Source of the DNA: Mermis nigrescens
Taxonomy: Eukaryota; Nematoda; Enoplea; Mermithida; Mermithidae
Direction: 5' to 3'
DNA: 64,000 nt
Assembly: GCA_036768485.1 (NCBI GenBank)
Contig: JAVLUZ010000513.1
Span: 420,272-484,271 of the forward strand
Shown: positions 1-64,000 of the stretch, piece after piece
How positions within the stretch are numbered: position 1 is the stretch's first letter
Layout of the letters: the number at the start of each line of letters is the position of its first letter
The notes under the pieces: model-generated
The model's database searches: none
The model's input: only the letters and a program-made list of their open reading frames with translations
What the model was told of the DNA's origin: nothing
Position numbers and translations under genes: made by a program

Positions 1-285
1 TGGGGGATGGTGCCCCCAAGCCTAGGGATGGTAGCCTAAGCGATGCTGTGGAGGTGGTCTAAATTGCGCCTAGGCCTACTAGTAGGAGGGAAGGTGGCAC
101 AAGAAGAGCAGTCCTACAGGGGGTTTCCCGGGAAACTCAAAAATTATTGATTTTATCGATCTTTTAGTAAGTCAAGAACCAGCAGTCGGATCGGGCTCAA
201 ATTTGCAGAGTACGTTAGGTATCCTATGTACAAACTTTTAGCGCGCGGCCCGCAGTATACCAATTTACTTTACACTTGGCAATAT
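1..285. other. unassigned left edge
   Basis: No gene, terminal repeat or known repeat is recognised here. It lies downstream of the last minus-strand gene of the gamma Polinton fragment. It does not match the terminal repeats of alpha or the proposed end of beta, so the left end of gamma is probably outside the window. Confidence 0.4.
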
Positions 286-600
286 TTAGTTTTTAAGCAC
301 AATGTAGCAGAGTATGTGCTCATCAATTGATCGTTCGTGAAAGTATGCAAAATATTGCTTTGCTTGGTCATTGAAATTTTGCCACAGATTAGCTAGAGTG
401 TGTATGTCTCGGAGAGTGCAACATTGTTTGATGAGGCGAGAAAAGTTGTTGAAAGCCTCTGCGTCGTATTGCAATAAATTTTCTTTGTACTCAGCATTGA
501 GCAGGGGCCAAAAGTAGCTGCCTAAGGCTGAGGAAGATATATCGTCTAGGCGAAGCAGGTGCATTAAGAAATGGTTGTAAATTTTTTGTCCTTGATCCAT
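286..600 (-). CDS. small Polinton protein of unknown function (gamma)
   Basis: An intact 104-residue frame without a recognised domain; it looks mostly helical with several aromatic residues and a Cys-Cys pair near the middle. The frame stays open 24 codons further upstream, but only from a TTG. The first ATG at 600 is preferred because a TATAAATA box lies 26-33 bases upstream of it, the same arrangement as in its neighbours. It follows the penton-like gene (ends 629) and is the last gene of the minus-strand set. Function unknown; its place in a capsid gene cluster suggests a virion or assembly role, which is inference only. Confidence 0.6.
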   Translation of the reverse strand: MDQGQKIYNHFLMHLLRLDDISSSALGSYFWPLLNAEYKENLLQYDAEAFNNFSRLIKQCCTLRDIHTLANLWQNFNDQAKQYFAYFHERSIDEHILCYIVLKN

Positions 601-625
601 GTTTACGATATTTGATAAACAGTGA

Positions 626-633
626 TATTTATA
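626..633 (-). promoter_or_regulatory. TATAAATA box of the 286-600 gene
   Basis: Perfect TATAAATA on the minus strand with 25 bases between it and the ATG at 600. It overlaps the stop region of the upstream gene. One of a set of similarly placed boxes in this cluster. Confidence 0.6.
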
Positions 634-1408
634 GGCGATATCTGAAATGCAGTTTAATGATAGTTTTGCCAAATTCGAAGGGAACGGCTTTATCTTGGTC
701 GCTTTTAATGTTCACTTCAACAGTATTGAATGCTTTCTTGAGTACAGGTATATAATGGGGGCTAATGTACGAGTGATTTACAATATCCATGTATTTTCCT
801 TCAATATTTACAACTTGCAGAAGTGGCGCAAAAGTATTCCCAACTATTTGAGGTTCAACTATATCGCAATACACGTAAAAATTATGCATACCACCTAGCA
901 TATCAGGCGAATGGTGCGCAACTATGCTAAATTCTTTTTTCACAGTATAATCTATATTACTAAGCTGGCTCTCTAGAAATCCCAGCATATACATTAAATG
1001 CTTTGTCAGCTTTACACTTTGAATATATTTAGAATTTATTGTCATATGACAAAATTTTCTATTTTCATCATACTTTATGCCAAAATATTGCATGTAATCA
1101 AATTTATCTATTGAGCTAATTGTTTTTATTCCATTTCTCATAGCTTGAATGAGGTCATGTATATTTAAATATCTTGCTCGAGGAATAAGCAATTTTTGTC
1201 GCACATTGTTTTTTATATCATAAAATTGTATCATATTCTGCTCCTCGGGAACATTGTGCCATGTATTTGCATAAATTATTTCTACTAAACCAACCTCCCA
1301 CTCACCATTCAATACAATTTGTCTAGGCAGATTGGTAAGAAATGTGGCTGCAGTATTTGTTTCTTGTGAATTGCTTGGAAGAGTAAGGTAAAATTGTTTC
1401 ATATCCAT
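629..1408 (-). CDS. Polinton penton-like minor capsid protein (gamma)
   Basis: An intact 259-residue frame. The N-terminal pattern (FYLTLPSN, then GEWEVG at residues 35-40) and the C-terminal pattern ending in LHFRYRL match a protein that recurs in insect and cnidarian Polintons next to the capsid and protease genes. I take it to be the single jelly-roll minor capsid (penton) protein, by analogy with the published assignment of Polinton minor capsid proteins. It starts 3 bases after the protease stop and has a TATAAATA box 25-32 bases upstream of its ATG. A distant paralogue is at 5234-5995. The family call is firm; the penton role is inference. Confidence 0.75.
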   Translation of the reverse strand: MDMKQFYLTLPSNSQETNTAATFLTNLPRQIVLNGEWEVGLVEIIYANTWHNVPEEQNMIQFYDIKNNVRQKLLIPRARYLNIHDLIQAMRNGIKTISSIDKFDYMQYFGIKYDENRKFCHMTINSKYIQSVKLTKHLMYMLGFLESQLSNIDYTVKKEFSIVAHHSPDMLGGMHNFYVYCDIVEPQIVGNTFAPLLQVVNIEGKYMDIVNHSYISPHYIPVLKKAFNTVEVNIKSDQDKAVPFEFGKTIIKLHFRYRL

Positions 1409-1410
1409 GT

Positions 1411-1836
1411 TTACAACTTAAAATTATTGAAGTATTTATAGATTTTTTCATGTTGCATTGATGTGACAATGTTCTTAAACAAAATACCTTGTGCACGGCA
1501 AACTAGGAAATATACACACATGTGAACACAGCTGATTGAAAAGAGCCCCTGTACCTGCGCATTATTGTATGCATAGGTGAGTGCATTATCTGAAATATAA
1601 TGCAATAAGTGGTTAAATGGTTTTCGCCCATAGCTGTCAAAATAGTCGCAGTGTTTATTGCTTTGAAAGTATATGGTGACCCAGTGCGAGCCAGGCGCAT
1701 TGCTAGTATCTAAATTAATCACTAGAGCCGCAGGGTAGGTTATAATAGGTGGCAGGCGGTCTAATGGAAAAGCACCTAAAAATATATCCTTTTTAATATT
1801 ACGCTGAAGAATTTTGAATATTTCAATGGTATTCAT
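1411..1836 (-). CDS. adenain-like cysteine protease (gamma)
   Basis: An intact 141-residue frame with the catalytic layout of the Polinton/adenovirus maturation protease: His51 in GSHW, Asp67 in YFDSYG, Gln94 or Gln96, and Cys103 in SISCVHMC. The glycine that usually follows the catalytic cysteine is valine. In Polintons this enzyme is thought to process capsid proteins during assembly. It lies 3 bases after the capsid fragment and 2 bases before the penton-like gene. A second, divergent protease is at 3156-3692, showing that two lineages meet in this cluster. Confidence 0.85.
   Translation of the reverse strand: MNTIEIFKILQRNIKKDIFLGAFPLDRLPPIITYPAALVINLDTSNAPGSHWVTIYFQSNKHCDYFDSYGRKPFNHLLHYISDNALTYAYNNAQVQGLFSISCVHMCVYFLVCRAQGILFKNIVTSMQHEKIYKYFNNFKL
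1433..1440 (-). promoter_or_regulatory. TATAAATA box of the 629-1408 gene
   Basis: Perfect TATAAATA on the minus strand, 24 bases from the ATG at 1408. It lies inside the 3' end of the protease gene, so the promoter is embedded in coding sequence. Confidence 0.6.
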
Positions 1837-1839
1837 TTT

Positions 1840-2249
1840 CTATGCATTATAGTCATGAAAGGTGTTTCGATTTTTGTCAATCAGTATTAAGTTATCAAAT
1901 TCGGCGTATATAATGATTTCCACGCCAGAATCAGGCAAATTGTCAGCAAACCTTACAGTTATGCTCGTTGTTCCTTCATGCACTAGATCCCAATGCCCTC
2001 CATCATCTGCGTCAGGCATTAGGTAAAACACAAAGAAGCAGTGGCTTGTTTTAAACTCGTCTCTGCTAATGAAATTACCTTCACGTCCTATATCTAGTGC
2101 ATCATACATCTGATTATAAGCTTGCAAGTACCTATCGTGTTTGAATGCAATGTTGAGTGGATAAGCGGGGTAGGTTGTGCCGCCACACGTTACTTTTACA
2201 TCATATATACTGTATTTTTGTTTATCCCGTACTTTTGTTTCTGGTAGCG
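1840..2249 (-). pseudogene. major capsid protein, C-terminal part only (gamma)
   Basis: The frame encodes the C-terminal part of the Polinton double jelly-roll capsid protein (F54H12.2-like). Visible marks are YPAYPLNI, YNQMYDALD, HWDLVHEGT, SITVRFA, YAEFDN and IDKNRN, which align in order with the end of the other copy at 3726-4992. The first jelly roll and the middle are missing. The readable part begins at about 2250, where an unrelated small gene ends, and has no ATG of its own near the break. It is therefore a 5'-truncated remnant, although its C-terminus is uninterrupted up to the stop at 1840. Confidence 0.8.
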
Positions 2250-2486
2250 CTAGTAAATAAAGAGCCGTTGAATATTTTCTACAATAACCCCTGCTTTAGA
2301 ACTGAACAAACCATTAATTAGGTGTCTGGTTACTTGCGTTAAAACGGAATAAAATTCTTTGGGCGCCTGTCTTATTAATAATTTCCAAAATTTTGGTTTG
2401 ATTGAACGATTGCCCAGAAGCTGAAAATAGGGTTCGCTAATTTTAATTTCTCGTACAGCTTTTGATGTTGACATTGTTAATGCCAT
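2250..2486 (-). CDS. small helical Polinton protein (beta)
   Basis: A 78-residue frame from an ATG at 2486 (a second ATG follows at codon 5). Its pattern of a 'FQLL.N...K' start followed by a 'LL..APKEFY..L..V....LNG'-like segment resembles a short helical protein often seen in Polintons; I cannot name its function. A TATAAATA box lies at 2509-2516, 22 bases upstream of the ATG. It follows the ATPase gene and ends exactly where the truncated gamma capsid frame begins, so its C-terminus may be altered by the junction. Confidence 0.5.
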   Translation of the reverse strand: MALTMSTSKAVREIKISEPYFQLLGNRSIKPKFWKLLIRQAPKEFYSVLTQVTRHLINGLFSSKAGVIVENIQRLFIY

Positions 2487-2508
2487 TATTTTATGCTTTA
2501 ATTCTACA

Positions 2509-2516
2509 TATTTATA
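2509..2516 (-). promoter_or_regulatory. TATAAATA box of the 2250-2486 gene
   Basis: Perfect TATAAATA on the minus strand, 22 bases from the ATG at 2486, the same position as in the neighbouring genes. Confidence 0.55.
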
Positions 2517-2566
2517 TCTTTAGGATGCCATATTATCATTGGTTGTTCGTCAGCAAACAAATTCGA

Positions 2567-3168
2567 TCAAAGACAATTGCGAAGATAGTCAGCAAACACA
2601 TCAATCAATAGATAATTGTATGGCCTGTTGTGCATCGTTTTTAAGTAAGCGGCTTTTAGAGGACCTTTTGGCCCATATAATTGAGTATTGAGAACGTCTA
2701 ATACATTGAGATGAGGACTTTTTGTAAGTAAGAAATAGTGGGTGTTTCTGTTTATAGTAGTGGAAAGGGGGCCTTCAAAGAAAGGATTCTGTGTAATGAA
2801 AAAATTTAAAATATTTCTATGGTGTCCATATACAGTAAACAAACAACCAAAAATTTCACTTTTCACAGCCACGTCCGCCAAATCGTCAACCATGCAAACG
2901 TTAACTTTCCCTCTTCTTGTTCTAATTTGTTTTCAATTTTTTTGGCGCACAAACCTTGAACAAATGTCATGCTAGGAAACTGTTCAATAAATTTTTCGAA
3001 AAGCGGTTGCCAAATATTGAAAAAATAAATCATTTTTCCTTTTTCCGATTTGAAAGGCCATTCTGTTAATAGTTTAAGTAGTAAGGTTTTCCCGCTTCCT
3101 GTTGCCCCACTAATTACGAAATTGGCTGGCACCCTCAAATACATTATATTGTCATTTATTTGTTCCAT
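2567..3168 (-). pseudogene. DNA-packaging ATPase (FtsK/HerA type), one frameshift
   Basis: Two frames together give the Polinton genome-packaging ATPase. The first has the Walker A motif GATGSGKT at residues 21-28. The second has the Walker B segment CMVDDLAD and the motif FFITQNPF. They are joined at about 2885-2893 by a single-base shift, so the gene is broken as sequenced. ATG 3168 is preferred to the GTG 18 bases upstream; it overlaps the end of the protease gene by 13 bases. The enzyme would pump DNA into capsids. A sequencing slip is possible because only one base is involved. Confidence 0.85.
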
Positions 3169-3692
3169 AATGTACAACAAATACACTTTTGATTATCGCT
3201 TGAAGAATAAACGCATATTTTACAATAGAAAAAATTGAAAAACCAATTTTGCACAATGGTATCTTTTTGTTTTGTGTTGTTTGTAAAATAACTCAAAATA
3301 CTATTTATGCTCTTTCTTTGACATAGAAAATAAGCCGCGAAGATGCAATAAATGCCGCACAGATTGGATTGATCGGATTGCAGTTGTTTTGAACTACTTA
3401 TTACCAAATTTGACGAAGCTATGACATTATGTACGACTGAATCAAATGAAGCACCATAGAAAGTAGATTGTTCCCCAAAACTATCGAAAAATATCACATT
3501 GTGCGCTCGCTTATAAAGAACCACCCAGTGTAAGCCAGAATGACTCGAAGGCGCGATATTGAATATAAAGAAAAATGTTTTACGATTTTTAATTAAAGTT
3601 GTAGAAAATTTGTCATACGGTAATACATCGACAAAATATGGTTGAGTAACCTTGGATAATTTCAATATAGCCCATAATTGATTTGCATACAT
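3156..3692 (-). CDS. adenain-like cysteine protease (beta)
   Basis: An intact 178-residue frame with His55 in GLHWVV, Asp70 in FFDSFG, Gln105/Gln108, and Cys112 in NLCGIYC, the full catalytic set of the Polinton maturation protease. It keeps the CG pair that the gamma copy has lost. The C-terminus is cysteine-rich and longer than in the other copy. A CATAAATA box is at 3723-3730, 30 bases before the ATG. It lies between the capsid gene and the overlapping ATPase gene, the usual Polinton context. Confidence 0.85.
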   Translation of the reverse strand: MYANQLWAILKLSKVTQPYFVDVLPYDKFSTTLIKNRKTFFFIFNIAPSSHSGLHWVVLYKRAHNVIFFDSFGEQSTFYGASFDSVVHNVIASSNLVISSSKQLQSDQSNLCGIYCIFAAYFLCQRKSINSILSYFTNNTKQKDTIVQNWFFNFFYCKICVYSSSDNQKCICCTLWNK

Positions 3693-3725
3693 TTTTATTA
3701 TAGCTTAATAACAGTTTATTGATAT

Positions 3726-4992
3726 TTATGGTATGAAGTCTAGAATAACGTTTTTTCTGCTGTCAAATGTTATAACATTATCCCATAATAAATAGAACAA
3801 AAATACGCGATGATCGGTAAAAGCGGTGGGACCCCATTGAACCGAGAAAGTAACTATTCCGTTTGTTTTTGGGGTACACCTCTATTATCTGGATTTAAAT
3901 CGAACACTAAGATTTGATTTCCGCTCTCTGAAAAATTGTCATAAGTGAGGCCAGTATTTGAATCCGAATACAACTTTTGCACTATTCTTAATGAATTCAA
4001 ATAAGGCTCTAACATCAATTCCTCAGGCTTATAGGGGATGGGAGGAAATAATCGACCATTCATATCCAACTGAGCCGAAACACATGAGGCTATGTGAAAT
4101 AAGAAAGGATTGGATGAATAATGACCCAAAAATGCGTCGCCATTAACTTTTGTGATTATTACTAGATGGGGTAATTGTCCATTATGAAGTACAAAATTAG
4201 ATAAATGGGTTTGACCGGGAGATAATTTGGTGGTTCGCACTAACGCGTGCCGGATGGGATAATGAGCCAGTCTGTTCTGTAGGGAACGCTCTATTGCTAA
4301 AATTGCAGAACTGTTTAAACTAATACGTCAAACTTTTAAGATAATTTTTGTTATTATTACCTTTTCATTTTTTTAACTTGGCCCAATAAGATTAAAAATG
4401 GAGCCGGGGATTGGAATAAGGTTATAGAAAATCTGATGCCAGGGATAATTAACTTATTTTGAAGAAAAATATCACAATGTAAATGACCTATTACTTCAAC
4501 AGTATCACTTTTTTCAAATTTTTTAGCTCTTTTATCGTAGGATGAATTTTTGCCGGCTACTGTAGCGTTAAACTGTCCACCCGTTTCTTTATAATACATT
4601 TGTGGTATACCTATAGCGCCCTTTTTTGCAGCTGACGAATACGTGAAGTGGGTCTCGACGTATGCCCTATACGAGTATGAGCCAGTGGCCTGATTTATTA
4701 TAACACCGTTGGCCTTGAGGACAACATCTTTGAATAAAGCGTGTAGCAATAAGTTTGTTGGTGCTACACAAACATCATTCGCCAATACCAAATCATCTCT
4801 GTTTAAAATTTTAACGCTCACTTTGATCATGAAATTAGGATCCGTTAGCTGAGTGAAAGTCTCTGGAACATCGAATTGTATAGGCCCATCGACGGAAATG
4901 GGATTTATAGGGTAATATTCGATTTCACTATCATTGACAATTTGCGTTTGAAATTGAGGGCCAGAAAAAAGATCTAGTTTATTTTGAGCCAT
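3726..4992 (-). pseudogene. Polinton major capsid protein, double jelly-roll (beta), broken
   Basis: The N-terminal 211 codons (from ATG 4992) show the F54H12.2-like signature: LDLFSGPQ, PIQFDVP, a SYSYRAYVE segment and HCDIFLQ. The second half follows at about 4345-3854 (LAIERSLQN, YPIRHA, NGQLPH, YSSNPFLF) and the last piece reads in another frame down to 3726. At least two disruptions separate the pieces, at about 4330-4390 and 3860. The total matches a capsid of about 400 residues. Known Polinton major capsid proteins form the icosahedral shell. A TATAAATA copy at 5074-5081 lies 81 bases upstream, further than usual. Confidence 0.85.
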
Positions 4993-5072
4993 ATTTAGAA
5001 TTTCTCAAAGCATAAATCTGACAAAGTTTATCTTTATTTGCCAAAGTTTGTTTCTTTTTACTACCAACACTC

Positions 5073-5231
5073 TTATTTATAGACTTTTTCTCCCCCCTGC
5101 TGTTGTCGCGGAGGCTCTTTTTTGACACTTTTCTTACGACCTCTCTTTTTCTTGGTCTTTATTTGAGATTCGGCCTTAATAATTGGTACTGCGTGAGTCG
5201 GTACCATAGGTAATGAAAATGGTTGATACAT
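5073..5231 (-). CDS. small basic protein, possible core or DNA-binding protein
   Basis: A 52-residue frame from ATG 5231. The N-terminal half is neutral and proline-rich (MYQPFSLPMVP); the second half has a lysine/arginine run with KTKKKRGRKK and SVKKEPP, like a nuclear localisation or AT-hook-type segment. It sits 2 bases after the penton-like gene and 80 bases before the capsid gene. Size, charge and position resemble small basic virion core proteins of adenovirus-like particles, but this is inference. No TATA box is seen directly upstream. Confidence 0.5.
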   Translation of the reverse strand: MYQPFSLPMVPTHAVPIIKAESQIKTKKKRGRKKSVKKEPPRQQQGGEKVYK

Positions 5232-5233
5232 TT

Positions 5234-5995
5234 TTAGTATGCTGGTCTAGAATGAAACTGCACTAATAACGAGTCTATGATAGGAAATGCATTTCCATGA
5301 ATATCACTTATAACTAATTGTATGGAAGATATATAGTTTCTCATTACTTCATAATAAACTGTGTCCCCATATTTATAACATTTTAAATGATTAGGGGTTG
5401 AAGAAAACACATCAACAAAAACTGTTTGCAAATTCAAAGAACCAAAAATTTCTGGAGCTGTTAAATCAACGTTCAAACAAAATATAGGAATGGGGGAAAG
5501 AAATCGGATTTTGCTTTCCGATTTTATTGCAATGTTTTTGGTAGGCAAAAGCGTAGGATAAGTAGAATCTGGTTTTAATTCCAAAACGTAATTTAAATAC
5601 TCAGACTCAATTTGAATACACGTGTTAGAAATGTTAAAAACGGCGTGATTATTTTCATCGATATCAATATTAAAATCTTTTTTAATAGTTTCCAGAATTG
5701 ATTTATTGATATAAAAAATCAAATCTTTTACATTTGAACCTTGTAAATAATTTGTAATACCAAAATAATTAAAACTTGAATCATTAGGATTATCGGGAAG
5801 TGTGTATCTTATGTATCCACCATAATCAAATGTGGATTTCAAAACAACTTGTTTCACACCTACCTCCCATTCTCCTGTAAACTCTAAAGGTTTTGTGAGT
5901 AAACATCTGTGAACATTGTTATTTTTAGTAACTGGACCATCTAAAGAATTGAAAAATAACATAAAGTCTTTTGGTCCACTTGTAAAGTCATCCAT
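5234..5995 (-). CDS. Polinton penton-like minor capsid protein (beta)
   Basis: An intact 253-residue frame, a distant paralogue of the gamma copy at 629-1408. Both share GEWEVG (here residues 41-46) and a C-terminal 'L.V.FHSR' / 'I.LHFR' ending. The overall identity looks low, so the two copies belong to different Polinton lineages and are not a recent duplication. A TATAAATA box at 6039-6046 lies 43 bases before the ATG. The gene lies between the integrase and the small basic gene. The assignment to the penton role is by family and position. Confidence 0.7.
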   Translation of the reverse strand: MDDFTSGPKDFMLFFNSLDGPVTKNNNVHRCLLTKPLEFTGEWEVGVKQVVLKSTFDYGGYIRYTLPDNPNDSSFNYFGITNYLQGSNVKDLIFYINKSILETIKKDFNIDIDENNHAVFNISNTCIQIESEYLNYVLELKPDSTYPTLLPTKNIAIKSESKIRFLSPIPIFCLNVDLTAPEIFGSLNLQTVFVDVFSSTPNHLKCYKYGDTVYYEVMRNYISSIQLVISDIHGNAFPIIDSLLVQFHSRPAY

Positions 5996-6038
5996 GTTTT
6001 CGTTGGTATTGTTGCTGAAATGTTAGAGTATGAATTTA

Positions 6039-6046
6039 TATTTATA
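6039..6046 (-). promoter_or_regulatory. TATAAATA box of the 5234-5995 gene
   Basis: Perfect TATAAATA on the minus strand, 43 bases before the ATG at 5995, overlapping the 3' end of the integrase gene. Confidence 0.5.
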
Positions 6047-7083
6047 AGTTTATTAAATTCGAAACCCAAGAATCACATTTTTCAGGATAGTTCCGCCATC
6101 TCACAAAATAGTCAGTCTTATTGCCTCGTTTACGGGTTTTTAATATTTTTTCAATAATGTATATATTTTCTTGATTATGGTCAACTTTCTGAAGCTCTGC
6201 TTCATAAAAAATTCCACTCAATGTTTCCCCCATTTGATCTTTCAATCTATAGACGGGAGGTTTTCGAGCTAAACGATTCTCTATGATGAACCATTCTTCA
6301 GTCCAATTAGGTCAATATCCTTTTTCAAAAGTACGTTTGACTTTGCTTATTTGTACTTTATCACCTATATCAAATTTGAAACGAATCTTCACTACCCCCA
6401 CCCTATACGTATTATTAAGAATAGATCTCTCGTTTTCTTTGCTTACATTTGCCGGAAAAGTTCGTATTGTCCTATGGTACGAATTATAATTTTCTAGCAA
6501 ATCAGCCAAAATGTCAACATACTTATACGTGTTTTTGGCCGTAAAATATCACCACATTTTCTCTTTCAAAGTTCAGTTGAAGCATTCTATGACACTAGCT
6601 TTTAATTCGCTTCTTGTTGTAAAAAAGGTGATATTATGGCGTTTTAAAAGCTGCTGAAACTCTTTGTTTACAAACTCGGAACCGGCATCTGCTTGCAGTT
6701 TTTGAGGTATACGTCCCCGCTGAAGTATATTTCCGAATGCATCGACTACATCTTTAGTGTTTTTAGTTTTAATGGCCACCGACCACGCGAACTTGGAGAA
6801 CAAGTCAATGCAGTTCAAAAGATATTTATATTTATCATTATGATCACTCAACAACTTGAGGTCAACGAGATCAATCTGCCACTGTTCGTCGATGTAAGAA
6901 ACTAATACTCTATTTCTACTATATCTCTTTTTAGAGGGTTTATGTGATGTATATGTCGGTTGTTTAGCCAGCCATGCTTTCACCTGCAAAAGTTTCAAAT
7001 TAGGTAACTCTTTCGTATAATTGATTTGCCCCAGAATACCCAGTCTTGCTATTATAATACAAGTTTTTCAATGTTCTATCCAT
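6042..7083 (-). pseudogene. Polinton retrovirus-type integrase with chromodomain, decayed
   Basis: The frame runs from ATG 7083 through a rve integrase core and ends in a chromodomain. The catalytic acidic residues are visible in WQIDLVDL, QADAGSEF and SVIECFN. The chromodomain shows IYIIEKIL, FVRWRNYP and CDSWV. One single-base shift lies at about 7005 and three in-frame TGA stops at about 6568, 6550 and 6313; at least two stand where arginine is expected, consistent with CGA to TGA decay. A TATAAGTA box at 7114-7121 is 30 bases upstream. The enzyme would insert the element and make the 6-bp duplication; this copy cannot. Confidence 0.9.
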
Positions 7084-7206
7084 TTTGGTTATATTGAATT
7101 AAGGCACTAACAATACTTATAGATAAATGAGCAAGATTTTTTTTTGGGTTTTACATTTTTATTATTTTTTTTGGGGGGTTTTTTATTTTTTAATCATAAA
7201 TAATAC
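7084..7206. other. integrase promoter and T/G-rich spacer
   Basis: Contains the minus-strand TATAAGTA box at 7114-7121, 30 bases from the integrase ATG, and a T- and G-homopolymer-rich stretch (7138-7192) between the integrase and the zinc-ribbon gene. Confidence 0.45.
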
Positions 7207-7536
7207 TTAATAATTCAATTTTTCCTTTTCTTTCTCCAAATCTTGGGCTATATATTGCCTTATAACGCTGTTTCCTGCATCCTGAGATGATTGGTTATAT
7301 TCTATACATCTTGGACACATTTGTACAGTGAAATATGTACGTCCTGAATTTGTTTCAAAACAATCTTTTTCCGAACTGGCTCTTTGACAATAAAAACATA
7401 ATTGAATCATGAGAGGAAACATCGGCTGTTCTAAGTTTTGCCCACAAAGAGCTATTGGCAGTCTAATCTAATTGCCATACGGCTTCCTTTCTTTATCACC
7501 GAACAGACGTTTCTTAATTTCATTCACTTCCTCCAT
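7207..7536 (-). pseudogene. zinc-ribbon protein with one premature stop
   Basis: From ATG 7536 the frame reads 22 codons, meets a TAG at about 7470, and continues in the same frame to 7207, about 109 residues in all. The second part has two CxxC pairs (CFYC and CPRC) spaced like a zinc ribbon. A TATAAATA box at 7574-7581 lies 37 bases before the ATG. A downstream ATG at 7422 could still give a 71-residue product with both CxxC pairs. It lies between the TBP-like gene and the integrase. Zinc ribbons are common in transcription factors, but no function can be assigned. Confidence 0.5.
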
Positions 7537-7573
7537 ATTTGAAAGGTTTTCTATTATTTAGGAACGGTATTCA

Positions 7574-7581
7574 TATTTATA
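7574..7581 (-). promoter_or_regulatory. TATAAATA box of the zinc-ribbon gene
   Basis: Perfect TATAAATA on the minus strand, 37 bases before ATG 7536, overlapping the stop codon region of the TBP-like gene. Confidence 0.5.
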
Positions 7582-8122
7582 GACTCTTGCCTACATATTT
7601 ACTCTGAGTCACCAGATCGTTTATTAATAAATTTGCTCGAATGAGATTATGTCTAGTTTTAGCACCAGTAAGAATAATTTTTCCAGATGTATAAATTAAT
7701 GCTGTTATACCAAAATTGTTAAGCCGATAGGTGAGAGCTGGTTCGCAAAGGCTGTATTTCCTATTCCGATAATAAAACTTTTTTAGATCAATTTGAAATG
7801 GAACACTGAAAGAGCCTACAAAGTTATTGATTTTGACAGTTACATGATGCGCTATATTAAAACCTAAACTTTTTAAAATTTCTTGGATTTTTCTGACCGC
7901 TTTTTCTACTTCTTCTTCCGTTTTTGCGCCGATACATACCATTTTGCCCAATTTAAATAACAATACCGTTATTTTTGGTTCTGTTAATTTTAAGCTTAAA
8001 CCTGGAAACCGACCCGGCTTATACTTGATCCGATCAATGTTTTTCTCTGCTATTAAAGATAAATTTGATTTACATCTCAGATTTGCCGACCCAATAATGT
8101 TACAAACGATTAAACCTGCCAT
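7577..8122 (-). CDS. TATA-binding protein (TBP) homologue encoded by a Polinton
   Basis: An intact, intronless 181-residue frame equal to the TBP core alone, without the N-terminal extension of animal TBP. Both direct repeats are visible. Repeat 1 (residues 3-88) has KYKPGRFPG, EPKITVLLF and GKMVCIGAKTEE. Repeat 2 (94-172) has KINNFVGS and SGKIILTGAK. The DNA-kinking phenylalanines of repeat 1 are kept (F39, F56). Repeat 2 has lost about four residues after EPAL and has tyrosine (Y144) for the last phenylalanine. It is far too divergent for a recent host retrocopy. Neighbouring genes carry TATAAATA boxes, so it may direct their transcription (inference). Confidence 0.9.
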   Translation of the reverse strand: MAGLIVCNIIGSANLRCKSNLSLIAEKNIDRIKYKPGRFPGLSLKLTEPKITVLLFKLGKMVCIGAKTEEEVEKAVRKIQEILKSLGFNIAHHVTVKINNFVGSFSVPFQIDLKKFYYRNRKYSLCEPALTYRLNNFGITALIYTSGKIILTGAKTRHNLIRANLLINDLVTQSKYVGKSL

Positions 8123-8384
8123 CCTTTAGGACATAAAACTGTCACATTGATTAAAATGCATAATGCATAGCATCATAAAAATGGCTTTTTGCAGGCATCA
8201 ATAAGAAAAGAGGGTATAAGAGGGGTTAAAAAGGGGGGTTTATAAGGTAGGACTGAAAGAAAATGTACAATACATGACATCTTAGAATTGGCTTTTTGCC
8301 AGCACCAATAAGGTGAGAGAGTGTAAGAGAATTTGAAAAACAGGGTATATAAGGCACAACAAAATGAAAAATATCACTCAGGAC
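8123..8384 (+). promoter_or_regulatory. repeated TATA-box region upstream of the F-box gene
   Basis: Two degenerate direct repeats (near 8178 and 8292, sharing a GGCTTTTTGC core followed by CAATAAG) each precede a plus-strand TATA-like site. GGTATAAG occurs near 8214, TTTATAAGG near 8239 and GTATATAAGG near 8344. The last one, before the MITE insertion, would place transcription start near 8375, with the ATG at 8717 about 70 bases downstream once the MITE is removed. Confidence 0.4.
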
Positions 8385-8650
8385 CATAGGTGGGCAGCTC
8401 CGAAATTCTGGGGGGAGGGTGAAAAAATTTCTGGGGGGCGAAAAAATTTTTAAAGGTCAAAAATGGCCTTAAAAATGGTGGTATGGCGAAAAAAACACCA
8501 TTTTTCGACGTTTCTCATCAAGCTCTATCCAATGGCATCAAAAAATTGCTAAAAAAGCAAAAAAAATTTTTCTGGGGGGTATTTTGATCTCTGGGGGGTA
8601 TTTCAACTTCTGGGGAGTGCATACCCCCAAACCCCCCACGCCCATGTTTG
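8385..8650 (+). mobile_element. hAT-like MITE, copy 1, in the F-box gene promoter/leader
   Basis: A 266-bp copy of the family, flanked by a perfect 8-bp duplication CTCAGGAC (8377-8384 and 8651-8658). The left end is CATAGGTGGGCAGC. The right end is decayed. It separates the TATATAAGG site from the start codon of the F-box gene, close to the expected transcription start. Confidence 0.8.
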
Positions 8651-8716
8651 CTCAGGACTTTGTATTTTGAGCTGTTTGGTCGGTTGGATAGTTTTGCTCT
8701 CTAAATTATTTTTATC

Positions 8717-10163
8717 ATGGATTACACAAACGGCAGCGTTAGTTTAGGTATGCAAATTTATTTATATGTAAATTTATTCAAATATAATATTTGTGATGCA
8801 ACATGCGTTGTATTTATTTATTTATTTCTGATTCTATGTGAATTTTCAGCAACATTCGATAGTCTACGGTCCGAACTGCATGCAGAATATTCAGTTACCT
8901 TGACTTTGCCAGCCGTATACGCATTGAGCGCGTATGCAAGGATTGGCGGAAAATTTTGGAGCGTCAGCAACCATGGCCCGTTGCAACACATTTGGCAATT
9001 ATGGTTTTTGCCAGTAATTTTTACGGCGCAACATTTGAGCAATGGGCCCTCCAGTACAACCCTGGAAATCAAACACACAACCCTCATTTGCAGCCTTTAC
9101 AGGGTATGCACCATACATGGGCAGCAAGAAAATTCTGGGGGGGGTGTGCAAGATTTTTTCGAAGGTCTAAAAATGGCCTTAAAAATGGTGGTATGGCGAT
9201 AAAAACACCATTTTTCGACGTTTCTCATCAAGCACTATCCATTGGCATCACAAAATTGCAAAAAAAACGAAAAAAATTTTCAAAAATTGAATTCGGGGGG
9301 GGGGTATTTTGATTTCTGGGGGATATTTTGGTTTCTGGGGGGTGCATACCCCCCAAACCCCCTCCACGCCCAGGTGTTGTATGCACCCATGTCACGTTTT
9401 GCTTGTATGAAAATAATATATGTGCATGGAAACAAATAAGAATATACAATAAAAATAAATGTAAACCATTTATTTATGACTAATTAATTAGTTTTTATTG
9501 TTGGTATCACTCTTTTTCATACATATAATTTATTTTTGGTACTTTTTCTCTTAAGGCAATCCTACCATCGAAATAAACATATACAAGCAGCTTGCAACGA
9601 TCTATCTTAGTGGCAAAGTGAATCGGCTGTTGAAGAAGATACTTAAGGTATGCAACCCATCGAAATTGGTGTTACGAAACATGCGAATCATGGAATACTG
9701 GGGTGGCAAAATCCTTGAGCCCTATCTGATGGACGATTGCAACCAAAAGACAGTCAAATTGAAATTAATAACTTTATTTAGTGATTCTTGAATACCTTTG
9801 TATTGTCATTTGCTGCAAAAATTGTGTTTGCATTCAATCAATTTAAATATGGACTTTTACCGCGTTTCAAAGTATTTTAATCTGCGCGAACTGTGTATAA
9901 GAAGTTTAGGGTTTTTCGATAGCGATAAACACGCAGTTCAAAGTTTTTTCTATGATGCCAAACGCCTTGAAGTTTTATCTATATGGTTTGTCTGTTCGAA
10001 TCACGATGACAATTTTTTTGGAAGCCTTATCGATTTAATTGATATATTTACTTATCGTCGACAGACCTGTACAGTTATATTTCGTCATTACGATTTAGGA
10101 TATATAAATTGCAATCGGTTTGAACAATTTGTGGAAACTTTGTTTCCAAAAGTTAATTATTAA
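8717..10163 (+). pseudogene. spliced F-box protein with leucine-rich C-terminus, decayed
   Basis: Three exons are inferred: 8717-8747, 8850-9103 and 9556-10163. Both introns have GT-AG ends and phase 1, and the joins keep frame. Exon 2 has the F-box: DSLRSELHAE, then, after a one-base shift, IFSYLDF and RIRIERVCKDWRK. Exon 3 is leucine-rich with LRELCI-type strands and holds one in-frame TGA near 9789. F-box proteins recruit targets to SCF ubiquitin ligases. The gene lies inside beta, so it may be captured cargo; a host gene that received the element is the alternative. MITE copies sit in its leader and intron 2. Confidence 0.6.
9112..9378 (+). mobile_element. hAT-like MITE, copy 2, at a splice donor
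   Basis: 267 bp flanked by the perfect 8-bp duplication GTATGCAC (9104-9111 and 9379-9386). The target is the GT of intron 2 of the F-box gene, so the splice donor was duplicated by the insertion. Confidence 0.85.
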
Positions 10164-10801
10164 GCCCTCAAATCATTGCCCACGTTATTGTATCCTTTAT
10201 GGACTAAAATTCATTTTTCATCTTCAAATTGTATAACATTGCACAATATTGATGATTTTGAACCCTTGTAATGTTGTGCTTTTTATCTGGTAAAATTATC
10301 ATTTACATTTGCTACACACCAAGAGAGCAGTATTTAGGTAGGTATAGTATTTTTCTTTGAAATATATTGTATTTGCGACCATCAGTATAAATTATGGTCA
10401 GTTAGTCTGATTGATCAGAAGAAAAGTGAACCTTTTTGAAAACTTTCTCTTCAATTTCCAAAAAGCCGTAGGGAAAATTTTGAGTTATTATTTAAGTTGG
10501 GATGGTCTAAACCCCTCCTGACACATATGCATCCAATTTAGTTCTAAGCCAAACCATGCAATAGGCTATTTTGTTCATTTTTGGTTAAACCCATATTTTC
10601 ATGTTTCATTGTTTAATAAACACAACAAGTAAAATGCACGTTTTCTTAGAATTCATACAAAAGATCCGCAGTCTACAGAGTGATCCTCTATCTGTAGGGT
10701 TGGGGGAGATCTGTTGGAAGACTGTGGACCTTTAATCCTTTTTCTCATGCATACAGTACATGGCAACATATCGAATTTTGAATTTTTTCTTTCAGCTAAC
10801 A
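10164..10801. other. AT-rich spacer
   Basis: No gene or repeat is recognised. A pyrimidine tract ending in TTTCAG at 10788-10797 just before the next ATG suggests an intron acceptor, so part of this stretch may be a 5' leader intron. Confidence 0.3.
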
Positions 10802-11173
10802 ATGAGTATACCAGGAGAGATCAAGTCGAATCGATATCCAACCGTAATAATTACTATTCGAAATTTCATTGATCATTTACAGAGGCCTTTTATGCCTCCT
10901 AGATGGAACGCCCCAGCTTCATTCTCGTGGTTCCTAATAGAACCGAATGAAGTTTGTCCGTATATTAAGCAGGCGATTGATAATCAGCAAGGACTTGTTT
11001 GCCCCGATAGAACAGGAAAGCTCCGAGAAGTTATAAACTTTGATACACGATTCATAATAGGTATCGATAACCGAGGCAGAAAAGACAACAAAAATGAGGA
11101 TTATATTGGAATGTCAGTCAATTTATCCGGAGATAGTATCAGTGTACCCCATATAGTGCTATATTTTGTATGA
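10802..11173 (+). CDS. hypothetical protein related to the 41096-41389 frame
   Basis: A 123-residue frame from ATG 10802, just after a TTTCAG acceptor-like site. It shares with the frame at 41096 an order of marks: 'MS.P..I' start, a cysteine, 'AIDN', 'GKLREVI' versus 'GRLREVI', and 'IGI' followed by a basic stretch. The fold is unknown to me. The two relatives lie on either side of alpha and on the same strand, so both were probably neighbours inside beta. No function is assigned. Confidence 0.5.
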   Translation: MSIPGEIKSNRYPTVIITIRNFIDHLQRPFMPPRWNAPASFSWFLIEPNEVCPYIKQAIDNQQGLVCPDRTGKLREVINFDTRFIIGIDNRGRKDNKNEDYIGMSVNLSGDSISVPHIVLYFV

Positions 11174-11177
11174 CTTA

Positions 11178-11377
11178 CTACATATTTTGCGTTAATTGTG
11201 TAAAGTATTGTTTTTTAATAAATTTAAATACGAACAAAAGTAGCAGTATCAGTAAAATTGATATACATGTTGCGATTTCGTTTGTAATCATATTAAGCTG
11301 CAGATTTTCACCTGGTCGGTAGAACAGCGACTTTGCGAATTTGATCAGCTTTTCTTCATTAAAGCTGCAATGATTCT
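11178..11377 (-). pseudogene. small type I membrane protein, C-terminal part (split by alpha)
   Basis: C-terminal 65 or so codons of a gene cut by the alpha Polinton. It includes a hydrophobic segment of about 20 residues (IATCISILLILLLLFVF), a short basic tail, and a TAG stop. The frame is open right up to the alpha end at 11377. The N-terminal part is at 38979-39102; see that entry for the reconstruction check. Confidence 0.8.
11372..11377. repeat. target duplication of alpha, left copy
   Basis: GATTCT, next to the first base of the alpha inverted repeat. The right copy at 38973-38978 is GATTTT, one mismatch in six. Six bases is the standard Polinton duplication length. Confidence 0.8.
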
Positions 11378-11757
11378 AGTAGTAACTGCCATAACCCTAG
11401 CTGGCTAAACCCTAGCTGGCAAACGACCTTAGCTGACATCAGACGGGGAGTGCATAAGCATATACCTAGCCTTTATACGTAATACAAGTAGCGTTACGTA
11501 CGCACGCGCGCCTATCCGCATATGTATAAGCACCCTGGGGACAATAAGAACTCATGTGCACGAGTACCCTGGGGGATTGTGCCTACACTAGGAAAGCATG
11601 TGCATAAGCACCTTGGGTGATTGTACGTAAAGTAGGACGGTACCTATGGTATAAACTTGCATACTCTAGGGGGTCTATATACTTATGTACATGCCGTATT
11701 GTACCTAGTATGTTAGCTGCGTACTTACAGTCGATTTCGTGGCTAATTAACGACTTT
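11378..11757 (+). repeat. alpha terminal inverted repeat, left
   Basis: About 375-380 bp, matching 38598-38972 in reverse complement with only scattered differences. It contains a doubled CCTAGCTGGC motif near the tip and three diverged subrepeats of about 50 bp around AAGCACCCTGGGG, GAGTACCCTGGGGG and AAGCACCTTGGGTG, which could bind the replication or integration proteins. Confidence 0.9.
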
Positions 11758-12060
11758 GGCCGAAAATCGTCATGCGGCCAATAACTCATGGATACTTACG
11801 TCATTTGAATTTCATTCATATGACCTACGATGGAAAATAGGCAGCATTGTATATAACACTGATAAAGCAAGTTTTTGTATTTAGGTGCTTTTATTAAAAT
11901 ATCAATAAAACTGAAGTGCAAACCTTTGACGTGTGCAAATGAGCTACAGTGTGTATGACAACACAATCTGTGCTAAACACTACTGAAAAATTAATTTAAG
12001 TAAACGGCTTAAACAAGAATGCAAAATGTTTTTGTTATTTACGGAAATTTCACTTCTGTT

Positions 12061-14131
12061 TCACTTTGTCGTCAGTTTCAAATACTTGTCAGCAGGAAAT
12101 TCATCGTCCATCTTTTGTGCATCAGCCATTAAAATTTTTTGCTCCCACTCGCTTAAATCGAACCCATACTGGCTGCAAGGCGGAGAAGCCGGCGATTCAA
12201 CTAAAAGTGCAAAAATCATAAGAATTTGTAACATAATTTTTTTACGAATTTACTTATTTACAAAAATTTTTTATTAATAAATTTTTTAAAACATTGTTTA
12301 GCATAATGTTTAAAGCTGAGTGTTTATAATTTTTAATAAAAATTTTATTTGTAAACAAATTGCAATAATCGCATTTTATAGCTTTCTTTTACAAAACATA
12401 AAATAAATCATAGCCTGACTTCTCGTTCATGCGCAGTTTTTTGGGGTATTGACTTCTAAGGAAGGAATTTTTTAAAATTTTTATTATACTATCTAATCAA
12501 TTTGGACATTAGTATTTGAATATTTGTTGAACGTGTTCAGACGGAACAGCATAATAACAAGTTGTGAAATTTTTAATAAAGGATTTTACCTATGACTAAA
12601 TCGTCGCTTGACTCCTCTTCCACTTGCACCTTTTCTTTCTTAGGCAAATTGCCATCTATATAAAAAATTTATCAACAATATTGAAAATTTCAATCAAAAA
12701 GTTTCGATATGATATCAAATTAATTTTAACATTTGCAATTATTTATCGTAATATTTGCAACAAACGACAAATTTAAACTTATTAATAAATCAACTTAAAG
12801 TTTTAGCATACCTTCTGACTTCTCGAGTTTGATGATGCACAGCTTCTTCTTCTTAGGTAAAAAATCATCCCCGTCTAAATAAAAAAAATTTGTTATCACA
12901 ATTTTGCATAATTTTAAACAGGCGAACAATAGAAAATTTAATTAGGCACAAAGACAAATATTTGCAAATTATACTCTTTGGTTCAGTTGCAGCCAAATCG
13001 TCGCACTGTTTGGAACGTTTTGGAGTTGATTGCTGATCTAAAAATATTGCTTGAAAGCAAATTATTTTCAGCAAATAAAGTTAAAAGATTTATTTGACTT
13101 TCATTTAACGTTTTTTCTATTTTGTATAACCGAAATTGAACTTCTGTGCGTTTATAAAATCTACAAATTAGAAAATAGATAATATTACGTCATATTAATT
13201 CTTAAATTTTCGAAATTAATTTGTCGTTTAGTACGTACAAAATTATATCTAACCTGCATCAAAATCGAACACGCTGTACATCTTTTTATTCTCGAAACTT
13301 GCTCGGGCAGTTTTGTCTTTTTTCTTTTGACACAGAGCACTAATTTCGCTGCACTTGTCTCGCTTTTTACGAATCAACGAGCCTTGAAACGAATCAATTA
13401 CATTCTAAACATAGAGAAAATGAATGTAGACGATTTTATAAAAAATAATAGTTTCAAAAGAAAAATTTTTAGCTGTAATTTTTACATAAATCTGATATTA
13501 ATGCAATAAAAATCTCAAATCCTGCCCTTTTCAAATTATAATTCATTTGGGCACAATAAACAAAAATTAATAGCGCATATCTAAGATTTTTAAAATTTTT
13601 TGTTGACTCACGAACTAGGGCTAGACCTTGGTTAGCTTTACTTTTGCACAAATATTTGGCTTTTTCGTTTTTGAACTTTCTTTTAATGCGCTGTTTATTC
13701 CTAAAAAGTTTAATGTACTGAATTTTTAAGGTACCTTGAATTGTTTCTATTGATTCCTTGATAGCCTTTTTCACATTGCACCATTTCAAAAACTGAATTG
13801 ACGTCAAAATAAATCGCTTTCCTTGTACGTCATTCTCAAAAACGAATTTCTTGTTGAATAACCCTGTTTCCACTCTTGCGACTGTATTCCAGGTCAAAAT
13901 TACTTTGCAAGCCGGCCTGCCATATAATATAGCTTCCTTGATCTCTTCTGTAGCACCCACAAGCTTCTCGTATTGACAAAGCATAAGATTAATGCCGTTT
14001 TTTGTAGGGAAAACCGGATTATCCCAGACCTTGCATTCTCTGAATCCAATGCTGACAAAGCCATTCCACTCTGATACCAAGCAGTAAACATTTTCGCCCA
14101 AGTCAAATTCAAAGCGCTTATCAGAAGCCAT
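12061..14131 (-). CDS. PC4-like transcription coactivator, six exons (alpha)
   Basis: Exons 14131-13612, 13382-13254, 13037-12975, 12874-12812, 12655-12590 and 12200-12061 join in one open frame. Every intron has GT-AG ends (donors GTGAGT, GTTAGA, GTATAA, GTATGC, GTAAAA) and all are phase 1. The product is about 326 residues. The N-terminus matches the PC4/SUB1 DNA-binding fold: FDLGENVYCLVSEWNG, IGFRECKVW and PTKNGINLMLCQYEKL (residues about 8-62). The tail is charged with KRSK and PKKKK runs. PC4 binds single-stranded DNA and assists RNA polymerase II. No disruption is seen, unlike the polymerase gene next to it. Exon joins are by eye. Confidence 0.75.
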
Positions 14132-14943
14132 TTTTCAGAAAATGGTGCAAACAGTCGCAGTAGGTACCGAATGAATCTAACCAACAAAATCAGCAATTAT
14201 AAAGAATGGAAAACATTGCGTGACCAACGCGCAGGCAGTTTTAAGAACTAACGACCTTTGCGCCATTGGGAAAATGCATTAATTGGCTTGCGTCATTTTG
14301 TTACCAAAAGAAAGCCACAATAGCTGTAGATCCTAGCCTGATTCAGAAAAGAAAGCAAAATTAAAATTTAATTACCGATGCACTCGGCTTCTGTAATTCT
14401 GAAAAACTGTAAACACTATAAATCACCAGCTATATGGCATATTAATTATTGCGCGACCGACGCTACATTATTTAATTACAGCTCGTTATTATGCGTATAT
14501 AAATTTCAAAACTTATCTTTTTGGCGCTAATTTAAGCAAAATTTGCGGTTTTGCCAAAAAGCTTCGGCGCCAAATGCGTTCCTGCCGTTAAGTATAAATA
14601 AGCAATACGTGCGCTCACTTATCTATTTGCTTTACGCTTTGCTTGTCTTCTCACATGGTTTAGCGATTTCTTGAGTATCTGCAATCAAGTGCGTACATTT
14701 ATTGAGTGCTTTTCTAGAACAACTTTTCATGCTTTTGTATGTCTATATATTATTCTAGCGACTTTTAGAGTTTAAACTATGCGCATCTTTCTATTGTATA
14801 ATTAATCTGAATTAATCTATCACCTTTGCTGAAAATTTTTCTTTTTAATGTGTTGAACTGCGTGTTTATTGTTTTATTTATTTTTTGATTTTCTTTGTGC
14901 ATTTTTCAACTAATTCAATATTTTCACTCGTTAATTAGCGAAT
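14132..14943. promoter_or_regulatory. divergent promoter region between the PC4-like gene and polymerase B
   Basis: Plus-strand TATAAATA at 14593-14600. E2F-like sites lie at 14519-14527 (TTTTGGCGC) and 14566-14574 (GGCGCCAAA, opposite orientation). A motif close to GCGTTGGTCACGCAATG occurs near 14205-14230 (minus orientation), and a diverged copy near 14450. The same motif and a perfect E2F-like palindrome recur upstream of the other alpha gene at 23364-23460. Confidence 0.5.
14593..14600 (+). promoter_or_regulatory. TATAAATA box, alpha polymerase B
   Basis: Perfect TATAAATA 343 bases before the ATG at 14944, with two E2F-like sites within 75 bases upstream. The long distance implies an untranslated leader, possibly spliced. 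Confidence 0.5.
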
Positions 14944-17900
14944 ATGGAGAGTTCAATGGATACCAATGACTCGGAAATGTCCGAAATGCTAAGTTCAGAA
15001 GACATTTCAGATTCGGATTCAGTTGAAGCTGCGAATACTGCTGACGCAAGGATTGAATCTGAAGACAGAGTTCAGCAAATTGAAGGCAATTTCCCTCCAA
15101 ATCATTTCTACAAACTCAGCGATCCCAAGGTGCAAAGAATCAAACATTATAATACCGAAGGGTTCAAATATCAAATGCATTTCAAGAATTCCCAAGATTG
15201 TACTAATTTAATTGACCGTTTACTCGCTATTTTTGATCATGCAGTGGATAAAATTTTAATCGAAATATGACAATTCGACTTTTATTGGACTTCAGTTGTC
15301 TCACATTGATTTAGATAAACCGATTTTTGTTGCATTTTAGAAACCGTGCAAGTATTAATGAGGAAATAATTCTCAAGCAGATAGAGCGTATATTACAATC
15401 GAATCAGGAAGTCAAAATTGATTCTGCAGACTCTACTCTGAAAATTGTGGCTGTAAAACCACCAAAAGGAATTAGACGCTATTCGAACCAAATTCTTCAC
15501 AATAAATTCTTGAATCGGGGGCCCCATGGCGGCTGCTTTATTCAAATTCGAAATGAGGATAATTTATGCCTCGCTAGAGCCTTAGTGGTCGCCTGAGCCC
15601 GTCTTCATAAGGATGATCCATCTTTCCAATGGAAAACGATTAGCTTAGGCGATGCAAAACGGTGTACATTGCAAAAAAATTAAGCTCGCGAACTCATGAA
15701 ATTAGCGGAACTGGACAATCACAATGGGGCGTGCGGTATACCCGAAATCATGAAATTACAAGCAGCTATGTCAGGATATCAGATCAAGATTTTCAGAAAA
15801 GCAGATTATTGCGAATTATTCTACAAGGGTGAGATGAATTTTTTCAGAGTGAAGCAAAAATTGTGTGAATCTTTATTCTATTTTTGAATTCGATAGTTAG
15901 TTTTCTTTTGCAAAAATATTTCAAATTAAATTCATAAAATACAGAAATAGTATATAATTAACCTGAAATTAATACAAAAATTTATAGGAAAAAAGCTTTA
16001 TTTGTGAATTTTTGAATATATTTATAAATTTGAATTGCAAATTATGCATAAAATATTCTTACGAATGAATTTATGAATTATAAATAAATTTTTCATAACC
16101 TTTGAAAATTACGAATTTTTTATTATTTTTGGGGGATTTATAAATGTGGAGTTCAAATGAATTTAAATAAAGTTTTGATATTTTTTTCAATAAACTATAG
16201 ATTTTCTAATTAAATTATAGATAAATTATTCAAAGTTTCATGTTTTATGCCGTTTCTCTTGGTTTTACACGAAACATTAAGCATTTTTATGAATGAATGT
16301 TAGTAAAATTGATATTTTCCAACAATTTTATGATAACATGCAAAATTCGCTTGTTGTCTTGATGTGGTTCGTATTGTTTTGTTACACTTTAACAATCCTC
16401 GTCGACCTTTTTTCTTAATTTTTAAAAAATCTCAAAAATTTATAAAAATGACGTTTTGATTTAAGATTGCAAAACTTCTTTAAATAGATTTCACTGACGC
16501 GCTTTACACTTTATATGTATTGTATTTCCTTAGCGCATGCTAGATTTATTAATTTCCCTTTTTTGATCATTTTATTTAATGAATTATTTGATCGCTTTGA
16601 AAATTTAGGAAATAACAAAAATTAAAAAAAAAATTAAATGAATAATTGCATAAAAATTAACAAACTGGTTCAAGAGAAAACTTTCTTTTTTATCTGTTGT
16701 AAAAAGCGACTTTTTTCGTTCAAATTTTCGGATTGTCGTATTAACAGTTTTTATTTTTAATTTTAATAAAATAAATGTTTTAAGTTTTTGCCACTGGTTT
16801 CATGCTCGTGCAATATATTTCACATAATTTCTATCGTTGTTTTCATACTTCCGCACGTTGGCCTGATCTTTTATTTCAAACGCCTTCCAATCCTTCAACT
16901 GCTTCCTCACATATTATTTTTACATGCTGTCGTTTATATAAATTGTTTTTGACTTCTACTACCTTTTGCATTTTACGCTTTACTTTCCGGTAAAACACGT
17001 ATTTTGTGCTGAAGTGCACATTTAAATTAGCGTCTCGAGTTTGGTGATTTAAATTTTTTTAGTTGTTTTCTTGGATTTTGCTCATTACATACCTGGGTTT
17101 TATAATATGTAAAATCAGTATGGAATGCGTCGTTTGCTTACAAAAAACGTACCTGCATTATATTTGTTTGTTTGATTTAGACCAAATTTTGTAAAATTAT
17201 CAACACATCAAAAAAATTTTTAATCATTGTTTTTGCGCCATGCTTTGCAGTATTATCGCATGTTTTCAGGTCCAATTATTTGCGACAAGGTTTTACACTT
17301 ATATTTGCATGATGGTCATTACACCGTTATTAGCAGAATTTTGGTATTTTTCCAGAACAATTATTTTTGCGAATTTTGTAACAAACCATATAGTCATAAG
17401 GAACGTCATCAATGTATCAAAAAGTGCACATCATGTTATAATTCTCCGCCTTGCACAAAAACCAGAATTTTGACGTGTTCAACGTGCAATCGTTACTTTT
17501 ACAATCAAAGTTGTTTCAAAAATCATTGCCAAATTTACAAACTAAAAAGGAAAAATAAGATGATCAAATCATCGATTTGCATACAAATTCAACGCTGCAA
17601 GAAATGCGGCAAGCATTTCAGGGATGCCCGGAAGAAAAAACACAAATGCGGGTATTTCGATTGCCGACTTTGCAAGAAATACGTCCGTCAAAAAGGTTAT
17701 ATTAATTTAAGTATAATTTTTTTTGATTTTGACTTATTTTTTAAAACTTTTCAGGGCATTTATGTTATATGCAGAAGATCTGCAAAAAAGATGATTCAGA
17801 AAATTACGACAATCCTGATGAGGAAAAGTCTGAAAAAGAATCATTCCTCCGACGTTTTGTGTTTTTTGACTTTGAAACAACCCAAGAAAAAGTTTTGAGG

Positions 17901-20900
17901 GATACACCATATGGGCCTGAATTGGAACACGTTCCAAATTTGTGTGTGGCCCATATTGTTTGTGACGATTGTAGGCATAATGAATTATCAATCTGTTTTC
18001 ATTGTGGTCAAAACAGAAGGATTTTTCTGGGCGAAAATTGTGTAGATGAGTTTTGTGCATTTTTGTTTGGCATGAAGCACGTAATGGCGATCGCACACAA
18101 CGCCAAAGGCTTCGACGGACAATTTATTTTACAGTTCTTTTACAAACAAGGCAAGGTGCCAAAAATTATCAGCAAGGGTAAGAAAAAGCAATATGTTTTT
18201 CATTAACGTTTCTATTTTTTTCTCATTAATTAGGGCTAGATTTGATGACAATTTTGTATAAAACGGTCAAAATTATTGATTCATTCGATTTTTTGCCTAT
18301 GAAATTGGCGAATTTGCCGAAAACCTTCAGCATTAACGAATTATGCAAGGGGTATTTTCCTCATTTATTTAACACAAAAGCCAATTGGGATTACATTGGC
18401 GACTGGCCCGACCAAAGCTTCTATAATCCAACGGCTATTAAGCCTGACGAGTACCAAGCGTTTCAAGATTGGTACAAGTTGCAAAAGGGGAAAGTAAGAG
18501 ATTTAAATAAAATTTGTAATTTTAACCATATTTTATGCGTTTTTTCAGATTTTCGACTTTAAGTGCAAAATTATGGCTTATTGCGAAAGTGACGTTGCCG
18601 TTTTGAGGCAATGCAGCCTTAAATTCAGAGACATGTTTATTGACGAAACTACGGTAGACTTATTTGAGCATTCATTAACCATAGCTAGTGCATGTAATAC
18701 CGTTTTTCGCAAATTATTTTTGAAACCAAATACTATAGGCATTGTTCCAAATGATGGGTACAGAAGGAACAAAAAACACTCTATAATTGCTATAAAATGG
18801 ATTAAATGGATCAGTCATATTGAAAATAAATATATTTTGCATAAGCATATTGGTTACGAAGTGAAAATTGGAAAATATTGAGTAGATGGTTTTTGCAATG
18901 ATACTGTGTACGAGTTTTACGGTTGCCATTGGCATGGATGTCCAAGATGCATGCCAAAGCGAAACCAGCTGGGGGCCGACAGGGCTTCTACCGCCAAAGA
19001 AGCCTACAATCGGACATTGGAGCGCGCTAAATTTATTCAGCAGGCCGGGTACAAGCTCGTCAAAATTTGGGAATGTGAGCTGAATCAGCAGCTTACGGTC
19101 AATCCGACCATGAGGGCGTTTTTTGACGGTGTGGTCACAAATGAAGCACCAATGGATCCTCGCGAAGGTATTTTGACGTGCCTATTTTAAAAATTTCTTA
19201 CCCAATACAATAAAAAATGTTAAGTATTAGGTATTTACGCGTAATTTTGTAAGTTGTGATCTGCTATCTTTCAAATTTTTAATGAAAATTTCTTCTATTG
19301 GCTTAAATTTTGAGAATTTTTTGAATATTTATAAGTAAAACTTAGATAATTTGAAAAATATTTCGGAAGTTATTTAAGAAGTTAAAAATTTGAATATAAA
19401 AAAGTAGATAGTTTTTAAAATATTCACCAAATTATTCGAAAATTTGAAAATATGTATAGTAAACATTATGTAAAGTGATAATTTGAAAATTAGAATTAGA
19501 TAATTTCAAAAATATTTCGAAATTTATTTAAAACTTTAAAATAAAATAGTATAGTTTTAAAAATATTTTAAAGGTAAAAATTTAACATTTTATAATTGTA
19601 TCCGTACATTGAGTATTTCAGCGTTTTTTAGCATTTTATGGCGGCAGAACCAACGCAATTAAATTGTACCACAAAATTAAACAAGACGCATATGGAAATC
19701 AGTTGCAAAAGATAAATTACATGGACATTTGTTCACTTTACCCATTTATTAACAAATATGGAAAATATCCAATTGGGCATCCTAAAATTTTAACAGAAAA
19801 TTTTGGAACTGTGTCCCTGGAAAATCAACCTTATGAAGGTTTAATAAAATGCAAAATTTTGCCTCCAAGAAAATTATATCATCCTGTCCTCCCATATCGT
19901 TCTGGAGGAAAACTGATGTTTCCTCTGTGCCAAGCCTGCGCTAATCTTCAACAAAAGGAAAAATGCCAGCACAGCGACCGGGAACAAGCTCTTCAAGGCA
20001 GTTGGGTAACGATGGAGCTTTACAAGGCCTTGGAAAAAGGATACAAAGTTTGTCGTATTTTAATATGTTTCTTCATTACAAAAATATGGTACAATAGCGC
20101 TTTTAGTGCAGTAAAACAGGGTTTTTTAATCTTTTAAAATGTATTTTAACTAATTTCTGCGTTTTTGACGAGAAAAACTATTAAAAATTCCAAAAAATTT
20201 GACATTTTTCCTTTCTAAATGCGATTTTTGTCATTATTATGACATATAGAACAAACAATTACTCATTTCGCTGCAAAGCACCAAAATTTTTCCTAAATTT
20301 ATGACCTTTTTCATAGTTATAGCCTTTCCGGAAGTGTTTGTACATGTACAAAGATGGTTCCGAAAAATCTTTGCCAAATACAAAAAAAGGTCGTTTTTTT
20401 GTTTTAAGATTCTGCGAATCTTTGAAATATGGCATTATGACGTGACGGAACAATACGACAAAGCTATTAATCCGGCTGGCGGTCTATTCACTCATTACGT
20501 GAACACGTTCATGAAAATGAAAATGGTAAAATGTGAATTTATGCTGAGAGATCAAAAATATGATTACGTTCCTAAATTTTATAAATTCAGGAAAAACGTC
20601 ACCGGGCCTGCTTAAACCCGTTTAAAATCCATTATTAGGTGTTGAAATTGTGCGTTTATATGCAATTTAAAACAGATTTTTAAAATTTTCGCCTAATGCT
20701 TAAAAAGTTTTTGTTAATTTGCACAAAAATCCTTTATATGTTCAAGTGAATGCTCTTTTTTCAAAATTTCAACGATTTAAGGAAGCTGAAGGATATCCTC
20801 AAGCAGTAACGACTGAGTCCGATAGGCTCAAGTACATCGCAGATATTCAACATCGCAAAAATATTGGGATGGATCCGGCTAAAATTCAAAGAAATTCGGG

Positions 20901-22568
20901 AAAACGGACGCTTGCCAAGCTTATGTTGAACAGTTTTTGGGGCAAGGTGAGAAAATTCTATTCCGGTTTTTATTTTGACACCAAATTTCCTTTACTACAT
21001 ACTAGTTAAATTTGGTAAAATATACAGTTTTTCGTTATGATTATCTTTTGTGTAATAATTTTTTCAATGTATTTCCGCATAAAATTTGGATAAATGGTAT
21101 CTAGACTCCCCATATGTTGTATTTTTATAAGTGTGTCGTCGATTTAGAGTATTAATTTTTTGTTGAGCGTCACAAAACATTTTTTAATATTTATAACAGG
21201 TTTCTTCTTGAAAATTTGGTTGAAAGCACTTAGATTTTGTGATTTTTAATCAGTTTTGCATTAATTTTGCTAAGATAAAAGGTTTTAGCTAGACTCAATG
21301 AATATTGCTTTTTTTATGCCGATTTTGTTGGAGTAGTTTAAGACGTTCAAGTGTTTTTTACGTTTTAACTAATTTTTCTACCATTTATATAGCATTTTTT
21401 GCGCTTAATTCGGATGCCTAAACTTTAAACTTTTTTAATAAACATACATATGTGGTTTGATGCATTTTTCTAGAATTTATGTTACACTTTCACAACATAC
21501 TCTTTAGATTTAGCATTCTTTTATTTATTTTTCTCTTTATTTTGTTTCCAGTTGTTATTTTAGCTTTTCATATGATAAATGCATTTATAGCAATAATTTT
21601 GGATTTACGAGTATATTCTGAAATATTGTGTTTCTTGTTGATTTTGTGTCAATTTTGTCTGAATCAAAAATTTTTTTGTACGTGATTTTGCATTTTTCTA
21701 GCGTTTGTATAAGATTTTGGCAGCTAAATAAAAACTCATTTTTGCTTGTTTGCCGAATTTGCTGAAATACAAAATTTTATTTCATTTTTATACTATTTTC
21801 TAACATTTTATATTGTAAATATCTAAGCTTTTTAAAAATTTCACGCTTTTCAAGTTTGGTCAAAGGAACAACCTGCCTAAGACGGTGTATTTTACTGACC
21901 CTGCAAAGTATTTTGCCCACGTGTTCAATCCAGCCGATACAATCACAGCAATTCACATGATAAGCAAAGAAATGATTGGCGTCACCTACAAACAACACGA
22001 CGATTTTGTTGACGCCATGGGCAATACAAATCCCGTTATTGCCGCCTATACAACCGCACAAGCTCGTTTGAAGCTTTACTCTTACATCGAAAAACTTGAC
22101 AAAAGAGTGTTATATTTCGATACTGACAGTGTCGTTTACATTTCGAACTTAAACTGTGAGCTAGAGTACTGCGTACCTATCGGCGCCTATTTAGGCAAAA
22201 TGACTGACGAACTTTGAGATTTTGGCGACGGATCCTACATTACTGAATTCTGCAGCGGCGGACCTAAAAACTATGGATACAGTGTTTTCAGCACGAAGGA
22301 CCAAAAGGAATATTTTGTAAATAAAGTTCAAGGTATAACTCTGTCTTATCTGACTTTAAAGCGCGTAAATTTTATTTCACTTCGTCGCTTTGTACATGTA
22401 TTTGTAAAGAAAAATTGTAAGAACGAAATTTCTGTCGTGTCTTCGCATATTCAACGTAAACGCGAAGGTCGTAAAGTCATTACAAAATTGATGCCGAAAA
22501 AATTTCGCATCGTGTATGATAAACGCGTTGTTCGCCGCAATTTTAGTACTATACCCTATGGATATTGA
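14944..22568 (+). pseudogene. protein-primed DNA polymerase B with OTU-like N-terminus (alpha), nine exons, decayed
   Basis: Inferred exons: 14944-15828, 17270-17695, 17755-18177, 18234-18493, 18549-19167, 19632-20047, 20409-20525, 20782-20946, 21855-22568. An N-terminal OTU-like protease region shows DNLCLARAL, GACGIPEI and HDGHYTVI. A CxxC-rich zinc region follows. Exonuclease motifs are FFDFETT, AHNAKGFDGQF and YCESDVAVL; polymerase motifs are DICSLYPF, KLMLNSFWGK and YFDTDSV. In-frame stops lie near 15594, 15680, 18879 and 22215, and two one-base shifts lie in exon 1. The intact enzyme would replicate the element from a terminal protein primer. Confidence 0.85.
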
Positions 22569-23880
22569 GTGAGTACCTTGGCATAAGCATTCGTTTGTAA
22601 ATAAAGTGTACAATTGTTTCAACTTAACATTTCAGCGAAGTCTTTGCGCTCGATCTTTTCTTTAAAAGTTTAAGGATATTGTGCATATTGAGCAAACATT
22701 TAGATTTTGTATTGAAAAAATAGTGTCAAGTTTATAATTTATGAAAAAACTACCTAGATTATTCCCAAATAGTTAAAAAATTTGCTAAATTTCTTCAAAA
22801 AGCATTTTTTTTATTGCGAGTCGGCAACTTATACTGATTATTTCCCAAAAAAAACTGAATTTTCTTGAATTTTGTGCAAAAAAGTGAAATGAATAACAGC
22901 TAAGTTTGTTTAGGTTTTTAAAATACGCAATTATTAAAATCAGAATGTCGTGCTTGAAACTGTAAAAAAATAAGGCTAGGAAAAAATTAGTAAATAGTAC
23001 GTCAGTAATTCTAGAATTTTGTAAAAAGCGGCACCTAAGGTTTCTTAAAAATTATATAAAGCGATAATATTTATTATTTTTGTTCAATTTAACTCATTCC
23101 CATCGGTTTTTCCAAGAAAACCTGCTAATTTTGTTGAATTTTGTATGAAAAAGTGATTCTGCTGTTAAAATTTTGCTGATTATGCTTTCAATGTGATAAA
23201 AAATTTAAAAAAATCGAAGATGAAGAATTGACTAAAGTTTCTGCTGAAGCAAAATACGACTTTTGAGTTCTACAAATCGTTTGGCATCTAAGTGAACGAA
23301 AATTTTATGAAATCTTTAAGTAGCAACCAAAAAGTGCATAAAATTGTATTGACATGCCTACGTTTTGGCGCCAAAGATTTTGGTAGAAACGCAAATTTTG
23401 TTTACAGTAGCGCCGAACGCTAAAAATTTTAATTAGCGTTGGTCACGCAATGAACACTTTTATTCTTTTTTATTGCCAAATTTTACTACGGCAAAGGCCA
23501 TTAGATCAACAACGTGCATTGGTATATTGTAGATTCTATGTTGGTGTTTACTGTAATAATATTGGTACATAGAGTCAACTATTGTGCCTACAACTAATGA
23601 TTAATAATGAAGTCGCACAAGTGCACAACCAAAGCTTTTGTAATAAATGCGTACACACGTGAGCCTGTGTCAGCGAAAAGCAGATGTTCAAAGTATATAA
23701 AATTGTCACTGTATCTTTTAAGCTAAAATAAAAATATAATCATGTACCAATATTTATACCCACGGGATTGCAATTAAAAATAATTTATGAGTTGACGCTT
23801 TTACAGAAAACGGAAACAAATAAAATTTGCAGGCTTTACTATAAACGTATTTGATTCGCGCAGTCTGTTGTAACATTGTG
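22569..23880. other. AT-rich spacer with promoter-like elements for the next alpha gene
   Basis: No frame is recognised up to about 23350. From there: TTTGGCGCCAAA (23364-23375, perfect E2F-like palindrome), a GCGTTGGTCACGCAATG motif near 23433-23452 shared with the PC4-like promoter, and TATATAAAA near 23693, upstream of the ATG at 23885. Confidence 0.4.
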
Positions 23881-23884
23881 ATGA

Positions 23885-23941
23885 CTTTCACGGATTTCCA
23901 GTTTCTCATAAGAAGAATCGCCCAAATGACGGAAGGTATGC
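23885..23941 (+). CDS. first exon of a spliced alpha gene of unknown function
   Basis: ATG about 23882-23885, 19 codons (MTFTDFQFLIRRIAQMTE), ending in a clear donor GGAAG|GTATGC in phase 1. TATATAAAA lies about 190 bases upstream. The only matching downstream exon seen in alpha is at 37577-37902, which begins in the complementary phase. The LTR element, a TIR element and the nested MITEs would then all lie in the intron between them. Coordinates may be off by a few bases. Confidence 0.4.
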
Positions 23942-25176
23942 ATCAAATCACCTTGTACCTTGATATTTTTAAATAATAATTTTCTTTATGTTCGAAAATC
24001 AGCAAATACATCGAAAATTAATTTTAGTCAAATAAAAAAATGCACGTTTTTTGAATCAACAAAATAAATTGCAATGTAATTGATTCCAGACAAGCCTTGA
24101 TTTAAATGACAAATATCTGTGCAGATAAGAATAATGGTTTCTAAGTAAAGAACTGTATTTTATAAGTTATTCAAATTAAAACCCATTGTATATAATAAAT
24201 ACTAGTAGAATACAGCGATGATCTCCAATTTTTCTGGAACAAGCAATGTATAAAAATGCTACATGTATCTAACTAACAAACTGTAAATTTATTTTATTTT
24301 TCTGCATTTTTTAAACTTTGTTGATAAATTTTAACAAAATTTTATTTTATTGTTCAGCGCATTGACTTGAGAAAAGCTGCATTTATGTTTATTGAAATGA
24401 AAATACATAGCTTGTGCTCTAAAGTCCGAATGATAGAACATGGGTTAAAGGTAACCTTAGGTTAAAGTCGGGTAAAATACAACCAAAATCTCGAGTTAAA
24501 CTCCGTTTGGTATGACAGAAAGCGGGTTAACTTTAAAAAGTCTGGTAACTTCTAGGGTTGAATGTTGGCATGGACAGAAAGCAGTGGGTTAAAAATTGTC
24601 TATATAACTTGAGATTTTTAAGCCTGCTCCTAGCAGGCTTAAATCTCGGGTTGTCTATCCTATTGTGTTACTGGTTATACATGTTTTTGATTCTGCGGAG
24701 CTCAAAAATTAATCAGTGCTGTTTCAAACTTAGAGCAAATAGAAAAACCAATGCCTACGCTATTGATCAAAATAATTTTAAAAGCTCGAATTGTTTCGAA
24801 CATTTTATACAAAAGGCGGTCACATTGATTAGATGCTGATTCATATTGAGGGATTTTTTATTTTATTTTTAATTATTTTCTTTATTTTATTTCTTTACTA
24901 ATTAATTATATTACTTTGACCACAAAAGAGCTACAGCATTACTGCATATTCCATAACATGACCATTGAACGATTCGCTTAACAGTATCTATATCAGTTCA
25001 TTACGCGTCAATCTCGGGTTAAAGCAATAAAAAGTCGGGTTGCCTAGCTTTAACCCTGGGTTAACTTAGCCGAGTTTAACCCACCTTCTGTCATACGGGT
25101 TGAATTTAACCTAAGGTTAAATTTAACCGTGGGTTATCTAACCCGAGAATTTCCGTTAATTTTAGGTTAAACTAAC

Positions 25177-25730
25177 CATATGTGGGCAGCAAGAAAATTC
25201 TGGGTGGGTGCAAGATTTTTTTGAAGGTCAAAAAATGGCCTTAAAAATGGTGGTAGGCATACGTGGGCAGCAAGAAAATTCTGGGGGGGGTGCAAGATTT
25301 TTTTAAAGGTCGAAATATGGCCTTAAAAATGGTGGTATGGCGATAAAAACACCATTTTTCGACGTTTCTCATCAAGCACTATCCATTGGCATCAAAAAAT
25401 TGCGAAAAAAACGAAAAAAATTTTCAAAAATTGAATTCTGGGGGGGGGTATTTTGATTTCTGGGGGGTATTTTGGTTTCTGGGGGTGGTGCATACCCCCA
25501 AACCCCCACGCCCAGGTGTGGTGGTAGGGCGATAAAAACACCATTTTTCGACGTTTCTCATCAAGCACTATCCATTGGCATCAAAAAATTGCGAAAAAAA
25601 ACCGAAAAAAATTTTCAAAAATTGAATTCTGGGGGGGGGTATTTTGATTTCTGGGGGGGTATTTTGGTTTTTTGGGGGGGGGGGTATTTTGGTTGGTTTT
25701 TGGTTAGTTTCACACCCACGCCCAGGTGTG
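25177..25730 (+). mobile_element. hAT-like MITE, copy 3 (outer), interrupted by copy 4
   Basis: Starts CATATGTGGGC and ends CCCAGGTGTG. Flanks AAACTAAC (25169-25176) and AAACTTAC (25731-25738) are an 8-bp duplication with one mismatch. The outer copy is broken at 25257 by another copy of the same family. Confidence 0.8.
25258..25520 (+). mobile_element. hAT-like MITE, copy 4, inside copy 3
   Basis: 263 bp, CATACGTGGGC...CCCAGGTGTG, flanked by the perfect 8-bp duplication GTGGTAGG (25250-25257, 25521-25528), which is internal sequence of the outer MITE. Confidence 0.9.
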
Positions 25731-26074
25731 AAACTTACCCACGTTCTGTCATTCGGGCCTTAGAAGTTTTACATGAAATTCCTTGATAAAATGGATTTTA
25801 CTATCTCGTCCTAATTAATGCAGACCAAAAATAATTCAGAATGTATACAAAATTTGAATTATCATATATTAATTGCATTTTCATTAGACAATAATGGTTA
25901 TTCATTTATTCTCATTTATCCTTACCCGAAATCGTAAAGCCAAAATTTATATATTTGGTAGCAATAATTTAATTTATTATTACTTTATCACATATATTTT
26001 TAGTCTAAGAATTAAGAAGTGATAAAATTTATCGAATAATTCAATTTGATGTACTTTATAAAGTCAAAACCTTT

Positions 26075-26930
26075 CTCACGGTAACCTAGTACGTCGTTAG
26101 CTTATTCAACTATTTTTATTACTTACTAATAATCAGCTAATATTATACACAATAATATTATAGAACAGTACGTACTAGTCGAGGTGACAATCCGCGTAGG
26201 TAAGTCTCGGAATAAAATCAGTTAAAAATATATTAATAAGACGCGAACACGAACAACTGTACAGCCGAGGTCAGAAAACTATCAACTAACTCTTCGACTC
26301 CGAGCTACAGAGGAAAAAAGACCCTTCGCCATGGTGCTTATCACTTTTATTTACCAATTTTGTGGGTGGGGCTAGGCTTGTTTACCTCAACTCTTATTGG
26401 TCAATTCATCTTTGTCGTGTTTAGCTAATCTATTAGCTAGTATGATTCTTCTGACTTTTACGACCCTGCGTACTTTCTACATGTAATGAATTTTACATAT
26501 TTGGAAAGGTAAATATTTTGAATTTATTCGGAGTCAAGTTTGAGTAAAATGACCCATTTTAGGTAACTTTAAGAGTAAATAAGCTTGGGGAATTTGTAAG
26601 CTATTATTCGGATTTTTCCGGTTTGGGCCAGAAGTTTAGCATTGGAGATGCTACATTTGTTGACTAGAATCGCTTTTCAATCAAGTTAGGTCATGTTTGA
26701 TCATCAAATAATAAGGGTCAAACACATTGCTTTAAAATCTTTGAGAGTAAATAAAGTCTGGGGGAAAATAAATGTACATAAGTAATCACGGAAGAATTCT
26801 AACATTGAAAGAAGAAACGGACTTTGTACCTAGCAATTATACATAGTATTTTGATAAACGCGTGATAAGTATCCACGAAAACTATTAAATATAACTATTT
26901 CTGAGAAAACTGTTTTACTCTTCCGTGACA
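26075..26930 (-). repeat. 3' LTR of the Gypsy-type element
   Basis: 856 bp, minus orientation beginning TGTCACGGAAGAG. The other edge reads CTCACGG where the partner LTR has TGTCACGG, so the terminal CA of this copy is altered. Otherwise it matches the other LTR except for two substitutions and the MITE. Confidence 0.95.
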
Positions 26931-26949
26931 CGTCCCCTGTAAAAAGAGG
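26931..26949 (-). promoter_or_regulatory. polypurine tract region
   Basis: On the minus strand a purine-rich ACAGGGGACG lies directly before the 3' LTR, in the position expected for the plus-strand DNA primer of a retroelement. Confidence 0.5.
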
Positions 26950-29601
26950 TCAAACGTCCTCGTTTGGCTTTGGCATCGTCAGGCTTCTTAACTTGTACGT
27001 ATGTCTTGGGGCAGGTTTTGGTTTGTTTGTCGTGGTTTCTGCGGCTGGTGTTGCTTGACTGTCCGTTGAAGGCTGATTGTGATGTTGAGCGTCAATGGTG
27101 GTGTCTTCATCTGATTGATTTTGGCGGGGAAAATATTTCTTGGTACGGTTCACATGAACCGTGGCAACTTTTTCTTTACCGAGATCAATTTTTATATTTG
27201 GGTATTTAACTTCAATGATACGAAACGGTCCAAGGTATGTTTGGAGGAGTTTTTTGGGGATTCCTCTATTTATCGATTCATTCTCAAGTAATATCATGTC
27301 ATCGATTTTATAGGTAGCGTTATGTATCCTACTATCATATGTCTTTTTATACCGATTTTGTGACTTTTCAATCTGTTCCTGAATTATTTTTAGGGCTGTT
27401 GAGAAGTGACGTTTGACTTCCAAGTCATATGTTTCAGCGTCAATTAAGTATAAGGGGCGTTTGTATGTTAGGGCCATATCAATGGGAAAATTTGGGTTCC
27501 GTCCATATACGAGTGTAAAGGGAGAATAGCCTGTAGTTTCGTTTTCGTGAATGTTGGTCGCAAATACTGCGTATGGTAAATGCTCGTCCCAATCCGGCTC
27601 ATTCAAATCTATGTACATTCTTATCCGTGTCGTTAGTGTTTGATTGGCTCTTTCTACTTCTCCATTGGCTATCGGGTGATATGCGGTGGTGTGGATTTTC
27701 TTTGTCTTAAATAGTTGTGTAATTTCAGTCATTAATTCTGAGGTGAAATTGCTGCCTCTGTCTGATTGTAGGATTGCGGGAGCGCCATGTCGGCAGATTA
27801 TTTGAGTAATAAATAGCTTAGCTATTGTTTGTGCTGTAATATTTGGTGTGGCATAAGCTTCGATGTATTTCGTAAAATAATCTATAAATACTACTACGAA
27901 TTTGTTTCCCGCTTCTGTCAGATTCAGGGGTCCGAGGCAGTCTACTGCGATTCGGTGAAATGGACCAACACAAGTAATCGGTTTGAGATTTGCCAAGATT
28001 TTCCTCCGTATGGGTTTGTTTCGTTGACATTTATCGCATGTTTTACAGTATTTAAATACGTCTTTGTGCATGTTTTCCCAAAAATACTTTTTTGTAATCA
28101 GACTAAGGGTTTTTCGAGTGCCAAAATGTCCAGCAAGCTCATCGTCATGGTAAGTGTAAATGATCAAATTCTTTAATTTCTCAGGAACGACAATTTTCTT
28201 TGTATTTTCGTCCGCCTTGTACAAAATGTCATTCTCAACAACATAACCTTTTTCTGGTTCAGCTTTCTCAAAATGTGGTTTCAATGTATCATCTTGTTTT
28301 TGGAATTCAGTTATGTTTATCTTCGGATATTCTTCGATTTCCTCGTTATTTAGACCATCTATGTACGTGCCTCTTAGCTCACAAATTACGGTGTTGATTA
28401 ATCTTTCTTGTGTATCGTATTCATCAATGTCAAAGCATTGATTTTCTTTAGCATTTGGCAATCGCGATAATGCATCAGCATTTTGGTTTTTGATTCCTTT
28501 TCTTGGTTCAACATTAATTCTTATTCCTGCTAAGGCGAGTCCCCATCGAGCAATTCTTGCTGAGGGATTTGGCTTTTCTATGACGGATTTGACGGCAATA
28601 TGGTCAGTTTCAACTTTAACTTCTTGTTGATACAAGTATGGGCGAAAATATTTTATGAATTCAACTACTGCTAACGTCTCTAATTCGGTAACTGGGTAGT
28701 TCTTTTCTGCCTTTTTTAATGTTCTACTAGCGAAAGCTATGGGGTGTTCTTCCTCATTTTCTTGGATTTGTGATAAAACTGCTCCTATTCCATTGTATGA
28801 GGCATCCGTTTGTAAAATAAATGGTTTGGTAAAATCAGGGTGTTTTAGGATTGGTGGTTTGATGAGTTTTTCTTTAAGTTCGTTGAATGCATTTTCTTGT
28901 TCTGGTCCCCATTGGAATGCATTTTGCTTTCTCAGTAATTTATTGAGGGGTTCAGCTATTTTGGAACAGTTTGCAATAAACTTCCTATAATAGGATATTA
29001 ATCCAAGGAAGGATTTAATATCTTTGACATTTTTCGGTTTTGGCATGTTTTTGATTGCTTCTATTTTCTGATCGTCGGGTAAGATTCCTTTTTCTGAAAT
29101 TTTATATCCCAGATAGTTAGTTTCCTCATGCGCAAATTTGCACTTTGAAAGGCGAAGTTTCATATTGGCATCATTTAAGCGCTTCAAAATCTTTTCTAAT
29201 CGTTCTGTTAGTTCTTCAATGTTTTTTCCGAAAATTAAAACGTCATCAAGATACACTAGGCAAATTTGCCACTGTAATCCTGATAATATTATGTCCATAA
29301 GACGGGCGAATGAGGCTGGGGCGTTGCATAATCCAAAAGGTAGATTATTAAATTCATAAAGCCCTACAGGCGACAAGAATGCTGTTTTTTCTTTGTCTTT
29401 TTCTTCTATACCTATTGTATAGTAAGCGTTTGCTTGGTCTAAAGTTGCAAAATATTTCATCCCTTTAAGCGTGTCAAGGATATCGTCGATTCTTGGTAAT
29501 GGGTATACATTCTTTTTAGTTACTGTGTTGAGTCCTCGAAAATCAATGCACATTCTATGTTTTCCGTCTTTTTTCTTACTAGGACTACATTTGTGGACCA
29601 T
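26950..29601 (-). pseudogene. pol: reverse transcriptase, RNase H and integrase (Gypsy-type)
   Basis: An 883-codon open frame. The reverse transcriptase starts at DGKHRMCIDFRGLN and has the active site YLDD. RNase H shows ILQTDASYNG, TELETLAVV and TDH. The integrase has a HHCC-type zinc region (YHDDELAGHFG, CDKCQ), then the catalytic triad in AVDCLGPL, LQSDRGSNF and NGEVERANQ, and a GPFRI/chromatin-facing tail. The frame lacks the first part of the reverse transcriptase, which lies one frame away at 29520-30296. The two meet at an A-AAA-AAG heptamer (29568-29574), so the break is either a one-base loss or a -1 shift site. Confidence 0.9.
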
Positions 29602-30296
29602 GGTGAAGAACTAGGTCGGATTATACCTTTGTCTTCGAGTTTCCTTATTTCTTGCGTTATTATCTCTTTTTCCTTAGGAGATGTTCGGAAGGGGTATTTT
29701 CGAATTGGTGTGTTGTTTCCCGTGTCAATCGTGTGCCGTATTAAGTTGGTTCGTCCCGAATCCATTTCATCTCGGGCGTATAAATTTGGAAATTTAAGTA
29801 GTGTGTTGATGATTTTCTGCCGTTCTGTTTGAGTGAGATTTGGTGATATATTTGCGTTTTCTTCAATCCATTTATCTGCTTCAACTTCGTTAATTATGTT
29901 TGTATCAGTGTTGCAATCTTGATTATTTGTTTGTATGTAAATGGTTCCAAGATGAATATTTTCGCGCAATTTAATATCATAGGATCTTGGGTTCATAACT
30001 TGGACAGGTATTAAGCCATCTTTTGTAGTACAAATGACGTTAGCAAATTGTAAATCACTTTCATATTGATATTTTTTAGGTGTAAATACTACAACTTTAT
30101 TTTCGGGATACAGAATAGGTGTTTTAGCATATATAATGCCAGTAGATCGTGCGGGTACTAGTTCGTCGCGAGCTAGTATTACTGTACTTATGTTCTCAGG
30201 TGGGCTGTAGTTCATGCCCTCGCATAGGATAGGTATTTGACGGAGACATATCGTGAATTTCTTCCAATTAAGTTGTATATTTGGAAATCTTCCCAA
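29520..30296 (-). pseudogene. pol: protease-to-reverse transcriptase linker and RT N-terminus
   Basis: A 258-codon open frame. Its C-terminal part has the RT finger region (IRKYPFRTSPKEKE, GIIRPSSSPWST, VVLVRKK) that belongs directly before the 26950-29601 frame. Its N-terminal edge overlaps the protease frame (30212-34027), which seems to continue into it by another -1 step near 30290. Thus protease, this linker and the main pol frame are each one frame apart. Confidence 0.8.
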
Positions 30297-33200
30297 AAAT
30301 TAGTTCCTAAAATCAATTCTGCAGAGCATTCTCTTTGTATGTAAACGACGATTGTTTCATGTACGTCAGCTACTTTTATGCTAATTAGGGTAGAACCTAT
30401 GACAGGTATTATTTGTCTATTTGCTGCTACAGGCTGAATATTCGTTGAGTGTATTCTCAAATTCGGGATCGTATTGGCAACTTTTTCGTCTAAGAGAGAA
30501 AATACTGCTCCTGTGTCTATCAGTGCTCGTACCTTTACACAGTTATTTATTATTGCTTCAATATGTGGAGTTTGCGTGATTTTGCTATTAATAGCCGTTA
30601 TTTGCACAGTTGATTCATGACGTTCTGAGGGAGTTTTTGTCCAAGTTACTTTATTTATTTTTCGATATTTTCGTTCTTTTTGCTTTCCATTTTTTATTTT
30701 TAATATCCTCCAGAGTGCATTTCCTAATGTTTCGTTGGTTGGTCTGGTTGAGGGTAGAAAAGTGGTGCTTGTTTTCTTTTTCCGATTTAAAATATATAAA
30801 TATGCGAAATATCCGATGATTAGAGCCGCAAGAATTATCAATAAGAGATTTATCAATAATTGAATTGGTCCTTTTAGCAGCGTTCCGAAATTAGAAGTAA
30901 AACTAGATTGAGTTCCTTCAATGACATTCTCTATTGCGGTTCCTGCACCTATTAGAGCGTTTTTAACGCCAGTCCCTGCTCCAGACAAAGCTTCATATAT
31001 GGTATCTGGCTGTAATGACATCATAGAAGTATACTGTATCAGGCGATGCATTGCTTTCTGTAAGAGTTCAGTTTTATATAAATAATTTCGAAAAAGTCCG
31101 AAAGTAGGTTGACCCACAGCTAATCGGTCGTGAAAAACTGAGGGGGTATTGAATTGAAACAGAGTATTATTATCTTCCCAACTTAATTCTAGAGGGATTT
31201 CAGAAACATGTGTTATTCCAGAGCTTGTGATCCATTTGTCCTTATATCTAAAAATTTCTATTTTCTTGTGCAAACAATTTACTGTTTCGGAAAAATGGAC
31301 TAAATCTATGCTTCCTGGAAGCGAAAACCATAATTTTCCATCATATTCGACCGGCAAGTACTTATAACATGTGTCATTTACTTTATGTTCCGCATAAATT
31401 CTAGTCACATTTACTTTTCTGCAGCTCCATACCGTTAAAATTTCTCCGGTGAATTCGGCAATAATGTCGGTCCTACGGAAAAATGCACGCGCTCCTACTG
31501 TAGGATCTAGATATAAAAGCTGCCAAATGACATCGATGTGACGCTGTAATTGCTTACACAGTTCTAGCCAAATTCTACGGAAAGCACTGACTTCACCCTG
31601 TAAAATTCTATACTCCAAATAATTTAGCTTAGAATTTACTGGATCGTAAAAGATAGTCCTATTCAATTTAGCCGATTCTTGTAGAACTTGCTTAGATGTA
31701 AAAGCGTAAATCCTTACTAATATACCTTGCTCGGTGCTAAATGCTTGTTCGATAGTGCTGCATTTTGCAAATCGGTTGCGGATGACAAACGCAGATTGCA
31801 ATGCATCTACAATTACGTAAGGTAGACTTATTAGTGCTGAGTAAGTTCCTTTTAGTACATAAGGGCACACTTCTCTAAATATCTCACCATCCCAAACGAC
31901 AGTACTTTCTGTCATTTTACAGTTTCCATATATAGGTCTACAGCTACTTAAATCACCTAAATCCGACATAAGCGTATCACCGTCCCAACTTGCTACTGTT
32001 CCTTCTTCAATTATGAAGTTAGAAACTGATGAACACACTTGTTTACAGCACCAGCTAAATTGTACGCTTAGCCGAAAATTCGTTGACCAAAAGCCATGTT
32101 CGTCTTTTTCTAATCTATCGCTCATATATTTTTTCCTACTGTACGAATCTTTACATACATCATGCAGAATAGGGAACGTATGTGATTCATCGGAAATCAT
32201 CCCTTTAGATCCGAAAAATCCAGTAAAAGTGCAAACAGAGCGAGTTAGAATCATACATTTTATGGCCTTAGTGTTTTTAGGGATAAAACGTGGGACATAA
32301 ATTGTAACATTTTGCTTTTTCGGTTGTACCAAAAGATCTTCCGGTAAAGAGCATTGAACAGTACGTGGGAGGCTTACTGGATGTCCACTCCTACTAGTAC
32401 CACAAATCTGAAATTCAGTTTTGCATTTTAAAGGCAATACGCAAAACATGTATATGATTAAATATAAACGCTGTGCCATTAAGATTGAATATAAACGTCG
32501 CATAACTGAAATCAAATTCAAACGTCGCATCACTGAGAGTAAATAAGAACTTTGCATTGAGATTAAATATGAATATGGCAGCACTGAGATTATATACTTA
32601 TAATATCGCTTAATCAATGATAAATGGAAGTCATAAATCACTTTAATCACGCTGCTCCTTTTAATTTTCGCCGTTTCACTTTCATCGTCTTCACACTTTT
32701 TCGTCGTCGGAACTTTCTGCAAAAATTCTTTGTAATTCGCTTTTTCAAAAATACATCCTAGGAATAACATTGCCCACTTTATTTTTTTACGATTTTTAAT
32801 CGTACTGAAATGCATTCTAGTGTCTTTATCGACTTGCTTTTTGTTATTTTTGACAAATTCTCCACAACATTGGAAAGAGATGGCGTCAACTCTTAAGCTT
32901 TCCTTATTTTTCTTTTCATAATTTTCCAAAAATAATGATAGATTCAGTATCACGTAAGAGACTAACAAATCGATCATGCACGATAATTTTGAATAGATCA
33001 CCGTCTTTAATTTACGAGTTTTTCTTGAAAAACTTATAAATGTAAGTAAATAATACCGTGAAATCAATAAAATTTCATGCGATACTATTGCATGCATGCA
33101 AACGTACAAAAATTCAGATATTAAAGAATGAATCGTGGTTAATTTGAGACATTTAAGCTTCAATGTTTTACAATATGCTTGAATATGAAGCAAATATCTT

Positions 33201-34027
33201 AAAGAGATAAGTATATATAGTTTGTAAGAAAGATATATCCAACAGACATAAAGATTTATGAACGTTATTATTAGATAATTTTTGCTTAAAAATGAAAACT
33301 TATAGATATTGATTTTTAATGAATTTTCTGGGTTATTTACGAAACAATTTGCTATCAGAATAAATATTTTAAATAAAAATATTAGAAATCGCTCACCTCC
33401 CTGCGGCTCGCGGTCCCAACGGCTCGTTCCACTCGTGCGGGGCTTTTTCCCACCATCCGAATCATCCTTGCCGTTTGTCGACGCTTCATCATTGGCGCAA
33501 CGACGCTTTATTCCTTGTGGTCGAGAACGCAACCAAGGCGACGCTGAACGTGGACGATCTTCGCTGTGTACGGGGCATAACACACACGTGCACGGTGATT
33601 TGACCATTTGTGCGAGTAAAGGCCAGGTGCTGTTGGCCGAAAAACGGTTTTGCCCTGGAATATTAGCATCGGGGGAACTTAAGTTGTTCCGTTGAGCTTC
33701 AATATACTCATTTATATTAAATTTTTTGATGCTTAAAGGAAAAGACGACTGGATGCGGTAATCAGGACTTTTATTTCCAAAATCTGCCCAATTTTCGTAG
33801 TATTCGTAAACGTAATATTGCGGGGGGTCGACTTCGTTTTCTTGCTTGATTTCTGACGGGACCCATTGATCCCTTTCCCGGGGTAAAATGACGCATGGCG
33901 GACTAGCAGCTGGGCTGACTGCTTCCAAAGTATCGTTGTCCGGTTGTATTTGAAGCGAGTCGAGCATCGCTTTTCTCCGCGCCAGCCGGACAGCGGTCCA
34001 AAACTTCCGGGCGTGAAACCGTCGCAT
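30212..34027 (-). CDS. envelope-like segment fused to retroviral protease, long open frame
   Basis: A 1271-codon open frame. Residues about 1-210 are charged and proline-rich. About 211-540 is a hydrophobic, low-complexity stretch that may be an intron or filler (a GGAG|GTGAGC donor-like site lies at 33397). About 541-1084 look like a viral surface glycoprotein: many spaced cysteines, a glycine/alanine-rich segment near 1020-1050 and a transmembrane anchor at about 1052-1079 with a lysine stop. Residues about 1150-1271 are an aspartic protease with ALIDTGAVFSLL and LILGTNF. The source of the glycoprotein part is unclear; an arthropod RNA-virus or errantivirus type are both possible. Confidence 0.7.
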   Translation of the reverse strand: MRRFHARKFWTAVRLARRKAMLDSLQIQPDNDTLEAVSPAASPPCVILPRERDQWVPSEIKQENEVDPPQYYVYEYYENWADFGNKSPDYRIQSSFPLSIKKFNINEYIEAQRNNLSSPDANIPGQNRFSANSTWPLLAQMVKSPCTCVLCPVHSEDRPRSASPWLRSRPQGIKRRCANDEASTNGKDDSDGGKKPRTSGTSRWDREPQGGERFLIFLFKIFILIANCFVNNPENSLKINIYKFSFLSKNYLIITFINLYVCWIYLSYKLYILISLRYLLHIQAYCKTLKLKCLKLTTIHSLISEFLYVCMHAIVSHEILLISRYYLLTFISFSRKTRKLKTVIYSKLSCMIDLLVSYVILNLSLFLENYEKKNKESLRVDAISFQCCGEFVKNNKKQVDKDTRMHFSTIKNRKKIKWAMLFLGCIFEKANYKEFLQKVPTTKKCEDDESETAKIKRSSVIKVIYDFHLSLIKRYYKYIISVLPYSYLISMQSSYLLSVMRRLNLISVMRRLYSILMAQRLYLIIYMFCVLPLKCKTEFQICGTSRSGHPVSLPRTVQCSLPEDLLVQPKKQNVTIYVPRFIPKNTKAIKCMILTRSVCTFTGFFGSKGMISDESHTFPILHDVCKDSYSRKKYMSDRLEKDEHGFWSTNFRLSVQFSWCCKQVCSSVSNFIIEEGTVASWDGDTLMSDLGDLSSCRPIYGNCKMTESTVVWDGEIFREVCPYVLKGTYSALISLPYVIVDALQSAFVIRNRFAKCSTIEQAFSTEQGILVRIYAFTSKQVLQESAKLNRTIFYDPVNSKLNYLEYRILQGEVSAFRRIWLELCKQLQRHIDVIWQLLYLDPTVGARAFFRRTDIIAEFTGEILTVWSCRKVNVTRIYAEHKVNDTCYKYLPVEYDGKLWFSLPGSIDLVHFSETVNCLHKKIEIFRYKDKWITSSGITHVSEIPLELSWEDNNTLFQFNTPSVFHDRLAVGQPTFGLFRNYLYKTELLQKAMHRLIQYTSMMSLQPDTIYEALSGAGTGVKNALIGAGTAIENVIEGTQSSFTSNFGTLLKGPIQLLINLLLIILAALIIGYFAYLYILNRKKKTSTTFLPSTRPTNETLGNALWRILKIKNGKQKERKYRKINKVTWTKTPSERHESTVQITAINSKITQTPHIEAIINNCVKVRALIDTGAVFSLLDEKVANTIPNLRIHSTNIQPVAANRQIIPVIGSTLISIKVADVHETIVVYIQRECSAELILGTNFWEDFQIYNLIGRNSRYVSVKYLSYARA

Positions 34028-34329
34028 TTAATCTCGAACGTTGGGTCGATTTCGATCTCTGGAGAGGGGGGCAAAAATATAGTATTTACGTGCCTTTCTT
34101 CACATATTCTAGGGAGGAGTGCTTCGTCATCAATATCCGAAAAAGGGAAAACTTCACAGTTGAATTCAGGGTTGTCCCCCTTTTCAAAATCATTATTGTT
34201 TGAATTTATTTGCCTGTTACTGGGGCTCGCTTGAAAACGCACAATTTTCTTTTCAGTATTTGGAACATTTGAAACCGTATTTTGTGCGGGGGAAAAACTC
34301 CTATTTCTCCTGCCAGCAAAATCGTATGT

Positions 34330-35795
34330 ATTATTACTTGGTTTATTAAAAGTTCTGACATTCCTATCTATTTGTCAAGTGTTTTCATTATAATTATTAT
34401 TTCTATAATTATTTCGTTCATTATTACTTCTTGGTGCACCGTAACGATTGTCTAAAGTACTTTCTTGATGTCTTGCATTACCTAATCCCGAACGACAATT
34501 TCGGGCGTAATGCCCCGGACGGCGACAAACGTGGCAGACTCCGGAACCATAGCGACAATCGCTGGTGGCGTGGTTGCTTCGGCCACATGTCTGTCATGAG
34601 CGTCGATTTTCTAATACCTCTGATACCATCGACTTCAATTCCTTGAGTTCGTTATTCATTTTCCTGTCAGAATTGAGTAATACAGATAGATTATAAGGCA
34701 TATTATCTAAACTAGCGGGACTGGGGTATTCTTGAATCGTCTCCCTAAATATTTGTTGCTCAGCAAAAGTTGCCCTTTTTACTACCTCAGCAAGATTAGC
34801 GAAATCCTGATATTTTACAGCCTCATAAATTTTTGGCAAAAGTCCGTGAATAAAAATAGGTTTAATTATAGCCTCTTGGTTTTTCGCATTTAACTGTGGA
34901 TAAGCTGAACGAGCCATTCTTTTCAAACGTTCCGAAAACTCTTAAACGGTCTCATTTCTCTTTTGCTTTGCGTCATAAATTAATTGTTGGAATACGTCAG
35001 AATCCTTACCCTCCGGGTACATAATACGCATGTGATCAATTAAATCGTCAAAACTTGTTTCTCGTAAACCCTTTTGGGCGCTGGTCAGGGTCGCAAGGGC
35101 AGGTCCAGTTAAACTATTTTCCAAAAGAGCGGTTTTGTATTCAGACGACATATTCGCACTCCCTTGCAAAGTCATATATTTTTTGAATTTTTCATACCAT
35201 TCTTCAAATGATTCTCCGAAAGTGCCCGAAAATGGTTTAGGAGGGCGACTGCTTATCATCGTTCCTAATCGCAAAAGTGAGCTTGAAGTATCATTTCCAT
35301 GTATAGAATCCTTAATTTCCTGGAGTCCCTGGATAAGAGGCTCTCCAAAACCTTCAAATGCTCGTCTTAATGTTAACTCTAACTCTTCTGGATCCTTAGC
35401 CATTTTACGCGTAACAATTTTTCGAGATTTAAATGGCAAAAATTTTGTTTAAAACGATCCACAATATCTTGATTAAAAACAGGCTGATCTGATTCAGTAC
35501 GTACTTGTGTCTTCTCTAGGATGCTCGTTGAGGGGCTACTATCCGTGTGTTGGAGCAAAGATCCTTTCGGAGTGCTACACTTTTGAATATGTCTTGGTGT
35601 AAACGAATTCGAGCGAAAAATAGAGTCAAGCAGTCTTTGCTGCGCGTTTAGACTTTCCTCAATATTTTCGAAATGCTCTTGAGAAAACGTATTTCCTTCA
35701 GATGTTTCACTACTAGTTTCGTCTTTTTCCTCAGTATCTGAACTATTCTTCTTTGAATTATCAATTTTGTTTATTTTTGAAAAGAAAAAATTCAA
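34330..35795 (-). pseudogene. gag: capsid region and CCHC zinc knuckles (Gypsy-type), broken
   Basis: Three open pieces (35795-35379, 35439-34942, 34926-34594) plus a zinc-knuckle part give a Ty3/Gypsy-like gag. The capsid part shows PKPFSGTFGESFEEWYEKF and LIDHMRIMYP. A TAA interrupts it near 34939. A TGA near 34597 stands where the first cysteine of knuckle 1 is expected (TCGRSNHATSDC follows). Knuckle 2, CHVCRRPGHYARNC, is perfect. A frame change lies near 35440, in a T run. Gag would form the particle core and bind the RNA. Confidence 0.8.
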
Positions 35796-35934
35796 CCTCT
35801 TATTACAATTAGTCGGATGTTTTTCACTATTCCCGTTTTGCTTTTAAACGAGACTCGTTGCTGAGCAAACGTTGGCCACCGTTGGACAGCAAACAAGGAT
35901 CTCACGTAAAAATTACGAAAAATTTGTTAAATTT

Positions 35935-36121
35935 CTAATTGACTTATCGTAGCTTCACGAACTTTTGTCGCCTAATCTACGCCCAGTCAATTATTTTTAT
36001 TTTTCCCCACTGGCTTATCGTAGCTTCACGGTAAAATTCGTCTAATCTACGCCTAGCACAGAGTATTCCTTATTGGCTTATCGCAGCTTCACGTTTGTTG
36101 AACGTCCTATCTACGCCTAGC
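35935..36121 (-). repeat. three tandem repeats in the 5' leader of the LTR element
   Basis: Three units of about 65 bp (start near 35941, 36010 and 36074), each with CTTATCGTAGCTTCACG followed by CTAATCTACGCC. Within a unit the two blocks carry GTAG and CTAC in opposite sense, so each could fold or bind a dimer. They lie between the primer-binding site and gag. Confidence 0.75.
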
Positions 36122-36340
36122 CTAATAAGCTTAGTGTTAAATTATTCTTAACACCGAAATCAATATTTTGTTCAATCAATTTTTTTTGCTGTTAACTAGC
36201 AGAAAAATTCAAACTACGTAATTTTCAAAGCAGATGTTAGTGAACAGAAACAAATTGTAATAATTATCGGAAACTTTTAAGAAAATTCGCTTCTCGTATC
36301 CAGGATCTTTGCACTCCAGAACATAGAAAACAGCAGCACC

Positions 36341-36358
36341 CCACTCGTGCTACCAAAA
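36341..36358 (-). promoter_or_regulatory. primer-binding site
   Basis: Directly after the 5' LTR the minus strand reads TTTTGGTAGCACGAGTGG. A TGG start a few bases inside the LTR edge is the usual form of a tRNA primer site; the tRNA itself is not identified. Confidence 0.55.
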
Positions 36359-37493
36359 TGTCACGGTAACCTAGTACGTCGTTAGCTTATTCAACTATTT
36401 TTATTACTTACTAATAATCAGCTAATATTATACACAATAATATTATAGAACAGTACGTACTAGTCGAGGTGACAATCCGCGTAGGTAAGTCTCGGAATAA
36501 AATCAGTTAAAAATATATTAATAAGACGCGAACACGAACAACTGTACAGCCGAGGTCAGAAAACTATCAACTAACTCTTTGACTCCGAGCTACAGAGGAA
36601 AAAAGACCCTTCGCCATGGTGCTTATCACTTTTATTTACCAATTTTGTGGGTGGGGCTAGGCTTGTTTACCTCAACTCTTATTGGTCAATTCATCTTTGT
36701 CGTGTTTAGCTAATCTATTAGCTAGTATGATTCTTCTGACTTTTACGACCCTGCGTACTTTCTACATGTAATGAATTTTACATATTTGGAAAGGTAAATA
36801 TTTTGAATTTATTCGGAGTCAAGTTTGAGTAAAATGACCCATTTTAGGTAACTTTAAGAGTAAATAAGCTTGGGGAATTTGTAAGCTATTATTCGGATTT
36901 TTCCGGTTTGGGCCAGAAGTTTAGCATTGGAGATGCTACATTTGTTGACTAGAATCGCTTTTCAATCAAGTTAGGTCATGTTTGATCATCAAATAATAAG
37001 GGTCAAACACATTGCTTTAAAATCTTTGAGAGTAAATAAAGTCTGGGGGAAAATAAATGTACATAAGTAATCACGGAAGAATTCTAACATTGAAAGAAGA
37101 AACGGACTTTGTACCTAGCAATTATACATAGTATTTTGATAAACGCATGATAACCATACGTGGGCAGCAAGAAAATTCTGGGGGGGGGTGCAAGAATTTT
37201 TTGAAGGTCGAAAAATGGCCTTAAAAATGGTGGTATGGCGATAAAAACACCATTTTTCGATGTTCTCTCATCAAGCACTATCCATTGGCATCAAAAAATT
37301 GCGAAAAAAACGAAAAAAATTTTCAAAAATTGAATTCTGGGGGGTATTTTGATTTCTGGGGGGGGGGTATTTTGGTTTCTGGGGGGGGGGGTGCATACCC
37401 CCCAAACCCCCACGCCCAGGTGTGATGATAAGTATCCACGAAAACTATTAAATATAACTATTTCTGAGAAAACTGTTTTACTCTTCCGTGACA
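36359..37493 (-). repeat. 5' LTR of the Gypsy-type element, with MITE insertion
   Basis: TG...CA boundaries are intact. It equals the other LTR apart from two substitutions and a 270-bp MITE plus duplicated target at 37155-37432. Confidence 0.95.
37155..37424 (+). mobile_element. hAT-like MITE, copy 5, inside the LTR
   Basis: CATACGTGGGC...CCCAGGTGTG flanked by ATGATAAC (37147-37154) and ATGATAAG (37425-37432). The other LTR gives the empty site directly, which proves the insertion and its 8-bp duplication. Confidence 0.95.
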
Positions 37494-37576
37494 CCTTTAT
37501 TATTTAATTTTTTTTGTTCAATTTGGTGATAAGGATTTCAATTTAATTCAGAACTTATATTGATGAATTTAATGTG

Positions 37577-37902
37577 AATTATATTATTTTTGATTCAGTT
37601 TCTAGGCAAAATCGCCGGACAAAAAAAGGCCAATTTGCGGACCTTTTTTGGTCTAAATTTTCGACCGAAACGAAAGATTTGTACAAAGCAACTGCAAAAT
37701 TGTTTAACAGAGAAAACAACTTGGTTGGAAAGATGAAAAAAACGGCTTTTGGTGTTTCGCAACCGAAATCGCTTCCGAAGTAGCCAAAAACGACATTTCA
37801 GATGATTACATACGTTCTATATTTGCCAGCCTGTCGATTGAAGGAAGACAACAGCTAAAAAATCAAATAATTGACGACTTTGTTAAGAGTCTAAAGTCTT
37901 GA
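37577..37902 (+). pseudogene. last exon of a spliced alpha gene of unknown function
   Basis: After a TTGATTCAG acceptor the frame reads VSRQNRRTKKGQFADLFW and continues to about 37720, where a one-base shift leads to a second open frame (GWKDEKNGFWCF, then IEGRQQLKNQIIDDF) ending with TGA at about 37902. The entry phase fits the donor at 23941. The protein is basic at first and helical later; no family is recognised. Confidence 0.45.
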
Positions 37903-38597
37903 TAAAATTTTTTGTTTTTTCATTTGTTTTTTCAAATATTGGTACAACTATCGTTTTTTATATTTTGTGTATTTTTTGGTAATTTTCTAAAATGGTATTA
38001 TTTTTACTTCATAAATTTACATCTTTTATAATGAGGTTTTTCAAAATAATGCGTTTTAACTGTAGTAAAATAAAAAGTATAATGTTTTGAATAGTAAAGC
38101 TTGCATACTACACTATGTTCATCTTTTCATTGATATTGTGCTGGTTTTTCATCCTCCTTTATTAGACCCACTAAGGGCCCATAATTAAGCCGTTGCCAAT
38201 GTATGATGGCAAAATTATCTTTTGTCAAGGCAATAGTATAAAATTTTTTAAATTAATATTCGAAAATAGTTAAAGTTTTCTGTGTACAAACGATTGAAAT
38301 ATAATTTTATCCATATAATCTGCCTTTTTCAACATATTCTTAATTTATTTTAAATTTTTTAAAACATAATAATTCATTTAAAAATTACGATTTTTAAACA
38401 TTTAGTATGCGAAAAATATTTGTTTTTTGTCATATGAAGCTGCATCCAAATTTTGAATTATTTCATAGTCAAATTCACGCAGGTTAAATTTAGTGAAAAG
38501 TTCTCAGATAAGTGAAACAGATTATGAAAAGTTTCCGGCCACGAGAAATAGGTTTTTGGATGTGTAGGTACAATAGGTTGCAGCTTTGCCGCGAGTG
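37903..38597. other. AT-rich spacer inside alpha
   Basis: No gene or repeat is recognised between the last exon of the alpha gene and the right inverted repeat. Confidence 0.4.
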
Positions 38598-38972
38598 ATC
38601 GCTAATTAGCCACTAAATCGACAGTAAGTGCAGCTAACATACTAGGTACAATACGGCGTGTACATAAGTATATAGACCCCCTAGAGTATGCAAGTTTATA
38701 CCATAGGTACCATCCTACTTTACGTACAATCACCCAAGGTGCTTATGCACATGCTTTCCTAGTGTAAGCACAATCCCCCAGGGTACTCGTGCACATGAGT
38801 TCTTATTGTCCCCAGGGTGCTTATACATATGCAGATAGGCGCGTGTGCATACATAACGCTACTTGTATTACGTATAAAGGCTAGGTATATGCTTATGCAC
38901 TCCCCGTCTGATGTCAGCAAAGGTCGTTTGCCAGCTAGGGTTTAGCCAGCTAGGGTTATGGCAGTTACTACT
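38598..38972 (-). repeat. alpha terminal inverted repeat, right
   Basis: Reverse complement of 11378-11757 with few differences, ending GGCAGTTACTACT at 38972. It is followed by the target copy GATTTT. Confidence 0.9.
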
Positions 38973-38978
38973 GATTTT

Positions 38979-39102
38979 TGAGCAAATAGGATCGAACTCT
39001 TCTCGTCGCATTCGTTAGATGTTCCAGACATAGGCTTTCATTATCGTAGCTTTTAGTGTGATCTAAAGATAGTAGCATAATGAGAGATATTAACAAAGCC
39101 AT
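38979..39102 (-). pseudogene. small type I membrane protein, N-terminal part (split by alpha)
   Basis: From ATG 39102 the frame has a hydrophobic signal-peptide-like start (MALLISLIMLLSL), one N-linked glycosylation motif (NATR) and a cysteine. Deleting alpha and one target copy (38973-38978) joins this piece to 11178-11377 in one frame of exactly 108 codons including the stop, with no internal stop. The product would be a 107-residue secreted-then-anchored protein with about 60 external residues. A TATAAATA box at 39142-39149 is 39 bases upstream, the same box as in beta genes, so the gene belonged to beta. Function unknown. Confidence 0.8.
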
Positions 39103-39141
39103 GATTATTGTTTTATCTTATCTAAGAACTAAACATGTGTA

Positions 39142-39149
39142 TATTTATA
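39142..39149 (-). promoter_or_regulatory. TATAAATA box of the split membrane-protein gene
   Basis: Perfect TATAAATA on the minus strand, 39 bases before ATG 39102. It links this gene to the beta/gamma set of TATAAATA genes. Confidence 0.5.
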
Positions 39150-39204
39150 ACTTTTCGACCAATCGCGAGTTTTTCAAAAGAAAAACATAAGTTAGTAGTT
39201 TAAA

Positions 39205-40410
39205 GTAATTTTTTTGACAACAAAACATAGCTGCCTTATGCGCTAATGAAAAAAATTTAGCGAAAAATAGAAATATTCGCAAATTCGTGAAAATTGGCAA
39301 ATAAAAGTTCTTTTAGGGAACTTTTTCACAGAACGATGCGGTATATTGTAAATAACCTTAAAATAATTATTTTATGCGCTAATAAAAGATTTAAAAATTC
39401 GTAAAAATCAGCATAAATTAGCATAAAAAATTTTCTTGTCAAATAATTTTCTCGACACAGTATATTGTAACAAATACAACAATATTTTTTGATGCAAGAA
39501 CCCAATTTTCAGATATCTGACTAAAAACAAGAATAATTAAAAATTCGTAAAAATAAGCATAAATTGATATAAAATTACCAAGAAATTTTCTTTTCAAATA
39601 ATATTTCACAGAAAGATACAGTGTGTTGTGAGTAATACGGGAATATTTTTTTCGACGGAAGATCATGATTTCAGAGTGAACAAATTTAAAAAGTCTGATG
39701 AAAAACAAGAATAATTAAAAATTCGTAAAAATAAGCATAAATTGACATAAAATCACTAAAAATTTTCTTGTTGAATAATTTTCACACAGAAAGACGCAGT
39801 ATATCGTAACAAATACAACAATATTTTCTCAACGCAAGAACCCAATTTTCGAGTGAACAAATTCAAAAAATCTGACTAAAAACAAGAATAATTAAAAATT
39901 TGTAAAAATAAGCATAAATTGCTATAAAATTACCAAGAAATTTTCTTTTCAAATAATATTTCACAGAAAGATGCGGCGTGTTGTGAGTAATACGGGAATA
40001 TTTTTTTTCGACGCAAACAAAACGATTTTCGATTATAAAAATTCAAAAAATCTGACTGAAAACAAGAATAATTAAATATTTGTAAAAATAAGCATAAATT
40101 GATATAAAATCACTAGAAAATTTTCTTTTGAAATAATATTTCACAGAAAGATGAGGCGTGTTGTGAGTAATACGGGGATATTTTTTTTGATGCAAGAACA
40201 TAATTTCAAGGTGAACAAATTCAAAAACTGACTAAAAACAAGAATATTTAAAAATTCGTAAAAATGAGCATAAATTTGCATGAATTAACATAAAATTACC
40301 AAAAAATTCTTTTCGAATAATTTTTTCACAGAAAGATGCAGCGTATAGTAAGGATTACGGGGATATTTTTTCAACGCGAGAAAACTATTTTTGAGTGTAA
40401 AAATTCAAAA
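39205..40410 (+). repeat. satellite-like array of about 178-bp units
   Basis: About six diverged units. The block AATTCGTAAAAATAAGCATA recurs near 39540, 39718, 39896, 40077 and 40253, spaced 175-183 bp, with TTTCACAGAAAGATGC and GTGTTGTGAGTAATACGGG blocks in each. No coding potential. Confidence 0.8.
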
Positions 40411-40479
40411 AAATGTAGATAAAACTTTAAAACAAAAAATTGAAATTTCTGAAAACTAGAGAATTCACGTTGAAAAATG

Positions 40480-40840
40480 AATTTATATTGCGTACACTTC
40501 GGCAGCAGTTCGCCGAGGTCCAGCTGCAGGGCTGGCTTTGGTCCGAGGTCCAATAAGATTGTTGGTCCTCGGCCCGGCAGGCGGTCGTGTATAGGACTTT
40601 GTGACCTCATCACGACAGGTTCTTCCGGACGTGCAGCCAACGCCGGTCTATATGACCTCCTTGGTTGCACTGTAGAGTCCAATGTTGGCCTATGTGACCA
40701 CGTTAGTTCTCGGAGGCAGGCAAGTGGCCAGTGCCAGTCTATGTGACCCCGCTGGTTGTTGCGGATGGCTGACGCCCGTCTGTGTGACCCCGTCAGCTTG
40801 TGGGGTAGGGAGAAAAGTTGCGGCTGGTCATTTATCTATA
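40480..40840. repeat. GC-rich degenerate tandem repeat
   Basis: A sharp rise in GC within AT-rich surroundings. A block like GCCGGTCTATGTGACC recurs near 40646, 40684, 40734 and 40775, spaced about 40-50 bp. Frames on both strands across it are by-products of the repeat. Confidence 0.6.
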
Positions 40841-41095
40841 ATGTACATTTTGTATTATGCACATATTGTATACACATAAACTAAAGTTTGCGTTTGGACG
40901 GTAGAGGGGAGGGGGTGATGGACTCCCAGAATCTGGTGGATCCCAAAAATCAAAATTTAGTATATTTCAGTGTTTTTACACTATCAAACTTGAAAATTTT
41001 TGCGAACTTTAGATTTTCACGCAAGGGATGTCCTGATTAGCTTGAATGTGTTCTATATTTTTTAACTATATTTTTTGTTTCTTTAAAAGGAAGTT

Positions 41096-41389
41096 ATGAG
41101 CTTTCCGACCAAAATTACTACAAAGCAATTCAAAAAAGTAATCATAATGCCAAACAATTACGAATACCACCTCAAGAAGCATCTTGCACCCCCAACTTGC
41201 CCTGGTTCTGCCTCCTATTTCACACTCAAAACAAACGCGCTTTGTGCGCTTATCGCATATGCAATAGATAACTCGTTGGGACGACAAAACTATGACAAAT
41301 TCAGTGGTCGTTTAAGAGAAGTAATAGTCTACAACACAAAAAAGGCGATTGGAATTAACCGTGAAGGGCAAGAGTCCTCAACAATTTGA
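41096..41389 (+). CDS. hypothetical protein related to 10802-11173 (beta)
   Basis: A 97-residue frame from ATG 41096, preceded by an AAAGGAAG acceptor-like site. It shares the 'AIDN' and 'GRLREVI' marks with 10802-11173. After the TGA at 41387 the same frame continues with VLNIGKKYELASIYPL to about 41441, which looks like the proper C-terminus, so the gene may have acquired one premature stop. No function is known to me. Confidence 0.5.
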   Translation: MSFPTKITTKQFKKVIIMPNNYEYHLKKHLAPPTCPGSASYFTLKTNALCALIAYAIDNSLGRQNYDKFSGRLREVIVYNTKKAIGINREGQESSTI

Positions 41390-41622
41390 ATTGTGCTTAA
41401 TATAGGCAAAAAATACGAACTCGCATCAATATACCCTCTTTAACTTAAATTAGGTAAAATATACACAATTGTTGTTATTAGGAAAATGTTTTCCTTACTT
41501 TTGGGATAGCTTGGACGGTCGAGTTTGGGAGGGGGACACTATCCCCCTCTACAACATATTTGTTTAAATATGCAAATAATTAGTAAATCTTAAAGCATTT
41601 TCTATTTAGTGAATAATTATGC

Positions 41623-42600
<978 letters not shown>

Positions 42601-43280
42601 ATTTACACGCATATTTACTGTCGTTATTTGTTTATGAAGGGCTTTTTAAAGGCTTTTGTGCAAAAAAAAATGTTGAGACGTTTTCCGATTTAAAAAAAAG
42701 GTTTTAATTAGAAAAATCAAATTAAAGAAATTTGTTTTTTCCTTGTTCTTTTTCTCGTTTTTTACGCGTTTGTTCCTTTTTACGTGTGAGTTGTTTGTTT
42801 TTTAGTTGTTCGTTTTTTTATTGTTCTTTTTTATGTGTTTCATATCTGTTTGTTTTTTACTCCACTGTTCTTTGTTGTTTTTTATTATTGTATATAGTTT
42901 TTCTCTGTTTTATTGTTACTCTTTTGTATAAAGTTCAATTTTGAGCTAAATTTTGAATTGTAAATAGTTTCTTTTGCTAGTTTTTCACTCGTATCTTGTG
43001 AACATAATTTTGTGTGAAGTAGTTCATGTAAATAGTTCATTCTTTTGTAAAAACTTAATTTCCGAATTGTAAATCTTTTAAATTTATTATGTTTTCACTT
43101 TTATACTTTTTTGCATAATAAAATTTAATATGTAGTTGTCTTCAATTGAAATTATCCTACTCATGCTCTTATGCAATGATACTGTTAACTATATATTCGT
43201 TCTATTTCAGCTCAAGTGAAATTTCATTTTTCAACTGCCTGAGTTTATTACATTTTGCATATTTCAGCAAATTAGTTTTT
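42601..43280. other. T-rich spacer
   Basis: Contains a long pyrimidine-rich stretch (42730-42930) of TTTTTCTCG/TTTGTTTTTT type on the plus strand. No gene is recognised. Confidence 0.4.
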
Positions 43281-43283
43281 AAT

Positions 43284-44036
43284 GACGAAAGCAAAGAAAT
43301 GCTACGTTTGTCACAAACAGGGCCATTTGGCCAAAGATTGCAAAACCCAGGAAATTGGCGCCTCATGCCACTTAATCAATCGGTAAAAAAATTACTTTTC
43401 AATCTGATATAAAGTGAAAAATAATGGATAAATTTTTTTATACATGTATTAATGAGACTGTTTAACTTACGAATCAATCATTTTCAGCGTCGCCATCAGC
43501 TGCCTTGAATTGATGGACGCTTTGGCATCTGCCAAAAAGTGTCTTTTTCAGTAAGAGGCATATGTGGGCAGCAAAGAAAATTCTGGGGGGGGGGGGGTGC
43601 AAGATTTTTTTGAAGGTCGAAAAATGGCCTTGAAAATGGTGGTATGGCGATAAAAACACCATTTTTCGACGTTTCTCATCAAGCACTATCCATTGGCATC
43701 AAAAAATTGCGAAAAAAACGAAAAAAATTTCAAAAATTGAATTCTGGGGGGGGTATTTCGATTTCTGGGGGGGGTATTTTGGTTTCTGGGGGGGGTGCAT
43801 ACCCCAAACCCTCCCCCACGCCCAGGTGTGGTAAGAGGTCTTTTTTCAGTAAGAAGCTGCTTCTGCATATTTATACTGTTCTAAAACGGATAATTAGTTG
43901 ACATGTTGAATAATAATTAACAATGATAATATATTTTTTCAGATTGGCCAAGAAACGAGTGAGGCGATGCCGAATTAGCGGCAACAAGTCGCATAAAGCC
44001 AAGAACTGTGGCATTAAAAGATTTTTGAAAATTTAA
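43284..44036 (+). CDS. second CCHC zinc-knuckle protein, spliced (beta)
   Basis: An ATG at about 43284 opens MTKAKKCYVCHKQGHLAKDC, a perfect CCHC knuckle, ending in a stop at 43385 unless spliced after it. Further pieces follow acceptors: 43489-43540 (VAISCLELMDALASAKK) and 43942-44036, with a second knuckle-like CRISGNKSHKAKNC in which the second cysteine is serine, then a TAA. MITE copy 6 lies in the second intron. Splicing is inferred; the first knuckle is certain. Confidence 0.45.
43559..43830 (+). mobile_element. hAT-like MITE, copy 6
   Basis: 272 bp, CATATGTGGGC...CCCAGGTGTG, flanked by the perfect 8-bp duplication GTAAGAGG (43551-43558 and 43831-43838). It lies in an intron of the second zinc-knuckle gene. 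Confidence 0.9.
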
Positions 44037-44199
44037 TAAATTGTTATCGATTTTTTTAATAAAATATTTAACCTTACTGTTAGTGTCTATTGAATTCAGT
44101 ATATGATTTGCCTTACATTTTAAACAGATGCGTAGGGAATGGGTCCTGATCATCACTGGTCTTTGTGACCATTAGTGAAAATATCCCCCTTAGTATATT

Positions 44200-44440
44200 T
44201 TTAAATTAACTTGTTAAAACCTGTTTCGTTAAATTATCCCCCTTAAATGCGATGAGTCATCATTTCTTAAAACATGTCTAAACTTGTTCCATTAAATTAT
44301 CCCCTGACGGCTGTGATTCATCTTTTCTTAAAACATGTCCAAACATGTTCCTTAAATTATCCCCTATCCCATTCAAGTTTCAAAACTGACCAATCAGAGC
44401 TGTCCTAAAAGAGGGTTATTTAAGATTTATAAATAAACTT
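44200..44440 (+). promoter_or_regulatory. beta polymerase B promoter with tandem p53-like sites
   Basis: Three tandem units of about 62 bp each carry a pair of RRRCWWGYYY-type decamers. At 44331-44350 both decamers are perfect (AAACATGTCC then AAACATGTTC, no spacer). At 44270-44289 they are AAACATGTCT then AAACTTGTTC. A weaker pair is at about 44206-44225. A CCAATCAG box follows at 44389-44396 and a TATAAATA at 44428-44435. A GT-AG leader intron probably joins this to the ATG at 44800. Confidence 0.55.
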
Positions 44441-44799
44441 AAAATAAGAAAAAATCTATTTGTAGTCAAATATTTTGCAAAAGATGGCTGCTTTTATTAT
44501 TCGTTGGACATAAATTATGAAATAAATTTTATTTTCTATTTTTCAGGTACAAAAGAAGCTGCACAGTACAAGAACCAAGAAGCTTTTTTCAATTTTTTAG
44601 AATACATGTTTTAATAATTATATATTTAAGGACTCAACTGGCCGATAGGCGAACTTAGTGGTTGCCCAAAAAGGCTCTCATCTCGAGCTTTGTGCTCTAG
44701 TAGGTGGAGTACCCCCATATATTTCTAAATTTCATCTCATAAAACTGTGTTATTTATAAATCATTAAAAATTGTTTCGTTTTCAGAAAAAATTAGCAAA

Positions 44800-47700
44800 A
44801 TGTCCAAATATTTAAAAGATATTATTTTATCAAAAATATGGGTCAATAATCCTCATCTTATTAATGCAATATGGCGAAGAATAGCGACAGAAGAAGACAT
44901 GGTAGGGCTGATGACTGCCAAATTTTGGGGCACGTCTATTCAGGAGGGCACCCAGTCCGAAAAACCGCCAGTCACTAGAGGGGATCTCCAGATCCTGGTT
45001 GACAGTGGGCTCTGGAAAGGCGAGCCGCATATTTTGGCTTTCATTTTTGACAAATTCCTTACCTTGGGGCAAGCGGATCGGCGCGATTTTGGATCCGAAG
45101 AATTTTGGCGGGCGATTTTTGGCGAAGAATTCGACAATTTTTATGGCAGCGGAAAACGACCAATGAGCGACTACTACAAAATTGCAGCCGTTGGCCAAAC
45201 ACGCGTTTGTCGATTCAACGCCGACGCCAAAACGTACCTCATCCAAATCAGACATCCGACGGAGCGCAAGAATTTCTGGGAACTTCTTCCAGCTGTCATT
45301 GATGATGCACTGAATAAAGCACTAGAATTGGTAAATTTTGCTTAAAATAACGATATTAGTCTTTTAATACAGTAATAATATATAAAATAGGGAATAAAAT
45401 CTGCATCAGAGACCGATAATTAGTTTCTTTAAAACACAGACAAATAGTGCATTATTATATTTAAAAATGTTTAAATAATTATTTTAATTAATGTGTAGTC
45501 TTACATTATTATAGCAAAATAATTTTGTACAAATATTCATTTTAAATACTAATTAAAAATTAGGGTGGATGCTGAGGATCGTATTGGCGTTGAGTTGGAC
45601 CACCCATTGTTGGACCATCGCGTTTTGGTTCCATTCAAATCACATCAAGTGACCAACGCTGACCGAATATTGAGCTTTGTCGAACGAGTCCAAGAATCAA
45701 ATTGAGAGTTTGATTTTAGCAAGCAGCTGACAATGAAAGTTGTCATTATTGATAATCCAAAAGGATCCAGGCGTTTGAGACACGAAAATTTGAGGACGAG
45801 GATTGTCAATTTTGACAAATGGTTCAAAAAGCATACCGGCCCCCATGGCGGCTGTTTCATCCAGGCACCTAAATAATAATATTCTTTGAGCAAACATTGA
45901 TTTTTGTACAAGCACATCTAGCATATGTGTACTTAATAATAGCTTTAAAAATGTTTACAACTTACAAATTTAATAAAATTTTAGTATTCTTAACATTTTT
46001 GTTGATTACATTTTATTAAAAATTATGATAAACAAACATTATTTTAAAAGCTTATTCGTAGGAAATTTCAGATAAAAAACGACAACCAATTATGTTTGGC
46101 GCATTCAATAGTTGTGGCAAAAGCACTGGTCGACAAAGATCCTACGATGGGAATCAATCCGAAAAGGTGATGCTAACAGATACACAATACAGAAACAGCT
46201 GGCAGAAGAATTAATGGAAAAAGCTGGCCTTACGGATTTTGATGGGGCTTGTGGGCTCCCAGAAATTGAAAAAATCCAGACAGTGTTGGCAGGCAATGGA
46301 TATCAGATAAAAGTATTTTCAAAAGACAATTTCAACGATCTGATATACAAGGGCCCCAATAGCGATCCCGAGAAAATATTATGCATTTACCTACATGACG
46401 AGCATTACGACGTCATCACATGGCTTCCAGCTTTCTTCGGTTGTCTATATTATTGTGATCAGTGCGACAAAGGATATAATACGAAGGACCAACACCGGTG
46501 CAATTGAGGCAAATGTTTGGGATGCAACGGCGCCAATGCCTGTCAATTCCAGGAATGGAGGCATTGTTCTAAATGAAATAGGTTAGCCATCATATAATCT
46601 TAAGAAAAAGTAATCTTATAGGATATGTATATTATTACATTATTACATTATAAAGCCAGATATTAATATGTAAACAGTACAAGTAAAAATTTAAATAGTG
46701 TGTCAGAATGTTACTGATTAAATAACATATCATTCCTCATGAAAAATATTTCACGCTACATATTACTGTAAAAATATTCAAATTATTTTTAGATGGTTTG
46801 TCAGTCTGGACTGCTACCTATGACATCAATTGGGAGGAACAAGCAAAGGCGCCAAAAAACAAAAAACACAATCTGTGTGCGACCATGTCAAGAGGTGCCG
46901 AGGTTGTGGCGTTATCCTACGAAGTCAACGTGAAAAAGGTCATAAGTGTGGACACTTTTACTGCAAAACGTGTAGGCAGAACGTCCAACGCAAAGGCCAC
47001 CAGTGCTATATTCAGACCAATTTGGGATACCGCCTGGCCCAAAAAACCGCGATTCATATTCTTTGATTTTGAGACCCGTCAAGACATCAAATTCGGCTAT
47101 AACAACTACGGGCCGCATTGGAAGCATGCCGTCAACTGCTGCGTTGCATACAGTGTATGCGACAATTGCAAGGATCGTACAACCGGCGACTGTGACCAGT
47201 GCGGCGGTGCCAAACGCCATGTTTTTCTTGGTGACAATACATTGGAGCAGTTTGGCCATTGGCTCTTCTCGGAAGCCAACCGTGGAGCAACGGCTTTGGT
47301 GCACAACGCCCGCGGCTTTGACGGCCAGTTCCTATTGGACTATCTACATGAACAACGAACAATTAAACCAAAAGTCATCATGAGAAGTAAACATTTTATA
47401 CTGTATGTATGTGTCACAAAAAAACTTAGGTATTCAAGTTATACATTTTTACATAGACATATAGTGCATGTCTAATCGTAAGATAAAAGTTACATATGAA
47501 TTTCAAGAACATGTGTTTATATAATTCAAAGTGTTATCTAAATATGATAGCATATAATTTAGATTTTTGGAATAATTTTTTCAGGGCTCAAAATATTGTT
47601 GCTAGAAGCTGCCGGAATTTGAGTCATTGATACGATGAACTTTTTGCCTGTGGCCCTCAGCGCCCTCCCAAAAACCTTTGGCTTTACGGAAATGAAGAAG

Positions 47701-50700
47701 GGGTTCTTTCCCCATTGGTTCAACAGGGTCAAAAACGCCGACTATGTTGGTCCAATGCCAGCCGCCAAATTTTATTCACCAAATTTCATTAAAGAAGAGG
47801 TCAAGATCGAATTCGAAAAATGGTATGAAACGGTCAGGGACCAAATATTTGATTTTAAGAAAGACATTCTCGAGTATTGCGAATCGGATGTTGATATACT
47901 CACCCGATGCTCGATGGCCTTCCGAGTTCCGAGACGTTTTCATGGCTGAAACCGGCATTGATCTGTTTGCCACAAGCATTACGATTGCATCAGCATGTAA
48001 TCGAGTCTTCCGCCAAATCTTCTTAGCTGAAGAAAGTATAGGTAAGAACAGCAGACAATAATAATAAATATGTAACCATGTTCATGTAAGTATGTATAAA
48101 ATTAATAAAATGTGTTTTACATTTTAGGGAATAATAACATAAATTAATTTACAAAAAAAATATTAAATACATATTATTTCAGGGATAGTGCCCCATGGTG
48201 GATACAGGCGAAACGAGAATCAATCCTTAGTGGCGCTGAAATGGCTGAAATGGGTCGCCCGTAATGAAAACATTTTGGCATAAATTAAATGGGGGCGAGG
48301 TACAAATTGGAAAATACCGCGTGGATGGAATATGTGGATACGTAATCTACGAGTTTTATGGTAATCAAATTTTTTAAATATTGTATTATGCATAATTTAA
48401 ATACTGTTATCTGTACTATGTATTGATTTACATATGAATTTATGCTTATTTTTAAATAATTTTTAGGTTGCTACTACCATGGGTGCCCCTGGTGCATGAA
48501 AAAGTTTGAGCAAACAGCTGACCATACCAAAACGGTAGAGGAAGCCTACCAGGCGACAATTGATAGGCGTCAGGAACTGGAGGCCCATGGATATACAATA
48601 GTCAAAAAATGGGAATGCAATTTGAGAAAGGAAATAGCAGTGAGTATATTTTAAAAATATACATATGTATAGCAGTAACTTCACTTTATTTGAAAATATG
48701 TATTTTCTGAAATAATACTAATTTACTTTCAGTCCAATGCTGAAATGGCCGAATTTTTTGCCAACATCGATTTTGTCACACCAATTGGGTCCCGCGACGC
48801 ATTTTTGGCGGGCATACCAATGCGATAATGCCGGCTGGGCAAACAGATCAGCTATATTGATGTGTGTTCACTCTATCCGTGGGTGTGCAAAACTGGCGTC
48901 TTCCCTAAAAAGTAAGACAACTTATCATAAACAATTTTGAAATTACTTTATTTGCAGTGTTTTTTAATATGCAACTTTATTTCAGGTGCATAAACATTGA
49001 TCTTTTTCAGGCAATCTATTTTCTATTTTAAAAAACTGATCATGTAATAATTTTTTTCAGGCACCCAGAAATTATTACAGAAAATTTCCAAGATTTGGCC
49101 GAAAAACCCTACATCGGCATCATCAAATGCATAGTGGTTCCGCCCCGCGGTCTCTACCATCCGGTCCTCCCATATAGGTTCAGCGGGAAACTTTTGTTTC
49201 CCCTATGCCAGACCTGTGCCAAGCAGCAGCTGAGCAAATGCCAGCATTTGGATGAAGAGTGGGCCTTACATGGATCCTGGGTCAGCCTGGAATTATACAA
49301 GGCTATTGAGAACGCTTACAGAGTAAGAAAATTTTGAAATCTTAATAAAAAATATAAACTGAAATTTTTTAAATTATAAATTGTAAACATTGCCAAAAAA
49401 TCTAATTATTCATTTTTCAGGTGATTAAAATCCACAAGATATGGCATTACCCGGAAATGGAGCAATATGATTCAGAGCTTAAAACAGGTGGGCTCTTTAC
49501 TGAGTATATCAACACGGTTTTACGTCTTAAACAGCAAGCCAATGGATGGCCAGTAGGATGCGACACGTATGAGCAGAAAGTGGAATATATCCGAAATTAT
49601 GATGAAAAAGAGGGTAAAGAAGTTGTCATTTTATTTAAGTTTTCATTGTTTTTTCTAATAGTATTCACCGATTTTAGGAATTTCACTAGACAAAGACAAA
49701 ATCGAGAAGAACAGCGGCATGAGAGCCCTTTCAAAATTAATGTTAAATAGTTTTTGGGGAAAGGTAAGAAAGAGACAGGTAAAGTTCCTTAGTAAATTTG
49801 AAAAAAAGCCGTTCTTCACCTGTTTTATAGTTTGGGCAGCGTAATAATATGAGCCAGGCGGAATACTTCAATGAGCCGGACCAATTCCTCAAACTCGTCT
49901 TTGACGATACGAAAGAAGTAAAATCAATCCGATTTTACGGCAAGTCATTGGCGTACGTCACCTATGCTGTCGAGGACAAGTTTCTAGAGGCGCTGACCAA
50001 CACAAATCCAATCATTGCTTTGTTCGTCACAGCTCAGGCGCAGCTGAAATTATATTCCTATTTAGAGCAACTCGGCACACGAGTATTATATATGGACACT
50101 GGTATGAAAAAAAACAATATCAGAAGTGTTTAATTATTTAATATTTGTTTTTCCTTCTCCAGATAATGGCTGATTTAAAACGAAGTATAATCTTTAAATA
50201 AAATATACATATTTAGAATAATAAAATAGATATAAACGTTGCTTTATAGATTGTTTTATATTTGACAGTTCCCCTCTTAAAAAGTTTTGGAATTTTTCCC
50301 CTACCTAAATAACTGCAATGAATTACATATGCATGTGTATTTATATTACTAGGTAGATACATAATGAAAATTTTACTCATTTATTTAATAAATCATTCTA
50401 GAATACAAGTACTCCATTTGTATTTGTTTCCTCTTAAAAATAGTAATTTCTCATTTTAACATTTTGGAAAAAATTTTGCAAAATTGTTTTGGAATTAAAA
50501 AGGATGACCGAAAATGCTTCGTTTTCCTCCCTCTAAATCATATCTCTTACATCCTGCCTCACTCTTTTCAGATTCCATAATCTATCTGACGCGCCCCTAC
50601 GGACAATTTCATCGTTGGAACCGGCTGCTACTTAGGCAACATGACCAACAAATTGAAAGGATATGGCGCCAACGCCTACATCGACGAGTTTGCGGCAGGC

Positions 50701-51003
50701 GGGCCAAAGAATTATGGCTACCGCGTCGCTAACGCCTCCGGCAAAATTGTGGCGGAAACGCATAAAGTCCGCGGCGTTTGGCTGCATTTTGAGAATAAAC
50801 AGTTGATCAATTTTGACATATTGAAGTGAATGATTTTTGCCTTCGTCCAGGGCAAAGAAATGGTCAAAACTTTGTTTGAGAAGAAGATCCTCCAGGATCA
50901 TGAACGGAATGTCTTCACGGAAATGTGTAAAAAAGACTATAGAATAGTATATACAAAACGACAGATTGTCGAAGATTATTGCACACTCCCGTTCGGGTTT
51001 TAA
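44800..51003 (+). pseudogene. protein-primed DNA polymerase B with OTU-like N-terminus (beta), about 13 exons, decayed
   Basis: Inferred exons: 44800-45330, about 45565-45855, 46072-46581, 46793-47386, 47585-48041, 48183-48360, 48467-48639, 48733-48911, 49061-49322, 49421-49613, 49678-49763, 49831-50101, 50572-51003. OTU-like marks are NQLCLAHSI, GACGLPEI and HDEHYDVIT. Exonuclease marks are FFDFETR, HNARGFDGQF and YCESDVDIL; polymerase marks are DVCSLYPW, KLMLNSFWGK and YMDT/DSIIYL (split by an intron). In-frame stops and one-base shifts occur in several exons (about 45702, 46140, 46506, 47000, 47920, 48826). The second intron would use a GC donor. Its relative in alpha shares only three intron positions. 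Confidence 0.85.
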
Positions 51004-51620
51004 TTTTTCGTTCATTATAAATCGCAAAATATTTATCCGCCGCCTTGTTGTTATGTTATCCCTGTAAATATTGTCCAAAAATGTATATAACCAGCCGGCA
51101 AAGATAATACAGTTTTCAGAATAAATAGGCTGCCGGAAAGAATTTGTTATTTTAAAATAACGCCTAGGCAAAACTTGGAGATTGGCGGGGTGGTCGGGCT
51201 GGCTGAACTTAGGATTTACAGTAGACCGATAAGTAAAGCTTAACTCAGTAAATGTAAGTACTTTTAGAACATTGCGAAGAAATGAAAAATAAAAAATGAG
51301 ATGGAATACCCTCCCTCGACAAAAAACATAATGTACGTTCTGAAATTATGTTCAAGCATCCCCCTTTTTCATATCGCCCTGCATTAAGTAGGTGCTCCTG
51401 CTGTAGTGTAAAGTAGATCAATGTGCAGTATACCCTACTGACTTGATCCGCAAGTTTAAACTAATATACAGTATACTGCATACTATTGTTTATATTCATC
51501 TATAGTGTTAAGTCATCATAGTTATCCCCCAACTATAGTTCATTAGCTACAATAAGACTTTTGTTTGTGATTCGCAAGTTTGATGAGACTTACAGTATAC
51601 CCATAGTTGAGGGTACCTAC
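51004..51620. other. spacer between polymerase B and the presumed end of beta
   Basis: No gene is recognised. It belongs to beta if the end proposed at 51771 is right. Confidence 0.35.
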
Positions 51621-51771
51621 CCTGTGACGTCATCAACTGACGTCACCTCCCCTAGGGTGCAATACAAAGGATACTGCCTATGCTTTAACACAGGACCATG
51701 CTTCAACACAGAATATGCTTAAGCACAGGCTATACTCTGTGTTGCACCCTAGGGGGACCTGCTTAACTACT
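51621..51771. repeat. presumed right end of beta with CRE pair and hairpin
   Basis: Two TGACGTCA palindromes (51625-51632 and 51638-51645) precede an inverted pair, CCCTAGGGTGCAATAC (51650-51665) and GTGTTGCACCCTAGGG (51739-51754). The stretch ends CTTAACTACT at 51771, like the ACTACT end of alpha, and its AAGCA and CCCTAGGG motifs resemble the alpha repeat in style. No matching left copy is in the window, so this is a proposal. Confidence 0.4.
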
Positions 51772-52381
51772 AACACCTCTGTTTATCAATTAATTGATAT
51801 ATAAATTTAACACATGCACATTAAGTTATATGAGGTCCTAGATGCATAGCATGACAGGTCTGAGGAAACAAGAATTAAGCTTTTTGGGCCTAATTGAACG
51901 AGAAGTGGTATTTATAAACTCTAAAATACTATTAAAAGTATGTTTACTGCACAGTTTATGATTAATTTAAAGTACTTCTGAGGAAAATATTCGAATTTTA
52001 TTCGTTTCTGCCTTCATTTTGCCTAATTTTCCAAAGTAAATTTCCCGCTTTTTCATTCTAGGTGTATAACATCCAACTTCCCCAGGGCAGGTCTGTATGA
52101 TACTAAAATACTGAACATATGTATGTATAATCAAATATGCATATGTACCAAATTTTATGATCTCGTAGAACAGTCGGTGACATGACAATATAAGCAAATG
52201 CATTTTCATCTAACAAGCAATATTCTTTCAAAATTTGCAAAAGTCAAGGATTCAAATCAGTATCTAGTTTCTATTTGTTCTTGAAATGACATTCGAGATA
52301 GTAAAAGGACTATTGAAGCTGTTGAAACATTTTCAGCTACACCCAATTCTCTTGCTCTTAAACTGTTAAACAAGGACATTT

Positions 52382-52621
52382 TTGCAGTATTACACAAACA
52401 TTCAAGTAAAAATTCTTGAAAGTGCAGAAACTGAACACTTTTACATACTTTCTAATAAGATTGAATCTATTTCAAAAAATTGTTCAAAAACATCTACAAT
52501 TATTCATTCCATGATTAAAACTGAAGATAAAGTGCCGATGGTTTGCTTACTAAGAGAAATGGGCGAATTTAAAATATTCTCGCTCAAGCTTTTTGACATT
52601 GCTGAAAGCATTGCGGAATAG
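52382..52621 (+). CDS. hypothetical protein remnant
   Basis: A 79-codon open frame with a mixed, protein-like composition (NKIESISKNCSKT, VPMVCLLREMGEFKIF). The first ATG is in the middle of the frame's upstream extension. No family, promoter or neighbour helps to assign it; it may be the last exon of a decayed gene. Confidence 0.2.
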   Translation: MQYYTNIQVKILESAETEHFYILSNKIESISKNCSKTSTIIHSMIKTEDKVPMVCLLREMGEFKIFSLKLFDIAESIAE

Positions 52622-55600
52622 GCTGTAGTCTTGCTTCTTAGACCAAGTCTTAAAATCACATCAGCAGTAAAAGTTAAAGACCGCTACATTACAAAAAGAA
52701 TTTAGTGGTCAAATAATGTTTTGAACGCATACTTTTTAGAAACGCATTCAAAATGTGTAGGCCCTAGGAAAGTACAGGCAAGTAGCTGTGGGGGATGGCT
52801 GGGGTCTGGTCCGGACCCCCGAAATTCAGAAAAATACCGGAAAAATAGGACTTTTTTGCATTATTTTGTGCTATTTTTGGCTTAGACCCCCAAAATTGGT
52901 CTTGCCCCCCGAATGAGGAGGGCCATATATATGCCTGGGAAAGAAATACATTTGGAATGCTTAATAAAAAATTATAACAAAAGTAATTACTTTACTGTTA
53001 TTTGTCAATGTCATCATAAAGCGCTCACTCACTAAAAATGCGCTTGTTCTTATACTCTGTATTCGCGAACCGTCAGTCACATTGAATTGGACTTTTCCAG
53101 AACCTTGTGTTAATTATATAATTACTGTTTGTTCTATATTCTTACCAATATTATTGACCACTGAAATCGTTTAAACAGAATTTTTCGATTTTATCAAGTA
53201 AAAGTCGAGTTTAACTTAAAAAGCTTTTTTTACAAATCAGCCACATTGGAGGAACCACTTAAACATAATTTTTGCTATGAGACTTGAGATATGAAAGTTT
53301 TATTGCTCTTCATTGAAAATTTTATTATATTTCTATAATGCATACTTAAAGTATGAAATTTTTGGTTACAAGCTGTAGGATAGCCCATGTTATAACATAA
53401 GCGATGATGTAAAAATCTGCTCCCTAAGGTAAGCTGAGGGTGCAACGTTGAAGCATAGTAAAATAGAACATAAAGGGCGGGGAAGGAGAGGTGTGTAAGG
53501 GGGGCTCCCACCTTGCCGCCTTTAATAGTATAGTCTGCGTTGCAGTGTTGTTCCTCAGGTTGCATCAAGAGGTTTTGGTCAGTGTCAATGAATTTTTTGC
53601 CTAAAACTGGTATAAATGCTAGAATAGCATAAAAACTATGTTTCTAGTAAGGATTTATTCCCGATTTCCGAACTGTTCACCATATTTTATTTATAAAATT
53701 TCATATTTTTCTATGCTGCAATGCTCTCCACGTGCATGTCTCATTGTGACGTACTTATGTTTTATTTATTGCTCCAAAAAGCACGTAAATATGATAGCAA
53801 CAATAAATATGTCACAAATAAATTGCAAAAAGTTGCTAAAGTACTAAAATTACAGTAAAAAATGAAATAAGCAGCCATATACATCAGGAAATATATTGGA
53901 TATGATAAAGCAATGCAAATTTGATCTGTTTTGCATGTTTCCTATGAATTAATAAAGAGAATACAATATGACAAATTGTCGCAGGTTGAAGCTGCAAAAA
54001 TTCTAATTTTCATCAATTTTTTGCCTGTTCCTGGAATTTTCCATTTGGCGAACAACCTGCATGTTCCGGCTCCCACGCTTATGTGTAGGTAAAACAATAA
54101 CTGTACACTACCAAAAACTTTGCCATTTAAAAATGATTATTGATATATTTTTCTCAAGTTTTAAAAAAGTTATGTTAAGTTGTGAAATATTTTTTGTCAA
54201 ATGTCAAATATTTTTGTCAAGTTGTGAAAATTTTTTGTCCAGTTGTGAAATATTTTTACATGCTTAAGCATAGTACTTTTGTCAAGTTGTGGAAATTTGT
54301 TGTCAAGTTGTGAAATACTTCTATCAGGTTGTGAAAATTTTTTGTCAAGGTGTGAAATATTTTTGTCAAGTTGTGAAAAATTTTTGTCAAGCTGTATAAT
54401 ATTTTTTGTAACATCACAAAATATATTCATAAAATTTTTATATTTTCCTTAAAATATGCTGTTCCACATGTTTTTTTGCTAAAATAATAGCAATTAATCA
54501 ATAAAACAAAAAAGAGAAAAAGGAAACAACAAAGAAAATATATTTGAAAATATATGAGTTTTCAGCACTCAATTTTTGTCTTATGTCTCAGCTTTATCAA
54601 AAGCTGTTTATGCCCTAAAAAATTAAAATTGCTTCAATTATGCATCATGAAGGCAGGTATACATACTGCACCCATGACCATAGCTGGCACGACGGGGACA
54701 TATGAAGCTCGCCAGCCACAAAAAAATACAAAAAAAAACATTCTTAAGTCTGATTTATACTTCATGTGGTGAGCAAGATGTAAACGTCAATCAAATGTGC
54801 AAGAAAGTTTCACATTTTGAAAAGTTGACAAAATGAATAAAATCGTCCGTCTTGCAGTGTTGTTCCACAGGTTGCGTTATAGGTACACAGCATGGTTGAT
54901 CTGGGGGTTTCAGCAGGTGTCAATGAATTTTTTTGCTGAAAACTATTATAAACGCAGAAATAGCATAAAAACTATGTTTCTGGTCAATTTCAATCATTTT
55001 TACTCTTTCCATACTTTTTGCCCTATTTTATCCAGATATTTTCCTATTTTTCTATGCCTATATGCCCCCATGTGCAGGTCTCATTGTGATGTACTTATGT
55101 TTTATTTATTGTTTGAAGAAAGCACGTAAATGTGATAACAACAATAAGAATGTCACAAAAAAATAAGTGATCTTCATGACAACTAATTTTGCTTCAGCTG
55201 ACGAAAATTGAGTAGAACATTAAGGTATTGATTCGCAAAAACTTGCTAAAATTCTAAAATTACAGCAAAAAATGAAATGGGCAGCCTACTGCAATTTGGA
55301 TTAGTTGTCTACCTTACCTGATAAGAAATACGACATGAAGAATTGTCGCAGGTTGACACAAAATTGCTGAGATAACGAAAAATATCATTTGTATATGCAT
55401 AGCATGGCGGTTCTCGGGTCACCCAGAAAGCTTTTCAGCCTCAAAATGGGCATAAATGCTGAAATGTAGCGTAAAAGCTGCATTAATTCACAGTCATTGC
55501 AGCAGAAAATATTAATTTTCATCAATTTTTTTGGCCTTTTCCCTAGAATTTTTTCCATTCAGGTGAAGTAGACCCCTCTCATACGTGCATGTCTTGTCTC

Positions 55601-56600
55601 CCGCACGCATGCATAGGTATCCAATAATTGTATACTACCAAAAACTTGGCCCTTTAATAACAATCAGTGATATATATTTTCTGATCTGTTAAACATATTT
55701 CATCAAAAAGAGCATAAAATTTAACGTGTTAAACATATTTCATCAGAAAGAGCATAAATTTAACATAGACATGTGTAAAAATTGAACATGCTTTAGATCA
55801 GTCAAAGATCAGATATCAAAAAGCGCAAAAATTGCATATTTTTCCAATATGGCGGCCTACATGGCAGCAATATTGATTTTTTCTCAAAACTTGTGTATGC
55901 CATGCAAATGAATATTCAGTGCAAAGCGCTTTGTAAGCACATTATAAAATGCTGTCAAACACGAAATAATATAAAGTAGGTCAAGAGATATAAATTAAAA
56001 CGTCATTTTTCCAATATGGCTGCCTCTGTGTTAAAAGTTTGTATTGAGCAAATCTAAAGAACGAGAAACTTCACTTTAAAAACAATTATTGCACAACAAA
56101 GCTTGTTCAAAGAGGCAACTATTTTGCTACTGTCGAGCATTCTGCCTACAATGTGTGCATAATGATAGCAGTGGCAATTTCTCGTCATTTTCATGCTACA
56201 AAAGTATAATATCTTGACATTTTTGAAATTTTTTCAAAAAATAGTTGCGTCCTAAGTTTTTCTATCAGAAAAACGTTATTTTTAAAAATAGTCAAATGGA
56301 TCTTTAGATTTTGCTCAAAAATTTAAAAGGTATGAACCACTTTTTCAAGGTGTCAACAATCACATACACTTTTATTATGCACTGCAAGCGGATTACTGTA
56401 TTCTCAAGTGCTCAATTTGCATGTATTTGAAAGCTCTTTAAAAACTGATTCGAAAATGCAATTAATCATTACATATGATTTCTGGATCAAGCACAGTAGA
56501 CCATAAAGAGCAAATTTTGACATGTTCTGGATGAAAATGATATGTAATAGAAATATACAGCAAAATATAGAGAAATATAATAGAAATATAGATATAGAAA
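52622..56600. other. repeat-rich flank without recognised genes
   Basis: AT-rich. A short C/G-rich repeat with GGACCCCCGAAATT lies near 52790-52925. Two diverged copies of one segment lie at about 53540-53850 and 54845-55165 (shared GTGTCAATGAATTTTTTGC and ATAGCATAAAAACTATGTTT). A minisatellite at 54165-54410 is listed apart. Confidence 0.5.
54165..54410 (+). repeat. minisatellite, about 21-bp unit
   Basis: About eleven diverged copies of a unit like TTTTTGTCAAGTTGTGAAATA. Frames through it on both strands are artefacts of the repeat. Confidence 0.85.
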
Positions 56601-56606
56601 ATAATC

Positions 56607-56633
56607 ATATAGGAAGCGTTAGCTTCCTATATA
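56607..56633. repeat. perfect palindrome (hairpin), left of a pair
   Basis: ATATAGGAAGC, loop GTTA, then GCTTCCTATAT. Its partner at 59651-59680 has the complementary loop TAAC. Confidence 0.7.
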
Positions 56634-56929
56634 TATGTTTGACTTTTTGGAGGGTCCTATGTTTTTCACTTGCGACATTTTTTTTGCTTATTTTGTTAAT
56701 AAGTCGTTTGGGTTTGGTCGTATTTAAATGATTTTTTGTGTATAAATTCTACTAACCAGACCATATTGCCATATATTTTTGTTTTTGTTTTTGATTAAAA
56801 TTAAGAAATTTGACTTTTTCGCCACCTCCGCAAGGTTTTGAAACCAGCTTAGGTCGTGCAAGCTTAAAAATATATATCAGTAGAAAGTGCAAAGCGTTCT
56901 TCGGAGGTAAGTTTTTTCTTTATTCTTTA

Positions 56930-57600
56930 AAGTTAAAATTGAGGATTTTATTGAGGTTTCTAAAAATGCCTCTTTTTTATTTTGTTATTTATTTCCAGGT
57001 TTCCAGCAATGAGTGGTGTTTTTTATCTTATTTTCGTATTCTTCATATCGATAATTATATTTCTGACGTTTAATTTTTTATTTTCGGCTTATTAGTAATA
57101 CAGAATTTGCTTATGCAAATTTTATGAAGAATCACATTTATCTAACGTAAAAGACGGTTTAAGGTGTTGAATTTTATATGGTTTGATAGAACGTTGAAAA
57201 TTACATAACGTCGTAGATTTTGAGTTTTTAATTCTTTCTTTTCAGTGCTCTATTGAACAAATTAAAGTGAGGATTTTATTGAGGTTTCTAAAAATCCTTT
57301 TTTTATAATTCAAATTCTCTTATTTATTTCGAGTTTTACAGCAATGAGTGGTGTTTTTTATATTATTTTCGTATTCTTCTTATTGAAAACTATATTTCTG
57401 ACGCTTAATTTTTTATTTTCGGCTTATTAGTAATACACAATTTGCATATGCAAATTTTACGAAAAATTACATTTTCCTTACGTATAAGATGGTTTAATGT
57501 GTTAAATTTTATATGGTTCGATAGAGCGTTGAAAATTATATAACGTCGTAGAATTTGAGTTTTTAATTCTTTCTTTTCAATGATTTATCGGACAAATTAA
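56930..57600 (+). repeat. two tandem units of about 335 bp
   Basis: Units at about 56930-57266 and 57267-57600 share long blocks such as GAGGATTTTATTGAGGTTTC, GCAATGAGTGGTGTTTTTTA and AATTACATAACGTCGTAGA (with small changes). Noncoding. Confidence 0.8.
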
Positions 57601-57784
57601 AAACGGAGAATTAAGAATTATATCAGCGTAGCATTACGCATAGAGGCTGATTTAAGCAATTGTTTGCTTGATCAATTTTTTCGCATACGTTTGTGCGTAT
57701 TATTTGGCATTGTCCAGTTCTGCAATGTCCATTGTATTGTAATTGTGAATTTGTCTGCGTTGTATGTAGTACAAAACGTTCGAT

Positions 57785-57910
57785 CTCCAACTTGGCGCCC
57801 ATCTAAACTTACTTGGCGCCTATTTTAAGCGATGTAGCGCATATGCTCAAGCTGGGCGCCTATGCAGGTATCGATTGTGACTGAACTTGGCGCACGTCTG
57901 AACTTGGCCT
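57785..57910. repeat. cluster of TTGGCGC motifs
   Basis: Five copies of TTGGCGC or TGGGCGCC within 125 bp, spaced 20-40 bp, in an AT-rich setting. Could be protein-binding sites or a degenerate tandem repeat. Confidence 0.4.
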
Positions 57911-58038
57911 ATGTACTGCAGAATTGGCCTTGACTACGTTCTTTCCAATTTGAAAAACGATATTTTGCGGATTGTTTTGTTCATTCGTTAATCCTAAAAT
58001 CGATTATTCGAATTTTCGATTTCTGTGGGTACCTATAC

Positions 58039-58299
58039 CACACCTGGGCGTGGGGGGGGGGGTTTGGGGGTATGCACTTTAGAAACCAAAATACCCCCAG
58101 AAATCAAAATACCCCAAATTCAATTTTTGAAAATTTTTTCGTTTCCTTCGCAATTTTTTGATGCCAATGGATGGTGCTTTGATAAGAAACGTCGAAAAAA
58201 TGGTGTTTTTATCATCGCCACCATTTTTAAGGCCATTTTTTTGAAGCCTTTAAAAAAATCCTTGCACCCCCCAGAATTTTCTTGCTGCCACACGTAATG
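58039..58299 (-). mobile_element. hAT-like MITE, copy 7, opposite orientation
   Basis: Begins CACACCTGGGCGTGG and ends near CTGCCACACGTAATG. The flanks share only ACCTA (58031-58035 and about 58302-58306), so the duplication is eroded and this copy is the oldest-looking. Confidence 0.75.
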
Positions 58300-61200
58300 G
58301 TACCTACCTACCTAGCTTTGCGTATTGTGCGGGAAAATTTTCAGCTTTTTCATTTATGTAGACTCATTCAGATTATTATAAGGGTTCTTCCGCTCCTATA
58401 TTTCTTTTTAAAATGAGCATTTACGTAGACTCATTCAGATTTTTATTATAAGGGTTTTTTCTACTTCTATCTTTCTTTTTAAAATGATTTTGTGTTAATT
58501 AATTGACTGGTTAGAGCTAAGGTATAGAGCATTGTAACCGGTGAATATTTGCAAAATGCGTGTTATGAAATAGAGCATATAATTACAGATTAGTTTTATG
58601 CTGCGAAAGTAATAGTTGGCCATTGTATTTTCGTGGTATGTTATGAAGTTGTAGTATAATTTGTTGGACGGCTTTTTATGATGATTTGTTTTTTCCGCAG
58701 GAGCAACTATATTCGATAATTATTTTTTAATCTGCATGAAGACTTTTGCGCGTAAGACGCTGGAGGCTTGTTTTCACGTGGCAAAAACTATTCGCCGCCT
58801 TGCGCTGAGCAGGACGCTAAATTTGTACTCGGTACTTACAGATAAACGGGACTGTTGGAGAATCGTGTATTCGCGTGTCTAAAAATAAAATTTTATTTAA
58901 TTGGTCGGAGAATCGGGAATTTTGGAACCTATGAATAAGCTGTTTTATTGTTTGTCAGAGTTTCGAGACGGTTAGAGAATCGGGACAGTCGGAGAATCGT
59001 AACTATGGGATAAACGGGACAGACCCAACGTAGAAACCTCATATGCATTTTCAAGACCAATAGGCCTTTTTAACCTTTTCGGCACCGAGAAAAAAATCAA
59101 ATTCAGTCAGCGTGGCGCTGCAGAGTCGCACGTTATTTTAGCTATCCAATTTTTTCCGATCAAAAGGGCGTTTGTCCTTCTGGCAGATTCAAACTTATGA
59201 ACGTAATTCGGCTTAAATTTAAGAAAATTTTCGAGCCTCCGCAATGGAATTTTTGAAAAAAATTGTAATTAATCGAAAAAAATTTTGCCATACAATTGCA
59301 TTCTAAATAAAAGTTGGAAAAAATTGTATTTTGCACTCTTTAGTCGAGGTTTTAAATGTATTTTTCACTGTTTTCGGAAAATTCTGGTTTCGTCAACGAC
59401 CATCTTATTACAAAACTCCTAGTTTGTTATTCATTCCATGTAATGATTGTTCCATCGCCACTCTTTGACACATGTAATTTTGACTGAATAATTCCTTACT
59501 ATTTGTGCGTTTTGTGTTTTTGTGTTTTGAGTAGGAGCATCTGTTGTGTACATGTTTTTGCACACTTCTGCAAATTTGATATACAATATATCACTTGCAG
59601 AACGTTTACTTTATTCGCATAAGTACTTAATCTGCAATTGCTGAATATTATATCATAGGAAGCTAACGCTTCCTATATGATAAAGCATAGAAGTTTCATT
59701 GTGTACATAATGCTATAACGCTAGAACAATCGCTTAACTGTGCAACCATGCTCGCTTTAACATGTGAAGATAGACTATACCATTGTGGGCGTGATTTTTA
59801 CGATTGCTCATTTATTGACGCGTTTTTCTATTGGCCGACTAAAAAATTTGAATACTACATCTCACCATTTTTTGCTATCACCCGACGATTTTTCGTTTCT
59901 ATCAGTATCTCGCTCCGCTCCGATTGTTTATTATCAATTCGACATTGGCGATCAATACGAAATTCGAATAATTGGATTCGTTAGAGTCCCTACGCGTCGT
60001 CGTGCTATTCGTAAATCGATTATTGGGCTCTCGTTGGAGTTTCTGCGCGTCGTGCTGCCCTATTCCGCTCGACATATTGATAGGTGCGTATGTTATTTAT
60101 GACTGCCCTCATTAAAAAGACTTTTCTCAATTATAGCTAAATTGCTACATAATTCGTTGTCTCATTTTCTTAGCCTGTAAAATACTCAATTACAACGAAG
60201 TGCTGCCCAATTTTTCCTAGGATCTAAAACATATAATTCAGACCCAAATTGCTACCTGAATTGCTGCCCGAATTCCCATAGCCTTTAGGTACCTAATTAT
60301 CAGTGGACAACTCCCCAAGGCTAATCTATATCTTTGATCCCAATAGCCTTTAGTTACATAGTTGCAAGTAATTTCTCACAACTCCCTAAGGCTAATTAAT
60401 TCCTGATTGCCATGGAACTCGAAGCTATTCAGCCTAACCTGCAGGTCAGTGTGGCGCTGCAGAGTCGCACATTATTTTAGCTATCCAATTTTTACCGATC
60501 AAGGGGTCTTTCAGGCAGATTCAAACTTATGAAGGTGATTCGGCTTAGATTTAACAAAATTTCCGAGCCTCCGCAACGGATTTTCGGGGAAAAAATGAAA
60601 TTAATCGAAAAAATTTTACCATACATTATATTCTAAATAAAAGTAGAGAATAAAAAAATTCGAAAAAACTGTATTTTGCACTTGTAAGTCAAGTTTTTAA
60701 ATGTTTTTTCACTGTTTTTGGAAAATTCTGGGTACCTACAGACCATCCCATTACGAAATTCCTAGATTCGTCATTCATTCCATGTAATCATTGTTTCATC
60801 GGCACTCTTTGAAAGGTGTGATTTTGACTAAATAATTCTTTACTATTTGAACGTTTTGTGTTTTGAGCAGGGGGCATCCATGGAACCGGGTCGGTGTGGA
60901 AGCTTGTTTATTCAAGTAAGATGTGTAACAAATATTTAAAAAATCAGCCAGGGCTGTGTGGGTATAGTGTTCTACATCCACTTTGGGGTTAAAATTTAGA
61001 AAGCGCATACTTCAAACTAAACTTTTTCTGCTCAAAAAGTTAGTTATTTAGACGTCGAAACTAATCTTTCTACACCGATTTCTTACACAATTTTTGACAA
61101 AAGCGAACAATTTCAATTTCCTATTGTTAATTTCCCTTTTTCAGACTCTTATATTTTCCTTTTTCAGACTCTTGCCATTCCAGAACTGAAATTAGAAAAA

Positions 61201-62100
61201 ATTGGTTTGGAAACAGAGTATGCAAAATGTGGAACTCCTTAACTTCTGAAACTAGACGTACGGACTCCTTGTTTTCTTTTAAAAATAAACTGGAAAAACC
61301 GATCTGACCGTTTTTTGTCGGGGGCCAATCTCTAAGGCATAACTACCCGTTGACCTCCAGTAGAACTTTTTTTATTATTTTATTTTCAATTTTTTTCTCG
61401 CGTTTTCACTATTTTTTATGTAAATTATCCGTTTATAAATTTGTTCTCACGCGGACTTAATCTTCAAATGGAAACAAGCGCCCGGAGCGGTTAATTCGAG
61501 TAATATGGTATTTATGCTCAGCTTTCAATTTTCTTCGTTGGCCAAATTTCAAATGTTATTTACCGTATATAGGTACCTACACGTAATTTGTTTTTATCAC
61601 ACCCATTTTTATGAGTTTCTGCGTAATTTCATGCGTTAACAGGCAATTTCGTTGTTGTGTTTCTTATCAAAAATTACATTGACACGCAAAGAGTAAAAAA
61701 CACGTAAAGGTCTTCTGTATGCCGTTTTTGTAAGTCAGCTCTATCGTTCTGCGCGTCTTTGCTCTAAAGAAGAATTTTTCAAAGCGCGCCTGAATCATCT
61801 GTCACTTAAATTGCAAAACAGGGCTATAATGTCATCATGCGCCAAAAATACTTCAAATGTTTCAACAACGACCTCTCTGATTTTCCAGCGCATTTTTATA
61901 TTCAAAACTGTTTGAGACCGTTTTGATTTTATCATCCTGTTAGGACGCTGCTTCCTGCATTATGCGCATGAATGAGTAGCTTCACTTAACTATTGTGTGT
62001 TGTCGTGTATGCATTTGTTGTGGATATAGCGTACACGTTGATGTTATTATTCAGTTTTGTAACGTATAAGTCTTGGTTGGTTGGATACATAGGTACCTAA
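58300..62100. other. repeat-rich flank without recognised genes
   Basis: Contains degenerate GGAGAATCGGGA-type repeats (58850-59020), two direct copies of about 310 bp at about 59098-59410 and 60448-60760 (shared GTGGCGCTGCAGAGTCGCAC), and the hairpin at 59651-59680. An open frame at 59764-60102 has no recognisable features. Confidence 0.5.
59651..59680. repeat. perfect palindrome (hairpin), right of a pair
   Basis: CATAGGAAGC, loop TAAC, then GCTTCCTATATG; reverse complement of the 56607-56633 palindrome apart from edges. Confidence 0.7.
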
Positions 62101-62119
62101 TTTTTTATTTCTCTTTCTC

Positions 62120-62372
62120 GCCTAGTTTTTTGACAATTTGCAGCATTAACCCGAAAATATCAAAGTAGGGGCACATTGACTGAGTTTTTCTAACTTTTTT
62201 CGCGTTCGCCTAGTTTTTGTCATGTGCAGCATTATCCTGAAAGTACCAAATTAGGGGCACATTGACTGAGATTTTCTAAAATTTTTCGCGATTGCCTAGT
62301 TTTTTTGGTCATGCAGTATTATCCTGGAAATTCGAAAGTAGGGGCACATTGACTAGATTTTCTATAAATATT
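62120..62372 (+). repeat. three tandem units of about 92 bp
   Basis: Each unit has CGCCTAGTTTTT, a GCAG(C/T)ATTA block and GTAGGGGCACATTGACTG near its end. Noncoding. Confidence 0.8.
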
Positions 62373-62427
62373 TTTCGTGCCTTTGTTTGTATTTCCTTTT
62401 GGTTGTTGTCCGTTGAGTTTGAGGATT

Positions 62428-63545
62428 GTGTCCCGGGTGACCGACAATCCCGAGTGACCGAATGTCCCGGGTGACCGACAGTCCTGGGTGACCGACAAAA
62501 TGGGATTAAGAATAGATCTGTCAATCGAAAAATTCCCGTCTGGCCGACAGTCCCGGGTGGCCGGCTATACCGGGTGGCCGACAGTCCCGGGTGGCCGACT
62601 GTACCGGGTGGCCAACGGTACCGGGTGATCGACAAGTGGTATAATAATAAAACTGTCATGAAAATTCCTAACTGACTAATGATTTCGGAAAATTAATGCC
62701 TTTCCAAGTAGGTACCTATTTATGCACATAAATAGTTTTACCAATGCAATAACATTGCTCATATGAATTCATAGCAAATTTAAAAATGCAGGATTTGGTA
62801 AAAAAGGCCTATTATTTACATTTCGTAATATTTTAGTGCTATCCTACTTAAACTTATTGTTGCTGCAAAATTACAGCTACATATTTGTGTAACTTCAGTG
62901 CTGCGAAAGTTCCATCAAATGATTTACTCGCCATTTAACCAAAAAGAGACTTTTGTGCAGCTAGTTTCTCAGTTTTCGAAAATACTGTGCAACACTCCAC
63001 TTAAAAATGCTTATTTTGACAAAAAAGGATCAAGTATCCGCACGATTCAAAATGCAAATGAGGTTTTATTTTTAGAATTTTTTTATTCTGAAGGTGCCTA
63101 AACGCGATTTATTGCTTATGCATTCTACAGCGCATGTGAAACTACGCTGAAGGCCGAATTTAACGCGCACAAAAATATAAGCAATTCAAGATCTTAAAGA
63201 CGACTGGACAAAAATGAATATTTGATATTTGATACAAAATTGTTAGTAAATTGCACATTTAATAAGTTTATATACAATACAATATGTACATGTAATAAGT
63301 TTATATTCACATTTATGCCAGTGCAAACTTTATTGCTATTCTAAGAGGATGAAAAAATTACGTATTTCGATTTTGAAAAAAATATTTATTCATAGTGATA
63401 GTACAACCGGGTCATTTGGGAATTTTCATGCCATCTATCGATCACCAGGTACAGTGTCGGCCACTCGGGACTGTCGGCCACCCGGTACAGTCGGCCACCC
63501 GGAATTGTCGGTTACCCGGGAATGTCGGTCACCCGGGACGTTACC
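62428..63545. mobile_element. foldback-like element with tandem-repeat arms
   Basis: Left arm (62428-62635): about nine 18-bp units of CCGGGTGGCCGACAGTCC type. Right arm (63440-63545): about five units in the opposite orientation (GTCGGCCACCCGGTACAG type). About 0.8 kb of AT-rich DNA lies between. Arms made of short direct repeats in inverted arrangement are the mark of foldback elements. Confidence 0.6.
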
Positions 63546-64000
63546 AGTTTGAGAGGCAGTCTAGCCGCCTAGACTCGTGCTGCCTAGGTTGCGGTGATAG
63601 TCAGAGGATTAAAGGCACGAAACTGTAGCAACTTAGTTCCTCTCTGATGACCTCGCCTGTTTATATGATTTTTCATGTTTTTTTGTGTATTTATTCTGTA
63701 TATACTCCAGCTTACTTTTCTCGTTTCACTTAAACTCTTGCGCCTCGTAAAACCTGCAATTTCTCATAAAATAATTTTGTGTGCTTTTTATGTGCATGTG
63801 TATATACTATTTCTCTCGTCTTTTTGTTTCTTTTATACTAACAGCATGCCTAATTTATTTACCTTTTATTTATTTATTTATTTCTTATTTATTTTTCATA
63901 TTGATGACTTTATATTATTATTACGTAAATTCTTATATTCTTAATGGGCTGATTAGATTTTTGGTATTTTATATCCAAAAATTTTGAATCAGTCATCCTT
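63546..64000. other. unassigned right edge
   Basis: AT-rich, no gene or repeat recognised. Confidence 0.4.

Follow-up and report, generated by a model that had tools for sequence, protein, structure and literature searches.

A gene for a TATA-binding protein (TBP) lies in what reads, from its gene content, as a decayed mobile element of the Polinton/Maverick type, within a stretch of 64,000 nucleotides from Mermis nigrescens (the window), and is most likely an integral gene of that element. This agrees with the original prediction that a Polinton-type element carries its own TBP. The strongest evidence is the junction between TBP and the following zinc-ribbon-like gene: both genes are on the same strand, the gap between them is 40 bp, and the TBP stop codon falls inside the TATAAATA box of the next gene. 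Such a stop-in-box design recurs at two other junctions of the same gene train and nearly at a third, and because the TBP junction matches these we count TBP as a gene of the element rather than an adjoining host gene. The most economical function would be service to the element's own TATA promoters. We give a probability of roughly 55% to the whole of this explanation, in which the gene is old, element-borne and strongly diverged, and its product would be dedicated to drawing the host polymerase to element promoters.

The train is arranged leftward on the minus strand (table 1). TBP and its 40-bp gap are followed by the zinc-ribbon-like ORF, the integrase, a 253-aa ORF, a 52-aa basic ORF, a capsid-like gene, an adenovirus-type protease, a P-loop ATPase, a 78-aa ORF, a C-terminal capsid-like piece, a second protease-like gene, a 259-aa ORF and a 104-aa ORF. 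Like known Polintons/Mavericks, it has an rve integrase with a chromodomain, an adenovirus-type protease, a P-loop ATPase and capsid-like ORFs on one strand; unlike them, it has a TBP gene by the integrase.

Table 1. Features of the TBP-containing gene train and of its upstream boxes, ordered leftward (positions in the window).
Feature	Position	Strand	Remarks
Tandem pair of units of about 111 nt	8153..8370	minus	Units 8260-8370 and 8153-8263, 73% alike; directly upstream of TBP
TBP-like gene	7577..8122	minus	181 aa; two TBP repeats without an N-terminal extension
TATAAATA box	7574..7581	minus	45 bp upstream of zinc-ribbon ATG; contains TBP stop codon
Zinc-ribbon-like ORF	7207..7536	minus	CxxC-x20ish-CxxC; one in-frame stop; ATG 40 bp after TBP stop
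TATAAGTA variant box	7114..7121	minus	About 37 bp upstream of integrase ATG
Integrase, interrupted	6042..7083	minus	rve core and C-terminal chromodomain; Pfam and structure matches
TATAAATA box	6039..6046	minus	51 bp upstream of 253-aa ORF; contains integrase stop codon
253-aa ORF	5234..5995	minus	Uninterrupted
52-aa ORF	5073..5231	minus	Very basic
TATAAATA box	5074..5081	minus	89 bp upstream of capsid-like ATG; overlaps basic ORF stop by two bases
Major-capsid-like gene	3854..4992	minus	Two open pieces (4357-4992, 3854-4327); presumed resemblance
Adenovirus-type cysteine protease	3156..3692	minus	178 aa; Peptidase_C5 24.2 bits (cut-off 21.3), E = 3e-5
P-loop, putative packaging-type ATPase	2567..3168	minus	Two open pieces, GATGSGKT in the first; P-loop profiles below cut-off
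TATAAATA box	2509..2516	minus	30 bp upstream of ATG 2486
78-aa ORF	2250..2486	minus	ATG 2486
Second capsid-like protein, C-terminal part	1840..2295	minus	Open piece; presumed resemblance
TATAAATA box	1433..1440	minus	32 bp upstream of ATG 1408; in-frame Tyr-Lys codons of preceding gene
Second protease-like gene	1411..1836	minus	141 aa; 21% identical to first protease over 131 aa
259-aa ORF	629..1408	minus	Uninterrupted
TATAAATA box	626..633	minus	33 bp upstream of ATG 600; contains 259-aa ORF stop codon
104-aa ORF	286..600	minus	Left edge of window; ATG 600

The integrase was recognized by the Pfam profiles rve (E = 5.5e-16) and Chromo (E = 3.3e-8) and by integrase chains among solved structures (E = 3.6e-5), and the first protease reached the chains 4piq_A and 4wx4_A at an E-value of only 0.07. 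The second protease-like gene matched the first among 24 pieces of the window (E = 5e-5) and scored 15.5 bits with Peptidase_C5, under the cut-off of 21.3. For the first ATPase piece all P-loop profiles were below cut-off (Pox_A32, 13.7 bits) and the second piece matched none, so that a packaging-type identity is suggestive. The zinc-ribbon-like protein had no Pfam family above cut-off. The product of the capsid-like gene appears to resemble the F54H12.2-type Polinton capsid, the piece at 1840..2295 the C-terminal part of a second capsid-like protein, and the 253-aa and 259-aa ORFs a penton protein and a second penton protein, respectively; the composition of the 52-aa product suggests that it may be core-protein-like. 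The capsid-like pieces had no family match among the profile libraries scanned, and a single-sequence fold of the first piece had a pLDDT of 31.9. No nameable family was found for the 253-aa ORF in Pfam, NCBIfam or PHROGs, a protein search yielded no relative of it, and no Pfam family matched the piece at 1840..2295. The head-to-tail order of TBP with zinc-ribbon, integrase, penton-like and capsid genes that had been proposed is borne out by the ORF order, but the capsid and penton identities were confirmed by no tool. Rfam gave no match at gathering thresholds.

No PolB gene was detected in the train, either by tblastn of the window's other PolB pieces against positions 1-8400 or by Pfam on 15 train ORFs; two other PolB gene sets are located elsewhere in the window. 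On the left the train continues beyond the window, and no repeat pair bounding it was found inside the window. It may be one element or two in a row, the latter considered because protease and capsid-like genes occur twice; a single element is favored because TATAAATA boxes stand on both sides.

The minus strand from 8122 to 7577 is a single open frame from ATG to TAA encoding 181 aa. A plus-strand reading of the same interval was ruled out by its many stops, and the earlier report of a frame with both TBP repeats holds with this correction of strand. The Pfam TBP family matched it in two stretches with 141.9 bits (cut-off 22.9, E = 5.6e-42), the top matches among solved structures were TBP chains (4roc_B, E = 1.7e-35), and the fold was confidently predicted as the TBP saddle, 1.3 A from human TBP over 174 residues. 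Based on profile, structure matches and predicted fold, the frame is assigned to the TBP family, in agreement with the original prediction, which had proposed both profile search and structure prediction as checks. The protein consists of the two-repeat TBP core only.

The expectation that this core is strongly diverged was also correct. In local alignments, the window TBP is 42% identical to the human core, 43% to Arabidopsis and 40% to yeast, 29–39% to 15 archaeal-type rows, 33–35% to four large-virus TBPs, 42% to a metagenome protein (P0002) and 36% to another returned protein (P0005); identity to a provisional sequence of human TBPL1, the only paralogue compared, is 32%. The alignment score between human and yeast cores is 716, as against 274 for the window TBP with eukaryotic TBP. 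By the same measure the window TBP is nearer to eukaryotic than to archaeal-type TBPs, and it scores 274 with cellular eukaryotic TBP as against 156–182 with the four viral ones.

When the human core was drifted neutrally to 42% identity, a mean of 5.1 stops appeared and zero stops were left in 0.65% of 2000 runs, under a simple substitution-only model that takes human TBP as its starting point and leaves indels and composition out of account. As the frame is open although neutral drift rarely leaves zero stops, the model suggests that it has probably been constrained during much of its evolution. It had also been pointed out that TBP is intact among broken genes. This is true (interruptions are seen in the frames of the zinc-ribbon, integrase, capsid-like and ATPase genes) but says little, since the neighbors of 253, 178, 141 and 259 aa are uninterrupted too, and we therefore set intactness aside as evidence of selection.

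To place the protein, relatives were taken from the best 120 of 7998 hits listed. The 122 returned protein ids supplied 17 rows of a first tree (26 rows), 10 of a second (18 rows) and 23 of a fold alignment. In the first tree the window TBP and P0005 drew a warning of long branches; for the second, P0005 and the TBPL1 row were dropped and the archaeal-type rows reduced in number. One viral-contig locus (L004) was left out of both trees and of the Pfam scan of such loci, its TBP being equal to that of L003 and its ORF lengths repeating those of L003. In the two trees, the end branch of the window TBP is 2.06 changes per column. The best second tree placed it beside archaeal-type rows with support of only 71/51; holding it with cellular eukaryotes was not rejected (p-AU = 0.21) and holding it with the four viral rows was not clearly rejected (p-AU = 0.054). 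These trees speak for the divergence of the protein and not for its parentage: the phylogenetic check that had been proposed contradicts a recent retrocopy by the long branch, but placement among archaeal, viral and eukaryotic TBPs is not fixed by it.

Residues were mapped by pairwise alignment to yeast TBP, whose numbering and residue roles are used here. Of the 16 columns without variation among the other 27 rows of a 28-row alignment, the window TBP keeps 13; of 17 that are nearly invariant it keeps 10. Two of the four phenylalanines which we take to intercalate into DNA (yeast 99, 116, 190 and 207) are kept, namely Phe99 and Phe116. The counterpart of Phe190, a residue invariant in the 27 other TBPs, is missing (a gap of one residue in the MAFFT alignment and of four in pairwise alignments), and that of Phe207 is Tyr144. 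Among ten minor-groove contacts seven are identical, and the other three (V71, T124 and V213) are all Ile in the window TBP. Of the TFIIB contacts, E186 is kept while E188 and L189 are not; one of three helix lysines is kept. The first half of the saddle therefore looks canonical and the second stirrup altered. Presumably, this stirrup inserts into DNA and, by its residue numbers, touches TFIIB, and the changes suggest that DNA bending and TFIIB contact of the element TBP differ from those of host TBP. The altered stirrup may reflect changed specificity, a decoy or a partner-dependent factor.

TBPL1/TRF2 has lost intercalating phenylalanines. Since TBPL1 also lacks some of these residues, their absence in the window TBP weakens the case for canonical TATA bending and not that for TBP family membership. 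The two proteins are alike in being strongly diverged, with similar end branches (2.1 for TBPL1/TRF2); TBPL1/TRF2 differs in being a cellular gene, in having lost other positions and in its identity of 32% (provisional sequence). Compared with eukaryotic TBP, a subunit of TFIID, the window TBP is core only, lacks Phe190, has Tyr for Phe207 and is encoded by a mobile element.

The gene starts of the train have a common TATA-type motif upstream, which is new here. Eight TATAAATA copies are present on the sense strand of positions 1-8400 and none on the other, as against 0.9 expected from a first-order Markov model and 1.4 expected from its frequency elsewhere in the window (18 copies in 55.6 kb, both strands counted; P-value = 9e-5). 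Half of the examined starts (six of the 12 chosen) have this box upstream, at -30, -32, -33, -45, -51 and -89; five have neither TATAAATA nor TATAAGTA (TBP, the basic ORF, both proteases and the ATPase). The two remaining copies, at 6830 and 5377, fall within genes, away from any start. As the motif was first noticed in the same sequences as those tested, a control over any 8-mer was made: TATAAATA is the most shared of all 8-mers upstream of the 12 starts, and the most shared 8-mer reached at most 5 in 1000 random-position sets and 1000 random-ATG sets. In a test with nine starts, four had TATAAATA (random P-value = 0.009) and four had TATAAA (P-value = 0.046). The 12 starts were chosen by hand: as a rule the first ATG of an ORF was taken, and for the interrupted zinc-ribbon and integrase frames the ATGs at 7536 and 7083, respectively, were picked out by eye. 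Two of the starts, ATG 600 and ATG 2486, were added once the boxes were known; both are the first ATGs of their ORFs. Seven ORFs of at least 50 aa (8387, 7422, 6233, 4063, 2893, 2109 and 1700) that overlap or lie inside other genes or are slight were left out.

Three of the eight boxes contain a stop codon, each time in the same register: that of TBP at 7581, of the integrase at 6046 and of the 259-aa gene at 633. A fourth box (5081) shares two bases with the stop codon of the basic ORF. Four of the eight (6830, 5377, 5081 and 1440) also code for Tyr-Lys in a gene; some of the boxes, and part of the strand bias, may therefore be due to coding sequence. Between -100 and about -14, no TATAAATA was found at the starts 14944, 14131, 44800 and 46112 (TTG) of other elements; start 44800 has a near-match, TATAAATC, at -45.

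Under the favored explanation, TBP would be produced, perhaps early, from an upstream region that is its own and differs from the others. The tandem pair directly upstream is a possible TBP promoter region: each unit has a CCTTATAWACCC stretch and there is no TATAAATA, which would fit another, perhaps earlier, control of TBP. The element TBP would then bind the TATAAATA boxes, and the bound protein would nucleate host RNA polymerase II on the other genes of the train; the element would thereby own a promoter-recognition factor. The altered stirrup might be compensated by a partner from the element, such as the neighboring zinc-ribbon protein, which is speculative. A TFIIB-like role for this protein, encoded between TBP and integrase (7207-7536, minus strand), is an idea only. 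On the other hand, TATAAATA fits the ordinary host TATA consensus, and host TBP could therefore serve these promoters. The proposal that the element chooses its own promoters thus gains from the shared TATA-type motif but is held back by the fit to the host consensus and the partial loss of the stirrup. A bolder version, tentative at best and more doubtful than otherwise, would see an animal Polinton lineage with its own initiation system, in which a TBP with a re-shaped stirrup, perhaps with the zinc-ribbon protein as TFIIB-like partner, reads stop-overlapping TATAAATA boxes and takes polymerase II without host TFIID.

Several other origins of the gene were considered. It could be a host TBP paralogue (TRF-like) which adjoins the train by chance or was captured only here; the higher alignment score with eukaryotic than with archaeal-type TBPs would suit this, as would the fact that a TBP within a Polinton-type element is known here from one copy. 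The tight junction with its stop/TATA design, the uninterrupted frame and the shared strand argue against it, as does the identity of 32% to human TBPL1 (provisional sequence), and we consider it unlikely. Acquisition from a large DNA virus, that is, of a giant virus or mirusvirus TBP, appears very unlikely: such viruses do encode TBPs and the tree with the four viral rows is not clearly rejected, but the window TBP scores better with cellular eukaryotic than with these four viral TBPs. A recent retrocopy of a host TBP mRNA has the uninterrupted frame in its favor and nothing else. It is contradicted by identities of 42% to human and 43% to Arabidopsis and by the end branch of 2.06, with human and yeast cores scoring 716 against 274; these references are not the host's own TBP, and the contradiction holds unless the latter is equally diverged, so that this origin is extremely improbable.

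The function could also be another than promoter service. As a decoy for host shut-off, the element TBP would bind host TAFs, TFIIA or promoters without productive recruitment of TFIIB and damp host transcription. The second stirrup, with one Phe absent, another changed to Tyr and TFIIB-contact residues lost, would suit such a role; yet the phenylalanines of the first repeat and most of the groove contacts are kept, and a pure decoy would harm the element because half of its own starts are TATA-type. We regard this as rather unlikely. Quite unlikely, too, is a role in integration or replication, by which TBP would steer the integrase to polymerase II/III promoters or bend the element ends. The integrase of Ty3 is steered by the TBP-containing TFIIIB, and this parallel and the clustering of TBP with the integrase speak for such a helper, whereas the common TATA boxes point to transcription.

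Relatives were sought in other collections. Scans of viral contigs with the TBP, the capsid piece, the integrase piece, a PolB alignment and P0002 found no relative, nor did a scan of genome contigs with the TBP. An integrase-motif pattern had no match in the viral contigs, and a capsid-motif pattern had one, a 312-kb contig with topoisomerase I and thymidylate kinase among the five ORFs scanned. A scan of viral contigs (IMG/VR) with a TBP alignment gave five TBP loci. The genes sampled there (the five largest ORFs of each of L001-L003 by Pfam; ORFs of L005 listed) include an Rpb1 piece, SNF2 helicases, DNA_pol_B, ribonucleotide reductase and topoisomerase II; neither an rve integrase nor a C5 protease was present among the ORFs scanned at those loci. 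Unlike the train, TBP is near an Rpb1 polymerase gene in L001 and near ribonucleotide reductase and topoisomerase genes in L003. As far as sampled, the five loci appear large-virus-like. No Polinton with TBP was found in the viral and genome contig collections scanned, in which no animal Polinton was identified. In a viral structure library, 52 models matched at E-values up to 0.001, and 9 of the 50 listed were named TATA-binding or TFIID.

The statement that some large DNA viruses have TBP homologues is supported by these library models and loci and by published work. Giant viruses and mirusviruses likewise have virus-borne TBP homologues; they differ in their large genomes and in the 33–35% identity of their TBPs to the window TBP. 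TBP is reported in 59% of mirusvirus genomes (PMC10132985), a giant virus TBP is mentioned (PMC11464507), and TATA-binding protein genes occur sporadically in Cymbomonas heliorhodopsin-containing mobile elements of putative virus origin, which are mirusvirus-related, unlike the train (PMC10675990). Chrysochromulina parva virus BQ1 is reported to encode a TBP and two TFIIBs, and the authors of that article propose that viral factors of these two kinds divert the RNA polymerase of the host (PMC12085832). The mechanism favored here is the same and, by analogy, has a published precedent outside Polintons, BQ1 being a large algal virus and not a Polinton (PMC12085832). Polinton-like viruses were also reported from the same host water, and the portions available of the article mention no TBP for them (PMC12085832). 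In the portions available of PMC12220804, PMC11071308 and PMC11071296, TBP or TATA-binding protein had no match, and in that of PMC7786948 the TATA-binding term occurs only in a reference title. As had been supposed, no description of a TBP in a Polinton was found in the literature searched, which consisted of papers open without subscription and was seen in part.

Other features were observed elsewhere in the window. An inverted-repeat pair (11378-11753/38599-38972) bounds another element and not the TBP train. Inside this pair, in the element that holds broken PolB pieces, a 220-aa ORF (13469-14131, minus strand) matched PC4 (transcription coactivator p15) with 24.3 bits, just below the Pfam cut-off of 25, and had no match among solved structures; a Polinton-like element of this window may thus encode a second protein of transcription type. 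At 39391-40412, not far from the right-hand repeat of the pair, is a tandem array with a period of about 178 bp. Positions 44800-47475 (plus strand) contain a further, third gene set of Polinton-like type, pieces of which share 42% identity over 114 aa with the piece from the PolB region near 17.8-18.2 kb. In addition, a Gypsy-type LTR element was found at 26076-37153, whose 793-bp LTRs are 99.7% identical and in which a viral fusion glycoprotein domain of the Monjiviricetes type (58.8 bits) precedes the protease within one long ORF (30212-34027, minus strand). A dispersed G-rich repeat of about 270 bp is present at 8385-8650 and near 9112, 25258, 37155, 43559 and 58035. The copy upstream of TBP has CTCAGGAC on both sides, like an 8-bp target duplication, which suggests that the sequence it entered, possibly the element, continues beyond it.

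TBP adjoining the integrase is a marker by which related elements can be found, and a direct test becomes possible of whether the element TBP separates element from host promoters. If a Polinton-type element indeed followed the strategy proposed for the algal virus, promoter capture would reach the small end of this virus world.
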